This document shows, piece after piece, positions 1-64,000 of a DNA stretch of 64,000 nt. This stretch comes from Polaromonas sp. (GTDB lineage: Bacteria; Pseudomonadota; Gammaproteobacteria; Burkholderiales; Burkholderiaceae_C). The stretch's first letter is position 1. Each line of letters starts with the position of its first letter. The notes under the pieces are model-generated. The model was not told the origin of the DNA and ran no database searches. It was given only the letters and a program-made list of their open reading frames with translations. The translations under genes were made by a program, and so were the position numbers. Location: contig JAUXPP010000142.1 of assembly GCA_030683705.1 (NCBI GenBank), positions 1 to 64,000 of the forward strand, in the 5' to 3' direction.

Positions 1-612
1 GTCCACGCCCTCGATCTCGAAGGTCGGGTAGGTCTCGGCGTACCCCAGGCGCAGCGCTTCCTTGAGCACGACGGCAAAGTCCAGGCCCTTGTCGCGCATC
101 TCGGAGAGGATGAAGTTGGTCGTGCCGTTGATGATGCCGGCGATCCACTGGATGCTGTTGGCGGTGAGCCCCTCGCGCAGCGCCTTGATGATGGGAATGC
201 CGCCAGCCACCGCCGCTTCGAACGCCACCATCACACCCTTGGCTGAAGCCGCAGCGAAGATTTCGGTGCCGTGCACCGCAAGCAGCGCCTTGTTGGCGGT
301 GACCACGTGCTTGCCCGCGGCGATGGCCTCCAGCACCAGCGCCTTGGCAATGCCGTAGCCACCGATGAGCTCGATCACGATGTCGATGTCGGGGTTGGCG
401 ATGACGGCGCGTGCGTCGTTCACCACCGTCACGTTCGGGCCCACGATGGACTGCGCACGCGCGGTGTCCAGGTCGGCCACCATGGTGATTTCAATACCGC
501 GACCGGCGCGCCGGCGAATCTCTTCCTGGTTGCGCTGCAGCACGTTGAACGTGCCGCTGCCCACGGTGCCTATGCCCAGAAGGCCTACTTGGATCGGTTT
601 CATGTCGGTCAT
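1..612 (-). CDS. hom: homoserine dehydrogenase, N-terminal part (runs off the window)
   Basis: Minus-strand reading MTDMKPIQVGLLGIGTVGSGTFNVLQRNQEEI...VTANKALLAVHGTEIF...GIINGTTNFILSEM; NAD-binding and catalytic motifs of homoserine dehydrogenase. Confidence 0.93.
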   Translation of the reverse strand, partial: MTDMKPIQVGLLGIGTVGSGTFNVLQRNQEEIRRRAGRGIEITMVADLDTARAQSIVGPNVTVVNDARAVIANPDIDIVIELIGGYGIAKALVLEAIAAGKHVVTANKALLAVHGTEIFAAASAKGVMVAFEAAVAGGIPIIKALREGLTANSIQWIAGIINGTTNFILSEMRDKGLDFAVVLKEALRLGYAETYPTFEIEGVD

Positions 613-630
613 GGTTGGGGAGCAGAAAAA

Positions 631-1863
631 TCAGGTGCCGTGGCGTTTTCGCCAGCCTTCAAAGAACCTGGCGACGCGGTTGATGGCCTCGCGCAGGTCG
701 TCTTCGTGCGGCAGGAACACGATGCGGAAATGCTGGTTGTCGGGGTAGTTGAAGCCCGAGCCCTGCACCAGCATCACGCGCGTTTCCTGCAGCAGTTCGA
801 GGAACATCTGCTGGTCGTCTTCGATCGGGTACATCTTCGCGTCGAGCTTGGGAAACATGTAGAGCGCAGCCGAGGGCTTGACGCAGCTCACGCCTGGAAT
901 GGCCGTGATGAGTTCGTAGGCCAGATCGCGCTGGCGACGCAGGCGACCGCCCTCGCCCACCAGGTCATTGATGCTCTGGTAACCACCCAGCGCCGTTTGA
1001 ATGGCCCACTGGCCCGGCACATTGGCGCACAGGCGCATGTTCGAGAGCATGTTCAGGCCCTCGATGTAGTCCTTGGCGGGCTTCTTGTCACCCGAGACGA
1101 TGAGCCAGCCCGCGCGGTAGCCGCACGAGCGGTAACTCTTGGACAGCGAGTTGAAGGTGAGCGTGAGCACGTCGTCCGACAGACTGGCAATGGCGGTGTG
1201 CTTGACGCCGTCGTACAGCACCTTGTCGTACACCTCGTCGGCAAAAATCACCAGGCCATGTTCGCGCGCGATCTCCACGATCGCCTTGAGCAGGTCGTCA
1301 GAGTACAGCGCGCCGGTCGGGTTGTTGGGGTTGATGACCACGATGCCTTTGGTGGCTGGCGTGATCTTGCTGCGGATGTCGTCCAGGTCGGGCATCCAGC
1401 CGTTGGACTCGTCGCACATGTAGTGCACCGGTGTGCCGCCGGACAGACTCACAGCCGCGGTCCACAGCGGGTAGTCGGGTGCAGGCAGCAGCAGCTCGTC
1501 GCCATCGTCGAGCAGGGCGTTGGTGGCCATCACGATCAGTTCGCTCGCACCGTTGCCAAGGTAGATGTCGTCGAGCGTCACGCCCTTGATGCCCTGCTTC
1601 TGCGTCTCGTGCATCACCGCCTTGCGCGCGCCGAAGATGCCCTTGCTGTCCGAGTAACCCGCCGAGTTCGGCAGGTTGCGAATCATGTCCTGCTGGATCT
1701 CCTCGGGCGCATCAAAACCGAACACCGCCAGGTTGCCGATGTTCAGGCGAATGATCTTGTGCCCCTCGTCCTCCATCTTGCGCGCGGCGTCCATGATCGG
1801 ACCCCGGATGTCGTAGCACACGTTGGCCAGCTTGGCGGACTTCTGGATGGTCTTCAAAATCAC
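631..1863 (-). CDS. alaA: pyridoxal-phosphate aminotransferase, AlaA-type
   Basis: Minus ORF with INPNNPTGALY and SLSKSYRSCGYRAGW (PLP lysine). GTG start at 1863 preferred over the longer ORF start; directly upstream of hom. Confidence 0.88.
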   Translation of the reverse strand: MILKTIQKSAKLANVCYDIRGPIMDAARKMEDEGHKIIRLNIGNLAVFGFDAPEEIQQDMIRNLPNSAGYSDSKGIFGARKAVMHETQKQGIKGVTLDDIYLGNGASELIVMATNALLDDGDELLLPAPDYPLWTAAVSLSGGTPVHYMCDESNGWMPDLDDIRSKITPATKGIVVINPNNPTGALYSDDLLKAIVEIAREHGLVIFADEVYDKVLYDGVKHTAIASLSDDVLTLTFNSLSKSYRSCGYRAGWLIVSGDKKPAKDYIEGLNMLSNMRLCANVPGQWAIQTALGGYQSINDLVGEGGRLRRQRDLAYELITAIPGVSCVKPSAALYMFPKLDAKMYPIEDDQQMFLELLQETRVMLVQGSGFNYPDNQHFRIVFLPHEDDLREAINRVARFFEGWRKRHGT

Positions 1864-1996
1864 TCCCTGGGGGTTCTGGGGTCGTGCGGGGCGGTATTTC
1901 CGGTGCATTGCACCGGGCGTTATATTCGGTCTCGTCTGCAGGGAAAACCTGCAATTTGACCACAGTTCTGCACCCCATCCGATTGGCCTCCGCCCC

Positions 1997-2377
1997 ATGA
2001 AACTGCACTCCGACAAGCTGGAAATCCAGTCCGTCACCGCCTATGGTGAAGGCTGGATCGCGGTGAACGGCCAGCGCCATTCCCACAGCCTGGTGCTCAC
2101 ACCCAAAGGCCAGTTGCAGCCCTGGCCATGTTCCCGTTTTGAGTTGCTGGAAGCCTCGCACTTCGAGATGCTGAGCGAACTGGCCGCCGAGCCGCCCGAG
2201 CTCATCGTGTTCGGAAGTGGCTCGCGGTTGCGCTTCGCACCACCGGCCCTGCTGCGCGGCCTGATGGCCCGGCGCATCGGTGTTGAAACCATGGACACGG
2301 CTGCCGCCTGCCGCACCTACAACATCCTCGCGGGAGAAGGCCGGCGCGTCGTTGCAGCCTTGTTGCTGGAGACCTGA
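1997..2377 (+). CDS. Mth938-like domain-containing protein (DUF498 family)
   Basis: MKLHSDKLEIQSVTAYGEGWIAVNG...LIVFGSGSRLRF...GVETMDTAAACRTYNILAGEGRRVVAALL. Confidence 0.85.
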   Translation: MKLHSDKLEIQSVTAYGEGWIAVNGQRHSHSLVLTPKGQLQPWPCSRFELLEASHFEMLSELAAEPPELIVFGSGSRLRFAPPALLRGLMARRIGVETMDTAAACRTYNILAGEGRRVVAALLLET

Positions 2378-2543
2378 GACCTCGGCACCTACCTCGGGTT
2401 GCCACCGTGACGGCTGGGCCCAATCAGGGTAAAATAGCGGATTGTTTCCTGCCACGGGTCCCATTGCTGCAACGCAGGGCTCGCCGTGAAACAGCCGGGA
2501 AGCCAACGCATCACCACCAACTTACGTCAGGGGTCCACGCAGT

Positions 2544-3026
2544 ATGGCAGTCGTTGTCAATAAACCCATTCCCGAATTCGAATCGATGGCCACGGGCGGC
2601 ATCAAGGTCAGCAACCAGACGCATCTGGGCCAGACCATCGTGCTGTACTTCTATCCCAAGGACAACACGCCTGGCTGCACCACCGAAGCCATGCAGTTCC
2701 GCGACAAGTACAAGGATTTCGTGAAGGCCGGCGCCACCGTGTTCGGTGTTTCGCGTGACAACATGAAATCGCACGATGAGTTCAAGGCCAAGCTGGAGCT
2801 GCCCTTCGAACTCATCGCCGACACCGAAGAGAAGATGTGCCACATGTTCGGCGTCGTCAAGAACAAGATCATGTACGGCAAGAAGGTCAAGGGCATTGAG
2901 CGCAGCACCTTCCTGATCGGTACCGATGGCCAGCTCAAGCAGGAATGGCGCGGCCTGAAGGTGCCAGGCCATGTGGACGAAGTGCTCAAGGCCGTCAAGG
3001 TGCTGAAAAAAGCCGCTGCCGCCTGA
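2544..3026 (+). CDS. bcp: thioredoxin-dependent peroxiredoxin (Bcp/PrxQ)
   Basis: YFYPKDNTPGCTTEAMQFRD peroxidatic Cys motif and FGVSRDN. Confidence 0.93.
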   Translation: MAVVVNKPIPEFESMATGGIKVSNQTHLGQTIVLYFYPKDNTPGCTTEAMQFRDKYKDFVKAGATVFGVSRDNMKSHDEFKAKLELPFELIADTEEKMCHMFGVVKNKIMYGKKVKGIERSTFLIGTDGQLKQEWRGLKVPGHVDEVLKAVKVLKKAAAA

Positions 3027-3066
3027 TCCCGAGAGGCCGGGCGCAAGCAAACCGCCCCGCACCTGA

Positions 3067-3100
3067 AAGCCACCCGGTCAACCTGGGTGGCTTTTGCTTT
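3067..3100 (+). terminator. rho-independent terminator after bcp
   Basis: AAGCCACCC-ggtcaacct-GGGTGGCTTTTGCTTTT. Confidence 0.8.
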
Positions 3101-3171
3101 TGTGCCTCTGCTGCAGGCACTTGGAACTTGCCGGACGACGTCTGGGCCAGGCACGGTCGGTAGCCTGGGGA

Positions 3172-3816
3172 CTATGCCCTGGCAATCCACCGCTGCTGCC
3201 GCGCCAGCCGCTCCACCTCATGCCAACTGGCGCACTGCACTGCCACACGGGGCCAGATCCGCTGCAGCACCTCGCATTCCGCCAGGGTATCGGCCGCCGC
3301 TTGATGCCGGACGGCGCAGCGGATGCCGAAATAGTCCATCCACTCATCCAGCGATCGGGCCCGGACCTGCTCATGGGTCACAGCGCACAACTGCTCGATA
3401 TCCACCCACGGATTAGGCAGGTCTGCCCCCCGATGGGCACGCGCGAAACGGGAAATCATGGTCTGGTCGAATGCCGCATGAAAAGCCAGCAAAGGCGAAC
3501 GCCCGACAAAATCGGCAAAAGCCTGCAGGGCTGCCGCGGGGGCCTCGCCCTCGCGTTGCCGCTGCACGCCAATGCCGTGCAGCAGGATGTTGTCCTTGCT
3601 GGAGGCCACATCCTGGCGCAGCACCACTTCGAAACTGTCCCCCAGGTCGACCGTCAGGCGCCGGCGTTGCCAGTCCACCCGCATCGCAATGGCAGCAATG
3701 GCGAGCAGACGGTCCTGCTGTGGATTCAAACCGCTGGTTTCGACATCGAGCATGACCCAGCGCTGCTCATCGACCTGCGGACGCCCGCCTCCAGTCAGCC
3801 ATTTCATCCAGCCCAT
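3172..3816 (-). CDS. 3'-5' exonuclease, DNA polymerase III epsilon (DnaQ)-like
   Basis: VMLDVETSGLNPQQDRLLAIAAIAM, LLAFHAAFDQTMI, HQAAADTLAECEV (ExoI-III motifs). Confidence 0.85.
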   Translation of the reverse strand: MGWMKWLTGGGRPQVDEQRWVMLDVETSGLNPQQDRLLAIAAIAMRVDWQRRRLTVDLGDSFEVVLRQDVASSKDNILLHGIGVQRQREGEAPAAALQAFADFVGRSPLLAFHAAFDQTMISRFARAHRGADLPNPWVDIEQLCAVTHEQVRARSLDEWMDYFGIRCAVRHQAAADTLAECEVLQRIWPRVAVQCASWHEVERLARQQRWIARA

Positions 3817-3819
3817 GGT

Positions 3820-5718
3820 CTACCTCTCGTAATCGAGTTGCAGCCGCTGCTGCAGGGAGCGCGCCACACGGAACGACTCCTTCAGAATGCGTCGGTCGAT
3901 ATCGTTGAGGCTGGCAACCTCGATGTGATTGGGCTGCTCGGACATGACGCCGCTCTGAAGCTGGATCTGCAAACGCAGCATTTGCAGGAACTCGAAGCCA
4001 CGGACCCACGCCTCATATTCGGCGGCGGTAACCCCCAGTACCGGGCCAACCGCCTCCAGCCGTTCACGCGTTCCCGTCGCCGCCACACTGTGCGCCAGGC
4101 CATACAAGCGTGCCGCATCGACAAAAATGGCCGAGCCCTGCAGCTTGAGATCAATCAGCCCTCTCTCGTCCGTGGCAATGCCGCCCACCCAGTTCAGCGG
4201 TACGCTGCGCGTCAACGCATTGAGGGCCAGCTGTTTGAAGAAGCGTGGCACGTTCTGGACCCGCTGGTTGACCTCGGCACGCAGGGTCTGCGCCAGTGTC
4301 ATGTCGCCCGCCAGTGGCCGAAAGTCGAAATAGATGCTGGCGCTGAGCAGGTCCTGCGGCGCACCTTGCTCGATCCACTGCGCAAAACGTTCGCGCCATT
4401 GTTGCAATGTCAGACAGCAGGCCGGGTTACCGGCCATGATGCCGCCCTTGCACAAGGGATAACCGCAGGCATCAAGCGCCTCGTTGACACCACGGGCAAA
4501 CGCCAGCACCGCTTCGCGTTGCGCATCGCTGATGTCGTCGGACAGGATCAGGGCATTGTCCTGGTCGGTGGCAATGGTCTGTTCGCTGCGCCCCTCCGAG
4601 CCCAGCGCCAGCCAGCACAGACGGCTCATGTCGACGCTGTGCTCGGCCGCCTTGAGCTCCAGCAGGCGCTCGGTCAGCACATCGTTCAGGTGGCTGATCA
4701 GTGTCGTCAGCTGGCGTGCCTGCACCCCCTGGCTGAGCAGGCTGCGGGCAAAGCGGCGGATGTCCTGCGCCACCAGCTTGAGCGTGTCGATGTCCGGAGC
4801 GCCCCGAATCGAGGTACTGACGTGCTTGAGACTCAGGCGCTGCATGGCAAACAGGTCGCGTTCGGACACGATACCGACGACCAGGCCATCGCGCGTGATG
4901 GGCACATGCCGGATGCCGTGCCGGCTCATCAGCAAAGCCGCATCCTCAGCCGTGTGTTCATGGGTCAGGCTCTGCACCGGCTGCACCATCACCGCGTGAA
5001 TCGGGGTCTCCAGCGGCACCGACGGCAAGGTCACGCGCCCCAGGATGTCTTCGCGCGTCAGAATGCCCAGCGGTTCACCACGTTCACCCGTCACCAGCAT
5101 CGAGCCGATGCGGCGCTGCTGCATCTCCGTCAACGCTTCGCGCAAGGCGGTTGCAGGCCGGCACGTCACCGGCGGGCGTCGAACCAGATCGCCCAGCCGT
5201 GTCTCCAGCGATTGTTCGGCCAGGGTCTGGGAGGAATAGGCCACCTGCAAGGCCTGGCGCGACAACTCGAGAAACTTCAGTACCCGCCGGTTCAGAAAGT
5301 CGGCAAAAGGCACACTCTTTTCGGCCAGCGTCTGCATGGCACTGCACGGCAGCGCCAGAACAAAGGTATCCGCCACAGCCTGATAGGTGGCCGTGACGGC
5401 CCGTTTGGCCATGGCGGCACTGATCGGGAACAGATCACCTGCCTCGTACTGGAAGGCCCCGCCCGACAGGTCGGCCAGGCCGCGCGTACCGCTCACCGCG
5501 CCCTGGCGGATGAAGAACAGGTGTGTCACCTCGCCACTGGCCGGTTCGATCAGCGTTTCTTCGGGTGCGAAATACTGTTGTTCAGAATGGCTGAGAAAAA
5601 AATCGAGATCCTCTGCCGCCATCTGGGAAAACGGCGTGTAGCGCCCCAGTTCCTGCCGCAAGTTGGCCAGCAGACTGCTGGAAGGCGTTTGCGCCGGAGA
5701 TGATTTGCTGGCTTGCAT
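3820..5718 (-). CDS. cyclic-nucleotide-binding/CBS-domain/DUF294 putative nucleotidyltransferase
   Basis: N-terminal cNMP-like domain, two CBS repeats (MQQRRIGSMLVTG..., MSRHGIRHVPITRDG), GSEGRSEQTIATDQDNALI nucleotidyltransferase motif. Confidence 0.88.
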   Translation of the reverse strand: MQASKSSPAQTPSSSLLANLRQELGRYTPFSQMAAEDLDFFLSHSEQQYFAPEETLIEPASGEVTHLFFIRQGAVSGTRGLADLSGGAFQYEAGDLFPISAAMAKRAVTATYQAVADTFVLALPCSAMQTLAEKSVPFADFLNRRVLKFLELSRQALQVAYSSQTLAEQSLETRLGDLVRRPPVTCRPATALREALTEMQQRRIGSMLVTGERGEPLGILTREDILGRVTLPSVPLETPIHAVMVQPVQSLTHEHTAEDAALLMSRHGIRHVPITRDGLVVGIVSERDLFAMQRLSLKHVSTSIRGAPDIDTLKLVAQDIRRFARSLLSQGVQARQLTTLISHLNDVLTERLLELKAAEHSVDMSRLCWLALGSEGRSEQTIATDQDNALILSDDISDAQREAVLAFARGVNEALDACGYPLCKGGIMAGNPACCLTLQQWRERFAQWIEQGAPQDLLSASIYFDFRPLAGDMTLAQTLRAEVNQRVQNVPRFFKQLALNALTRSVPLNWVGGIATDERGLIDLKLQGSAIFVDAARLYGLAHSVAATGTRERLEAVGPVLGVTAAEYEAWVRGFEFLQMLRLQIQLQSGVMSEQPNHIEVASLNDIDRRILKESFRVARSLQQRLQLDYER

Positions 5719-5776
5719 GGACTTCTCCTGTCATGCCTACAAGGAATGCTTGTGCGAAGGATATGCCAATCCCGCA

Positions 5777-5808
5777 GAAAAAAGCCCGGCAATTTGCATT
5801 GCCGGGCT
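5777..5808 (-). terminator. terminator of symporter module, copy 1
   Basis: Minus strand AGCCCGGCAATGCAAATTGCCGGGCTTTTTTC. Confidence 0.85.
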
Positions 5809-5862
5809 CATCATCCAAACGGAATCAGATGCCGTTCAGGCCCGAAGGCCTGAACGCTGACT

Positions 5863-7980
5863 TCAACTTGCCTTCAGGTTCGGGTAACGGACATGGTCCA
5901 CCAGATCCTGGATCTTCTTGCTCGGTGCCGGCGTCACCAGGCTGACCAGGAGGATCACGGCAAAGCCCACCGGCACACCGAACAGACCGGCCGAGATCGG
6001 CTGGATGTCCCACCAGAGCTGGATCGGCGACGTGACACCGAAGATGCCACGCAACCAGGGCTGGGTCGTCACCATGTAGTAGAAGGTCGTCCCCAGACCG
6101 GCGATCATGCCCAACGAGGCAGCGATGCCGGTGGCGCGCTTCCAGAAGATGCCCAGCACCAGACAGGGGAAGAACGCGGCCGCAGCAAACGAGAAGGCCG
6201 CCGACACCAGGAACAGGATGTCCGCCGGTTTCTGCGCCGCCACGTAGGCTGCACACAGCGCCACCACCAGCAGCAGGACCTTGGAAATGGTCACGCGGCG
6301 TGCGGTCGAGGCGTTCGGGTCGATCATCTTGTAATACAGATCGTGGCTCAGCGCGTTGGCAATCGTCAGCAGCAGGCCGTCAGCCGTGGACAGCGCAGCC
6401 GCCAGACCACCGGCCGCCACCAGACCGGAGATCACGTAGGGCAGGCCACCGATTTCCGGCGTGGCCAGCACCACGATGTCGCCACCGATGGACATTTCAT
6501 TCAACTGCAGGAGGTTGTCCTTGTTGATGTCCACGATCGAGAGCAGCGTCGGATCCACCCTGTTCCATGACTGCACCCAGGCGGGCAACTGGTCAAACGG
6601 CGTGCCGATCAGCACATGGAACACCTCGTACTTCACCAGCACGGCCAGGGCCGGTGCCGTGAAATACAGCAGGAAGATGAAGAACAGCGACCAGCTCACC
6701 GATTCACGCGCTTCTTTCACGCTTGGCACGGTGTAGTAGCGCATCAGGATGTGCGGCAGCGCAGCGGTACCGACCATCAGGCAGAAGATCAGCGCCAGGA
6801 AGTTGCGACGCGAGACGTCGTAAGCCTTCTGAGCCGCTGCATCGCCGTTCGGGTCGCCTGCAAACTGGGCTGCATGGGGCGGCATACCGTTGAGCGGTTT
6901 GGACTTGACGTCCGCCCCCGCCTTGGCCGCCGTCCAGGCCTTTTTGGCTGCATCGGCATCCTTGGGCAGTCCTGACAACGCCTTCTCGGCCGCGGCGATC
7001 TCGGTCACCGGGGCATTCGCCGCCTTGAGATCGGCCACTTTCTTCTCGGCCGCAGCTTTATCGGCAGCGAGCGCAGCCACAGGATCCTTCAGCTTTTCAG
7101 CCAGGGAGGCCGAGCGCTGTTTGAAGATCTCGCGAACTTCGAGCTCTTTGGCGTCCGTGGTCAGGAGCTTTTCCTTGGCTGTGACTTTCTCAAGCTGGTA
7201 GCCGTAGATGATTTGCGGCACCGGCACATTGGTCTGTTTGACCGACAACCACACCACCGGGATCATGTAGGCCACGATCAGGATGATGTACTGGGCCACC
7301 TGCGTCCAGGTCACAGCGCGCATGCCACCGAGGAAGGAGCAGACCAGAATGCCGCCCAGACCAAGGAAAATGCCGACCTCGAAGGCCACACCGGTCAGAC
7401 GGGCGGTGATCAGGCCCACGCCGTAGATCTGTGCCACCACGTAGGTGAAGGAGCACAGGATGGCAGCCAGAATGCCCAGGAAACGCGGCAGGTTGCCACC
7501 GTAGCGTTCACCCAGGAAGTCCGGCACGGTGAACTGGCCGAACTTGCGCATGTAGGGCGCCAGGAACAACGCCACCAGACAGTAGCCGCCGGTCCAGCCC
7601 ATGATGAAGGCCAGACCGCCGTAGCCCGTGAGGTAGAGCGTACCGGCCATGCCGATGAAGGATGCGGCCGACATCCAGTCAGCACCGGTGGCCATGCCGT
7701 TGTAGACGGCAGGCACGCGGCGGCCGGCCACGTAGTACTCGGCCGCGTCGGTGGTACGGCTCATGATGCCGATGCCGGCATACAGGCCAATGGTGGCCAG
7801 CAGAAAGATGAAGCCGATCCACTGTCGTGGCAGACCCATCTGTTCGAGAATGGCCAAGGCCACCACGAAGATCAGAAACCCGCCCGTGTACCACTTGTAC
7901 ACCTTGTTCAGGTTTTGCTTGAACGCCTTGTTAGAGGCGGCGCTGGGGGTGCCAGCGTCAGAGCCAAACATTCCAGCCAT
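5863..7980 (-). CDS. sodium:solute (acetate-type) symporter large subunit, VC_2705/ActP-like, copy 1
   Basis: 705 aa; GIGIMSRTTDAAEYYVAGRRVPAVYNGMATGADWMSAASFIGMAG, SRRNFLALIFCLMVGTAALPHILMRYYTVPS, AAALSTADGLLLTIANALSHD. Confidence 0.92.
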   Translation of the reverse strand: MAGMFGSDAGTPSAASNKAFKQNLNKVYKWYTGGFLIFVVALAILEQMGLPRQWIGFIFLLATIGLYAGIGIMSRTTDAAEYYVAGRRVPAVYNGMATGADWMSAASFIGMAGTLYLTGYGGLAFIMGWTGGYCLVALFLAPYMRKFGQFTVPDFLGERYGGNLPRFLGILAAILCSFTYVVAQIYGVGLITARLTGVAFEVGIFLGLGGILVCSFLGGMRAVTWTQVAQYIILIVAYMIPVVWLSVKQTNVPVPQIIYGYQLEKVTAKEKLLTTDAKELEVREIFKQRSASLAEKLKDPVAALAADKAAAEKKVADLKAANAPVTEIAAAEKALSGLPKDADAAKKAWTAAKAGADVKSKPLNGMPPHAAQFAGDPNGDAAAQKAYDVSRRNFLALIFCLMVGTAALPHILMRYYTVPSVKEARESVSWSLFFIFLLYFTAPALAVLVKYEVFHVLIGTPFDQLPAWVQSWNRVDPTLLSIVDINKDNLLQLNEMSIGGDIVVLATPEIGGLPYVISGLVAAGGLAAALSTADGLLLTIANALSHDLYYKMIDPNASTARRVTISKVLLLVVALCAAYVAAQKPADILFLVSAAFSFAAAAFFPCLVLGIFWKRATGIAASLGMIAGLGTTFYYMVTTQPWLRGIFGVTSPIQLWWDIQPISAGLFGVPVGFAVILLVSLVTPAPSKKIQDLVDHVRYPNLKAS

Positions 7981-7983
7981 GGG

Positions 7984-8253
7984 TTACTCCTCTATTTCCT
8001 GGACACCGTGCTCGATGTCCAGATTGTTCATGTACCGGGCGTAGTACCAGATGATCAGGCAGTACACGACCAGCGAACCCTGTGCCCCCATCCAGAAACT
8101 GAAGGGCCAGCCAAAGAAATTGAAGTTCAGATCGCGTGCAAAGTAACCCACGACAAAGGTCACGACGAACCAGATCGCCAGCAGGACAGCTGTGATATTG
8201 AGGTTCTTCTGCCAATATCGTCGATGGTTTTCGGTCAGTTCCATGTTTCCCAT
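7984..8253 (-). CDS. DUF4212 domain protein (symporter small subunit), copy 1
   Basis: MGNMELTENHRRYWQKNLNITAVLLAIWFVVTFVVGYFARDLNFNFFGWPFSFWMGAQGSLVVY. Confidence 0.9.
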   Translation of the reverse strand: MGNMELTENHRRYWQKNLNITAVLLAIWFVVTFVVGYFARDLNFNFFGWPFSFWMGAQGSLVVYCLIIWYYARYMNNLDIEHGVQEIEE

Positions 8254-8293
8254 GATTTACCTACCTCCAACAAGAAAACCCTTACGGGCGTTT

Positions 8294-8338
8294 CGCGATC
8301 ACCACTTGTCTCTTATGTGGCCTGCCTGCCTGATCGCG
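8294..8338 (-). other. intercistronic stem-loop in symporter module, copy 1
   Basis: CGCGATCA...TGATCGCG perfect 8-bp arms with inner CCAC/GTGG; partly conserved at the same place in copy 2. Confidence 0.6.
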
Positions 8339-8404
8339 GCTTATCAACTCTGACCCCGACTTGCGCCGGGGTCATCCAGTGCCCGCTCAACTGGTTCACG
8401 AAGG

Positions 8405-8974
8405 TCACGCCGTGCGCAACCCGGTTTCGCGTTCCAGCTGGGCGGCCACCTTGGGCTCGAACCCCTTGAGATGGCGAATGATCTTCACCGCCTCATCAGG
8501 CTCTTGCCGATCTACATGAACCCGCGCCAGCTGATACCAGCCGAACGGGCTCATGGGCTGCAGTTCCGTGTTTTTCTTCAGGGCCACGACCGCTTCGTCA
8601 AAGCGGCGCTCCTGGATCAGCACCAGGGCCAGGCCGTACCAGGCGCGATCCATCTTGGGTTCGATCTCAAGGGCGCGGCGAAAGGCGGTTTCAGCCTGCT
8701 CGTGTTGACCGTTCTCCTCCAGCATGTAGCCGAGGTTGAACCAGCTGGCCGACAAATCAGGGTAATGGCGGGCCAGCAAGTCCTGGGTCACGATCGCCTC
8801 GGACTTGCGCCCCAGTTGTGACAGCAGATGTGCCCGGCTGGCCAGGGCGTAGCGGTCTTGAGGCTTCAGCCGCAGCATCTCGTCGAAGCGCACCAGGGCC
8901 TCTTGCCTGCGGTTGAAGAGCAGCAGCGCAATGGCCTGCAACTTGAGGAAAAGGTAGTTCGCCATCTGGCTCAT
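8405..8974 (-). CDS. tetratricopeptide repeat protein, copy 1
   Basis: MSQMANYLFLKLQAIALLLF... with TPR units (WFNLGYMLEENGQHEQAETAFRRALEIEPKMDRAWYGLALVLI). ATGA overlap with the upstream ORF supports this start. Confidence 0.85.
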   Translation of the reverse strand: MSQMANYLFLKLQAIALLLFNRRQEALVRFDEMLRLKPQDRYALASRAHLLSQLGRKSEAIVTQDLLARHYPDLSASWFNLGYMLEENGQHEQAETAFRRALEIEPKMDRAWYGLALVLIQERRFDEAVVALKKNTELQPMSPFGWYQLARVHVDRQEPDEAVKIIRHLKGFEPKVAAQLERETGLRTA

Positions 8975-9267
8975 TTGCACAGCTCCACGCCCATCTGAAG
9001 GCAAGTCTGGATCTTGTAAATCGTGGCACCGAGCCAGATGAACAGCAGGAGGAGAAAAGCCACCAGCGGTACATGCCGGTCCAGCACCAGTTTGGGTGTC
9101 AGCAGCCGAGCCACCGACACAAAAGGCCGACCAATGATCTGAAGGACCTGATAGAAGAGATTGCTCTCCTTCTTGGCCCCGGCCAACAAGCCCAGCAGCC
9201 ACTGGCCCAGCAAGGCCATGAGGGCAATTTCGGCAATCAGTTTGATAGCGGATGCGACAGCAAGCAT
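8971..9267 (-). CDS. conserved small membrane protein of symporter module, copy 1
   Basis: MLAVASAIKLIAEIALMALLGQWLLGLLAGAKKESNLFYQVLQIIGRPFV...; close homologue at 18002-18298. Confidence 0.82.
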   Translation of the reverse strand: MLAVASAIKLIAEIALMALLGQWLLGLLAGAKKESNLFYQVLQIIGRPFVSVARLLTPKLVLDRHVPLVAFLLLLFIWLGATIYKIQTCLQMGVELCK

Positions 9268-9356
9268 ATGGACCCGTCCATGCAGTTGAGTGCATTGTTG
9301 GCGTCGCGCTTACCGTTTTCTTACAAACCAACAGGAAAACTGACAACTTCGGGTCT

Positions 9357-9371
9357 AACCCTCTGAGGGTT
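9357..9371. promoter_or_regulatory. candidate operator palindrome upstream of module copy 1
   Basis: AACCCTC-T-GAGGGTT perfect inverted repeat; matching palindrome at 18384-18401 upstream of copy 2. Confidence 0.5.
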
Positions 9372-9713
9372 TTCCCGCGCTCATGCCGACCGGGGTATCT
9401 ATCGATGGCCGATAGGACAAGCGACTCGGCGCAATCCATCTGTGTGTCTGTCCTATGACCTAGTCGGTGCTTGCAAGAGCAAGGTGACGCCCCCATGACA
9501 TTCCAGGCGAAAAGCCTCAGCCAGAATTTGCCGGGACGTGTATCGACGGAGTCGCCTGGTCGTCATGCGGCACATGAAAAAAGCGGTCCCCTGTAACGGT
9601 CACCGGATTGGTCGGCTGACTTTTGATGCAATGCAGCAACAAGGGATGCGCAGCCGTTCTGGCTCATGCATAATGAACTCATGCCGTTGAAAACTGCAAC
9701 TGCGCTCCCCCAG

Positions 9714-9752
9714 AAAAGCCGCCTAGGTTTACCAGGCGGCTTTTTTGTTTTT
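9714..9752 (+). terminator. orphan plus-strand rho-independent terminator
   Basis: GCCGCCT-aggtttacc-AGGCGGC-TTTTTTG with no plus-strand CDS upstream. Confidence 0.7.
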
Positions 9753-9792
9753 TCGGCGACATCCGGTAACCTTTTTGCGAGCCCTACGCCCC

Positions 9793-11499
9793 ATGCCCCT
9801 GCCTCCCGCCCCCACCAAGCGCGCAGCCCTGCTGTCTCCCGACGCCTTTGATGCACCGGCCCGTAGCAAGCCCCGGTCATCGAGAGAATCAGCTACTGCC
9901 TTCGAAGCCCCCCCCGCCGACCACAAGCCGCAGGCCCGTGACCTGTTCGAGCATGGTGGCGGGGCCACGGCCGAAGTAGCCACCCCAGCGCAGCCGGTTC
10001 GCGGCAAAACCAGCCCCAGAACCTCCCGCAACAAGGCGAAGGCCACGCCGGTGAACACGGCACCAGCCACGCAAAGCCCGCCCCAACCGAAGAAAAACAA
10101 GTCCAGTGGGCCGAGCAAGCTGTTTGTGCTCGACACCAATGTGCTGATGCACGACCCGATGTGCCTGTTCCGCTTCGAGGAACACGACATCTTCCTGCCC
10201 ATGATCGTGCTGGAAGAACTCGACGGCCACAAGAAAGGCATGACCGAGGTCGCCCGCAACGCGCGCCAGACCAGCCGCATGCTCGACGGGCTGGCCGATG
10301 CCCACCAGGGCGCCGACATTGCGGCCGGCCTCAAGCTCGACAGCACCGGCCACCGCGAGGCCGGCGGCAAGCTGTTTTTCCAGACCCAGCCGCTGAACTA
10401 CACCCTGCCCACCAGCCTGCCGCAAGGCAAGGCGGACAACCAGATCCTGGGCGTGGTGGAGGCGCTGCGCCTGCAGTACGCACCGCGTGAAGTCGTGCTG
10501 GTGTCCAAGGACATCAACATGCGCGTCAAGGCCCGCGCCCTCGGCCTGGCCACCGACGACTACCAGAACGACAAGACGCTGGACGACGGCGATCTGCTCT
10601 ACGCCGGTTCGCTGGCGCTGCCGGCCGACTTCTGGACCACACACGGCCAGACCGTGGAAAGCTGGCAGCAGGGCCCGCACACCTTCTACCGCATCAATGG
10701 CCCGATCGTGCCCAGCCTGCTGATCAACCAGTTCGTCTACTTCGAAGCACCGGGCGAGCCCAGCCTGTACGCCCGCGTGTCCGAAATCCGCGGCAAGACC
10801 GCGGTGCTCAAGACACTGAAGGACTACACCCACCTCAAGAATTCCGTCTGGGGCGTGGCCGCGCGCAACCGCGAGCAGAACTTCGCCATGAACCTGCTGA
10901 TGGACCCGGAAGTGGACTTCGTGACGCTGACCGGCACCGCCGGCACCGGCAAGACGCTGATGGCGCTTGCCTCCGGCCTAACCCAGGTGCTGGACGACCG
11001 ACGCTACACCGAGATCATTGTCACCCGCGCCACGGTGAGCGTGGGCGAGGACATCGGTTTCCTGCCCGGCACCGAAGAAGAAAAGATGGGCCCCTGGATG
11101 GGCGCGCTTGACGACAACCTGGAAGTGCTTTCCAAGACCGACACCGGCGCCGGCGAATGGGGGCGAGCGGCCACCAGCGAGCTGATCCGCAGCCGCATCA
11201 AGATCAAGAGCATGAACTTCATGCGGGGGCGCACCTTCATGAACAAGTACGTCATCATCGACGAGGCGCAGAACCTGACGCCCAAGCAGATGAAGACCCT
11301 GATCACGCGCGCCGGCCCGGGCACCAAGATCATCTGCATGGGCAACTTGGCGCAGATCGACACGCCCTACCTGACCGAAGGATCGTCCGGTCTGACCTTC
11401 GCGGTGGACAAGTTCAAGGGCTGGCCGCACGGCGGCCACATCACGCTGGCGCGCGGCGAGCGCTCGCGCCTGGCGGACTTTGCCAGCGAAGTGCTATAA
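9793..11499 (+). CDS. PhoH family protein with N-terminal PIN domain
   Basis: FVLDTNVLMHDPMCLFRFEEHDIFLPMIVLEELDGHKKG (PIN), GTAGTGKTLMALASGL (Walker A), VIIDEAQNLTPKQMKTLITRAGPGTKIICMGN. Confidence 0.92.
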   Translation: MPLPPAPTKRAALLSPDAFDAPARSKPRSSRESATAFEAPPADHKPQARDLFEHGGGATAEVATPAQPVRGKTSPRTSRNKAKATPVNTAPATQSPPQPKKNKSSGPSKLFVLDTNVLMHDPMCLFRFEEHDIFLPMIVLEELDGHKKGMTEVARNARQTSRMLDGLADAHQGADIAAGLKLDSTGHREAGGKLFFQTQPLNYTLPTSLPQGKADNQILGVVEALRLQYAPREVVLVSKDINMRVKARALGLATDDYQNDKTLDDGDLLYAGSLALPADFWTTHGQTVESWQQGPHTFYRINGPIVPSLLINQFVYFEAPGEPSLYARVSEIRGKTAVLKTLKDYTHLKNSVWGVAARNREQNFAMNLLMDPEVDFVTLTGTAGTGKTLMALASGLTQVLDDRRYTEIIVTRATVSVGEDIGFLPGTEEEKMGPWMGALDDNLEVLSKTDTGAGEWGRAATSELIRSRIKIKSMNFMRGRTFMNKYVIIDEAQNLTPKQMKTLITRAGPGTKIICMGNLAQIDTPYLTEGSSGLTFAVDKFKGWPHGGHITLARGERSRLADFASEVL

Positions 11500-11509
11500 A
11501 AAGAATAGC
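11493..11509. repeat. palindromic element, hairpin-1-only copy at the phoH stop
   Basis: GCTATaaaaagaATAGC. Confidence 0.45.
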
Positions 11510-11525
11510 TAATCGCGCAATAAGA

Positions 11526-11550
11526 AAGGGGCCTGGAGCCCCTTTTTTTA
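11526..11550. terminator. bidirectional terminator between phoH and dnaB
   Basis: AAGGGGCCTGGAGCCCCTTTTTTTA between convergent genes. Confidence 0.8.
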
Positions 11551-11551
11551 T

Positions 11552-12961
11552 TTAAAAATCGCCATTGCTGTAACCGCTGGCCAGGTTTTCGAAGCGGGTC
11601 AGGCGGTTGAGGAAGGCCAGCTTGACGGTGCCGGTCGGGCCGTTACGCTGCTTGGCGATGATGATCTCGGCCACCCCCGGTTCCTTGCAGGCGTCCTTGG
11701 TGTAGTACTCGTCGCGGTAGATGAACATGATGATGTCCGCGTCCTGCTCGATGGCGCCGGATTCGCGCAGGTCGCTCATCATGGGGCGCTTGTCGGGGCG
11801 CGTTTCCACACTGCGGTTGAGCTGCGAGAGCGCAATCAAGGGACAGCCCAGTTCCTTGGCCAACATCTTCATGCCGCGCGAGATCTCGCCCAGTTCGGTG
11901 GCGCGGTTCTCGTTGTCGCCACTGGAGCCGCTCATGAGTTGCAGGTAGTCCACCACAATGAGGCCGAGCTTGCCGCACTGGCGCGCCAGCCGGCGGGCAT
12001 TGGCGCGCAACTCGCTGGCGGTCAGGCCGGCGGTCTCGTCGATGTGCAGCGAGATGGTGCGCAGCTTCTCGATCGCCTCGGTCAGGCGCGGCCACTCCTC
12101 GTCGGTCAGCTTGCCGGTACGCAGATGGCCTTGGTCGATGCGGCCGATGGAGCCAACGATACGCACCGCCAGCTGGGCCGCGCCCATTTCCATCGAGAAC
12201 ACGGCCACCGGCAGGCCTTCGTTGAGCGCCACGTGCTCGGCGATGTTGATGGCGAACGCCGTCTTGCCCATGGAGGGACGCGCTGCCAGCACGACCATGT
12301 CGCCCGGCTGCAGGCCGGAGGTCATGCGGTCCAGGTCGTAGAAGCCGGTGGGCACGCCGGTGATGTCGTTCGGGTTGTCGGCCATCTCCTGCACGCGGTC
12401 CAGCAGGTCCACCACCAGGGTGTCCATGGACTGGAAACCGCGCTTCATGCGCGAGCCTTCCTCGCCGATGTTGAAGATCTTCTGCTCGGACTCGTCCAGG
12501 ATGGCGGCCACGGGACGCCCCTGCGGGTTGAATGCGTTGGTGGCGATCTCGTCGCTGGCAGCCACCAGCTTGCGCAGGATGCCGCGCTCACGCACGATCT
12601 CGGCATAACGGCGGATATTGCCGGCGCTGGGCACGTACTGGGCCAGGGAGTTGAGGTAAGCCAGACCGCCGACCTCCTCCGCCTTGCCCTGGCTTTGCAA
12701 TTGCTCGAAGACCGTGATCACGTCGGCCGGCTTGGTGGCATTGATCAGCGCCGCGATGGCGGTGTAGATCAGCCGATGCTCATAACGGTAGAAATCCCCC
12801 TCGTTCAGCAGGTCACCGACCCGGTCCCAGGCACCGTTGTCCAGCAGCAACCCACCGAGCACACTGGATTCGGCCTCGATCGAATGCGGCGGCACACGCA
12901 GTTGCGCTACTTGTCGGTCTTGTCCGTAGTCGTCATCTACGGGGGTCAATACGGCTGACAT
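11552..12961 (-). CDS. dnaB: replicative DNA helicase
   Basis: MSAVLTPVDDDYG...RVPPHSIEAESSVLGGLLLDN; ARPSMGKTAFAINIAEH; DYLQLMSG. Confidence 0.95.
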   Translation of the reverse strand: MSAVLTPVDDDYGQDRQVAQLRVPPHSIEAESSVLGGLLLDNGAWDRVGDLLNEGDFYRYEHRLIYTAIAALINATKPADVITVFEQLQSQGKAEEVGGLAYLNSLAQYVPSAGNIRRYAEIVRERGILRKLVAASDEIATNAFNPQGRPVAAILDESEQKIFNIGEEGSRMKRGFQSMDTLVVDLLDRVQEMADNPNDITGVPTGFYDLDRMTSGLQPGDMVVLAARPSMGKTAFAINIAEHVALNEGLPVAVFSMEMGAAQLAVRIVGSIGRIDQGHLRTGKLTDEEWPRLTEAIEKLRTISLHIDETAGLTASELRANARRLARQCGKLGLIVVDYLQLMSGSSGDNENRATELGEISRGMKMLAKELGCPLIALSQLNRSVETRPDKRPMMSDLRESGAIEQDADIIMFIYRDEYYTKDACKEPGVAEIIIAKQRNGPTGTVKLAFLNRLTRFENLASGYSNGDF

Positions 12962-13100
12962 GAATGATGGTTTCCTTGTAATCCCCGATGCTAAGCCCTC
13001 AACACACGATCGTCGAGGAACATGCTGGGGACAACTGACCCCACAAGCTGTGGGTAATCTGTGCAAATGCATGTATGGGCGAAAACGCCCATCACAAATA

Positions 13101-13136
13101 CAAAAGCCGCCAGAGGCAGGCCCTGGCGGCTTTTGA
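13101..13136 (-). terminator. terminator after rplI
   Basis: AAAAGCCGCCAG-aggcaggc-CCTGGCGGCTTTTG. Confidence 0.75.
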
Positions 13137-13152
13137 TGGGGACGACTGCAGC

Positions 13153-13605
13153 TTAGGCGGATTCGCCGTACACGGAGACGGTGATGTCAACCACCACGTC
13201 GGTGTGCAGAGCCACGCTGACCGTGCTGTCGCCGATGGTCTTGATCGGGCCGTTGGGCATACGCACCTGGGCCTTCACAACCTTGTAGCCGTTCTTGTTC
13301 AGCTCTTCGGCAATGTCAAAGTTGGTCACGGAGCCGAACAAACGGCCATCCACGCCAGCCTTTTGCGTCAGCTTGATGGCGGTACCAGCCAGCTTCTCGC
13401 CCAGGCCTTGCGCTTCAGCCAGCTTGGCAGCAGCGGCTTTTTCGAGCTCGGCGCGCTTGACTTCGAACTCGGCCTTGGCTGCTTCGGTGGCACGACGGGC
13501 GCGGCCGGAGGGGATCAGGAAGTTGCGGGCATAACCGTCTTTGACCTTGACGATCTCGCCGAGGTTACCCAGGTTCACGACCTTCTCGAGCAGAATGATT
13601 TGCAT
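13153..13605 (-). CDS. rplI: 50S ribosomal protein L9
   Basis: [36 protein letters not shown]. Confidence 0.97.
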
Positions 13606-13616
13606 GGGTCTACTCC

Positions 13617-13898
13617 TTAGATCTTGTGCTGGTCGCTGTACGGCAGCATCGCGAGGAAACGCGCGCGCTTGATAGCGGTGTTGAGCTGGCGCTGGTAGAT
13701 GGCCCGGGTACCGGTCAGACGGGCCGGAATGATCTTGCCGTTTTCAGCAATGAAATCACGCAGCGTGTCGATGTCCTTGTAGTCGATTTCTTCGACGCCA
13801 GTGACGGTGAAGCGGCAGAAACGCTTGCGCTTGAACAGCAGCGACTGGGTATTGCGCTTCGGGCGCTTGTCTTTGTTGAATTTTTTGAACGTGGCCAT
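13617..13898 (-). CDS. rpsR: 30S ribosomal protein S18
   Basis: [61 protein letters not shown]. Confidence 0.97.
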
Positions 13899-13913
13899 GG
13901 GGGCCTCCTGAAA

Positions 13914-14213
13914 TTAATCTTGACTGAACTCTCGGATATGAAACACCAGGCTCTTGCCGTTGCGAGGGGTGGCGACAAAGCCGCTGAAGCACCAGACACT
14001 GCCAATGGCCTGCTTTGCAAGCCGCTCGGCCAGGGCACCAAAGGCAACCGCCTTGACACCGGCCAAAACCCGCCTGTCCTGTCCTGCTTCCGGCACCATC
14101 GACTCATGTTCGAGCTTCAGGTCCAGTGCCGGCAATCCGGCCGGGGTGTAGCGCAAAGGGGCTACCTCGGCGATACAGGCAGTCAGTACGAGCTGGTTGG
14201 CGCTGGGATTCAC
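13914..14213 (-). CDS. priB: primosomal replication protein N
   Basis: NQLVLTACIAEVAPLRYTPAGLPALDLKLEHES; position between rpsF and rpsR. Confidence 0.92.
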   Translation of the reverse strand: MNPSANQLVLTACIAEVAPLRYTPAGLPALDLKLEHESMVPEAGQDRRVLAGVKAVAFGALAERLAKQAIGSVWCFSGFVATPRNGKSLVFHIREFSQD

Positions 14214-14231
14214 TCCTCGCTATTCGGAAGA

Positions 14232-14597
14232 TCAGGCCTGGAATTCTGCCTGCTGGGCCTTGCGGGCGTCTTCACGCTCGACGGTCTTCATCATGGAGGA
14301 AGGACCGGTATCGGCCTTCTTCTTCAGAACCGTCAGGTGACGCAGCACGGCATCGTTGAACTTGAATGCATGCTCCAGTTCAGCCATCACAGCCTTGTCA
14401 GCTTCGATGTTGATGCACAGGTAGTGGGCCTTGGCGAGTTTCTGGATCAGGTACACCAGCTGGCGCCGGCCCCAATCTTCAACCCGGTGCACTTTTCCGC
14501 CGCCGGCGGTAATCATGCTTTTGTAACGTTCCAGCATGGCTGGAACCTGCTCGCTTTGATCCGGATGGATCAGCAAGACGATCTCGTAGTGACGCAT
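14232..14597 (-). CDS. rpsF: 30S ribosomal protein S6
   Basis: [29 protein letters not shown]...[29 protein letters not shown]. Confidence 0.97.
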
Positions 14598-14836
14598 AAA
14601 CTCTCCTTGTGGTTGATGAAAGCTGCCCCAGCGTCGTTAAGGGTGCAGCAAGGCGAAGCCCATGATTATATACCAGCCTCCACGTTCGTTCGCTACGCGT
14701 CACCCTCTGCCCCCTCCAGGCGGGCTCCGCAGGTCCTGAGCCTGCCGAGGATGCGCCTGCAGGCCGGCGGGGCCGGACCCGCGGCCCCGGCTTGAAAGGA
14801 AAGGCGTCCTGGTGAGGATGAAAAACACCCGCCCAT

Positions 14837-14869
14837 GAAAAAAGCCCGGCAACTTGCGTTGTCGGGCTT
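14837..14869 (-). terminator. terminator of symporter module, copy 2
   Basis: Minus strand AGCCCGACAACGCAAGTTGCCGGGCTTTTTTC; near-identical to 5777-5808. Confidence 0.85.
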
Positions 14870-14906
14870 CGGACCTGAACTCAGTTCAGGTCATGGCGGA
14901 GCCAGT

Positions 14907-17024
14907 TCAGGCGGCGCGCAGCGTTGGGTAACGCACGTGCTCGACCAGTTCCTGGATCTTGCGGCTAGGCGCAGGTGTCACCAGGCTGACCAGGATGATC
15001 ACGGCGAAGCCGATAGGCACACCGAAGATACCGGCCGAGATCGGCTGGATATCCCACCAGAGCTGGACCGGCGAGGTGATGCCGAACAGGCCGCGCATCC
15101 AGGGCTGGGTGGTGACCATGTAGAAGAACGTGGTTCCCAGACCGGCGATCATGCCCAGGGAGGCGGCGATACCGGTGGCACGTTTCCAGAAGATCCCCAG
15201 GGTCAGCGCCGGGAAGAACGCTGCTGCTGCGAACGAGAACGCCGCAGAGACCAGGAACAGAATGTCGGCCGGTTTCTGGGCAGCCACGTAAGCGGCAGCC
15301 AGCGCAACGATCAGCAGCAGGACCTTGGAGATGGTCACGCGGCGTGCAGTCGAAGCGTTCGGGTCAATCATTTTGTAGTACAGGTCATGGCTCAAGGCGT
15401 TGGCAATCGTCAGCAGCAGGCCGTCAGCAGTCGACAGCGCCGCAGCCAGACCGCCGGCAGCCACCAGGCCGGACACCACGTAAGGCAGGCCGCCAATCGC
15501 AGGCGCGGCCAGCACGATGATGTCGCCACCAATGGACATCTCGTTGAGCTGCAGCAAACCGTCCTTGTTGATGTCCACCACCGACAGCAGTGACGGATCG
15601 ACCTTGTTCCAGGCCCCTATCCAGTCCGGCAGCGCATTGAACGGCGTGCCCACCAGCAGCGTGAACACCTCGTATTTCACCAGCACAGCCAGGGCCGGCG
15701 CGGTGAAGTAGAGCAGGAAGATGAAGAACAGCGACCAGGTCACCGACTGCCGCGCTTCCTTCACGCTTGGGACGGTGTAGTAACGCATCAGGATGTGCGG
15801 CAACGCAGCGGTACCCACCATCAGGCAGAAAATCAGCGCCAGGAAGTTGCGACGCGAGACGTCGTAAGCCTTCTGGGCAGCTGCATCGCCATTCGGATCA
15901 CCGGCAAACTGCTGGGCGTGCGGTGGCATGCCGTTGAGCGGACGGGACTTGGCGTCAGCGCCAGCCTTGGCAGCGGTCCATGCCCGTGTGGCAGCGGCCG
16001 CATCTTTCGGCACGGCAGCCAGCGCTTTTTCAGCCGCAGTGATGTCCGACAGCGCGCCGTTGGCGGCTTTCAGGTCGGCCACGGCTTTTTCCGCAGCAGC
16101 CTTGTCGGCTGCCAGAGCCGTTGCCGGGTCTTTCAGCTTTTCAGCCAGGGCTGCAGAACGCTGCTTGAAGATGTCGCGCACGGCAACTTCCTTCGCGTCA
16201 ACAGTCAGCTCTTTTTCCTTGGCGGTCACCTTCTGCAGCTGGAAGCCGTAGATGGCTTGCGGGATCGGCACGTTGGTCTGCTTGACCGACAGCCACACCA
16301 CCGGGATCATGTAAGCCACGATCAGGATGATGTACTGGGCCACCTGCGTCCAGGTCACGGCACGCATGCCGCCCAGGAAGGAGCAAACCAGAATACCGCC
16401 CAGACCGAGGAAAATCCCGAGCTCGAAAGCCACGCCGGTCAGACGCGCAGTGATGATGCCGACGCCGTAAATCTGTGCCACCACATAGGTGAAGGAGCAC
16501 AGGATCGCAGCGACGATACCCAGGAAACGCGGCAGGTTGCCGCCATAACGTTCACCCAGAAAGTCGGGAATCGTGAACTGGCCGAACTTGCGCAGGTAGG
16601 GCGCGAGGAACAGCGCGACCAGGCAGTAACCGCCGGTCCAGCCCATGATGAAGGCCAGGCCGCTGTAACCCGTCAGGTAGAGCGTTCCGGCCATACCGAT
16701 GAAGGAAGCGGCGGACATCCAGTCGGCGCCGGTTGCCATGCCGTTGTAGACCGCCGGCACGCGGCGTCCGGCCACGTAATATTCGGCAGCGTCCGTCGTG
16801 CGGCTCATGATGCCGATACCGGCATACAGGCCGATGGTGGCCAGCAGGAAGATCAGACCGATCCACTGACGGGACAGGCCCATCTGCTCGAGAATGGCGA
16901 GCACCACCACGAAGACCAGAAAGCCCCCGGTGTACCACTTGTAGACCTTGCCGAGGCCCTTCTTGAAGGCAGCGTTGGATGCGGCAGTGTTGGTGCCGGC
17001 ATCATTACCAAAAATTCCAGCCAT
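14907..17024 (-). CDS. sodium:solute (acetate-type) symporter large subunit, VC_2705/ActP-like, copy 2
   Basis: 705 aa, same length and highly similar to 5863-7980. Confidence 0.92.
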   Translation of the reverse strand: MAGIFGNDAGTNTAASNAAFKKGLGKVYKWYTGGFLVFVVVLAILEQMGLSRQWIGLIFLLATIGLYAGIGIMSRTTDAAEYYVAGRRVPAVYNGMATGADWMSAASFIGMAGTLYLTGYSGLAFIMGWTGGYCLVALFLAPYLRKFGQFTIPDFLGERYGGNLPRFLGIVAAILCSFTYVVAQIYGVGIITARLTGVAFELGIFLGLGGILVCSFLGGMRAVTWTQVAQYIILIVAYMIPVVWLSVKQTNVPIPQAIYGFQLQKVTAKEKELTVDAKEVAVRDIFKQRSAALAEKLKDPATALAADKAAAEKAVADLKAANGALSDITAAEKALAAVPKDAAAATRAWTAAKAGADAKSRPLNGMPPHAQQFAGDPNGDAAAQKAYDVSRRNFLALIFCLMVGTAALPHILMRYYTVPSVKEARQSVTWSLFFIFLLYFTAPALAVLVKYEVFTLLVGTPFNALPDWIGAWNKVDPSLLSVVDINKDGLLQLNEMSIGGDIIVLAAPAIGGLPYVVSGLVAAGGLAAALSTADGLLLTIANALSHDLYYKMIDPNASTARRVTISKVLLLIVALAAAYVAAQKPADILFLVSAAFSFAAAAFFPALTLGIFWKRATGIAASLGMIAGLGTTFFYMVTTQPWMRGLFGITSPVQLWWDIQPISAGIFGVPIGFAVIILVSLVTPAPSRKIQELVEHVRYPTLRAA

Positions 17025-17026
17025 GA

Positions 17027-17287
17027 TTATTCCTCGCTTTCCTGGACGCCGTGCTCAATATCGAGCTTGCCCATGTACCAGGCGTAATACCCGATGATGG
17101 CCACGTAAATCACCAAAGCCCCCTGCGCACCCATCCAGAAACTGAAGGGCCAGCCGAAGAAATTGAAGCTCAATTCGCGTGCGTAATAACTCACGACGAA
17201 CGTCACGACGAACCAGATCACCAGCAGGATTGCCGTGATATTCAGGTTCTTTCGCCAGTAACGGCGATGGTTGTCAGTCAACTGCAT
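17027..17287 (-). CDS. DUF4212 domain protein (symporter small subunit), copy 2
   Basis: MQLTDNHRRYWRKNLNITAILLVIWFVVTFVVSYYARELSFNFFGWPFSFWMGAQGALVIY. Confidence 0.9.
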   Translation of the reverse strand: MQLTDNHRRYWRKNLNITAILLVIWFVVTFVVSYYARELSFNFFGWPFSFWMGAQGALVIYVAIIGYYAWYMGKLDIEHGVQESEE

Positions 17288-17426
17288 AACACTTGCCTCC
17301 ATCAACAACACCCTTGCGGGCACATCACGATCACCACCACCCCTGGCGTGGCCTGCAAGCCGGATCGCGTCTTATAAGCCTGGGCTCAGACCCTGGCCAT
17401 CAAATACCCGCCCCGCTGGTTCCCGG

Positions 17427-18005
17427 TCAGGACGACTGAGCTGCGCTCAGTCCCGTCTCGCGCTCCAGCTGGGCGGCCACTTTAGGCTCAAACCGTTTGA
17501 GGTGGCGAATGACCTTCACCGCCTCATCAGGGTCTTGCCTGTCTACATGAACCCGCGCAAGCTGATACCAGCCGAACGGGCTCATGGGTTGCAGTTCTGT
17601 GTTTTTCTTGAGCGCCTGCACCGCTTCGTCGAAACGGCGGTCACGGATCAGCAGCAGCGCCAGGCCATACCAGGCGCGGTCCATCTTGGGCTCGATCTCC
17701 AGGGCGCGGCGGAAGGCCGGCTCGGAATCGGCATGGCCTCCGGCGTCTTCCAGCATGTAAGCGAGGTTGAACCAGGCCGCGGCGGTGTCGGGGAAACGCG
17801 CCACCAGTTCGCGCAGGGCCGCGATGGCGCCCGGCTTGTCGCCCAGCTGGGCCAGCACATGCGCCCTGCTCGCCAGCGCGTAGCGGTCGCCGGGGCGAAC
17901 CTGCAGCATCTGGGTGAACTTTTCCAGGGCCGCAGCCTGTTTGCCGAACACCAGCAGCACCAGCGCCTGCAGCTTCAGATACCAGTAAGCCAGGGTATTG
18001 CTCAT
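17427..18005 (-). CDS. tetratricopeptide repeat protein, copy 2
   Basis: MSNTLAYWYLKLQALVLLVFGKQ...; TPR units homologous to 8405-8974; ATGA overlap with the upstream ORF. Confidence 0.85.
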   Translation of the reverse strand: MSNTLAYWYLKLQALVLLVFGKQAAALEKFTQMLQVRPGDRYALASRAHVLAQLGDKPGAIAALRELVARFPDTAAAWFNLAYMLEDAGGHADSEPAFRRALEIEPKMDRAWYGLALLLIRDRRFDEAVQALKKNTELQPMSPFGWYQLARVHVDRQDPDEAVKVIRHLKRFEPKVAAQLERETGLSAAQSS

Positions 18006-18298
18006 TTGCACAACTCCACGCCGATTTCGAGGCAGGTGCGGATTCTCATGATGGTCGCAGCCAGCCAGATGAACAGCAGCAACAAAAACGCCACGAGCGG
18101 AACGTGGCGGTCGATGATTTGTTTGGGGGTGATGAAACGTGTGGCGACCACAAACGGTTTGCCGACGATCTGCAGGATCTGGTAGAACAGATTGGTGTCT
18201 TTTTTGGCGCCGGCCAGCAGGCCCAGCACCCATTGCCCGAACAGCGCGAGCAAGGCGATCTCGGCTATCAGTTTGATCGTGGAAACGGTAAAAAGCAT
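18002..18298 (-). CDS. conserved small membrane protein of symporter module, copy 2
   Basis: MLFTVSTIKLIAEIALLALFGQWVLGLLAGAKKDTNLFYQILQIVGKPFV...; homologue of 8971-9267. Confidence 0.82.
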   Translation of the reverse strand: MLFTVSTIKLIAEIALLALFGQWVLGLLAGAKKDTNLFYQILQIVGKPFVVATRFITPKQIIDRHVPLVAFLLLLFIWLAATIMRIRTCLEIGVELCK

Positions 18299-18383
18299 AG
18301 GGCCTTCGAAACAATGGCTTGATTGTTTCCCCGGCGCTTACCGCCTTCTTACAAATCCTGACGAAACCCGCCGGACCTAGCTG

Positions 18384-18401
18384 AAACCCTCCTAGGGGTT
18401 T
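18384..18401. promoter_or_regulatory. candidate operator palindrome upstream of module copy 2
   Basis: AAACCC-tcctag-GGGTTT; position and sequence parallel 9357-9371. Confidence 0.5.
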
Positions 18402-18457
18402 CCCTTGGTTCGGCCCCTGCAGCGCAAGGGCCGGGAACCAAAGACCTCACAGGCAGG

Positions 18458-20857
18458 CTAGTTGGCCAGCTGCTTCCAGGTCGCAATCACCGTGTCAGGA
18501 TTGAGCGACAGCGAGCTGATGCCCTCGTCCTTGAGCCACTGCGCGAAGTCCGGGTGATCGCTGGGGCCCTGGCCGCAGATGCCGACGTATTTGCCCTGGC
18601 GCTTGCAGGCCTGGATGGCGCGGCTCAGCATGGCCTTGACGGCCGGGTCGCGCTCGTCGAAGTCCTCGGCCAGGATGGCCATGCCCGAATCACGGTCCAG
18701 GCCCAACGTGAGCTGGGTCAGGTCGTTGGAGCCGATCGAGAAACCGTCGAAGAACTCGAGGAACTCGTCGGCCAGAATGGCGTTGCTCGGCACCTCGCAC
18801 ATCATGATCACGCGCAGACCCTGCTCGCCGCGTTTCAGGCCGTGCTGGCCCAGCAGGTCGGTGACCTTTTTCGCCTGGCCCAGGGTGCGCACAAACGGCA
18901 CCATGACCTCGACATTGACCAGACCCATGTCGTCGCGCACGCGGCGCAGCGCCTCGCACTCCATCGCAAAGGCCTCACCGAAGTCAGCGCTGAGGTAACG
19001 CGAAGCGCCGCGGAAGCCCAGCATCGGGTTTTCTTCTTCCGGCTCGTAACGCGAGCCGCCGATCAGCTTGCGGTACTCGTTGGACTTGAAGTCCGACAGG
19101 CGCACGATCACCGGCTTGGGCCAGAACGCTGCGGCGATGGTCGCCACGCCTTCGGCCACCTTGTCGACATAAAAAGCGCGCGGCGAGGCATGGCCCCGGG
19201 CCACACTTTCCACCGCCTTCTTCAGGTCGGCATCGACATTCGGGTAGTCGAGGATGGCCTTGGGGTGCACGCCGATGTTGTTGTTGATGACAAACTCCAG
19301 CCGCGCCAGGCCCACGCCATGGTTGGGGATCTGGCAGAAGTCGAAGGCCAGCTGCGGGTTGCCGACATTCATGGTGATCTTCAGGTCGATCTCCGGCATG
19401 TCGCCACGCTGGACTTCGGTGACTTCGGTCTCCAGCAGGCCGTCGTAGATGTTGCCGGTGTCGCCTTCGGCGCAGCTCACGGTGACCAGCATGCCGGTCT
19501 TGAGCGTTTCGGTCGCATCGCCGCAACCGACCACGGCCGGGATGCCGAGCTCTCGCGCAATGATGGCGGCGTGGCAGGTGCGCCCGCCGCGATTGGTGAC
19601 AATGGCGCTGGCCCGTTTCATGACCGGTTCCCAGTTCGGGTCGGTCATGTCGGTGACCAGCACGTCGCCGGGCTGGACCTGGTCCATCTCGCTGATGTGG
19701 TGCACGATGCGGACCGGGCCGGTGCCGATCTTCTGGCCGATGGCGCGCCCTTCGGCCAGCACGGTGCCGGTACCCTTGAGCTTGTAGCGCATCTCGGCCT
19801 TGCCCTTGGACTGGCTTTTCACCGTCTCGGGACGCGCCTGCAGGATGTAGAGCTGGCCGTCGGTGCCGTCCTTGCCCCACTCGATGTCCATGGGGCGGCC
19901 GTAGTGCTCTTCGATGATCACGGCGTAACGCGCCAGCTGCTCGACGTCGGCATCGCTCAGCGAGTAGCGGTTGCGCAGTTCGGCCGGCACGTCGGTGGTC
20001 TTGACCAGCTTGCCGCCGGCTTTTTTCTCTTCGGCGGTGGTGAACTCCATCTGCAGCAGCTTGCTGCCCAGGTTGCGGCGGATCACGCAGCGTTTGCCGG
20101 CTTTCAGCATGGGCTTGTGCACGTAGAACTCGTCGGGGTTGACGGCGCCCTGCACCACGGTTTCGCCCAGCCCGTAGCTGGAGGTGATGAACACCACGTC
20201 TTCGAAGCCGCTTTCGGTGTCGATGGTGAACATCACGCCGGCCGCGCCGATGTCGCTGCGCACCATGCGCTGCACGCCCGCCGACAGGGCCACATCGGCA
20301 TGGGCAAAGCCCTGGTGAACGCGGTAGCTGATGGCGCGGTCGTTGTAGAGCGAGGCAAATACCTCTTTCATCTTGTGCAGCACGTCCTCGATGCCGACCA
20401 CGTTGAGAAAGGTTTCCTGCTGGCCGGCAAAGGACGCGTCAGGCAAGTCCTCGGCGGTGGCCGAGGAGCGCACCGCGAAGCTGGCTTGGGCATTGCCTGC
20501 ACTCAGCGCGGCGAAGCTGGCGCGCACCGCCTGTTCCAGGTCCTGGGGGAAGGGCTGGGCCTCGACCAGCGCGCGGATCTTGCTGCCGGTCTCGGCCAGC
20601 GCGCGCACATCGTCGGTGTTGAGCGCGTCGAGCAGCGCGTTGATTTTCTTGTCCAGGCCGTCGTGGGCCAGGAACACGCGAAAGGCGTGGGCGGTGGTGG
20701 CAAAACCGGTCGGCACCTGCACCCCCTTGGGGCCGGTCGGCAGTTGCGAGATCATCTCGCCGAGGCTGGCGTTTTTACCGCCTACGGCCTCGACATCCGT
20801 CATCCTCAGGTTTTCAAACGGTACGACCAGGGCGGTCGGCTCAAAAAGGTTGGACAT
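18458..20857 (-). CDS. ppsA: phosphoenolpyruvate synthase
   Basis: [69 protein letters not shown]. Confidence 0.96.
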
Positions 20858-21036
20858 GAAAATACTCCGGGAGGTTTAAAAACCGGGACGTGGCACATGC
20901 GCGGCAGGCAACCTTGTTGTTCTTGGAAGGGGTGGGCGCGGGGCATGGCAGGGAATATCGGGATAATTGCCCTCATTGTAGAGGCGGCCCGCCTTTTCCG
21001 GCCTCCGCGCCCTTTCACCAACCTGACCCCTCGCCC

Positions 21037-21858
21037 ATGTCCAACCGCACCGTGTTCTTCATCTCCGACGGCACCGGCATCACGGCCGAGACCTTTGGCA
21101 ACGCCATCCTGGCCCAGTTCGAGCTGAAACCGCGCCATGTGCGCCTGCCCTTCATCGACAGCGTGGACAAGGCGCACCAGGCGATCCGCCAGATCAACCA
21201 CACGGCCGAGGTCGAGGGCCTCAAGCCGATTGTGTTCACCACCCTGGTCAACATGGAAATCCTGGAGGTGCTCAAGACCAACTGCCACGGCATGCTGCTG
21301 GACATGTTCGGCATGTTCGTGGCGCCGTTGGAGACCGAACTGGGCCTGAAGTCGAATCACCGGGTCGGGCGTTTTTCGGACGCCTCCAAAAGCAAGGAGT
21401 ACGACGACCGGATCGAGGCCATCAATTTCTCGCTGGCCCATGACGACGGCCAGAGCAACCGCGACCTGGCCGGCTCGGACGTGATCCTGGTCGGCGTCAG
21501 CCGCAGCGGCAAGACGCCGACCTCGCTCTACCTGGCGATGCAGTACGGCCTGAAGGCCTCCAACTACCCGCTGATCCCGGAAGACTTCGAGCGCCGCCAG
21601 CTACCGCCGGCGCTGCTGCCGCACCGCAAGAAGATCTTCGGCCTCACGATCGCTGCCGAACGGCTGGCGCAGATCCGCAACGAACGCCGGCCCAACTCCA
21701 AATATGCCAGCCTGGAGAACTGCCGCGACGAGATCCACGAGGCCGAAGCCATGATGCGGCGCGAAGGCATACGCTGGCTGTCGACCACCACCAAGTCGAT
21801 CGAAGAGATCGACACCACCATCCTGCAGGAACTCCGGCCGGAGCGGCTGGAGTACTGA
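21037..21858 (+). CDS. ppsR: PEP synthetase regulatory protein (kinase/pyrophosphorylase, DUF299)
   Basis: [52 protein letters not shown]; divergent from ppsA. Confidence 0.95.
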
Positions 21859-21880
21859 AACCGGCGCCGTTTGCTCTGGT

Positions 21881-21930
21881 TTTGATAGCTGCCCGCGCTT
21901 GTCTGGCGTGGGCTTGAGCCCAATTTAAGC
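21881..21930 (+). repeat. two-hairpin palindromic element, intergenic
   Basis: TTTGATAGCTGCCCGCGCTTGTCTGGCGTGGGCTTGAGCCCAATTTAAGC. Confidence 0.8.
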
Positions 21931-22010
21931 ATCAAGCTCGGGCACCCTCGCGCGGTGGCGACCCACCCGTGCCGGATCAGGTGTCAAAAAGATCTGAAAG
22001 CCCCGCCAAT

Positions 22011-22040
22011 CAAGCGTGGGCAGCTCCGCTTTTGATAGCA
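22011..22040 (-). repeat. two-hairpin palindromic element, partial copy
   Basis: Minus strand TGCTATCAAAAGCGGAGCTGCCCACGCTTG. Confidence 0.65.
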
Positions 22041-22047
22041 GACCGGT

Positions 22048-23124
22048 TCATCCCAGCACCGCGACGCCCTTGACCTGCGCAAACACCGGACAGCCCGGCT
22101 GCAGCTGCAGCGCCGCCGCCGACTTGCGGGTGATACGTGCCAGCAGCGTGCTGCCGCCGGCGTCCAGGCTGACCATGACTTGTCCCGGGCTGTCGCCGGC
22201 CAGGCCGGTGACGGTCGCGGCGAACACATTGAGCACACTGCTGCCCTCCTGCCGCAACAGGCTCAGGCTGACGTCGCGCGCCTGGATGCGCAACCGCACG
22301 CGCTGGCCGGGCTGCAGCGTCTGGCTCGGCAGGCTGATCTGGCCGCCGGAAAATTCCAGATGGCTCAGCTGCCAGGCGGGTTCCAGATGGGTCACGGTAG
22401 CCGCAATCACGGCCGCGGCCGCGTCGCCGTGGGCCAGCGGCAGATCGAGCCGGGTCAGCAGGTCTCGCGTGGGGCCGGCCGCCGTGACACGGCCCGCTTC
22501 CAGCAGCAGCAGGTGATCGGCCAGCCGGGCCACCTCGTCCGGCGCGTGGCTGACATACAGGATGGGAAGCTCCAGTTCAGCCTGCAGGCGTTCCAGGTAG
22601 GGCAGGACCTCGGCCTTGCGCTGCAGGTCCAGCGCCGCCAGCGGCTCGTCCATCAGCAGCAGGCGCGGGCTGGTGGCCAGCGCGCGTGCGATTGCCACGC
22701 GCTGGCGCTCGCCGCCCGACAGCGTGTCCGGTCGCCGCGCCATCAGCGGCGCGATGCCCAGCAACTCGACCGCCTGCTCCAGCGAGACCCGGCGCTCGGC
22801 CGCCGGCACGCGGCTGCGCCCGTAGGCCAGGTTGCGCCGCACATCCAGGTGGGCGAACAGGCTGGCGTCCTGGAACACAAAACCCAGCGGGCGCCGGTGC
22901 ACCGGCAGGAAAACACCGGCCGCGTCGTCCTGCCAGACCTCGCCGTTAACGACCAGGCGGCCGCTGTCTGCACGTTCCAGCCCGGCGATGCAGCGCAGCA
23001 AACTCGTCTTGCCGGAGCCCGAGACACCAAAAATGGCTGTGACGCCGCGACCGGGCAGGTCGAAGCACACATCCAGCCGGAAGCCGCCCAGGCTGTGGCA
23101 GAAAGTGCCCGCGATGCCGCTCAC
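22048..23124 (-). CDS. modC: molybdate ABC transporter ATP-binding protein
   Basis: [57 protein letters not shown]-terminal TOBE domain. Confidence 0.93.
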
Positions 23125-23810
23125 GCGCCCTGCCCCCGGTGCCGCCGGCTGCCAGGCTGCAGCAGATACAGCGCCAGCAGCACAACAAAGGAAAACAGCA
23201 ACAAGCCGCCGGCCAGCCAGTGCGCCTGTGCATATTCCAGCGCTTCGACATGGTCGTAAATCTGCACCGACAACACCCGCGTCTGGCCCGGGATGTTGCC
23301 GCCCATCATCAGCACGATGCCGAACTCGCCGACGGTGTGGGCAAAACCCATGACCGCCGCCGTCACATAGGCCGGACGCGCCAGCGGCAGCACCACCGTG
23401 ACAAAGGTGTCCAGCGGCGAGGCGCGCAGGGTGGCGGCGACTTCCAGCGGGCGTTCACCGATCGCTTCAAACGCGTTCTGCAAAGGCTGGACCACAAAAG
23501 GCAGCGAATAAAACACCGAGCCGACCACCAGCCCGGCAAAACTGAAAGGCAGCAGGCCCCAGCCCAGCGCTTGCGTCAGCGCCCCGACCGGGCCCTGCGG
23601 TCCCATCAGCACCAGCAAATAAAAACCCAGCACCACCGGTGGCAACACCAGCGGCAAAGCCACCAGCGCGCCTACCGGCCCCTTGAGCCAGGAGCGTGTG
23701 CGGGCCAGCCACCAGGCCAGCGGCGTGCCCGCGAGCAGCAGCACGCCGGTGGTGGTCGCTGCCAGTCTGGCGGTCAGCGCAATGGCCTGCAGGGCAGCGT
23801 CGTCAATCAT
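23121..23810 (-). CDS. modB: molybdate ABC transporter permease
   Basis: [49 protein letters not shown]. Confidence 0.93.
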
Positions 23811-23811
23811 G

Positions 23812-24606
<795 letters not shown>

Positions 24607-24632
24607 GATCGATGCCACGCGATCAGCACCCC

Positions 24633-25391
24633 ATGAAAAAAGCCGCCCCTGCCCTGTCCTTCGGCAGCGCCCTCAGCCACGAGCCCGCCGACAAACGCAT
24701 CGAGATCCTGCGCCGGGTCGGCGACAGCGGCTCGATCTCGCAGGCCGCGCGGGATGCCGGCGTCAGCTACAAGGCCGCCTGGCAGGCGATCGACACGCTG
24801 AGCAACCTGGCCGGCGGCGTGCTGGTGCAGCGGGCGGTGGGCGGCGCCGGCGGCGGGGGCGCACTGATCACTGACGCCGGCAAACACCTGCTGGCGGTGG
24901 CCGCGCAACTGGCCGAATCGCGCCGGCAGGTGCTGGCCGCGGCGACAGCGCCAGCAGCAGCCACACTGCCCCACACCGGCCTGCGCACCAGCATGCGCAA
25001 CCAGTTTCCCTGCCGGGTGGACCGGCTCGAGGCCAAAGGCCAGACCGTGCGCGTGGTCCTGCGCCTGCCCGACGGCAGCCAGTTGGTCTCACGCATCACC
25101 AAAGCCAGCGCAGAACTGCTGGGCCTGAAAAAAAAACTCGCGGTGCTGGCGCTGTGCAAGGCCACGGCTGTGCGCGTGAGCCCCCAATCTGCCAGCCCTG
25201 CCGAGGGTCAACAGCTCAGCGGCCGGGCCCAGCGTGTCAGCCGCGGCGCCAACGGCGACGAGGTCTCGCTGCTGCTGGCCGCCGGCCTGCAACTGGTGGG
25301 ATTTGCCGCAGCCGGCAGCGGCATCCGGGCCAAAACACCGGTGAGCGCGCTGATCGACGAGTCGGCCGTGGTGATCGCCCTGCCCGCCTGA
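24633..25391 (+). CDS. modE: molybdate-responsive regulator (LysR-type HTH plus TOBE domains)
   Basis: RIEILRRVGDSGSISQAARDAGVSYKAAWQAIDTLSNLAGG...; TOBE/Mop-like repeats downstream; divergent from modA. Confidence 0.9.
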   Translation: MKKAAPALSFGSALSHEPADKRIEILRRVGDSGSISQAARDAGVSYKAAWQAIDTLSNLAGGVLVQRAVGGAGGGGALITDAGKHLLAVAAQLAESRRQVLAAATAPAAATLPHTGLRTSMRNQFPCRVDRLEAKGQTVRVVLRLPDGSQLVSRITKASAELLGLKKKLAVLALCKATAVRVSPQSASPAEGQQLSGRAQRVSRGANGDEVSLLLAAGLQLVGFAAAGSGIRAKTPVSALIDESAVVIALPA

Positions 25392-25436
25392 CGCGACCTG
25401 CATAGGACAGCCCCTTAGCGGCCGGCAATGCATTTC

Positions 25437-25473
25437 ATAGCAAATATCTATCAATTTAATGCAATCAACAGAG
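25437..25473. promoter_or_regulatory. candidate OxyR-binding site upstream of ahpC
   Basis: ATAG-N7-CTAT-N7-ATGC-N7-AGAG; first half matches the OxyR ATAG-N7-CTAT element exactly. Confidence 0.6.
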
Positions 25474-25535
25474 TTATACTATGCACTGGCCAGCAAATTT
25501 CAGCTGTTTTTTATCAACTCCAGAAAGCGATACCC

Positions 25536-26099
25536 ATGTCCCTGATCAATACCCCCGTCCAGCCTTTCAAGACCCAGGCCTTCCTCAATGGCAAGTTCAT
25601 TGAAGTCTCCAACGAATCGCTCAAAGGCAAGTGGTCGGTCCTGATCTTCATGCCGGCGGCTTTCACCTTCAACTGCCCGACCGAAGTCGAGGACGCTGCC
25701 GACAACTACGCCGAATTCCAGAAGGCCGGCGCCGAGGTCTACATCGTGACCACCGACACCCACTTCTCGCACAAGGTGTGGCATGAGACCTCTCCTGCCG
25801 TCGGCAAGGCCAAGTTCCCGCTGGTGGGCGACCCGACCCACGTGCTGACCAAGGCTTTCGACGTGTTCATCCCTGAAGAAGGCCTGGCACTGCGCGGCAC
25901 CTTCGTGATCGATCCCGAAGGCATGATCAAGACGGCCGAAGTGCATTCCAACGAAATCGCCCGCGACGTCAAGGAAACCCTGCGCAAGCTCAAGGCTGCC
26001 CAGTACACCGCCGCCCACCCCGGCCAGGTCTGCCCTGCCAAGTGGAACGAAGGCGCCAAGACGATTGCCCCGTCGATCGACCTCGTCGGCAAGATCTAA
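25536..26099 (+). CDS. ahpC: alkyl hydroperoxide reductase subunit C
   Basis: VLIFMPAAFTFNCPTEVEDAADNYAEFQKAGAEVYIVTTDTHFSHKVWH; VCPAKW resolving Cys. Confidence 0.95.
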   Translation: MSLINTPVQPFKTQAFLNGKFIEVSNESLKGKWSVLIFMPAAFTFNCPTEVEDAADNYAEFQKAGAEVYIVTTDTHFSHKVWHETSPAVGKAKFPLVGDPTHVLTKAFDVFIPEEGLALRGTFVIDPEGMIKTAEVHSNEIARDVKETLRKLKAAQYTAAHPGQVCPAKWNEGAKTIAPSIDLVGKI

Positions 26100-26113
26100 G
26101 ACCCCGCGGTCCC

Positions 26114-26156
26114 AGCCCGGGCGAAACACACCTCCGGGTGTGTCCCGGGCTTTTTT
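26114..26156 (+). terminator. terminator between ahpC and ahpF
   Basis: AGCCCGGG-(ACACACctccgggTGTGT)-CCCGGGCTTTTTTG. Confidence 0.8.
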
Positions 26157-26198
26157 GTTCCCTTTTGACACGATATTCCAACCGAAAGTGAGTTTTTC

Positions 26199-27770
26199 AT
26201 GCTCGACGACGCCACCAAAGCCCAACTGCAAAGTTACCTCGAACGCGCCAGCCAGCCGATCGAAATCGTCGCCTCGCTCGACGACAGCGAGGCCTCGGGC
26301 GAAGTGCTGTCGCTGCTGAAAGACGTGGCTGCCTCTTCGCCGCTGGTCACCTTGACCGAAAGCCGCGACGACCCGCACCGCAAACCCTCGTTCTCGATCA
26401 ACCGCCCCGGTGAGAACCACGGCCCGCGTTTTGCCGGCCTGCCCATGGGCCATGAGTTCACCTCGCTGATCCTGGCGCTGCTGCAGATCGGCGGTTATCC
26501 GCCCAAGGTCGAGCAGGAAGTGCTGGAGCAGATCCGCGCGCTGGACCGCGACCTCGACTTCGAGGTGTACGTCTCGCTGACCTGCCACAACTGCCCGGAC
26601 GTGGTGCAGGCGCTGAACCTGATGGCGGTGCAGAACCCGCGCATCAAGACCACCATGATCGAAGGCGGCACCTTCCAGGACGAGATCAAGGAACGCGAGA
26701 TCATGGGCGTGCCCACGGTTTTCCTGAACGGCACCATGTTCGGCAACGGCCGCATGAGCCTGGAGGAAATCCTCGCCAAGATCGACACCAGCGGCACCGA
26801 GCGCGAAGCCAAAAAGATCGATGCCAAGGACCCCTTCGACGTGCTGATCGTCGGCGGCGGACCTGCCGGCGCCGCAGCCGCCGTGTATGCCGCACGCAAG
26901 GGCATACGCACCGGCGTGGCCTCCGAGCGTTTCGGCGGCCAGGTGCTGGACACCCTGGGCATCGAGAACTTCATCTCGATCAAGGAAACCGAAGGCCCGA
27001 AATTCGCGCACGCGCTCGAGGAACACGTGCGCAACTACGACGTGGACATCATGAACCTGCAGCGCGCCAAGGCGCTGGTGCCCCACAGCGGCGCGGGCAA
27101 GGACCTGATCGAAGTCCAGCTCGAGAGCGGCGCCTCGCTGAAAAGCAAGTCGGTCATCATCTCCACCGGCGCGCGCTGGCGCAACATCAATGTGCCCGGC
27201 GAGCAGGAGTTCAAGAACAAGGGCGTGGCTTATTGCCCGCACTGCGACGGGCCACTGTTCAAGGGCAAGCGTGTCGCGGTCATCGGCGGCGGCAACTCCG
27301 GCGTCGAGGCGGCGATTGACCTGGCCGGCATCGTCGGCCATGTGACGCTGATCGAATACGACACCGCACTGCGTGCCGATGCAGTGCTGCAGAACAAGTT
27401 GAAGAGCCTGGCCAACGTCGATGTGTTCACCAACGCGCAGACCACCGAGATCACCGGCGACCAGAAAGTCACCGGCCTGGTCTACAAGGACCGCGCCAGT
27501 GGCGAACTCAAAACCGTGGCGCTCGAAGGCGTGTTCATCCAGATCGGCCTGGTGCCCAATACCGACTGGCTCAAGGGCGTGGTCGAGCTGTCCAAACACG
27601 GCGAGATCATCGTGGATGCACGCGGCCAGACCTCGGTGCCCGGTGTGTTTGCGGCCGGCGACGCGACCACCGTGCCCTTCAAGCAGATCATCATCGCGGC
27701 CGGTGATGGCGCCAAGGCGGCGCTGGGCGCGTTTGATTATTTGATCCGCAGCCCGGCCACCGTGCACTGA
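26199..27770 (+). CDS. ahpF: alkyl hydroperoxide reductase subunit F
   Basis: [71 protein letters not shown]. Confidence 0.96.
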
Positions 27771-27790
27771 GCGCGCAGGCCTGCCTCTGC

Positions 27791-27817
27791 CAAGCCCGCC
27801 ACTGGCGGGCTTTTTTG
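27791..27817 (+). terminator. terminator after ahpF
   Basis: AAGCCCGCCACTGGCGGGCTTTTTTG. Confidence 0.85.
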
Positions 27818-27958
27818 CGTCCGTGTCGCGGCCTTGTGCAATACGAACGGTTATCACACTCACACGCAAACCGACCGCCCGCGTGGGGACATGCCTTGAG
27901 CAGAAGCGGTCGCCGGGAGACAATGGGCCATCAACAATACACAACAAGAGGAAATGCC

Positions 27959-28435
27959 ATGAAAGGCGACGCACAAGTCATCACCCACCTGCAGGCCCAG
28001 CTCAAGAACGAGCTGACCGCCATCAACCAGTACTTCCTGCACTACCGCATGTACAAGCACTGGGGCCTGGACAAGCTGGCCAAGAAGGAATACGAGGAGT
28101 CCATCGGCGAGATGAAACACGCCGACAAGCTGATGGACCGCATCTTCATGCTCGACGGCCTGCCGAACCTGCAGGACCTCGGCAAGCTGATGATCGGTGA
28201 GGACGTTCCCGAAGCGCTCAATTGCGACCTGCAGGCCGAAACCGGCGCGCAGGCCACCATCAAGGCCGGCATGGCCCACTGCGAAAGCGTGCGTGACTAT
28301 GTGTCGCGCGATTTGCTGCAAGGCATCCTCGACGACACCGAGGAACACATCGACTTCCTGGAAACCCAGATCGAGCTGATCAACAAGGTCGGCATCCAGA
28401 ACTACCTGCAAAGCCAGATGGGCGAACTGAGCTGA
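27959..28435 (+). CDS. bfr: bacterioferritin
   Basis: MKGDAQVITHLQAQLKNELTAINQYFLHYRMYKHWGLDKLAKKEYEESIGEMKHADKLMDRI. Confidence 0.95.
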   Translation: MKGDAQVITHLQAQLKNELTAINQYFLHYRMYKHWGLDKLAKKEYEESIGEMKHADKLMDRIFMLDGLPNLQDLGKLMIGEDVPEALNCDLQAETGAQATIKAGMAHCESVRDYVSRDLLQGILDDTEEHIDFLETQIELINKVGIQNYLQSQMGELS

Positions 28436-28463
28436 TTTCCGCCTGCGCTGCGGCGCACTGCTC

Positions 28464-28492
28464 CCGGCCCGCCGCCTGGCGGGCCGTTTTGT
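28464..28492 (+). terminator. terminator after bfr
   Basis: CGGCCCGCCgcctGGCGGGCCGTTTTG. Confidence 0.75.
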
Positions 28493-28576
28493 TTCCGGCC
28501 CGCAGCACGACGCCGATGCGGGCCACCCGGGCGGACACCGGCTCCAGCTTTTTTTCTCCGCCGCCCCCGTCCTCAT

Positions 28577-28686
28577 CACTCAAACGAGAATAATTCGCAT
28601 TTGTTGCGTTAAGATGCCGCACCCGCGAGCCGACATGCCCAGCCATGTGAAGCCAGCCAGCAACCTGACTGGACCCTGCCTCACAT
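28577..28686 (+). promoter_or_regulatory. Fur-type promoter region P1 upstream of the TonB-dependent receptor
   Basis: CTCAAACGAGAATAATTCGCATTTGTTGCGTTAAGATGCCGCACCCG; near-duplicate at 30887-30997. Confidence 0.6.
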
Positions 28687-30871
28687 GTCTACCCCATCCC
28701 GTTTCCTTGCATCAACAACCCCTTTGTCCCCCGTCAGCCGGGCGTCATCAGCTACTAAACTAATAGCAAAATTCAGCCTCACCCCGCTCGCGCTGTGTGC
28801 CGCGCAACTGGTCGGTGCCCAGGTCCTGCCGGACATCACCATACGCGCGGATACCGAACAGGGCTACTCCCCGGCCAGCAGCAGCAGCGCCACCAAAAGC
28901 AGCGCGCCGCTGCGCGATATTCCGCAAACCGTCAACGTGGTCCCCGGCCAGCTGCTGCGCGACCAGGCGGCGCGCTCCATGGAAGATGCGCTGCGCAACG
29001 TGCCCGGCGTGGCGGCCAGCCATGGCGATGGCCAGCGCGACCAGGTGATGATCCGCGGCTTCACGGCGATTGCCGACCAGTTTTCCGACGGCCTGCGCGA
29101 TGACGCCCTGTACTTCCGCGACCTGTCCAACGTCGAGCGCGTCGAGGTGCTCAAGGGCCCTTCTGCCGTGCTGTACGGCCGGGGTTCCTCGGGCGGCCTG
29201 ATCAACCGCATCACCAAAAAACCGAAATTCGGCGAAACCTCGGGCGAGGCCGCGCTGATCCTGGGCAGCAACCAGCTCAGGCGCGTGGAAGCCGACGTGA
29301 ACCTGCCGCTGGGTGAAGCCGCGGCCTTCCGCCTGAACGCGGCGCGCGAGGACTCCGGCAGCTACCGCGACCAGCAATTCGTGGACCGCTACAGCTTTGC
29401 GCCGTCGCTGGCGCTCAAATTCAGCAGCCAGACGTCGCTGTTGCTGCAATACACCAGGGCGCGCGACCAGCGTGTGACGGACTTCGGCATCCCGGCACTC
29501 AACGGCCGCCCGGTGGATGTGCCCGCCGGCACCTACTACGGCTCGGGCAATGCCCGGCGCGACGACACCAGCACCAGCCGGGTCGACACCTACACCGCCA
29601 CCCTGAACCACAGCTTCAACGATGTGTTGAGCGTGCGCAACACCACGCGCTACTACAGCTACGAGCTGGACCGTTACAACACCCTGCCCAGCGGCACAAC
29701 CGACCCGGTGGCGCTGACCATCGGGCTGACCCGCAGCGCCGTCTTCCGCGACGAATCCGGCTGGTTCAACCAGACCGATGTCACCTACAAAAACACGCTG
29801 GGCGGCCTCAAGCAGGAATGGCTGTTCGGCCTGGAAATGGGCCAGCAGAAGCGCCGCTCCGAATCGATCTCGGCCGGCAACGTGGCGCGCGTGTCCATCT
29901 TCAACCCGGGCCTGGTGGCGGTACCGGCATTCAGCGCAGCCAACCTGGCTGCCGACAGCGCCATCCCCAACCACACCACCCAGGATGTGCTGGGGGTGTA
30001 CCTGCAGGACCAGGTCACGCTGGCGAAAAACTGGAAGGTGCTGGCAGGCATACGCTACGACGAGTTCAAGCAGTCCACCACCTTCGAGCGCAAGCTCGCG
30101 CCGCTGGCCCGCACCGACCGCAGCTTCAGCCCGCGCGCCGGCCTGGTGTGGCAGCCCACCGAGGCGCAGTCGCATTACCTCTCGTACAGCCGCTCGTTCC
30201 AGCCCTCGGCCGAGACCTTCGCCCTGGCCGGCAGCAATGTGGGCAACGAGCCGGAAATCACCCGCAACGTCGAGATCGGCAGCAAGCTCGGTTTCCTGGA
30301 CGGCGCGCTCAGCGTCACGGCCGCCCTGTTCAACTTGCAGCGCAGCAACATCAAGAACACCGACCCGGCCAACCCCAGCCAGCAGATCAACGTGGGCACG
30401 CAGCGCACCAACGGGCTGGAACTCACGGCCAGCGGCCGCCTGCCGGGCCGCTGGGACGTGAGCGCGGGTTACGCCTACCTGGACGGCAAAATGGTGGAGT
30501 CCGTGGCACGCGTCAGCTCGCTGCAGTTGCCGGTCGTTTCGGTGCCGTCGCTGGGCAAGGTGCCGGCGCTGACGCCACGCCACTCGGCCTCGTTCTGGGC
30601 CATGAAAGACCTGGGCAAGGGCTTCAGCCTGGGTGGCGGCCTCAACTACGTGGGCGAACGTTTCGCTTCGCTGACCAACCTCGTCGTCCTGCCGGCTTAC
30701 CTGACCGGTGACCTCGCCGGCAGCTACCGGACCGGCCGCTACGAATTCGGCGTGAACATCAAAAACGTCACCGACAAAAAATACATCGTCTCCAGCCACG
30801 GCAGCAACGACAACCTGATTCTGCCGGGCGCGCCGCGTGAGTTGCAGCTGAGCATGCGCGTCAGATTCTGA
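28685..30871 (+). CDS. TonB-dependent siderophore receptor
   Basis: Plug: IPQTVNVVPGQLLRDQAARSMEDALRNVPGVAASHGDGQRDQVMIRGF; ends in aromatic LQLSMRVRF. Confidence 0.93.
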   Translation: MSTPSRFLASTTPLSPVSRASSATKLIAKFSLTPLALCAAQLVGAQVLPDITIRADTEQGYSPASSSSATKSSAPLRDIPQTVNVVPGQLLRDQAARSMEDALRNVPGVAASHGDGQRDQVMIRGFTAIADQFSDGLRDDALYFRDLSNVERVEVLKGPSAVLYGRGSSGGLINRITKKPKFGETSGEAALILGSNQLRRVEADVNLPLGEAAAFRLNAAREDSGSYRDQQFVDRYSFAPSLALKFSSQTSLLLQYTRARDQRVTDFGIPALNGRPVDVPAGTYYGSGNARRDDTSTSRVDTYTATLNHSFNDVLSVRNTTRYYSYELDRYNTLPSGTTDPVALTIGLTRSAVFRDESGWFNQTDVTYKNTLGGLKQEWLFGLEMGQQKRRSESISAGNVARVSIFNPGLVAVPAFSAANLAADSAIPNHTTQDVLGVYLQDQVTLAKNWKVLAGIRYDEFKQSTTFERKLAPLARTDRSFSPRAGLVWQPTEAQSHYLSYSRSFQPSAETFALAGSNVGNEPEITRNVEIGSKLGFLDGALSVTAALFNLQRSNIKNTDPANPSQQINVGTQRTNGLELTASGRLPGRWDVSAGYAYLDGKMVESVARVSSLQLPVVSVPSLGKVPALTPRHSASFWAMKDLGKGFSLGGGLNYVGERFASLTNLVVLPAYLTGDLAGSYRTGRYEFGVNIKNVTDKKYIVSSHGSNDNLILPGAPRELQLSMRVRF
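28730..28767 (-). repeat. palindromic element inside the TonB-dependent receptor CDS
   Basis: ...CGGGCGTCATCAGCTACTAAACTAATAGC. Confidence 0.6.
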
Positions 30872-30886
30872 TGAGGGAAAGGATTT

Positions 30887-30997
30887 CCCTCAAACGCGAA
30901 TAATTCTCATTATTGCGTTAAGATACCGCACCCGCCAGCCGACGCCTTTGCCGCGTGAAGCCAGCCAGCAACCTTGCCTGAGCCTGTGTTTCACCAT
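30887..30997 (+). promoter_or_regulatory. Fur-type promoter region P2 (duplicate of P1)
   Basis: CTCAAACGCGAATAATTCTCATTATTGCGTTAAGATACCGCACCCG plus shared GTGAAGCCAGCCAGCAACC. Confidence 0.65.
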
Positions 30998-31130
30998 GCC
31001 TGCCTTTTTTCCCGCTTCACAGCCAAAAGCGTCTCCAGCCCCCATCTATCCTGCGTGGGCAGCTAGCAAATTTGTAGCAAACCGCGTCTTCAGCCGACCC
31101 GGCAGTTGCAGTGCGCAGCTGCGGACTTGA
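30996..31130 (+). pseudogene. 44-aa leader ORF, possible remnant of a duplicated receptor N-terminus
   Basis: MPAFFPASQPKASPAPIYPAWAASKFVANRVFSRPGSCSAQLRT; start context and position relative to P2 parallel those of the receptor relative to P1. Confidence 0.35.
31031..31078 (-). repeat. palindromic element, intergenic/leader
   Basis: GTCTCCAGCCCCCATCTATCCTGCGTGGGCAGCTAGCAAATTTGTAGC. Confidence 0.7.
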
Positions 31131-31133
31131 GCC

Positions 31134-32282
31134 ATGTTGAGCGCCACCCACATCCGCCGCTGGTCCTGGGTCCACAAATGGTCCAGCCTGGTCTGTACCG
31201 TTTTCATGCTGCTGCTGTGTATCACCGGCCTGCCGCTGATCTTCCACCATGAAATCGGCCACCTGCTGGGCACCGAGGTCGAGGCGCCGGCCATGCCCGC
31301 CAACACGCCGCGCGCCAGCCTGGACCGCGTGATCGCCACGGCGAAAGCACTGCATCCGGACCGTGTGGTGCAGTTCGTGTCGCAGCCGGAGGACGATGAC
31401 GGCCTGTGGTTCGTCACGCTGACGCCGACGCCCGAACCCACCGACGACTTCAAGTCGGTCGCCGTCGATGCGCGCACCGCCGCCGTGCTGGCCCAGCCGA
31501 AGTTCGACGAAGGCTTCATGTATGTGATGTTCAAGCTGCATGTGGACCTGTTCGCCGGCCTGCCCGGCAAACTCTTCCTCGGCTTCATGGGCCTGCTGAT
31601 GCTGGTGGCGATTGTGTCGGGCGTGGTGCTGTATGCGCCCTTCATGCGCAAGCTCGATTTCGGCACGGTGCGGCGCGCGCGCCAGCCGCGCCTGAAGTGG
31701 CTGGACCTGCACAACCTGCTGGGCATCGTGACCCTGGTCTGGGCCTTCACCGTGGGTGCCACCGGCATGATCAACACCTGGGCCGACCTGATCGTCAAGT
31801 ACTGGCAGCACGACCAGCTCAGCACGCTGCTGGCGCCTTACCAGGGCCAGCCGCCGGTGCCGCCGGCCGAACGCGGCTCGCTGCAGGCCGCGCTGGACAG
31901 CGCGCTGGCCGCCGCGCCCGGCAACAAGCTGTCTTTCATTGCCTTTCCAGGCACGGCGTTTTCCAGCCCGCACCACAACACGGTGTTCCTGCGCGGCAAC
32001 ACCGCGCTGACCTCGCGCCTGCTGACACCGGTGCTGGTCGATGCGCGCAGCGGTGCAATCACGGCAAAGCCCGACCTGCCCTGGTACCTGACCGCGCTGC
32101 TGGTGTCGCAACCGCTGCACTTCGGCGACTACGGCGGCCTGCCGATGCAAATCCTCTGGGCCCTGCTCGACATCGCCACCATCATCGTGCTGGGCAGCGG
32201 CCTCTATTTGTGGGTCAAGCGCGGCCAGCCGCAAAGCCTGGCGCAGGAAGCCGGCGCCGCCTTGCCGGGGGCCGCGCGATGA
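31134..32282 (+). CDS. PepSY-associated TM helix domain protein (iron-uptake associated)
   Basis: RRWSWVHKWSSLVCTVFMLLLCITGLPLIFHHEIGH; KLFLGFMGLLMLVAIVSGVVLYAPFM; WLDLHNLLGI. Confidence 0.88.
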   Translation: MLSATHIRRWSWVHKWSSLVCTVFMLLLCITGLPLIFHHEIGHLLGTEVEAPAMPANTPRASLDRVIATAKALHPDRVVQFVSQPEDDDGLWFVTLTPTPEPTDDFKSVAVDARTAAVLAQPKFDEGFMYVMFKLHVDLFAGLPGKLFLGFMGLLMLVAIVSGVVLYAPFMRKLDFGTVRRARQPRLKWLDLHNLLGIVTLVWAFTVGATGMINTWADLIVKYWQHDQLSTLLAPYQGQPPVPPAERGSLQAALDSALAAAPGNKLSFIAFPGTAFSSPHHNTVFLRGNTALTSRLLTPVLVDARSGAITAKPDLPWYLTALLVSQPLHFGDYGGLPMQILWALLDIATIIVLGSGLYLWVKRGQPQSLAQEAGAALPGAAR

Positions 32283-32464
32283 GGCCGGGCTTCTGGCCAC
32301 TCTGGGGCTGGCCCATCGCTTTCGGCCTGCTCAGCGCCACCGGCCTGCTCAGCGCCCTGTTCTCCGACGGCTGGGGCGATGCCTGGTCCTGGCTGGCGCT
32401 GGGCCTGCCGGTGCTGGCCATGGCCTGGTTCTCGTGGCGTCCGCGCCAGGCCGGCGGCCGATGA
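32279..32464 (+). CDS. small membrane protein, 61 aa
   Basis: MRPGFWPLWGWPIAFGLLSATGLLSALFSDGWGDAWSWLALGLPVLAMAWFSWRPRQAGGR; ATGA overlaps on both sides. Confidence 0.8.
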   Translation: MRPGFWPLWGWPIAFGLLSATGLLSALFSDGWGDAWSWLALGLPVLAMAWFSWRPRQAGGR

Positions 32465-32880
32465 ATCCCGCGACCAGGAACGCAAACATGCGCAGCACCG
32501 CTATCCCTATCGACAACACACCCGATTCCGCGCCATCCCCTGATGCCGACGCCGACGGCTACAGCCGGCACGGCTGGCTGCCGCGCGGCAACGCCGCCCT
32601 GATGTACCGGCTGGGCGTGGCCTCACGCGCCATCGCCGCCATCGTGGGCGGCTACGCGCTGTCGGCGCTGGTGGCCACGGTGTCGGCGATTTATTTTCCC
32701 GGTACACGCGCCGAAGCCGCGATCTTCGGCATGTTGCTGTCCTTCGTGATCTACACCGTGGCGGTGATGTGGGTGTTTGCGGTGCGCAGCGCCTGGCGCG
32801 CCTGGCTGGGCCTGCTGCTGCCTTCGATTCCGCTGGCGCTTGCCGTTCTTGTCCACCTGTATCTGCGGAGCGCGCCATGA
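32461..32880 (+). CDS. DUF3649 domain-containing membrane protein
   Basis: MYRLGVASRAIAAIVGGYALSALVATVSAIYFPGTRAEAAIFGMLLSFVIYTVAVMWVFAVRSAWRAW. Confidence 0.8.
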   Translation: MNPATRNANMRSTAIPIDNTPDSAPSPDADADGYSRHGWLPRGNAALMYRLGVASRAIAAIVGGYALSALVATVSAIYFPGTRAEAAIFGMLLSFVIYTVAVMWVFAVRSAWRAWLGLLLPSIPLALAVLVHLYLRSAP

Positions 32881-34517
32881 AAGAGGGTTTTCGCCAGTCG
32901 ATGAACTGGGTCCACACCTGGAGCGGCCTGCTGGTCGGCTGGGTGCTGTTCATGGTGTTTGCGGCAGGCACCGCCTCGTATTACCGCGACGAGATCAGCT
33001 TCTGGATGAAGCCCGAGCTGCACCAGGCCAGCCTGGGACTGCCGCCGCAGGCCGAGATCGTCAGCCACACCGTCGCCGCGCTGCAGCAGCGCGCGCCCAA
33101 CAGCCAGCGCTGGTTCATCACCCTGCCCACAGCACGCGAGCCCGGCGTGCGCGCCAGCTGGTCGGCCGCGCCGCTCGCCAGGGGCGCGACCGAGCCGCCG
33201 CTGGAGCCCGGTATCACGCGCCGCGGCCGCTTCTACAGCGCCGTGCTGGACCCGGCCAGCGGCAAACCGCTGGCAGGTGCCCGCGAGACGCGCGGCGGCG
33301 AGTTTTTTTACCGCCTGCACTTCGACCTGCACTACATGCCGGCGGTCTGGGCGCGCTGGATCATCGGCTTTTGCGCGATGTTCATGCTGGTGGCCATCGT
33401 CACCGGCATCGTCACGCACAGACGCATCTTTGCGGACTTCTTCACCTTCCGCCCGAAAAAAGGCCAGCGCAGCTGGCTGGACGCGCACAACGCCACGGCC
33501 GTGCTGGCCCTGCCCTATCACCTGATGATCACCTACACCGGGCTGGTGACCTTGATGCTGATGTACATGCCCTTCGGTCCGCAGCTCACTTACAAGGGCG
33601 ACCCGCAGGCCTTCAGCGCCGAGGTGTTCCCGGCCAGCGGGCGCGACCCCAAGCCCTCGGGCATCGCCGCGCCGCTGACGCCGATCGCGCCGCTGGTCGC
33701 CCAGGCGCAGCAGCGCTGGGGCGAAGGCGGCCTGGGCCGCATCACCGTGAGCAACCCCGGCGATGCGGTGGCCACCATCACCTTGTCACGCCGGGCCGAC
33801 CGGGACATGTCGTCGGTACAGCCCGCGATGATCTTCAACGGCAGCAGCGGCCAGCTGCTCAGCGAGGTGGGCGAGGCGCCCGGCGCGGTCCTCGCCACCC
33901 GCAGCGTGTTGTACGGCCTGCACCAGGGTCGTTTCGCCGACCCGCTGCTGCGGGTGCTGTTTTTTGTGTCGGGGCTGGCCGGCTGCGTGATGGTGGCCAC
34001 CGGCTTGCTGCTGTGGGCCGTGAAGGAGCGCAACAAATACGCCAAGGTCGTGGCCAAAGGCGGGCGTGTCGGCTGGGGCTCGCGCCTGGTCGATGGGCTC
34101 AACGTCGGGGCCATCGCCGGGCTGATGATCGCGATTCCGGCCTTCTTCTGGACCAACCGGCTGCTGCCGGTGGGCATGGCGGCGCGCGGGCAGGCCGAGA
34201 TCGACCTGTTTTTCGGCGCCTGGGCCGTGGCCGCCATCGCCGGCCTGGCCTGGCCGACGCGGCGCATGTGGATGGTTCAGTTGGGTACCGCGGCGTTGTT
34301 GTTCGGCGCCATCCCGCTGCTGAACGCCGTCACCACGGCCACCCACCTGGGCGTGTCCGTCCCGGCAGGCCTGTGGGCAGTGGCCGGTGTCGACCTCGGC
34401 TGCCTGGCCCTGGGCGCAGCGCTGCTGGCCTGCGTGGGGTGGCTGGCGCGGCGCCAGCCGGCGCTGAAGGCGCAACGCGCGGCGCCAGCCGGCCTGAACC
34501 GGGAGCCTGCGCTGTGA
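32877..34517 (+). CDS. PepSY-associated TM helix domain protein
   Basis: MKEGFRQSMNWVHTWSGLLVGWVLFMVFAAGTASYYRDEI...FYRLHFDLHYMPAVWARWIIGFCAMFMLVAIVTGIVTHRRIFADFFTFRP. Confidence 0.88.
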   Translation: MKEGFRQSMNWVHTWSGLLVGWVLFMVFAAGTASYYRDEISFWMKPELHQASLGLPPQAEIVSHTVAALQQRAPNSQRWFITLPTAREPGVRASWSAAPLARGATEPPLEPGITRRGRFYSAVLDPASGKPLAGARETRGGEFFYRLHFDLHYMPAVWARWIIGFCAMFMLVAIVTGIVTHRRIFADFFTFRPKKGQRSWLDAHNATAVLALPYHLMITYTGLVTLMLMYMPFGPQLTYKGDPQAFSAEVFPASGRDPKPSGIAAPLTPIAPLVAQAQQRWGEGGLGRITVSNPGDAVATITLSRRADRDMSSVQPAMIFNGSSGQLLSEVGEAPGAVLATRSVLYGLHQGRFADPLLRVLFFVSGLAGCVMVATGLLLWAVKERNKYAKVVAKGGRVGWGSRLVDGLNVGAIAGLMIAIPAFFWTNRLLPVGMAARGQAEIDLFFGAWAVAAIAGLAWPTRRMWMVQLGTAALLFGAIPLLNAVTTATHLGVSVPAGLWAVAGVDLGCLALGAALLACVGWLARRQPALKAQRAAPAGLNREPAL

Positions 34518-34870
34518 GCGCCTGGCCCATGGCCGTCACCGCCTGGTGCACGGCGTTTTCCGGCTTCGCCGCCTTGAGCCTGGCGATGGACCGCCACCAT
34601 GAAGACAGTTACGGCCGCGGCAGCTCGCCCGGCGCGCGCCGGCCCTGGCTGCGCAGCGCCGGCACGCTGGCACTGCTGCTGTCGCTGGCGGCCTGCCTGG
34701 CGATCAAGGGACCGGCCCAGGGCTGGGTCTTGTGGCTGGGCGTGCTGACCGCTGGCGCGCTGGGGGTGGTGGGCGTGCTCAGTTATGCGCCGCGCCGCGC
34801 GGCAGGCCTGGCAGCGCTGGCCGGCGCGTTGGCGGCGATCACGGCCCTGTTGTCGCCGCTGGGCATATGA
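34514..34870 (+). CDS. DUF3325 domain-containing membrane protein
   Basis: GTG start; SAWPMAVTAWCTAFSGFAALSLAMDRHHED..., hydrophobic; overlaps the upstream stop. Confidence 0.78.
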   Translation: MSAWPMAVTAWCTAFSGFAALSLAMDRHHEDSYGRGSSPGARRPWLRSAGTLALLLSLAACLAIKGPAQGWVLWLGVLTAGALGVVGVLSYAPRRAAGLAALAGALAAITALLSPLGI

Positions 34871-34910
34871 CCCCCTTCCGGAATCCCCGCACTACCGACG
34901 AAAAAGAACC

Positions 34911-35222
34911 ATGTCCCTCATCAAGATCCCAGGCCCGGGTTTGCATGCCCCACCCGCACCCATGACCCCTGCCACCATGCCGCTGACCGACCTGGCGCCC
35001 AACCGGGCCAGCACCATCGTGAGCCTCAGCGCAGCGCAAGGTGAAGACGGCAGTTCCAGCCTGCTGCAACGTCTGGCCGAACTCGGCTTCATGACCGGCG
35101 AAACCATCAGTGTGTTGCGGCGCGGCCCCGGTGGGCGCGAACCAATCGCGGTGCAAGTCGGTGACACCCTGTTCGCGCTGCGCCACCACGAGGCGAGCTG
35201 CATCCAGGTGAGCGCAGCATGA
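34911..35222 (+). CDS. feoA: FeoA family ferrous iron transport protein
   Basis: LTDLAPNRASTIVSL...LLQRLAELGFMTGETISVLRRGPGGREPIAVQVGDTLFALRHHEASCIQV. Confidence 0.9.
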   Translation: MSLIKIPGPGLHAPPAPMTPATMPLTDLAPNRASTIVSLSAAQGEDGSSSLLQRLAELGFMTGETISVLRRGPGGREPIAVQVGDTLFALRHHEASCIQVSAA

Positions 35223-37174
35223 GTATCGCTGCCCCCACCTCCCCCGCCACCATGCCGCGCATCGTCCTGGTCGGCAACCCGAACTGCGGCAAGACCGCGC
35301 TGTTCAACCTGCTCACCGGCGCACGCCAGAAGGTCGCCAACTATGCCGGCGTGACGGTCGAACGCAAGGAAGGCCGCACCCGCCTGCCCGACGGCCGCGA
35401 ACTGGCCGTGATGGACCTGCCGGGCGCCTACAGCCTGAACCCGGCAACCGCCGACGAAACCGTCACCCACGACGTGCTCATGGGCCTGCGCGCGGGCGAG
35501 GAGCGCCCCGACGGCATCATCGCGGTGGTCGACGCGACCAATTTGCGCATGAATTTGCGCCTGGTGCTGCAGCTGCGTGCGCTGGGCCGGCCCCTGGTGC
35601 TGGCGCTCAACATGATGGACGTCGCGCGTGCGCGCGGCCTGCAGATCGACATCAACCGGCTGTCGGCCGAGCTCGGCATGCCGGTGATAGCCACCGTGGC
35701 GGTGCACAACCCCTGGTTCGCCGCCTGGCGCGGCAAGGGCGCGGGCAGCGGCCGTGAGGCGCTGCTGCAGGCGGCGCAGCAGGCCTTTTACGGCGCCGAT
35801 CACCAGCCTTTTGTGCCGCCAGTGCCCGTCCCGCAAGCGCAAGCAGCTATCAATTCAATAGCAACCGGCGCACCCGACATGGCCGCGCTGCAGACCCAGG
35901 TGCGCGCCATCCTGGCCGCGGCCGTGCCGAATGCGGGCCAGGTCCAGCGTTTCAACCACCGCGTCGATGCGCTGGTGATGCACCCGGTGGCCGGCCTGCT
36001 GCTGCTGGCCACCGTGCTGTTCCTGATCTTCCAGGCGGTGTTTGCCTGGGCCAATTTGCCGATGGACATCATCAAGGACGCGGTGGCCTGGACCGGCACC
36101 GCCATCAATGACAACCTGGCGCCCGGGCTGCTGCAAAGCCTGCTGGTCGACGGCATCGTGGCCGGCGTGGGCGGCGTGCTGGTGTTCCTGCCGCAGATCG
36201 TGATCCTGTTCTTCTTCATCCTGCTGCTGGAAGACTCGGGTTATTTGCCGCGCGCCGCCTTCCTGCTGGACAACGTCATGGGCAAGGTCGGCCTGTCGGG
36301 CCGCGCCTTCATCCCGCTGCTGTCGAGTTTTGCCTGCGCGATTCCCGGCATCATGGCGACCCGCACGATTCCGCACTGGCGCGACCGGCTGGCCACCATC
36401 ATGATCGCGCCGCTGATGACCTGTTCGGCCCGCCTGCCGCTGTATGCCTTGCTGATCGGCGCCTTCATCCCGGACCGCAGCGTCGGTGTCTTCAACCTGC
36501 AGGGCCTGACGCTGTTTGCGCTGTACCTGGCGGGCATTGTGTCGGCGATGGCGGTGGCCTGGGTGTTCAAGCGCAGCTGGTCGAAAAGCAGCTACCAGCC
36601 GTTGATGCTGGAGCTGCCGCCCTACCGCCTGCCGAACCTGCGCAACCTGCTGCTGGGCCTGTGGCAACGTGTGGAGATTTTCCTGCACCGCGTGGGCGGC
36701 ATCATTTTTGCGCTGATGGTGCTGCTGTGGTTTCTCTCGACCTTTCCCGGCCCGCCCGAGGGCACGCCAGGTCCGGCGATCCAGTACAGCTTCGCCGGCA
36801 TGATAGGCAAGGCGCTGGAAGTCGTGTTTGCCCCCATCGGTTTCAACTGGCAGATCTCGATCGCGCTGGTACCCGGCATGGCGGCGCGCGAAGTCGCGGT
36901 CGGCGCACTCGGCACGGTGTATGCGCTGTCGGCTGCCGGTGACGATACGGCGGTGGCCCTGACGCCGCTGATCGCGCAAAGCTGGTCGCTGGCGACCGCC
37001 TATTCGCTGCTGGCCTGGTATGTGTTTGCGCCGCAATGTATCTCGACGCTGGCCGTGGTCAAGCGCGAGACCAACTCCTGGCGCTACCCGCTGCTGATGG
37101 CCGGCTACCTGTTTGCGCTGGCCTATGCCGCATCGTTTGTCACCTACCGCGCCGTGCTGGCGCTGACGGCATGA
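35219..37174 (+). CDS. feoB: ferrous iron transport protein B
   Basis: LVGNPNCGKTALFNLLTGARQKVANYAGVTVERKEG; MDLPGAYSL; GRAFIPLLSSFACAIPGIMATRTI. Confidence 0.96.
   Translation: MSIAAPTSPATMPRIVLVGNPNCGKTALFNLLTGARQKVANYAGVTVERKEGRTRLPDGRELAVMDLPGAYSLNPATADETVTHDVLMGLRAGEERPDGIIAVVDATNLRMNLRLVLQLRALGRPLVLALNMMDVARARGLQIDINRLSAELGMPVIATVAVHNPWFAAWRGKGAGSGREALLQAAQQAFYGADHQPFVPPVPVPQAQAAINSIATGAPDMAALQTQVRAILAAAVPNAGQVQRFNHRVDALVMHPVAGLLLLATVLFLIFQAVFAWANLPMDIIKDAVAWTGTAINDNLAPGLLQSLLVDGIVAGVGGVLVFLPQIVILFFFILLLEDSGYLPRAAFLLDNVMGKVGLSGRAFIPLLSSFACAIPGIMATRTIPHWRDRLATIMIAPLMTCSARLPLYALLIGAFIPDRSVGVFNLQGLTLFALYLAGIVSAMAVAWVFKRSWSKSSYQPLMLELPPYRLPNLRNLLLGLWQRVEIFLHRVGGIIFALMVLLWFLSTFPGPPEGTPGPAIQYSFAGMIGKALEVVFAPIGFNWQISIALVPGMAAREVAVGALGTVYALSAAGDDTAVALTPLIAQSWSLATAYSLLAWYVFAPQCISTLAVVKRETNSWRYPLLMAGYLFALAYAASFVTYRAVLALTA
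35825..35864 (-). repeat. palindromic element inside feoB
   Basis: CCCGTCCCGCAAGCGCAAGCAGCTATCAATTCAATAGCAA. Confidence 0.7.
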
Positions 37175-37437
37175 CGCCCGCCCCGCTCGAAGCGCTGCTG
37201 GTGTACGCCGTGGTGATGGGCTGCGCGCTGTACTGCCTGTGGGCCTTTCTGCCGGCGTCGCTCAAGCGCCGCGCGGCAAGCCGCCTGATGCGCCTGTCGC
37301 CGCGCCTCGCGGGTTCGCGCCGACTGCAGAACCTGGCGCGCGCGCCCGGCGGCTGCGGCTCGAGCTGCGACAACTGCGGCAGCCGTGCAGCGCCGCCGCG
37401 CGAACACCGGGTGCAGATGGTGCGCCGGCGGCCATAG
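37171..37437 (+). CDS. small Cys-rich protein coupled to feoB
   Basis: MTPAPLEALLVYAVVMGCALYCLWAFLPASLKRR...GGCGSSCDNCGS; start overlaps the feoB stop. Confidence 0.75.
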   Translation: MTPAPLEALLVYAVVMGCALYCLWAFLPASLKRRAASRLMRLSPRLAGSRRLQNLARAPGGCGSSCDNCGSRAAPPREHRVQMVRRRP

Positions 37438-37457
37438 TTCCATTTATCAGCCAGGTA

Positions 37458-37507
37458 CGGCTTCAGCCCATATTCCACCTGCGTAAGCAGCTCTCTTTTT
37501 GATAGCA
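37458..37507 (-). repeat. palindromic element, intergenic
   Basis: CGGCTTCAGCCCATATTCCACCTGCGTAAGCAGCTCTCTTTTTGATAGCA. Confidence 0.7.
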
Positions 37508-37545
37508 ACTTTCATCCAGCTTTTTACCCAACGGAGACCTCTGCC

Positions 37546-38292
37546 ATGACCACCCGACTGCTTCCCTCCTTGCGCACCATCGCCCTCGTCTCCAGCCTGC
37601 TGATGCTGGGTACGGCCCAGGCCCACCATGTGTGGATAGAACAAAACGCCCAGGGCGCCCAGCTTTTCTTCGGCGAGTTCGGCCAGAACATGCGCGAGGT
37701 GTCGCCCGGCCTGCTCGACAAGTTCGGCGGCCCGGTGGCCCAGCGCATCTCGGCCACAGGCAGCGAGCCGCTGCAGGTCAGCAAGACCGCCACCGGCTTC
37801 GGCCTGTCGGCACGCGCCGGCAAGGGCGAGTCGCTGGTCGCGCAAGACCCGGCCTACCCCTCGTTTGAAATCAAGGGCGACAAACCCGGCCGCGGCATTT
37901 ATGTGCCGGCGGCCCGCCTGGTGAGCGGCCTGGGCAAGCAGGAACCGACGCTGACCCTGGACCTTGTGCCTACCGGCGTGTCCGGCAAGGACGGCGCCGA
38001 GTTCCAGGCCTTCTACAAGGGCCAGCCCCTGCCCAAGGCCAAGGTCGCGGTGATCACGCCGTCCGGCTGGGCGCAGGAACACCACACCGACGAGCAGGGC
38101 AAGATGAAGGCCTCCCTGCCCTGGAGCGGTACCTATGTGCTCGAAATGTCCCACACCGACCGCACACCCGGCGAGCGCGCCGGTGAAAAATACGAGCGCG
38201 CCAGCTACGTCACCTCGCTGACCATCCGCCAGCCCGGCGGCCTCAAAGCCCTGCCGGCACCGGCAGCAGCGGCACCCAGCAAGGCGAACTGA
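37546..38292 (+). CDS. DUF4198 domain-containing periplasmic protein
   Basis: Signal peptide then HHVWIEQNAQGAQLFFGEFGQNMREVSPGLLDKF...; HTDEQGKMKASLPWSGTYVLEMSHTD. Confidence 0.82.
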   Translation: MTTRLLPSLRTIALVSSLLMLGTAQAHHVWIEQNAQGAQLFFGEFGQNMREVSPGLLDKFGGPVAQRISATGSEPLQVSKTATGFGLSARAGKGESLVAQDPAYPSFEIKGDKPGRGIYVPAARLVSGLGKQEPTLTLDLVPTGVSGKDGAEFQAFYKGQPLPKAKVAVITPSGWAQEHHTDEQGKMKASLPWSGTYVLEMSHTDRTPGERAGEKYERASYVTSLTIRQPGGLKALPAPAAAAPSKAN

Positions 38293-38424
38293 GCAGCGGC
38301 CGCCGCCTGCAGTCCTTGACGCCAAGCATCTTCCTCGCTGGAAGGGGCTTTTTTTCGCCCTGGCGCTTCGGGAAGGCAGGCCGGGGTGACCCCGCAAAAG
38401 CAAAGGATTTCAAACAAGTATTGC

Positions 38425-38445
38425 AAATGCGACAGATTCGCATTT
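38425..38445. promoter_or_regulatory. candidate Fur-type operator upstream of bfd
   Basis: AAATGCG-acagatt-CGCATTT perfect inverted repeat 40 bp before the bfd start. Confidence 0.55.
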
Positions 38446-38484
38446 ATACTTGAGACACCCAATCACCAACCAGCAAGCCACTCC

Positions 38485-38745
38485 ATGATTGTTTGTGTCT
38501 GCCGCAGAATCTCCGACCGCGAAATCGCCCGCCACGCCCGTGCCGGCCTGGGTTTCGACGAGATCCAGTTCGAACTGGGTGTCGCCACCCAGTGCGGCCA
38601 GTGTGAACGCTGTGCGCGCGACGTGGTCGCGCAATGCAGCGGCACCTGCCCCACCGCAAACATCCACCAGCGCGCCATTCACTCTCCGGAAGGCAGCCCA
38701 TGGAATCCTCCCTCACCTTGTTTGCAACTCTCGCCGGCAGCCTGA
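38485..38745 (+). CDS. bfd: bacterioferritin-associated ferredoxin, (2Fe-2S)-binding
   Basis: MIVCVCRRISDREIARHARAGLGFDEIQFELGVATQCGQCERCARDVV. Confidence 0.9.
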   Translation: MIVCVCRRISDREIARHARAGLGFDEIQFELGVATQCGQCERCARDVVAQCSGTCPTANIHQRAIHSPEGSPWNPPSPCLQLSPAA

Positions 38746-38786
38746 TCCTGGCGGTCGTCCCGCTCTGGTGGATCTTTCGCCCGTGA
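38700..38786 (+). CDS. 28-aa single-pass membrane peptide between bfd and tonB
   Basis: ATG..TGA: MESSLTLFATLAGSLILAVVPLWWIFRP; overlaps the bfd 3' end in another frame. Confidence 0.5.
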   Translation: MESSLTLFATLAGSLILAVVPLWWIFRP

Positions 38787-38840
38787 TGCGCGCTGTGCGC
38801 GCAGCCCCGCAGGCCACCGCCTGCATCCACTAGACTTCCC

Positions 38841-39551
38841 ATGAACGCTCCCGCCATTCCGGGCTCCAACGCCCCTGCACTTCCGCTTGCTCCCGTGCGC
38901 TTGCCTATCAGCCGCAACATCGTCATCGCCGCCAGCGTGGTCATCTTCCACGTGGCGGTGCTGTGGGCCATGCAGAACGGCCTGCTGCGTCGCGCGGCCG
39001 AGGTGGTGGTGCCGGCAGAAATCCTGACCCGCATCATCGAAATCGAACCGCCCAAGGTGGCGCCGCCACCCCCACCGCCGCCGCCCAAACCGGCGCCCAA
39101 GGTGCCCAAGCCGCCGCCCATGCCGGTGGCCGTGCGCGAGCCGGTGCCGACACCGGCGCCGAATGCGCCGGTTGGCGTGGTCGAGCCGCAGCCGCCCGCG
39201 CCGCCGATGCCGGCCCCGCCGGCACCGGCACCCCCGGCCCCGCCCGCGCCAGCGCGCATGATTGAAGTGACCGAGGGTGAAACCCGCTATGTCAAGGCGC
39301 CTGAGCCGGTATGGCCCCGGGCCAGCCAGCGCAGCGGCGAATCCGGCAAGGTGGTGATCGCGGTGTATTACAACGCCGCCGGCCGTGCCGTGCGGGCCAG
39401 CGTTTTCCAGTCCAGCGGCTTCGAGCGGCTGGACCGCGCCGCCTACGAGGCGGTGATGGCCTCGCAGGTCACCCCGTTTCGCCGCGCAGGTACCGATGCC
39501 AACACCGAGTACCTGCTCAAGGCGCCGATCAATTTTCAATTTAGGGAGTAA
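38841..39551 (+). CDS. tonB: TonB energy transducer
   Basis: N-terminal TM, Pro-rich linker (PPPPPPPPKPAPKVPKPPP), C-terminal VWPRASQRSGESGKVVIAVYYNAAGRAVRASVFQSSGFERLDRAAYEAV. Confidence 0.92.
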   Translation: MNAPAIPGSNAPALPLAPVRLPISRNIVIAASVVIFHVAVLWAMQNGLLRRAAEVVVPAEILTRIIEIEPPKVAPPPPPPPPKPAPKVPKPPPMPVAVREPVPTPAPNAPVGVVEPQPPAPPMPAPPAPAPPAPPAPARMIEVTEGETRYVKAPEPVWPRASQRSGESGKVVIAVYYNAAGRAVRASVFQSSGFERLDRAAYEAVMASQVTPFRRAGTDANTEYLLKAPINFQFRE

Positions 39552-39554
39552 ATC

Positions 39555-40271
<717 letters not shown>

Positions 40272-40296
40272 AACCGAAACTGAACGAGGACCCGCC

Positions 40297-40710
40297 ATGG
40301 CCTTTGGAACACAGGACGACACCGACGATGTCATGAACGAGATCAACATGACGCCCCTGGTGGACGTGATGCTGGTCTTGCTGATCATCTTCATCATCAC
40401 CGTGCCGGTGATGAAACACGCGGTCAACATCGACCTGCCGCGCGCCACCAACGAGGCGCAGGACAGCAAGCCCGAAACCGTGCGCCTGACGGTGGACGCT
40501 CAAGGGACCTACTACATCAACGAAGCACCGGTTGAGGACAAGGATCTCGCGCCGCGTTTCCAGGCCGCCGCGGCGCAGAACCCGCAGCCCGAACTGCACA
40601 TCCGCGGCGACAAGGCGGTGCGTTACGAACGCGTGGCCCAGGCCATGGCCGCGGCGCAGGTCTCCGGCCTGCGCAAGATCGGCTTCATCACCGAACCCGA
40701 CAAGCCCTGA
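40297..40710 (+). CDS. exbD: biopolymer transporter ExbD
   Basis: DVMNEINMTPLVDVMLVLLIIFIITVPVMKHAVNIDLPRA. Confidence 0.95.
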   Translation: MAFGTQDDTDDVMNEINMTPLVDVMLVLLIIFIITVPVMKHAVNIDLPRATNEAQDSKPETVRLTVDAQGTYYINEAPVEDKDLAPRFQAAAAQNPQPELHIRGDKAVRYERVAQAMAAAQVSGLRKIGFITEPDKP

Positions 40711-40731
40711 GGCATCGCCGCCCGCTCTGGC

Positions 40732-40767
40732 AACGCCCGGCGCCGCAAGGCGGCCGGGCGTTTTTCT
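40732..40767 (+). terminator. terminator after exbD
   Basis: ACGCCCGGC-gccgcaaggcg-GCCGGGCGTTTTTCTG. Confidence 0.75.
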
Positions 40768-40837
40768 GACTGCCCCCGGCCAACCCACGGCGAGGAAAAA
40801 AATGCAAAAAACATCGGCGGGCATGTTGACTTTTAAT

Positions 40838-40860
40838 TGCGAATCATTATCATTACGATA
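40838..40860. promoter_or_regulatory. candidate Fur box upstream of hemP
   Basis: TGCGAATCATTATCATTACGATA resembles the GATAATGATAATCATTATC consensus. Confidence 0.7.
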
Positions 40861-40883
40861 ACGACAGTCCACCAGGTAACACC

Positions 40884-41102
40884 ATGTCCCTTGCCCTTCA
40901 CCCCAGCACCCTGAGCCTGCCTTCCCGCGCCGCACGCCAGGCAGAAATGGCCCTGCCGGCTGCACCGGCGCGCACAGAGTCCGGCGGCGCCCTGGAAAGC
41001 ACCGAGATCCTGCGCGGACAAAAAGCCGTGGAGATCAAGCACAACGGCCTGACCTACCGCCTGCAGGCCACGCGCCTGGGCAAGCTGATCCTGACCAAAT
41101 AG
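40884..41102 (+). CDS. hemP: hemin uptake protein HemP
   Basis: STEILRGQKAVEIKHNGLTYRLQATRLGKLILTK. Confidence 0.9.
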   Translation: MSLALHPSTLSLPSRAARQAEMALPAAPARTESGGALESTEILRGQKAVEIKHNGLTYRLQATRLGKLILTK

Positions 41103-41230
41103 GCAGCGCGTCACACAGTTTCATCGTGGGGCGATCCGAGGCTTACCCAAGCCTCACAGATCGTTTTTTGCTAGCCAGACCTGCGCTTTCGGGCACAGGC
41201 AGTAGCCAGGCTTTTTTTCCACGCAGCATG

Positions 41231-41257
41231 CAAAAGCCGGCTCTCAGCCGGCTTTTT
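41231..41257. terminator. hairpin terminator downstream of hemP / HbpS-like gene
   Basis: CAAAAGCCGGCtctcaGCCGGCTTTTTG. Confidence 0.7.
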
Positions 41258-41260
41258 GCG

Positions 41261-41316
41261 TCAAATCGGGCGCTAGCCCTTGGTTGACAAGCGCAGGCAG
41301 CTATCGATTCGATAGC
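41261..41316 (-). repeat. two-hairpin palindromic element, intergenic
   Basis: TCAAATCGGGCGCTAGCCCTTGGTTGACAAGCGCAGGCAGCTATCGATTCGATAGC. Confidence 0.8.
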
Positions 41317-41333
41317 AAAAGCGCAACTGCGGC

Positions 41334-41741
41334 TTACAGGCCGATGGCCGCAATACCGGCACGCGCGATCTGCGCATCTTCGGTGGACTTCACGCCGCTG
41401 ACGCCGACGGCGCCCAGGCACTGGCCGTCCTTCATGATGGGCACACCGCCTTCGAGCAGGCCCTTGAGCTCGGGCGCGCTCAGGAAGGACACGCGGCCGC
41501 CGTTGATCATCTCTTCGTAGATGCGGCTTTCACGGCGTCCGAGGGCGGCCGTGTTGGCCTTGGCCGGGGCGATGTGCGCCGAGATCGGCGCCGCGCCGTC
41601 CAGCCGCTGCAAATGCAGCAGATGGCCGCCGTCATCGACCACGGCAATCGTCACCGCCCAGTTGTTCTTGAGCGCCTCGGCGGTCGCTGCGGCCGCGATG
41701 GCCTGCACGTCGGAAAATTCCAGTGTCGGTTTTGATTTCAT
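41334..41741 (-). CDS. GlcG/HbpS family heme-binding-type protein
   Basis: NNWAVTIAVVDDGGHLLHLQRLDGAAPISAHIAPAKANTAALGRRES...VPIMKDGQCLGAVGVSGVKSTEDAQIARAGI. Confidence 0.88.
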   Translation of the reverse strand: MKSKPTLEFSDVQAIAAAATAEALKNNWAVTIAVVDDGGHLLHLQRLDGAAPISAHIAPAKANTAALGRRESRIYEEMINGGRVSFLSAPELKGLLEGGVPIMKDGQCLGAVGVSGVKSTEDAQIARAGIAAIGL

Positions 41742-41939
41742 GTCGGTCCCGGGAGTTTTTGTTGAGCAGCCGCCAAGCATACGCAAGTTTTATGCGCCTG
41801 CAGCGCGCCATTGCATGCATCGAAACCTGTAGAACCCTGACAAAAAGTAGGAAGTGTCTGGGGTTATTCCATTGAAATGAAGGCCCGCACCCTAAAATGA
41901 TCGTGCCTGCATATGCTGGCCTCTATGGAGAAGACTCTC

Positions 41940-42629
41940 ATGAATGACAATGTTCAAACCCTTGACCGCGGCTACGTGGGCTCTGCCGAGCAACGCAACC
42001 GGGTCTTGCGCAACACCTACTGGCTGCTGGCCCTGAGCATGCTGCCCACCGTGCTGGGCGCCTGGGTCGGCGTTGCCACGGGCATCACCGCCTCGCTGAC
42101 CGGCGGCCTGGGCCTGATCGTGTTCCTGGGCGGCGCCTTCGGTTTCCTCTACGCCATCGAGAAGACCAAAAATTCCGCCGCCGGCGTGCCGGTGCTGCTG
42201 GCCTTCACGTTCTTCATGGGCCTTATGCTCTCGCGCATGATCGGCATGATCCTGGGCTTTCGCAACGGCTCCGAACTGATCATGACTGCCATGGGCGGCA
42301 CGGCCGGCGTGTTTTTCGTGATGGCCTCGCTGGCCAGCGTGATCAAGCGTGACCTGTCGGGCATGGGCAAATGGCTGTTTGTCGGCGCCATGGTCGTGAT
42401 GGTGGGCGGCATCATCAATGTGTTTGTCGGCTCCACCGCCGGCATGCTGGCCCTGTCGGTCGCAGTGATCGGCATTTTCAGCGCCTACATGCTGTATGAC
42501 CTGAAGCAGATCCTGGACGGCGGCGAGACCAACTACATCAGCGCCACCATGCGCCTCTACCTGGACCTGTTCAACGTGTTCCAGGCCATGCTCGCCCTGC
42601 TGGGCATCATGGGCGGCGACCGCGAGTAG
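41940..42629 (+). CDS. Bax inhibitor-1/YccA family membrane protein
   Basis: RNTYWLLALSMLPTVLGAWVGVATG...AYMLYDLKQILDGGETNYISATMRLYLDLFNVFQAMLALLGIMGG. Confidence 0.92.
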   Translation: MNDNVQTLDRGYVGSAEQRNRVLRNTYWLLALSMLPTVLGAWVGVATGITASLTGGLGLIVFLGGAFGFLYAIEKTKNSAAGVPVLLAFTFFMGLMLSRMIGMILGFRNGSELIMTAMGGTAGVFFVMASLASVIKRDLSGMGKWLFVGAMVVMVGGIINVFVGSTAGMLALSVAVIGIFSAYMLYDLKQILDGGETNYISATMRLYLDLFNVFQAMLALLGIMGGDRE

Positions 42630-42648
42630 TCCGCTTCGCTCCGGATTA

Positions 42649-42680
42649 AAAAAAGGGCCTTCGGGCCCTTTTCCTTTTTT
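42649..42680. terminator. bidirectional terminator between YccA-type gene and rlmD
   Basis: AAAAAGGGCCTTCGGGCCCTTTTCCTTTTTT. Confidence 0.8.
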
Positions 42681-42694
42681 GATTGTTTTTCAGC

Positions 42695-44185
42695 TCAATC
42701 AAGGTTCAGGTCAAAAACCGCGATGGACTCGACGTGCGCCGTGTGCGGGAACATGTTGACCACGCCGGCCGCGCTGCAGCGGTAACCCGCGTCATTGACC
42801 AGCACACCGGCATCGCGTGCCAGCGTCGCCGGGTTGCAGCTCACATACACGATGCGCCGGGGCGGTGTCCAGTCACCGATCTGCAGGTTCTGCTGGCCGC
42901 CCGCGTCGTCGCAGGGCACGCCGGTGAGCGACTGCTGGTGCAGCGCCGCCAGCGCCTTGAACAGCTCGAACGCGCCCTCGCGCGGCGGATCGACCAGCCA
43001 CTTGTCGGCCGCGCCGTCCGCCACCAGCATGCCGGGGGTCATCTCGAACAGGTTGCGCGCTACGAATTTTGTAGCTGCCAACGCTTGTCCCACAGGCCTT
43101 GCCGCCTGATTCGATGCGTAATTTTCGCGCGAGCGGGCGACCAGGACCTCGCTGCCCTCTATGCCCAGTACCTCGCGCGCCTGGGTCGCCAGCGGCAGGG
43201 TGAAGTTGCCGAGGCCGCAGAACCAGTCGATCACGCGTTCAGCGCGCTGCACGTCGAGCAGGCGCAGCGCGCGCGATACCAGCACCTGGTTGATCTGCGG
43301 GTTGACCTGGGTGAAATCGGTCGGGCGAAAAGGCATGCTGATGCCGTAGGCCGGCAACGCATAGGCCAGTTGCTGCGCGGGATCACTCACCGCATCGAGC
43401 AAGGTCACGGTGTCGGGCCCGCCCGACTGCAGCCACCACTGCAGGCCGGGATGGGCCGCCGCAAAGGCGCGCAGCTTCGCGACATCACCCTCGGACAACG
43501 GCTCCATGTGGCGCAGCACCAAGGCCGTGATGGCGTCGCCGCAGGCCAGCTCGATCTGCGGCAGGGTTTCCTTGGCATCCATCGCGCCTATCAGCGCACG
43601 CAGCGGCAGCAGCAGCTCGCTCACGTGTTGCGGCAATACATGGCATTCACGGATGTCGGCGACATAGCCGCTTTTGCGCTCGTGAAAACCGACCAGCACC
43701 TCGCCTTTCTTGCGCACGAAGCGCACCGACAGGCGCGCGCGGTAGCGGTAGTTCCAGGCCGGGCCCTCGATAGGCCGCATGATGTTGCCGGCCTTGAGCT
43801 TGCCGAGGTGCCAGAGGTTGTCTTCCAGCACACGCTGCTTGACCGCCACCTGCGCGCCCACATGCAGGTGCTGCATCTTGCAGCCGCCGCAGGCGCCGGT
43901 GTGCAGGCCGAAATGCGGGCACTGCGGGCGCACGCGCTGCGAGGACTCGCGCAGCACCGCCATCAGCGTGGCCTTTTCAAACGTTGGCTTCTTGCGGTAG
44001 ACGCTGGCGCTGACGCGTTCAAACGGCAGCGCGCCGTCGATGAACACCACCTTGCCATCCTCACGGTGGGCGATGCCCTGGGCCTCGATGTCGAGCGACT
44101 CGACGTCGAGGATGTCGGGCGGGTAGTCCACCGGCGGCGTGGCAGGTGCGGGGTGTTTTGTTTTGTTCTGGTGTCGTCTGGCCAT
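42695..44185 (-). CDS. rlmD: 23S rRNA (uracil(1939)-C(5))-methyltransferase
   Basis: [20 protein letters not shown] Fe-S motif; [41 protein letters not shown]. Confidence 0.95.
43059..43114 (+). repeat. palindromic element inside rlmD
   Basis: GCTACGAATTTTGTAGCTGCCAACGCTTGTCCCACAGGCCTTGCCGCCTGATTCGA. Confidence 0.7.
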
Positions 44186-44249
44186 CCCCCATTGTCTCAG
44201 GCCGCGCTACCATTTCCGGGAGGCCGACGAAGCAACACAGGAGCAAACC

Positions 44250-44669
44250 ATGGAACTGCGCATCTGCATCGACGTGAACGACATGGAACGCGCCATTGCG
44301 TTCTACACCGAAGGACTGGGGCTGCGATGTGGCCGGCGCTTCCAGAGCAGCTTCACCGAAATCCTGGGCGCCAGCAGCCCCATCGATTTGTTGCTCAATG
44401 CGGCCGGCACCCGGCCCGTCACCGGCAGCGACACGCAACGCAGCTACCAGCGCCACTGGACGCCGGTGCATCTGGACTTTGTGGTGGACGACATCGACGC
44501 CGCGGTCACGCGCCTGGTGGAACACGGCGCTGTGCTCGAAATGCCGGTGAATCAGCGCGCCTGGGGCCGCATCGCCGGCCTGGCCGACCCCTTCGGCCAC
44601 GGCATCGACCTGCTGCAGTTCACCGGCCGCGGTTACGACGCGTTGTTGCAGCCGGCCGAGCCACTATGA
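44250..44669 (+). CDS. VOC family protein (glyoxalase-like)
   Basis: MELRICIDVNDMERAIAFYTEGLGLRCGRRF...HLDFVVDDIDAAVTRLVEHGAVLEMPVNQRAWGRIAGLADPFGHGIDLLQ. Confidence 0.88.
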   Translation: MELRICIDVNDMERAIAFYTEGLGLRCGRRFQSSFTEILGASSPIDLLLNAAGTRPVTGSDTQRSYQRHWTPVHLDFVVDDIDAAVTRLVEHGAVLEMPVNQRAWGRIAGLADPFGHGIDLLQFTGRGYDALLQPAEPL

Positions 44670-44719
44670 AATTTATAGCTGCTCACGCTTGCCGGACAAG
44701 GGCTGGAGGCTGATTTAAC
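44664..44719 (+). repeat. two-hairpin palindromic element overlapping the VOC gene stop
   Basis: CTATGAAATTTATAGCTGCTCACGCTTGCCGGACAAGGGCTGGAGGCTGATTTAAC. Confidence 0.8.
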
Positions 44720-44742
44720 CATCAACAGCTGCGGGGTAGCCA

Positions 44743-44776
44743 TGAAAAAAGGCCCTGCAATGAGGGCCTTTTTTTC
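44743..44776. terminator. bidirectional terminator between VOC gene and nlpD
   Basis: AAAAAAGGCCCTGCAATGAGGGCCTTTTTTT. Confidence 0.8.
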
Positions 44777-44788
44777 ATCCGTACCGGC

Positions 44789-45706
44789 TTATTTGGGCGG
44801 CAGGTACTTGGCCGGGTCCACCGGCTTGCCCTGGCGGCGGATTTCGAAATGCAGCTTCACGCGGTCGGCGTCGCTGTTGCCCATCTCGGCAATCTTCTGG
44901 CCCTTGCGCACCGACTGGTCTTCCTTGACCAGCAGGGTCTGGTTGTGTGCATAGGCCGTCAGGAAGGTGTTGTTGTGCTTGAGGATGATCAGGTTGCCGT
45001 AACCGCGCAGGCCGGCACCGGCATACACGACGCGGCCGTCGGCCGAAGCCATCACCGCGTCGCCGGCCTTGCCGGCGATGTCCATGCCCTTGTTCTTGGC
45101 CTCGTCGAAGCCTGCCAGCACGGCGCCCTGCGCCGGCCAGATCCAGGCCACGTCCTCGTCGCCACCGCTGGCCGCGGGCTTGGGCGCGCTGGACGCCGCT
45201 GCGGGCGCACTGGCTGCCGGCGCCGGGCTGACCGGCGTGACCGTGCTGGACGTCACCGGCCGCGCCACCGCCACCGGCTCCGGCGGCACCACACGCAGCA
45301 CCTGGCCGACCTCGATCAGGTTGGGGTTCTCGAGATTGCTCCAGCGGCCGATGTCGCGCCAGTTCTGGCCGGTGTCCAGGCCGATGCGAATCAGCGTGTC
45401 ACCGGGCTTGACCGTGTAGTAACCGGGTTTGCCGGCGTTTTCGGCACCGGGCAGCAGCTTGACACTGGCAGGATCCACGGCCGCAGCGGGCGGGCGTGTC
45501 ATGCCGGTGCCCCGGTCTTCGACCGGTGCGCGGTTCGGGCCACGCGAGCCGCAGGCCGCCACCAGCAGCACGGCGGCGGCCAGCAGGCAGCTCAGGGCCA
45601 GGCGAGCGGCGCCCTTGCCGGCGCGGGGCGCTTCAAGGGCCGTGGGAGAAAACGCTGCCATGGGAAGCCCTGCTTGTTGATTCATTGATGTAGTTACCTT
45701 TTCCAA
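44789..45706 (-). CDS. nlpD: LysM/M23 peptidoglycan DD-metallopeptidase family lipoprotein (NlpD)
   Basis: YYTVKPGDTLIRIGLDTGQNWRDIGRWSNLENPNLIEVGQVLRV (LysM) and M23 domain GMDIAGKAGDAVMASADGRVVYAGAGLRGYGNLIILKHNNTFLTAYAHN. Confidence 0.92.
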   Translation of the reverse strand: MEKVTTSMNQQAGLPMAAFSPTALEAPRAGKGAARLALSCLLAAAVLLVAACGSRGPNRAPVEDRGTGMTRPPAAAVDPASVKLLPGAENAGKPGYYTVKPGDTLIRIGLDTGQNWRDIGRWSNLENPNLIEVGQVLRVVPPEPVAVARPVTSSTVTPVSPAPAASAPAAASSAPKPAASGGDEDVAWIWPAQGAVLAGFDEAKNKGMDIAGKAGDAVMASADGRVVYAGAGLRGYGNLIILKHNNTFLTAYAHNQTLLVKEDQSVRKGQKIAEMGNSDADRVKLHFEIRRQGKPVDPAKYLPPK

Positions 45707-45781
45707 ATGCTGTGGATGACAGGTGTGACGCGTGGCGCCGGTTTTGGTTCAGGACAGCCAGCCCGTGCTTGTGGGCGCTGG

Positions 45782-46612
45782 TTAGCTGGTGCCCGATTTT
45801 AAAGGGACAAAGTGCACGGCCTCCAGAACCGTCTGCGTCACGCCCTGCGCGGTCTTGTCGAGTACCACCAGTGCCTGGGCGCCGCCGGCCATGTGCATGG
45901 GCGCGACCAGGCGGCCGCCGACGGCCAGTTGTTCCACCCAGGCCGGCGGAATCGCCTCACCGCCGGCCGCCGCGATGATGGCCGCATACGGCGCGCCCTT
46001 GGCGTAACCCACCATGCCGTCGCCGAACAGCAAATGCACATTGGCCAGCCGGAAGGCGCGCAGGTTCTCGCGCGCCTTGTCGTGCAGCCCGCGCAGGCGC
46101 TCGATGCTGTAGACCTCGCTGGCGAGCTGGCCCAGCACCGCCGCCTGGTAGCCGCAGCCGGTGCCGATCTCCAGCACCCGGCCCAGTTTGCCGGCCGGGC
46201 TGCCCGCCCCCTGGCGCAGCAACTCCAGCATGCGTGCCACCACATTGGGCTTGGAAATCGTCTGGCCCAGGCCGATCGGCAGGCTGGTGTCTTCGTAGGC
46301 CTGGTTGACCAGAGCGGTATCGACAAACCGGTGCCGCTCCACATGCCCCATCGCGGCCAGCACCTGCGCATCGGAAATGCCCTGCCCGGCGAGTTTTTGC
46401 ACCATGCGCGCGCGCACCGCACGGGAATCCAGGCCGACGCCGCTCGAGACCACGGTCTTGGCCGGCGTTTTCATGTCAAAAATACCTGTAGCCCTTTCTG
46501 GATGAGCGCGGCCAGCTACTTTTTTGGTAGCAGATGGCGTGCCGGCGTCAGGCTCCAGCCGGACCGGAAAGCCCGGGCGTTGGGCCGCTGTGGGCTTGGC
46601 CGGCGGCTTCAT
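45782..46612 (-). CDS. pcm: protein-L-isoaspartate O-methyltransferase
   Basis: VLEIGTGCGYQAAVLGQLASEVYSIERLRGL; start could be internal (MKTPAKTVV...). Confidence 0.92.
   Translation of the reverse strand: MKPPAKPTAAQRPGFPVRLEPDAGTPSATKKVAGRAHPERATGIFDMKTPAKTVVSSGVGLDSRAVRARMVQKLAGQGISDAQVLAAMGHVERHRFVDTALVNQAYEDTSLPIGLGQTISKPNVVARMLELLRQGAGSPAGKLGRVLEIGTGCGYQAAVLGQLASEVYSIERLRGLHDKARENLRAFRLANVHLLFGDGMVGYAKGAPYAAIIAAAGGEAIPPAWVEQLAVGGRLVAPMHMAGGAQALVVLDKTAQGVTQTVLEAVHFVPLKSGTS
46476..46531 (-). repeat. palindromic element inside the pcm 5' region
   Basis: Minus strand GCTACCAAAAAAGTAGCTGGCCGCGCTCATCCAGAAAGGGCTACAGGTATTTTTGA. Confidence 0.7.
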
Positions 46613-47415
46613 GCGGCCAGCGGCGTGGCGGCGCTGTCCTGGGTGAGTTTGGCCGCGGTCTGCGCCCAGTAAGGCAGGCGCTCATGGTCGGTCAGGTCCA
46701 CCTGCAGCGGCGTGATGGCGATGAAGCCATGCCGGGTGGCAAAAAAGTCGGTGCCTTCGCCCTCTTCCTTGGCCGGCCCCGCACCGCCTATCCAGTACAT
46801 GGTTTCGCCGCGCGGGCTGGTCTGGGTGATCACGCGTTCGGCCGCATGGCGCCGGCCCAGGCGGCAGACCTTGTAGCCCTGGAGCTGCTCGTCGGGCAGG
46901 TTGGGAATGTTCACGTTGAGCAGCCAGGGCGCCACCGTCGGCAAGGCACCCTCGGAGATTTTTTCCAGCGAGGGGATCAACTGCTGCACCAGGTCGCGCG
47001 CGCGCCGGCCTGCAGTGTCGATGTGGCCCCAGCCCTTTTCGGTCTGCGAAAACGCGATCGACGGGATGCCGAACAGATAACCTTCCATGGCCGCGCCGAC
47101 GGTGCCCGAATAAATCGTGTCGTCGCCCATGTTGGCGCCGTTGTTGATGCCCGACACCACCAGGTCGGGCCGGTAGCCCAGCAGGCCGGTCAGCGCAATG
47201 TGCACGCAGTCGGCCGGTGTGCCGTTGATGTAGCGAAAACCGTTGGCCGCCGTCTGTACATACATCGGCGAATGCAGGGTCAGCGCATTCGATTTGGCAC
47301 TGTTGTTCTGCTCGGGCGCCACCACCTCCACATCGGCAATGTCCTTCAGGGCGTCGTACAGGGCAATGATGCCGGAGGCCTGGTAGCCGTCGTCGTTGCA
47401 GATCAGGATTTTCAT
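46609..47415 (-). CDS. surE: 5'/3'-nucleotidase SurE
   Basis: MKILICNDDGYQASGIIALYDALKDIADVEVVAPEQNNSAKSNALTL; VVSGINNGANMGDDTIYSGTVGAAMEG. Confidence 0.96.
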   Translation of the reverse strand: MKILICNDDGYQASGIIALYDALKDIADVEVVAPEQNNSAKSNALTLHSPMYVQTAANGFRYINGTPADCVHIALTGLLGYRPDLVVSGINNGANMGDDTIYSGTVGAAMEGYLFGIPSIAFSQTEKGWGHIDTAGRRARDLVQQLIPSLEKISEGALPTVAPWLLNVNIPNLPDEQLQGYKVCRLGRRHAAERVITQTSPRGETMYWIGGAGPAKEEGEGTDFFATRHGFIAITPLQVDLTDHERLPYWAQTAAKLTQDSAATPLAA

Positions 47416-47604
47416 GCATCGATTTTACGGTCTCACGGGCGACAAACCCGGGGCCCGCAAGGCCTATTTGGCCTCGCAACCTGCCTATGATCTGTAACCC
47501 CCACGTTTTTCACTGCGTGTAATGCACTGCCCCCCGAGGGGGCTATTTTTCCTAGGGGCGGCCCGTCGGAAAAATGCATGGAATTTTCGCCGCGATAACC
47601 ATCA

Positions 47605-48591
47605 ATGGAGACCCTCATGCATGCCTGGCTTTGTGAAGACCCCACCGGCGTTGACGCCCTGACCTGGAAAGAACTGCCCACGCCCGAGCCGAAAGCCGGC
47701 GAGGTGCGTATCGCGATCAAGGCCGCGAGCCTGAACTTCCCGGATCTGCTGATCGTGCAGAACAAGTACCAGATCAAGCCGCCGCTGCCCTTTGTGCCAG
47801 GCTCCGAATACGCCGGCGTGATTGAAGCCGTGGGTGAAGGCGTCAAACACCTGAAGGTCGGCCAGAACGTGGCCTGCCTGTCCGGCACCGGCGGTTTCGG
47901 CACCCACACCATCGCGCCGGCAGCCCTGTGCATGCCGCTGCCTGATGGATTCCCCCATGTCGATGCCGCGGCCTTCATCATGATTTACGCCACCTCGCAC
48001 CATGCGCTGGTGGATCGCGCACAGCTCAAGGCCGGTGAAACCGTGCTGGTGCTGGGCGCCGCCGGCGGCGTCGGCACCTCGGCCATCCAGATCGCCAAGG
48101 CGCTGGGCGCGAAAGTGATCGCGGCGGCATCGACCGACGAAAAATGCGCGCTGTGCACGTCCATCGGTGCCGACGCCACCATCAACTACAGCAGGGAAAA
48201 CCTGCGCGAAGCCATCAAGACGCTGACCGGTGGCAAGGGCCCGGACGTGATTTACGACCCGGTGGGCGGAGAGTTCGCCGAGCCGGCCTTCCGCTCCATC
48301 GCCTGGCGTGGCCGTTACCTGGTGGTCGGTTTCGCCTCGGGACCGATCCCCTCGCTGCCGCTGAACCTGACGCTGCTCAAGGGCGCCTCCATCGTCGGCG
48401 TGTTCTGGGGCGGCTTCGCCAAGAACGAGCCCAAGGCCAGCGCCGCCGCCATGGCTGAACTCGCCCAGTGGTATGCCCAGGGCAAGATCAAGCCGGTGAT
48501 CGACCGCACCATGCCCATGGCCGAGCTCAAGGCCGCCTATGCCCACATGGGCTCGCGTGGCGTCAAGGGCAAGCTGGTGATGGTCAACTGA
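47605..48591 (+). CDS. NADPH:quinone oxidoreductase family protein (zinc-independent MDR)
   Basis: FVPGSEYAGVIEAVGEGV; VLVLGAAGGVGTSAIQIAKALGAKVIAAASTDEK. Confidence 0.9.
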   Translation: METLMHAWLCEDPTGVDALTWKELPTPEPKAGEVRIAIKAASLNFPDLLIVQNKYQIKPPLPFVPGSEYAGVIEAVGEGVKHLKVGQNVACLSGTGGFGTHTIAPAALCMPLPDGFPHVDAAAFIMIYATSHHALVDRAQLKAGETVLVLGAAGGVGTSAIQIAKALGAKVIAAASTDEKCALCTSIGADATINYSRENLREAIKTLTGGKGPDVIYDPVGGEFAEPAFRSIAWRGRYLVVGFASGPIPSLPLNLTLLKGASIVGVFWGGFAKNEPKASAAAMAELAQWYAQGKIKPVIDRTMPMAELKAAYAHMGSRGVKGKLVMVN

Positions 48592-48703
48592 GTGCAGCCA
48601 GCCGGCGCCAGCGGCGGGTTGTTGCACCGCGATCACAGGGGAAACATCTGCTTACGACTAGGCCTTATGGGTATATATTGAAAGTTCCTATTAAAGGCGG
48701 CTC

Positions 48704-49144
48704 ATGAACAAACCAACCATGCTGGTGGTGGAAGACAACCCTGACCACCTGGAATTGACGCTGACGACGCTGGAGGCCAACGGCGCGCCCCACCACATCG
48801 TGGTGGCCCGCGACGGCCAGCAGGCGCTGGACTACCTGTTCTGCGAGGGCCCGCACAGCGGCCGCCATCACGACGAGCAGCCCGAACTCGTGCTGCTGGA
48901 CCTGAACATGCCGAAAATGAACGGGCTGCAGGTGCTGCAGCGCATGCGCAATGACCCGCGAACGTTTTTTGTGCCGGTGGTTTTGCTGACCTCGGCCAGC
49001 GAACAGTCCGACGCGGTGCGCGAACTCACGGGCGGGCTCAACAGCTACATCGGCAAGCCGCTGGACTACCGGGAGTTCGAAGCCCGGCTCGAGGAAGTCC
49101 GGGAGTACTGGCGCACCTCCAACTTCGCTCCCCTGATGTCCTGA
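48704..49144 (+). CDS. single-domain response regulator (Rcp1-like)
   Basis: LVVEDNPDHLELTLTTLEANG...PELVLLDLNMPKMNGLQVLQRMR...VVLLTSASEQSD...SYIGKPLD; no output domain. Confidence 0.9.
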   Translation: MNKPTMLVVEDNPDHLELTLTTLEANGAPHHIVVARDGQQALDYLFCEGPHSGRHHDEQPELVLLDLNMPKMNGLQVLQRMRNDPRTFFVPVVLLTSASEQSDAVRELTGGLNSYIGKPLDYREFEARLEEVREYWRTSNFAPLMS

Positions 49145-49168
49145 AAAAGCGGCGGCAAGCGCCCACAA

Positions 49169-49194
49169 AAAAGCCCCTGTGAAGGGGCTTTTTG
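49169..49194. terminator. bidirectional terminator between response regulator and tRNA-His
   Basis: AAAAAAGCCCCTGTGAAGGGGCTTTTTG. Confidence 0.8.
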
Positions 49195-49199
49195 AATAC

Positions 49200-49276
49200 T
49201 GGGGTGGCTGATGGGGCTCGAACCCACGACAACAGGAATCACAATCCTGGACTCTACCAACTGAGCTACAGCCACC
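49200..49276 (-). tRNA. tRNA-His (GTG)
   Basis: Minus strand GGTGGCTGTAGCTCAGTTGGTAGAGTCCAGGATTGTGATTCCTGTTGTCGTGGGTTCGAGCCCCATCAGCCACCCCA; anticodon GTG, encoded CCA. Confidence 0.96.
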
Positions 49277-49328
49277 GGAGCCTCGAATTATAGCGGGTCC
49301 CGCGCGACTGTTCGCGCGGCACCCGGCT

Positions 49329-51236
49329 TTATGCGCCGGTTTTCTGCTCGGGACGGCTCACCTTGATGTCGGCCTTGAAGCGTTCTTTCAGGATGTTGTA
49401 GTAGGCCAGGCTCTCGGCCGAGGTCCACCACTGCGTGTACTGGGTCTGCTCCTGCTGAGCCTGGGCCGGCGCAGGCGCCTGGCGCGGCAGAACCTTGAGC
49501 ACCTTGACCACGGCGTAGCCCTGGGCGCCCAGGTCCACACCCACCAGGGCAGGCAAGCTGGCCGTATCGGCGCTCAGGGCCGCCTTCAGGGCGTCGATCG
49601 GCAACTGCTGCGCCTGTTCGCGCGACACCACCACCGCCGGCGGCATGGCGGCTGTCGCCGGGCTGGCTTTCCAGGCGGAGAGTTTCTCTGCGCCGTCCTT
49701 GCGCGCCATTTCGGCACCGCGCTGCTGCTGCAGGCGCTGGCGCACCTGGTCCCTGACTTCAGCCAGCGGCAAGGCCCGTGCGGGCGTGTGCTGCGTGATG
49801 CGGCCCGACACGAGCTGATTGCCGCCCAGGTCGACGGCTTCGGTGTTGCGCTTTCTCTCGATGGCATCCGGCGAAAACAGGGCTTCAAGGAATTTGGGAT
49901 TGGCCAGGGCGCCGGTGGCGCCGGAGGCCGGCGCACGGGTCAGCTTGCTGGCGGTCCGGACTTCCAGCTTCAGGCGTTCGGCAATCGGGCGCAGGCTCTC
50001 GGACTGCTCGTACACCGCGTTGCTGAAGGCCTCGGCCGTCTCCGCGAATTTCTTGAGGGCCTGCTGCTGGCGCAGGTCGGCTTCGAGCTCTGGCTTCATC
50101 TCCTCAAACGTTTTCTGCTTGGGCGCCCGGATGTCGGTCAGCCGGATGATGTGGTAACCAAACTCGGTCTCGACCACATCGCTGATGTCGCCCTTCTTCA
50201 TCGCGAAGGCGGCGTCGGCAAAAGGCTTGACCATGGACTTGCGGGAAAAGAAATCGAGATCGCCGCCGTTGGCCGCCGAGCCCGTGTCGCTGGAGTTCTT
50301 GCGGGCCAGATCGGCAAACGAGTCCGGCGCCTTCTTCACCGCGGCGAGCAGCTGCTCGGCTTTTTCCTTTGCTTTCTGCCGGTCTGCGGCGGGGGCGGAC
50401 GCGGGTGCTTCGATCAGGATGTGGCTGGCGCGGCGCTCTTCATTGCCGGCGAGCTGGGCCGCGTTCTGCTCGTAATAAGTCTTCAGATCCTGCTCATTGA
50501 GCGTGATGCCTTTTGTCACCGCATCCTGGTTGAGCACCACGTACTCGATGTCCACCTGCTCCGGCGCCTGGAACAGAGCCTGGTTGTCCTTGTAGAACTG
50601 TTCGAGCTCGGCATCGCTGGGATTGACACGCGCGGCGTAGTCCGCCGTGTTGAAGCGGGCGAACTGGACTTCGCGCTTTTCAAAAAAAGCATTGAGCGAC
50701 ACATCCGCCGCCCCCTTGGCCGCAAAACCACTGCCGGCCACACCCAGCATCACCTGGCGCGTCGCAAGCTCCGCTCGCAGGCTGGCCTCATAGGCTTCCG
50801 GCGTCATCCCGGCCTGCGCAATAAAGCCGGCGCGGTCGAATTTGCCGTCGGGCAAGCGGAATGATGCAATGGCCTTGTCTTCGGCATACAGCCGCTGCAG
50901 CTTCTGGTCGGGAACCACCAGGCCGCTCTTGAAGGCCGCGACAGCGAACACACGGTCGCGCACCAGGCGTTCCAGCGTCGCGTATTTGGCTTCGGGCGAA
51001 TCCAGCAACTTGGCGTCGATGGTCGGCATGGAGGCGCGCAGCCGGTTCACTTCATTCTGGTGGGCCATGTCCCATTCGGCCTGCGAGATGTCCTGGCCAT
51101 CGACCCGGGCGACCACAGCGGTGTTCTGGTCCGAACGGTTGTAGCCGTCCAGGCCGAACAGCACGAAGGACGGAACAATGAGCAGGAACAGCAAGCCCAT
51201 GGTGACCTTGGTGTGCTTGCGAATGAATTCAAACAT
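49329..51236 (-). CDS. ppiD: SurA N-terminal domain peptidyl-prolyl cis-trans isomerase (PpiD)
   Basis: MFEFIRKHTKVTMGLLFLLIVPSFVLFGLDGY; parvulin core ASHILIEAPASA...AFAMKKGDISDVVETEFGYHIIRLTDIRAPK. Confidence 0.93.
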   Translation of the reverse strand: MFEFIRKHTKVTMGLLFLLIVPSFVLFGLDGYNRSDQNTAVVARVDGQDISQAEWDMAHQNEVNRLRASMPTIDAKLLDSPEAKYATLERLVRDRVFAVAAFKSGLVVPDQKLQRLYAEDKAIASFRLPDGKFDRAGFIAQAGMTPEAYEASLRAELATRQVMLGVAGSGFAAKGAADVSLNAFFEKREVQFARFNTADYAARVNPSDAELEQFYKDNQALFQAPEQVDIEYVVLNQDAVTKGITLNEQDLKTYYEQNAAQLAGNEERRASHILIEAPASAPAADRQKAKEKAEQLLAAVKKAPDSFADLARKNSSDTGSAANGGDLDFFSRKSMVKPFADAAFAMKKGDISDVVETEFGYHIIRLTDIRAPKQKTFEEMKPELEADLRQQQALKKFAETAEAFSNAVYEQSESLRPIAERLKLEVRTASKLTRAPASGATGALANPKFLEALFSPDAIERKRNTEAVDLGGNQLVSGRITQHTPARALPLAEVRDQVRQRLQQQRGAEMARKDGAEKLSAWKASPATAAMPPAVVVSREQAQQLPIDALKAALSADTASLPALVGVDLGAQGYAVVKVLKVLPRQAPAPAQAQQEQTQYTQWWTSAESLAYYNILKERFKADIKVSRPEQKTGA

Positions 51237-51295
51237 CTCGAATTTCCTGTGCTGCCGTAAACCGGCATTGATACAAATTTTCCGCCAGCCATCAA

Positions 51296-51324
51296 TAAAA
51301 AAGGCGAACCCTCAGTTCGCCTTT
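51296..51324 (-). terminator. terminator downstream of tRNA-Val
   Basis: AAAAAAGGCGAACcctcaGTTCGCCTTT; minus strand ends in a T tract. Confidence 0.7.
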
Positions 51325-51334
51325 GTCCAGTTTC

Positions 51335-51410
51335 TGGTGGGTGCTGACGGGCTCGAACCGCCGACCTACGCCGTGTAAGGGCGCTGCTCTACCAACTGAG
51401 CTAAGCACCC
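51335..51410 (-). tRNA. tRNA-Val (TAC)
   Basis: Minus strand GGGTGCTTAGCTCAGTTGGTAGAGCAGCGCCCTTACACGGCGTAGGTCGGCGGTTCGAGCCCGTCAGCACCCACCA; anticodon TAC. Confidence 0.96.
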
Positions 51411-51435
51411 CACCTCAACTTTTACTTCATCGGTT

Positions 51436-51708
51436 TCAGTTCAGGGCGTCCTTGAGCGCTTTGCCTGGACGGAACTTGGGCACCTTGGCTGCCTTGATTT
51501 TAATCGCATCGCCGGTACGCGGGTTGCGGCCGGTGCGGGCAGCGCGTTTGCCGACGGCAAACGTGCCAAAACCCACCAGAGACACGGAGCCTCCTTTTTT
51601 CAGGGTTGATTTGACAGCGCCAATGGTCGACTCCAGCGCGCGCGTCGCGGCAGCTTTGGAAATGTCAGCGTTCTTGGCAATGTGCTCGATCAGTTCAGTC
51701 TTGTTCAC
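51436..51708 (-). CDS. hup: HU family DNA-binding protein
   Basis: [92 protein letters not shown] start at 51708. Confidence 0.94.
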
Positions 51709-51970
51709 AAGGAGCCCCTCGTTGATAAAGTTAATCTGGTTGTCTCTGGAAATATCTCCCCTGGACACCTGCAAAAAGATGGCAGCGGGAGGCGGCGTGT
51801 GCAGATCGTCTGCTGCGTCCAATTAGAGCCATGGACTCCAACCGTGTCAAGACAACATCAGATTTTTACAACGTGCGGTGGCGGATTCTAGTCTTTTTTT
51901 TCACGCTTTCCGCGACTGTTCATGGGCACACCCAGTATTTCAGCGACCCCGCCAGACGGGCCCGTTTGCC

Positions 51971-53071
51971 TCAGCCCAGCGCCTGTGCGATGGCCTTGCC
52001 CAGGTCGGTACCGCTCGCGGTGCCGCCGAGGTCGGGCGTGCGCGGCGCGCCGCTCTGGGGACTGAGGACTTTTTCAATCGCGGCCAGTACGGCGTCGTGC
52101 GCGTCCTTGTGGCCGAGGAACTCCAGCATCATGGCGCCGCACCAGATCTGCCCGATCGGGTTGGCGATGTTGCGTCCGGCAATGTCGGGAGCCGAACCGT
52201 GCACGGGTTCGAACAACGAAGGGAAGTTGCGTTCGGGATTGAGGTTGGCGCTGGGCGCGATGCCGATGGTGCCGGTACATGCCGGGCCCAGGTCACTGAG
52301 GATGTCGCCAAACAGGTTGCTGGCCACCACCACGTCGAAGAAGTCCGGGCGTTGCACAAAGTGGGCAGTCAGGATGTCGATGTGAAACTTGTCGAGCCTG
52401 AGATCGGGATAGTTTCTGGCCATCTCGGTCACGCGTTCATCCCAGTAGGGCATGGTGATCGCAATGCCATTGGACTTGGTGGCACTGGTCAGGTGCTTTT
52501 TCGGCCGTGACTGGGCCAGCTCGAAGGCGAACTTCAGCACCCGGTCCACGCCGATGCGCGAAAAGACACTTTCCTGCATCACGATCTCGCGCTCGGTGCC
52601 GGCATACATGCGTCCACCGATGCTGGAGTATTCGCCTTCGGTGTTTTCGCGCACGATATACATGTCGATCTCGCCAGGCAGGCGCGCGCTGCCATCGCGG
52701 CGCACCACCGGCGCAATGATGCCGGGCATCAGGCGCGCGGGTCGCAGGTTGATGTACTGGTCGAATTCGCGGCGGAACAGCAACAGCGAACCCCACAGCG
52801 ACACATGGTCGGCGATTTTTTCCGGCCAGCCCACTGCACCGAAATAGATCGCGTCATGCCCGCCGATCTGGTCCTTCCAGTTGTCCGGCATCATCTGGCC
52901 GTGTTTCTCGTAGTAGTCCCAGCTTGAAAAATCGAAGTGGTCGAACTGCAGGTCGATGTTGAATTTCGAGGCCGCCGCCTCCATCACACGAATGCCCTCG
53001 GGCATGGTCTCCTTGCCGATGCCGTCGCCGGCGATGACTGCTATTCTTTTCCTGCCGCTGCTCTTGTTCAT
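51971..53071 (-). CDS. tartrate/D-malate dehydrogenase (isocitrate/isopropylmalate dehydrogenase family)
   Basis: RIAVIAGDGIGKETMPEGIRVMEAA; FGAVGWPEKIADHVSLWGSLLLFRREFDQYINLRPARLMPGI; LFEPVHGSAPDIAGRNIANPIGQIW. Confidence 0.9.
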   Translation of the reverse strand: MNKSSGRKRIAVIAGDGIGKETMPEGIRVMEAAASKFNIDLQFDHFDFSSWDYYEKHGQMMPDNWKDQIGGHDAIYFGAVGWPEKIADHVSLWGSLLLFRREFDQYINLRPARLMPGIIAPVVRRDGSARLPGEIDMYIVRENTEGEYSSIGGRMYAGTEREIVMQESVFSRIGVDRVLKFAFELAQSRPKKHLTSATKSNGIAITMPYWDERVTEMARNYPDLRLDKFHIDILTAHFVQRPDFFDVVVASNLFGDILSDLGPACTGTIGIAPSANLNPERNFPSLFEPVHGSAPDIAGRNIANPIGQIWCGAMMLEFLGHKDAHDAVLAAIEKVLSPQSGAPRTPDLGGTASGTDLGKAIAQALG

Positions 53072-53084
53072 GGTGTTTCCTGTT

Positions 53085-53963
53085 TCAGTGGGTAAAAAAA
53101 TCCAGCGCTTCGTCCAGCAGCGCGGCTGGCGCTTCTTCCGCAATATAGTGTCCGCAAGGCAGTGCCCGTCCCGAGACCGCGAGGGCGCACTCGTGCCACA
53201 AGGCCAGCACATCGAAACACTGGCCCACCGCGCCGTGTTCGCCCCAGAGAACACGCAGCGGCTGGGCCAGCTTGCGGCCGGCGGCCATGTCGGCCCGGTC
53301 GTGGTCCAGGTCGATGCCGGCGGACGCGCGGTAGTCCGCGCAGATGCTTTCTGCCGTTCCGGGAATTTGCGCGCAACGTTCGTATTCCGCCATCGCCTCG
53401 GGGGTGAACGCCGCCAGGCCGGCATGGCGCTTGCCCATCACGCTGCGGATGTAGCGCACCGGGTCGCTGCTGATCAGCGCCTCCGGCAAGGGCGGCGGCT
53501 GGATCAGGAAAAACCAGTGCCAGTAGGCGCGCGCAAAAGCTTCGGTGGTGTTCTGGTACATGGCCAGCGTGGGCGCAATGTCCAGCAACAGCAGGCGCTG
53601 GACGGCTTCGGGATGATCGGCTGCGAGGCGATGCGCGACACGTGCGCCACGGTCATGCGCCAGCACCTGGAAACGTTCGAAACCATGGTGGCGCATCACC
53701 ACCATCGCATCCCCTGCCATGGCGCGCTTCGAATAAGCGATGTGCGCGGGGTCCGTTCCCGGCCGCGCCGAGTCGCCATAACCGCGCAGGTCCATCAGGA
53801 TGACGGTGAAGTGCCGCGCCAGGTCATTCGCCACCCGATGCCACATCACATGGGTCTGTGGGTGGCCGTGGATCAGCAGCAGCGGCGCCCCCTGCCCGCC
53901 CCGCAGTGTGCGCAGCGTGCCGGCCGGCCCGCGGACATCCGACGGCGTAAAACCCGCGAACAT
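53085..53963 (-). CDS. alpha/beta hydrolase, fluoroacetate dehalogenase-like
   Basis: LLLIHGHPQTHVMWHRVA, DLRGYGDSARP, VLAHDRGARVAHRLAADHP, YWHWFFLIQPPPLPEALI, CGHYIAEEAP. Confidence 0.85.
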   Translation of the reverse strand: MFAGFTPSDVRGPAGTLRTLRGGQGAPLLLIHGHPQTHVMWHRVANDLARHFTVILMDLRGYGDSARPGTDPAHIAYSKRAMAGDAMVVMRHHGFERFQVLAHDRGARVAHRLAADHPEAVQRLLLLDIAPTLAMYQNTTEAFARAYWHWFFLIQPPPLPEALISSDPVRYIRSVMGKRHAGLAAFTPEAMAEYERCAQIPGTAESICADYRASAGIDLDHDRADMAAGRKLAQPLRVLWGEHGAVGQCFDVLALWHECALAVSGRALPCGHYIAEEAPAALLDEALDFFTH

Positions 53964-54048
53964 CAGGCGGCCCCTCCGGTGTTTTTTCGAATCGTCATGG
54001 CTTTCATGGATGGATCGATTCTGCGCAATCGGCATCGGTGATTCAAGC

Positions 54049-54070
54049 AATAATCAGGCAATTGATTATT
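54049..54070. promoter_or_regulatory. candidate LysR-type operator
   Basis: AATAATCA-ggcaat-TGATTATT perfect 8-bp inverted repeat between divergent hydrolase and LysR genes. Confidence 0.6.
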
Positions 54071-54085
54071 TCCCTGGAAGCATGA

Positions 54086-55045
54086 ATGGAACGCAGTGAC
54101 CTGGAACTCGTGCTGGCGGTGCGTGACCACGGCAGCCTCAGTTCGGCCGCCCTGAGCCTCGATGTCGCGCCGCCGGTGGTCACCAAACGCCTGGCTGCGC
54201 TGGAGGCGCGCCTGGGCCAGCGCCTGTTCCAGCGCACCACCCGGCGTGTCAGCCCGACGGCCGAAGGCGAGACTGTCTGTGAGCGCGCGCAGGTGCTGCT
54301 GCGCGGCTTCAACGAACTCGAGGCCGAACTGCAGGAGCGCAAGTCCGAGCCCACCGGCCTGATCCGGCTGGCGGCCACGCTGGGCTTTGGCCGGCTCTGG
54401 CTGGGGCCGGCGCTGGCCAGCTTCCAGGAGCGTTACCCGCGCATCGAGATCCAGTTGCAGCTGAGCGAACAGTTGCCGGACCTGGCCGCCGAGGGTTATG
54501 ACGGCGCCATCTGGCTGTGGCAGGTCGAGGGGCGGCAGGCAGCGCAGTGGGTGTCACGCCGGCTGGCGCGCAACCAGCGTGTGCTGGTGGCCGCGCCGCG
54601 CTACCTCCGCCAGCACGGCATGCCCGCCAGCCTGGACGAACTGCAGCAACACGCCTGCCTGATCGTGCGCGAAAACCGCAGCGCCAGCGGCCAGCGCTTC
54701 GATGTCTGGCCACTGCAGAAAGAGCGCGACAAAACCCCGGCGCGGGTCCGCGTGCAGGGGCCGCTGTCCAGCAATTCCGGCGAGCTGGTGCGCGACTGGT
54801 GTATCGCCGGCCGCGGCATCATGCTGCGCAGCCTCTGGGACATCGCGCCGCAACTGGCCAGCGGCGAGCTGGTGCGTGTGCTGCCGGCCTATGCCATGCC
54901 GGATGCCGACATCCACTGGCTGGCGCCATATCGCGCAGATTCGCCGCGGCGTATCCGCCTGCTGATCGACCATTTGCTCGCGCAGTTCCAGGGCGCGCCC
55001 TGGAAAACTAAACCGCAGCCTTTGCGGGCCGCACCACGAGACTGA
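54086..55045 (+). CDS. LysR family transcriptional regulator
   Basis: MERSDLELVLAVRDHGSLSSAALSLDVAPPVVTKRLAALEARLGQRLFQRTTRRVSPTAEGE. Confidence 0.93.
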   Translation: MERSDLELVLAVRDHGSLSSAALSLDVAPPVVTKRLAALEARLGQRLFQRTTRRVSPTAEGETVCERAQVLLRGFNELEAELQERKSEPTGLIRLAATLGFGRLWLGPALASFQERYPRIEIQLQLSEQLPDLAAEGYDGAIWLWQVEGRQAAQWVSRRLARNQRVLVAAPRYLRQHGMPASLDELQQHACLIVRENRSASGQRFDVWPLQKERDKTPARVRVQGPLSSNSGELVRDWCIAGRGIMLRSLWDIAPQLASGELVRVLPAYAMPDADIHWLAPYRADSPRRIRLLIDHLLAQFQGAPWKTKPQPLRAAPRD

Positions 55046-55916
55046 CACCCAGCGCCGTGAGCGCCGTGCCGGCCACCGTCACCACCGTGATGGTTTCGCC
55101 AAACAGCAGCCAGGCCATCAGGGCCGTGGTCGGTGGCACCAGGTACAGCAGGCTGGTCACGGCGGTGGCGGCGCCGCGCTGGATCAGCATGTAAAGCAGC
55201 GAACTGCCGCCCAGGGTCAGGCCCAGCACCGACCACGCCAGTGCACCGACAAAACCGCCGGTCCACTGCACTGCTTCGGTTTCGAGAAAGGCAAACGGCA
55301 GCGTCACCAGCAAGGCGGCGCCGAGCTGGATGGCATTGGCGCTGCGCACATCGGCGGGCTGGACAAACCGTTTCTGGTACAGCGTGCCGGCGGTGATGCT
55401 GAGCAGCGCAAACACCGCCCAGGCGAGCGTGTAGGCCGTGGCTTCATTGCCCGCGCCGAACTTGCGCGAGACCACCAGCAGCAGCCCGGCCAGGCCCAGC
55501 ACCAGGCCCAGCCACTGGCGCGCACTGACGCGTCCCTTGCCCGCACCCGACTCGCCCATCTGCGACACCCAGACCGCCGTCAGCACCGGCTGCAGGCCGA
55601 CCACCAGCGCCGACAGGCCAGAGCCCATACCGCCCTTGATGGCGGACCAGACTCCGCTCAGGTAACCCGCATGGATCAGGATGCCGGTGACAGCCAGGTG
55701 CAGCCACTGGATGCGGCTGTTGGGCCAGGCCACCCGCGCGATGCTGATCCAGGCGATAAAACACAGCAGGGACAGGGCGTAACGGATCGCCAGAAAGCTC
55801 AGCGGCGGCGCGTAAGGCAGGCCGTACTTGGCGACGATGAAGCCGGTGCTCCAGATCAGGACAAAGACGGCGGGCATCGCCCGGATCAGGGCGTCATTCG
55901 ATGCGGGCCGGCTCAT
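55008..55916 (-). CDS. DMT/EamA family transporter
   Basis: AMPAVFVLIWSTGFIVAKYGLPYAPPLSFLAIRYALSLL...; ten hydrophobic segments, two EamA repeats. Confidence 0.9.
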   Translation of the reverse strand: MSRPASNDALIRAMPAVFVLIWSTGFIVAKYGLPYAPPLSFLAIRYALSLLCFIAWISIARVAWPNSRIQWLHLAVTGILIHAGYLSGVWSAIKGGMGSGLSALVVGLQPVLTAVWVSQMGESGAGKGRVSARQWLGLVLGLAGLLLVVSRKFGAGNEATAYTLAWAVFALLSITAGTLYQKRFVQPADVRSANAIQLGAALLVTLPFAFLETEAVQWTGGFVGALAWSVLGLTLGGSSLLYMLIQRGAATAVTSLLYLVPPTTALMAWLLFGETITVVTVAGTALTALGVSLVVRPAKAAV

Positions 55917-56479
55917 TTGGCGCGGGCGCGGATTTCGGGGATGGCTTTTTTCAGGTAATAAACCATGGACCACACCGTCAGGATGGCCGACAACCAGATC
56001 AGCCAGGTGCCCCAGACATTGGTGTTGATGATGCCGAAAAGAATGCCGTCAAACAGCAGGAAAGGGATGGCCACCATCTGCACCGTGGTCTTGACCTTGC
56101 CCAGCATGTGCACGGCCACGCTTTTGGTCGCGCCAATCAGCGCCATCCATTCACGCAAGGCCGAAATCGCGATTTCGCGGCCGATGATGATGAGGGCCAC
56201 AAAAACATCGGCACGCTGCAAGTGCACCAGCACCAGCAAGGAGGCGCAGACGAGAAACTTGTCCGCCACCGGATCGAGGAAGGCGCCGAAGGACGAGGTC
56301 TGGTTCAGCTTGCGTGCCAGGAATCCGTCCAGCCAGTCGGTGGCCGCAAACACCACGAACATGACTGTCGCGATCAGGTTGCGGCTGGCCGGGGTCATGT
56401 CGAGGTAGAAAATCCCCACGATCAGCGGAATCGCAACAATGCGCGTCCAGGTCATCACGGTGGGTATGGTCAGAAACAT
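55913..56479 (-). CDS. pgsA: CDP-diacylglycerol--glycerol-3-phosphate 3-phosphatidyltransferase
   Basis: FAATDWLDGFLARKLNQTSSFGAFLDPVADKFLV (CDP-alcohol phosphotransferase motif). Confidence 0.95.
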   Translation of the reverse strand: MFLTIPTVMTWTRIVAIPLIVGIFYLDMTPASRNLIATVMFVVFAATDWLDGFLARKLNQTSSFGAFLDPVADKFLVCASLLVLVHLQRADVFVALIIIGREIAISALREWMALIGATKSVAVHMLGKVKTTVQMVAIPFLLFDGILFGIINTNVWGTWLIWLSAILTVWSMVYYLKKAIPEIRARAK

Positions 56480-56606
56480 GGCCTGATTTTGGCATGAGCC
56501 GGTGCCGGCGGGCCGGCTGCGGCCGCAGGGCCCCGGAAATTCACCCGCTTTCGTCCCGCTTCGTGGTGCAAACCCCGACAGCGGACCAGGGTCTGGTCAC
56601 AGGCCC

Positions 56607-58520
56607 CTAGTGCAAGGCGCGGTAGATTTCATCGGCCAGCTCGCGCGAGATACCCTCGACGGTGGCGATGTCTTCGGCACTCGCCGACGTCACCCCGCGG
56701 ATCCCGCCGAAACGCTGCAGCAGGCTGGCGCGTTTTTTCGGGCCTATGCCGGCGATGTCCTCGAGACGGCTGGCGCCGACCCGCACCTTGGCGCGTTTGG
56801 CGCGCATGCCGGTGATGGCGAAACGGTGCGCCTCGTCGCGGATCTGGGCAATCAGCATCAGCGCGGCCGAATCCCGGCCGAGATACACCTTGTCACGGCC
56901 GTCGGCAAACACCAGTTCCTCGAGGCCAACCTTGCGGCCCTCGCCTTTTTCGACGCCGGCGATCAGTCCCAGGTCCAGGCCGAGTTCCTCGAACACTTCG
57001 CGCGCCATGGACACCTGGCCCTTGCCGCCATCCACCAGCACCAGGTCAGGCAAGCGGGCCGTGTTGTTGCGCGCGGCTTCGGCGAGTTTGCTGTAGCGGC
57101 GCATCAGCACCTGCCGCATCGCGGCATAGTCATCGCCCGGCGTGATGCCGTCGATGTTGTAGCGCCGGTATTCGGCGCTCTGCATCTTGTGGCCATGGAA
57201 CACCACACATGAAGCCTGGGTCGATTCGCCGGCCGTGTGCGAGATATCGAAACACTCGATGCGCAGTGCATCCAGGTTGTCGAGCGAGAGCTCCAGCGCC
57301 TCGGCCAGCGCCCGCGTGCGCGCCTGCTGGGAGCCCTGCTCTGCCAGCAGCCGGGCCAGCTGCAGATCGGCGTTTTTCTGCGCCATCTCCAGCCAGATGC
57401 GGCGCTGCTCGCGCGGCTGATGGATGGCCGTGACCTTGTTGCCGGTCTGCATGATCAGCGCGGCGATCAGTGCCTTGTCCACCGGCTCGCTGCACACCAG
57501 CACCGGGGGCACCGGCACACCGACGTAGTGCTGGGCAATAAAAGCCTCGAGCACCAGCGCTTCCAGGCTTTTGGGCCGGCCCGCTGCCACGGCGGCACCG
57601 GTCTCCATGCTGTCCTCGTCGAGCCCGGCCAGGTCGGCCGCATGCTCCACATGGGTCGGGAAGTAGGGCCGGTCGCCCAGGTGCCGGCCACCGCGCACCA
57701 TGGCCAGGTTCACGCAGGCCTTGCCACCGTGCACCTTGACCGCAAGGATGTCCACATCCTTGTCGCCGCCGGTTTCCATGGACTGCTGGTGCAGCACCTT
57801 GGACAGCGCCGACATCTGGTTGCGCAGTTCCGCCGCCTGTTCGAATTCGAGCCTTTCCGCATGGCCGCGCATCTGCTGTTCGAGCTCGGTCAGGATTTCT
57901 TCGGCCTGCCCTTGCAAAAAACGCTCGGCATTGGCGACATCCAGCGCGTACTGCTCCGGCGTCACATGGCCCACACAGGGCGCGGAGCAGCGCTTGATCT
58001 GGTACAGCAGGCAGGGCCGGGTGCGGTTGTTGAACACCGTGTCCTCGCAGGTGCGCAGCTTGAACACCTTTTGCAGCAGCAAGATCGTTTCCTTGACCGC
58101 CCAGGCGCTGGGATAAGGTCCGAAATAGCGGTGTTTTTTCTCCACCGCGCCGCGGTAATAGGCCACGCGCGGAAAGTCGTGCGACGCCAGCTTCAGGTAG
58201 GGGTAGCTCTTGTCGTCGCGGAACAGGATGTTGAACCGCGGGTTCAGCGTCTTGATCAGGTTGTTTTCCAGCAGCAGCGCTTCGGCCTCGGAGCGCACCA
58301 CCGTGGTCTCCATGCGGACGATCTTCGTGACCATGTGGCCGATGCGCGTGCCACCGTGGTTTTTCTGGAAGTAGCTGGAGACGCGTTTTTTCAGGTCGCG
58401 CGCCTTGCCGACGTAAAGCACGCCGCCTTCGGCATCGAAATAGCGATAGACGCCCGGCATGGCCGGCAGGGCCGCGACTTCGCTGAGCAACTGGGGATCG
58501 AATTCGTGGGGAGCGGTCAT
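56607..58520 (-). CDS. uvrC: excinuclease ABC subunit C
   Basis: [56 protein letters not shown]-terminal HhH. Start at 58520 preferred over the 1035-aa extended ORF. Confidence 0.95.
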
Positions 58521-58559
58521 GGTGATGCGGAAAGTACCCGTATTGTGGACAATCCGGAA

Positions 58560-59672
58560 ATGAATCGCAGCCGGCAGTGGGACATATTTTGCAAAGTCAT
58601 CGACAACCATGGCGACATCGGTGTCTGCTGGCGGCTCAGCACCGACCTGGCCGCGCGTGGACATCAGGTGCGGCTGTGGGTCGATGATGCCTCGGCGCTG
58701 GCCTGGATGGCGCCGCCAGGGCATGCAGGCGTCACCGTGCTGCCCTGGCTGGAGCCACTGGGCCTGAACCTGCTGCGCCTGGACAGCGCGCCCTGCGAGG
58801 TGCTGGTGGAAGCCTTCGGCTGCGAGATTGCTCCTGAATTCATAGCTGCCTGTGCAGACCAGCACAGGGCTGGAGCCCCAAATCCCGTATGGATCAACCT
58901 CGAATACCTGTCGGCCGAGCCTTATGTGGAGCGTAACCACGCCCTGCCCTCGCTGGTACAGCACGGCCCCGCTGCCGGCTGGACCAAATGGTTTTTCTAC
59001 CCTGGCTTCACGCCGGCCACCGGCGGCCTGCTGCGCGAGCCCGGCCTGCTGCAGCGGCAGGCGGATTTCGACCGGTCGGCCTGGCTGGACGCTCAGCACA
59101 TCGCCTGGGCTGGCGAAAAGCTGGTGGGACTGTTCTGTTATGAGCCCCCCGCCCTGCCCGCCCTGCTGGAACAATTCGCGCGCGCGGGACTCCACGGCGA
59201 GCCCGTGCGGCTGCTGGTCGCCGCCGGCCGCGCCGCCGCCGCGGTACGCGCCGCCCTCGTGAATGAAAAAGGGCTGCAGCCGATACTGGACAAACACCAG
59301 TTGCTGTCCATAACCTACCTGCCGCTGTTGCCCCAAACCGATTTTGACCACCTGCTGTGGGCCTGCGACCTCAATTTCGTGCGCGGTGAAGACTCGGTGG
59401 TGCGGGCTCTTTGGGCCGGCAAACCGCTGGTCTGGCAAATTTATCCGCAGGACGACCAGGCGCACCAGGCCAAGTTGCAGGCCTTCCTGGACCGGCTGGA
59501 CGCGCCGGCCTCGCTGCGCGCCTTTCACCAGGCCTGGAACGGCCAGCACCCGCATCTGCCGGCCATGGACACGCAGGGATGGTCTGATGGCCTGCGTGCA
59601 GCCAGGCAGGCGCTGCTGGGCCAGCCGGACCTGTGCAGCCAGTTGCTCGGGTTTGTGGCAAAAAAAAGCTAA
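58560..59672 (+). CDS. earP: EF-P arginine rhamnosyltransferase EarP
   Basis: [83 protein letters not shown]; adjacent to efp. Confidence 0.94.
58830..58885 (+). repeat. two-hairpin palindromic element inside earP
   Basis: GCTCCTGAATTCATAGCTGCCTGTGCAGACCAGCACAGGGCTGGAGCCCCAAATCC. Confidence 0.75.
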
Positions 59673-59777
59673 AATCAGGGGCTTTGCGGAGAGTCCCGAC
59701 CGGGCCGGCCGCACAACCCGCTGCAGAACCAGCCGTCCAGGCCGGCGTTTCGCGGCCCAGACTCAAGTAGAACTGTT

Positions 59778-60332
59778 ATGAAAATCGCTCAAGAAATACG
59801 CGCCGGCAACGTCATCATGCACGGCAAGGACCCGATGGTCGTGCTCAAGACGGAATACAGCCGCGGCGGACGCAATTCCGCCACCGTGCGCATGAAACTC
59901 AAAAGCCTGATCGCCAACTTCAACACCGAGCAGGTGTTCAAGGCCGACGACAAGGTGGACCAGGTCATCCTCGACAAGAAGGACTGCACCTACTCCTACT
60001 TCGCCGACCCGATGTACATCTGCATGGACGCCGACTACAACCAGTACGAGGTCGAGGCCGAAAACATGGGCGACTCGCTGAACTACCTGCAGGACGGCAT
60101 GGAGCTCGAAGTCGTTTTTTATGACGGCAAGGCGATCTCGGTCGAGCTGCCCACCAGCGTGCAGCGCGAAATCACCTGGACCGAACCTGCCGTCAAGGGC
60201 GATACCTCCGGCAAGGTGCTCAAGCCCGCCAAACTGGCCACCGGCTTTGAAATCGGTGTGCCGATTTTTGTGGCCCAGGGCGATCTGGTCGAGATCGACA
60301 CGCGCACCGGCGAATACCGCAAGCGCGTCTGA
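59778..60332 (+). CDS. efp: elongation factor P
   Basis: [45 protein letters not shown]; Arg at position 32 as expected for an EarP substrate. Confidence 0.96.
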
Positions 60333-60349
60333 GCCTGTCCGCTCCCCGC

Positions 60350-60377
60350 AAAAAGGCTCCCCCGTGGAGCCTTTTTG
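60350..60377 (+). terminator. terminator after efp
   Basis: AAAAAGGCTCCCCCGTGGAGCCTTTTTG. Confidence 0.8.
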
Positions 60378-60405
60378 CTGGGCGGCCTCAGGCAACCTCC
60401 CCTTC

Positions 60406-61284
60406 ATGGACAATGCAGTCATGGAATCCACACAAGACCTGAACGAGAACCGGCTCGCCGATGCCTGGGCCGAATTGCAGACACATGCCGACCAGGGCAA
60501 CCCGCTGCAGGCCGATGCCTACCGGCTGGCTTTTGCCGACCCGGAGTTTTTGCTGCGCCGCGAGACGCGCGGCATCCGCTTCCAGCTCGAGATGCTCAAG
60601 CCCGACATGGAGCAGCACGCCCAGGGCATTGAAAACACCATCGTGGTTTTCGGCAGTGCGCGCTTTCCGGCGCCCGAGCAGGCCCAGGAAGCGCTGAAGC
60701 TGGCCCGCGAAAGCGGCGATGCGCAGGCCATGGCGCTGGCCGAGCGGCATGTGCGCAACGCGCACTACTACGAGCAGGCGCGGCTTTTTGGCCGCCTGGT
60801 GGCCACGCACAGCAAGCGGCACCCGCCAGCCGAGCAGCTTTTTATTTGCACCGGCGGTGGCCCCGGCATCATGGAAGCGGCCAACCGCGGCGCCCACGAA
60901 ATGGGTGTGCCTACCGTGGGCCTGAACATTGCGCTGCCGCACGAGCAAAGCTCCAACCCCTATGTCACGCCCTCGCTGAGCTTCAAGTTCCACTACTTCG
61001 CGCTGCGCAAGATGCATTTCATGATGCGGGCCAAGGCGCTGGTGGCGTTTCCCGGAGGCTTCGGCACGCTGGACGAGCTGTTCGAGGTCATCACCCTGGT
61101 GCAGACCCGCAAGGCCAAGCCGGTGCCCATCATCCTGTTCGGCTCCGACTACTGGAAACGCCTGCTCAACTTCGACGTGCTGATCGAGGAAGGCGCGATC
61201 TCGCCGGAAGACCTCAAGCTCTTCGAATATGTCGACGACCCGCAGGTGGCCTGGGACGCGATCAAGACTTTTTACCAGTTGTAG
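60406..61284 (+). CDS. TIGR00730/LOG family Rossmann-fold protein
   Basis: IVVFGSARFPAPEQ...FICTGGGPGIMEAANRGAHEMGVPTVGLNIALPHEQSSNPYVT...VAFPGGFGTLDELFEVITLVQT. Confidence 0.92.
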   Translation: MDNAVMESTQDLNENRLADAWAELQTHADQGNPLQADAYRLAFADPEFLLRRETRGIRFQLEMLKPDMEQHAQGIENTIVVFGSARFPAPEQAQEALKLARESGDAQAMALAERHVRNAHYYEQARLFGRLVATHSKRHPPAEQLFICTGGGPGIMEAANRGAHEMGVPTVGLNIALPHEQSSNPYVTPSLSFKFHYFALRKMHFMMRAKALVAFPGGFGTLDELFEVITLVQTRKAKPVPIILFGSDYWKRLLNFDVLIEEGAISPEDLKLFEYVDDPQVAWDAIKTFYQL

Positions 61285-61317
61285 AGCCACCACGCTCGCG
61301 CACTGGCCTCCCGTTTG

Positions 61318-62496
61318 TCAGTGAGGCAGTTCGGCCCGGTCTTTGAGCCCCCACGCGGCGCGGGCGCCGGCGCCGACCACGGCGCCGGTGGCCCAGAACA
61401 CGCCGGCGATGCCGATCACGGCACCCAGGGTGCCGAACAGCATGGGCATCACCACGCTGGACGCGTTGATCGCCATCAGGCGCAGGCCCAGTGCCTCGCC
61501 GTGGCGTGCCTCGGGCGTGATCTGGTGCAGCATGCTCATGATCATGGGCTGGACCGTGCCCAGCGCGAAGCCCAGCAGCACCGAACACACGCCCATGCCC
61601 AGCGCCGTGCCCATCAAGGGGTAAACGCCGAACAACACGGCCGTCATGAGCATCGCGCCCACCAGCACGAGCCACTCGCGCAGGTGCGCGGCCAGCAGCG
61701 GCATGAGCATGCGGATGGCAGCGGCCGCCACGGCAAAAGCCCCGAGGATGGAACCGATGACCGAGGCGCTGATGCCTTTTTCAAAACCCAGCACCGGCAC
61801 GACAAAAGTGTGTACGTCCCAGCAGGACGACAAAAACCAGTTCACCAGCATCAGGCGGCGAAAGGCCGGGTCGCGCAGCAGGTCCCAGGCACTGGCCGGG
61901 GCGCTGCCCGGCGCGACCACCACCGGCGGAAGCTCGCGTGTGGGCCGCACCAGCAGCCAGCACGCCAGTGGCAACACCGCCATGAGAAAAAAAGCGGCGC
62001 GATAACCGGTGGTGCTGTTCGGCGCGGCGCCCGCATGGTCGATCAGCAAGCCGGCGGCGAAAGGACCGATGAAGTTGGACACCGCCGGGCCTATGGACAG
62101 CCAGCTGAACACGCGCCGCAGTTGCAGCGCCCCCACCGCGGCGCGCCCGACATGGCGCTGCAGCGAAATCACCGCCACACCGGTGGCGCCGCCGGTCAGC
62201 AGCGCAGCCAGGCACAAGACCGGGAACACCGGGAAAGCCACGGCCAGGCCGGCGCCCAGCATGGCCGCCACCACGCTGTAGCCGATGGGGCGCTTGAGGC
62301 CGTGGCGGTCGGCAAACCGGCCCGCCGGCAGCGCCAGGAACACCTGGGTCAGCGCAAACAGCGCCAGCAGCACGCCCACCGCCGCGGGACTGTAACCCTC
62401 GCGCAGCGCCAGCAGCGGTGCGGCCATGCGGGTGCCGGCCATGCAGGCGTGCAGGCACACCTGCGCAAGGATGAGGCGGGCCAGTTCAGGCGTCAT
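61318..62496 (-). CDS. MFS transporter
   Basis: Twelve-TM pattern; LALFALTQVFLALPAGRFADRHGLKRPIGYSVVAAMLGAGLAV. Confidence 0.88.
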   Translation of the reverse strand: MTPELARLILAQVCLHACMAGTRMAAPLLALREGYSPAAVGVLLALFALTQVFLALPAGRFADRHGLKRPIGYSVVAAMLGAGLAVAFPVFPVLCLAALLTGGATGVAVISLQRHVGRAAVGALQLRRVFSWLSIGPAVSNFIGPFAAGLLIDHAGAAPNSTTGYRAAFFLMAVLPLACWLLVRPTRELPPVVVAPGSAPASAWDLLRDPAFRRLMLVNWFLSSCWDVHTFVVPVLGFEKGISASVIGSILGAFAVAAAAIRMLMPLLAAHLREWLVLVGAMLMTAVLFGVYPLMGTALGMGVCSVLLGFALGTVQPMIMSMLHQITPEARHGEALGLRLMAINASSVVMPMLFGTLGAVIGIAGVFWATGAVVGAGARAAWGLKDRAELPH

Positions 62497-62504
62497 GGTT
62501 GATA

Positions 62505-62563
62505 GTCAAATCCGGCTCCAGCCCTTACGCGACAAGCGTAAGCAGCTATCAAATCAATAGCAT
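62505..62563 (-). repeat. two-hairpin palindromic element, most complete copy
   Basis: GTCAAATCCGGCTCCAGCCCTTACGCGACAAGCGTAAGCAGCTATCAAATCAATAGCAT. Confidence 0.85.
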
Positions 62564-62580
62564 CCAAAACCGTGAACGAC

Positions 62581-63921
62581 TCAGTCGTCCAGCACATCCG
62601 GATCCAGCACCGGCGGAAGCAGCACCTGGGACTCGGCGTCGGGCAGGGCCTCGACCTTGCGCAAGGCCAACCGCATCTGTTTGGCGCGGGTGTCGGCCTT
62701 GTCCAGCGTGTCGGAGGCCTTGGCCACCTGCTCCTTGATACGCGCCACCCATTCGCCGTAACGTTCGAACTCGGTCTTGACAGCGCCCAGCACCTTCCAC
62801 ACTTCCGACGCCTGCTGCTCCAGCGCCAGCGTGCGAAAACCCATGTGCAGGCTGTTGAGCATGGCCAGCAAGGTGGTCGGACCGGCCAGCGTCACGCGGT
62901 GCTGGCGCTGGATCGCGTCCATCAGCCCGGGCCGGCGCAACACCTCGGCATACAGGCTTTCGACCGGCAGGAACAGGATGGCGAAATCGGTGGTGTGCGG
63001 CGCCGCCAGGTAATTCTCGGCAATCGACTTGGCTTCGGTGCGTATACGCGCCTCCAGCGCCTTGCCGGCCAGTTCCACCGCGGCCGGATCGACACGCTCA
63101 TGTGCGTCGAGCAGGCGCTCGTAGTCGTCACGCGGAAATTTGGCGTCGATCGGCAGCCACACCGGCGCGCCCTCGTCGCCGCGTCCCGGGAAACGGATCG
63201 CAAAGTCGACGCGCTGGCCGCTGCGCGGTTTGGTCTCGACCTGCTTGGCGTACTGGTCGGTGGTCAGCACCTGCTCGAGCAGGGCTTCCAGCTGCACCTC
63301 GCCGAATACGCCGCGCGTCTTGACGTTGGTCAGCACGCGCTGCAGGTTGCCCACGCCGACCGCCAATGACTGCATCTCGCCCAGGCCCTTGTGCACCTGC
63401 TCGAGCCGGTCCGCCACCTGCTTGAAGCTTTCACCGAGCCGCGTTTCCAGCGTGGTCTGCAGCTTTTCGTCCACGGTCTTGCGCATCTCGTCGAGCTTGG
63501 CCGAATTGGTCTGCTGCAACTGGGCCAGTTGCTGCTCCAGCGTCTCGCGCACTTCGAGCATGCGCCTGGCGTTCGATTCGCTGACCGACTGCAACTGGGT
63601 GCTCAGGGTGTCGGACAGGTTTTTTTGCAACAGCGTCAGTTGCTGGGCAAAGGCGTCGATCTGCGTGTTCTGGGTCCGCGTCGCTTCCGCCGCCTGCTTG
63701 ACCAGGGTCTCCTGGAAAGTTGCCAGGCTGTGTGTCATCTCCTGGCGCGCGCCGCGCGAGGATTCGCTGATCTCGCGCCGCAGCTCGCGCTCCAGCCGCT
63801 CGCTGGCGGCCAGCAGTTCGGCGCGGCCGCTGTCGGGCACCGCAGGCTTGCGCACCAGCAGCACGATGACGGCCACCAGGATGGCCAGCGCCAGGGCGAT
63901 GAGGAACCACAGTTCGATCAA
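62581..63921 (-). CDS. rmuC: DNA recombination protein RmuC
   Basis: N-terminal TM and coiled coil; TNVKTRGVFGEVQLEALLEQVLTTDQYAKQVETKPRSGQRVDFAIRFPG...LPIDAKFPRDDYERLLDAHE. Confidence 0.94.
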   Translation of the reverse strand: MIELWFLIALALAILVAVIVLLVRKPAVPDSGRAELLAASERLERELRREISESSRGARQEMTHSLATFQETLVKQAAEATRTQNTQIDAFAQQLTLLQKNLSDTLSTQLQSVSESNARRMLEVRETLEQQLAQLQQTNSAKLDEMRKTVDEKLQTTLETRLGESFKQVADRLEQVHKGLGEMQSLAVGVGNLQRVLTNVKTRGVFGEVQLEALLEQVLTTDQYAKQVETKPRSGQRVDFAIRFPGRGDEGAPVWLPIDAKFPRDDYERLLDAHERVDPAAVELAGKALEARIRTEAKSIAENYLAAPHTTDFAILFLPVESLYAEVLRRPGLMDAIQRQHRVTLAGPTTLLAMLNSLHMGFRTLALEQQASEVWKVLGAVKTEFERYGEWVARIKEQVAKASDTLDKADTRAKQMRLALRKVEALPDAESQVLLPPVLDPDVLDD

Positions 63922-63930
63922 GACCGGTCC

Positions 63931-64000
63931 TTACGCCGCCAGCACCGAGGGATTCAGCGGGGTCACGGGCTTTTTGTCCTTGAAGAAACCGATCAGGTTG
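63931..64000 (-). CDS. 3' end of an unidentified CDS (runs off the window)
   Basis: Minus-strand ...NLIGFFKDKKPVTPLNPSVLAA* upstream of rmuC; too short to assign. Confidence 0.4.
   Translation of the reverse strand, partial: NLIGFFKDKKPVTPLNPSVLAA

Follow-up and report, generated by a model that had tools for sequence, protein, structure and literature searches.

The short peptides that a sequence-only reading had noticed in three unrelated proteins of a Polaromonas sp. and had taken for insertions are, to judge from how their codons change between relatives, by-products of a DNA signal that appears to be held at the level of DNA, also within essential genes such as leuS. The signal itself is probably a genome-wide double-stranded DNA recognition sequence that would be read by a trans-acting DNA-binding machinery, its sequence being maintained copy by copy. 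The earlier reading is supported insofar as one repeat indeed codes within many unrelated proteins in a strongly preferred orientation and phase; clean insertion is the part without support.

Within the window, i.e. the whole stretch of 64,000 nucleotides that was analysed, one repeat of about 58 bp occurs in frame in the genes for FeoB, RlmD and a TonB-dependent receptor, once in each and in identical orientation and phase. Re-reading of the window bears out the original description of the three peptides as to both orientation and phase; the coordinates given then mark a real repeat, of which they take in just the 3' portion, and each full copy measures 58 bp. The 58-column consensus derived from the aligned copies, TCAAATCGGCCTCCAGCCCTTGTCCGACAAGCGTAAGCAGCTATCAAATCAATAGCA, combines a dyad at one end, GCTAT-N7-ATAGC, with a tract of A or T at the opposite end; a weaker signal extends by some 8 bp further left of this core, and the information falls close to zero beyond. 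The element is 58–66 bp long, with 53% GC, dispersed singly, and carries about 56 bits (56.5 over the 58 columns). The core pattern alone matches the window 14 times, as compared to 0.18 matches expected from shuffling, and the iterated 58-column matrix (cut-off of at least 20 bits, built from the same genome that was scanned) finds 13 copies, four of them inside genes. In order of position, with the scores in the closest relative (G004) and in the relatives G008 and G012 where the copy is found there, they are:

11491–11548, minus strand: copy close to a gene end, 40 bits
21871–21928, minus strand: copy close to a gene end, 64 bits
21984–22041, plus strand: intergenic copy, 39 bits
28712–28769, plus strand: copy at the 5' end of the TonB-dependent receptor gene (28685–30871), phase 0, 36 bits (46 bits in G004, 44 bits in G012)
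31023–31080, plus strand: intergenic copy, 51 bits
35807–35864, plus strand: copy in feoB (35219–37174), phase 0, encoding PFVPPVPVPQAQAAINSIAT, 56 bits (42 bits in G008, at the same place and phase)
37451–37508, plus strand: intergenic copy, 54 bits
41261–41318, plus strand: intergenic copy, 73 bits (59 bits in G004)
43057–43114, minus strand: copy in rlmD (42695–44185, minus), phase 0, 48 bits (44 bits in G004)
44661–44718, minus strand: copy overlapping a gene 3' end, 71 bits (53 bits in G004)
46476–46533, plus strand: intergenic copy, 53 bits (43 bits in G004)
58828–58885, minus strand: copy in the N-terminal extension of a UvrC-containing ORF (56607–59714, minus), phase 1, 45 bits (42.8 bits in G004)
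62506–62563, plus strand: intergenic copy, the strongest in the window, 78 bits

In FeoB the element follows the G domain and precedes the Gate domain (Pfam FeoB_N at 14–164 and Gate at 320–416). In the receptor gene (window 28685–28830), the element codons directly precede the hydrophobic core of the signal peptide (ATKLIAK), an arrangement that is kept in G004 and G012. The UvrC-containing ORF is 1035 aa long, with UvrC at about 411–1035 and an N-terminal extension of some 400 aa that has no Pfam match. The stop codons previously seen in intergenic copies are confirmed: TAA in columns 34–36 of the copies at 62506 and 37451, and TGA in columns 25–27 of the copy at 41261. An Rfam scan of the window returned tRNAs only. 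Apart from the element, the window contains a duplicated gene cluster (5863–9496 vs 14907–18314, about 9 kb apart) with 71–83% identity over several kilobases, comprising 705-aa ORFs and their neighbours.

The element is abundant far beyond the window. In 1.90 Mb of the same genome (46% sampled, in tiles that were partly selected because of their matches), 317 copies score at least 20 bits with the 58-column matrix, whereas reversed-sequence controls of 1.9 Mb yield none; scaled up from the contigs that were retrieved wholly or for the most part, this makes about 670 copies in this Comamonadaceae-type genome. By the gene calls of a simple, home-made caller, 182 of the 317 copies are intergenic, although intergenic DNA makes up only 10.7% of the sequence, 77 (24%) are contained entirely within genes and 58 extend across a gene end. 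Their density decreases from convergent gaps (67 copies in 29 kb) through tandem (89 in 103 kb) to divergent ones (21 in 53 kb), a preference that can perhaps be ascribed to mere tolerance. There is no strand preference, with 47 vs 42 copies in tandem gaps, and the spacing is fairly even, roughly one copy per 6 kb (mean 5.7 kb, CV 0.84, 5% quantile 825 bp, minimum 111 bp).

Such a pattern of 56 bits could not appear by chance at hundreds of places, so that some dispersal must have occurred, and an old mobile element of the MITE, REP or RPE kind, with its in-frame copies surviving as peptide insertions, has to be considered. This scenario draws further on the net gains of about 9–11 aa in RlmD, gph and PurL, but it is improbable, given that near-identical copies are absent: the paralogous copies are star-like, with a mean identity of 59% and a maximum of 86%. 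Moreover, 44 of the 49 copies that have matching DNA in G004 share their orthologous place with it, single copies are under column-specific constraint (see below), and no clear association with the Y1 transposase family is seen. Nor are clean insertions found. An inserted 58-bp element should lengthen the protein by 19–20 aa, which is never reached in the proteins compared (0 to about +11 aa). Relative to element-free relatives, the net length difference is about zero in Nif3 and UbiA, 0 to +4 in LeuS, +3 in an AMP-ligase (where the element is absent from G004 and G012), +9 in RlmD and about +10 or +11 in gph and PurL. In Nif3 the element occupies a segment of about equal length in E. coli YbgI, and in LeuS one of nearly equal length in the gonococcal enzyme; match lengths suggest that LeuS, Nif3 and UbiA are similarly long in element-free relatives.

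The segments are lineage-specific when set against other families, as in RlmD, which is 8 or 9 aa longer than E. coli RumA and the proteins of other families, and the 8-residue gap of RumA (1uwv) lies within the element-encoded stretch; this gain corresponds to less than half an element. The occurrence of the same residues in orthologues without the repeat DNA, which by the earlier reasoning would mark such a segment as ancestral, is found in part: RlmD of such relatives keeps a similar RPAL[A/C][P/A]T[R/K]FVARNLFE. When our genome (G000) is compared to G004, none of the few differences inspected is a clean empty site, the intergenic ones being too scrambled to read; the coding difference is a replacement of 49 bp vs 58 bp, and no terminal repeats are seen at the element ends. 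At the place where PurL of G000 (C92:9951) has the element, PurL of G004 (L277, G004:C3, about 67191–67682) has a different in-frame repeat-like segment, LTPALSPEGRGSNPLALPLPLGEGRGEG, and PurL of the other relatives has neither.

The 77 internal copies, whose host proteins include LeuS, Nif3, UbiA, PurL and ComEC, are distributed over the reading frames in a highly uneven manner. In the same orientation as the gene, 34 copies are in phase 0, 8 in phase 1 and 3 in phase 2; in the opposite orientation, 22 are in phase 1, 7 in phase 0 and 3 in phase 2. From the openness of the reading frames, 14.2 copies would be expected in same-orientation phase 0 and 23.4 in opposite-orientation phase 1; same-orientation phase 1, although more frequently open than phase 0, is under-used (8 copies vs 19.1 expected). 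The overall preference over openness is strong (p=5.6e-10), so that stop codons alone are an insufficient explanation. What had been proposed as a common phase is therefore a strong preference (34 of 77) and not a rule, since a fourth in-gene copy in the window, the one at 58828–58885 that had been missed, uses a different frame. The dyad is translated as Ala-x-x-x-Ile/Val-Ala in either of the two preferred readings, which is the register described earlier.

The frame preference beyond openness could be taken as a sign of selection on the peptide itself, with A-I-x-x-I-A as a recurring functional motif. We regard this as hardly credible, and as the main cause it is refuted: most copies are intergenic, the peptide drifts fast in the low-information columns, with differences at 40%, and rare codons are fixed at those synonymous positions which make the DNA pattern complete. 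Indeed, GCT is used in 34 of the 34 phase-0 copies and ATA or GTA in 33 of the 34, while these codons have a usage of 3–6% in this genome; this codon choice agrees with the DNA pattern, rather than the peptide, being held. Internal copies also score lower on average than intergenic ones (49.5 vs 58.7 bits), as a trade-off against protein constraint would give. The copy of the element in comEC itself (L241, G000:C85, 10214–12838) is in frame and in the opposite orientation.

The level at which constraint acts can be judged column by column from one close pair of genomes, G000 and G004, with 25 coding pairs of copies. High-information columns differ at 13.5% in coding and 14.6% in other copies, low-information columns at 40% and 45%, respectively, and the substitution rate correlates with the information content among the paralogues at -0.71 (coding) and -0.76 (other); columns 40–42, 54 and 56 are unchanged across all 25 coding pairs. 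In ordinary genes of the same pair, four-fold sites differ at 29.8%, first codon positions at 9.7% and second positions at 6.2%, so that the low-information columns of in-gene copies change more often than four-fold sites and far more often than codon positions 1 and 2. The G004 copies retain 47 bits, as compared to 8.5 bits if the same changes are placed randomly. This column-wise pattern implies that the peptide is nearly free whereas the DNA pattern is held, within genes and outside them.

Is the pattern read as DNA or as RNA? An RNA element, such as a terminator, attenuator or processing signal, would fit the position just 3' of stop codons, the enrichment in convergent gaps and the capacity of the dyad to form a short stem. 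We consider it very unlikely, because the stem shows no compensatory changes, an orientation bias is absent in tandem gaps, and 77 copies reside inside genes in both orientations. At columns 43/53, AT is found in 216 copies, CT in 46 and AG in 42, with double changes fewer than expected, and RNAalifold finds only 7 pairs, nearly all of them invariant and without covariation. Each half-site of the dyad tolerates the same changes, A to C and T to C, irrespective of the other, and copies in which both are weakened are scarce (p=0.001). As the two half-sites lack compensatory pairing, double-stranded recognition is likelier than a hairpin, and their behaviour would be the signature of sites bound by a dimer rather than of paired bases in a stem. 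At the other end of the element, the left A-tract is frequently exchanged for a T-tract, which suggests reading of DNA shape; in columns 3–6 of all copies taken together, either AAA or TTT stands as a block and mixed forms are few, this being the strongest dependence between columns.

The distribution of the element across genomes is patchy. Sequences of Acidovorax, Comamonas, Curvibacter, Giesbergeria, Ottowia and Rhodoferax match the core exactly. The element is present in 18 of 40 genera of the family to which our genome belongs, in several of them with more than 100 copies (lower bounds), and in 3 of 120 genomes of the order, including our own. Within the genus, among drafts of varying completeness, the copy number ranges from at least 150 down to 0, and sparse species are sisters to rich ones. 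The sparse species keep the RlmD segment, most of them without its DNA pattern. Such a coordinated, genome-wide loss suggests dependence on a trans-acting factor. No recogniser has emerged. As trans factors, RAYT and comEC do not separate element-rich from element-free genomes: RAYT (PF01797, Y1 transposase family) is usually present in one copy in element-rich and element-free genomes alike, and comEC is present in 35 of 35 genomes of both kinds. Searches of 72,556 plasmids and 50,697 phages yield next to no copies. A phage or plasmid origin was rejected, with only two Comamonadaceae plasmids matching over most of the length, one of these matches overlapping the 3' end of cobN.

Taken together, the abundance and the constraint point to a protein machinery that reads the element, and we infer as its recogniser a dimeric protein that may be part of a larger complex. 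This trans-acting DNA-binding machinery would recognise the 58-bp sequence, each copy of which would be held individually; within genes, copies would be admitted solely where the protein segment is under weak constraint and the register is the open, benign one, Ala-x-x-x-Ile/Val-Ala, that is common to both strands of the dyad. As to the role, we lean towards a site of chromosome organisation or topology that is under selection. The main rival is a drive like that of uptake sequences, whereby the element would mark self DNA for natural transformation, and biased uptake followed by recombination would keep and spread good copies in place. Hundreds of evenly spread copies in both orientations, the orientation and frame preference in genes, as reported for uptake sequences (PMC2346458), the in-place origin without length change, the near absence from plasmids and phages and the patchy erosion among sister species all fit such a drive, and to hold some 27 columns in hundreds of copies that seem redundant would ask much of selection, which favours the drive further. 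Still, at about 58 bp and 56 bits, the element far exceeds the known uptake motifs of 10–12 bp, and we consider the drive a rather unlikely, if serious, alternative; comEC, found in element-rich and element-free genomes alike, speaks neither for nor against it.

It is conceivable, at somewhat short of even chances, that the element is a new, approximately 60-bp self-marking or chromosome-organising signal of Comamonadaceae, with its own putative recogniser, held base by base at hundreds of sites, within essential genes such as leuS too, and lost wholesale along with that recogniser. If so, a family of bacteria common in soil and water accepts rare codons, and loops that drift in essential proteins, as the price of keeping hundreds of long signals, which would imply a strong DNA-reading machinery, and sister species with and without the signal would offer a clean natural experiment for finding the recogniser. 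A warning follows as well: peptide "insertions" may be shadows of a constraint on DNA.

Among known systems, MITEs differ in having recent near-identical copies. The parallel with Rickettsia palindromic elements that had been drawn earlier extends to in-frame occurrence within unrelated proteins (77 internal copies, 34 of them in one phase), and is superficial, as constraint acts in our case on the DNA pattern and not on the peptide; besides, clean insertion and compensatory self-complementarity are absent, and most copies are intergenic. With REP/BIME and their RAYTs the element shares the hundreds of copies and the location at 3' ends and in convergent gaps, but REP/BIME are extragenic, whereas 77 of 317 element copies lie in genes, a compensatory hairpin is absent, and the Y1 transposase is not discriminating. 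In the literature we found no description of the element apart from that of the BRE (Hot et al. 2011, PMC3110155), likewise dispersed in Betaproteobacteria, including Comamonadaceae, and mostly intergenic with some copies wholly within coding sequences; the BRE is 75–91 bp long, has 69% GC, forms tandem VNTR arrays and does not exceed 29 copies per genome, so that our single, 58–66-bp, 53% GC element with its approximately 670 copies is set apart from it, by description and not by sequence. In its sequence behaviour the element resembles the USS of Pasteurellaceae and the DUS of Neisseria, with hundreds of dispersed copies in both orientations, a preferred in-gene orientation and frame and evolution in place; unlike these motifs of 10–12 bp, with their short core of about 9–12 bp, the element spans some 58 bp, carries 56 bits and occurs about once per 6 kb.
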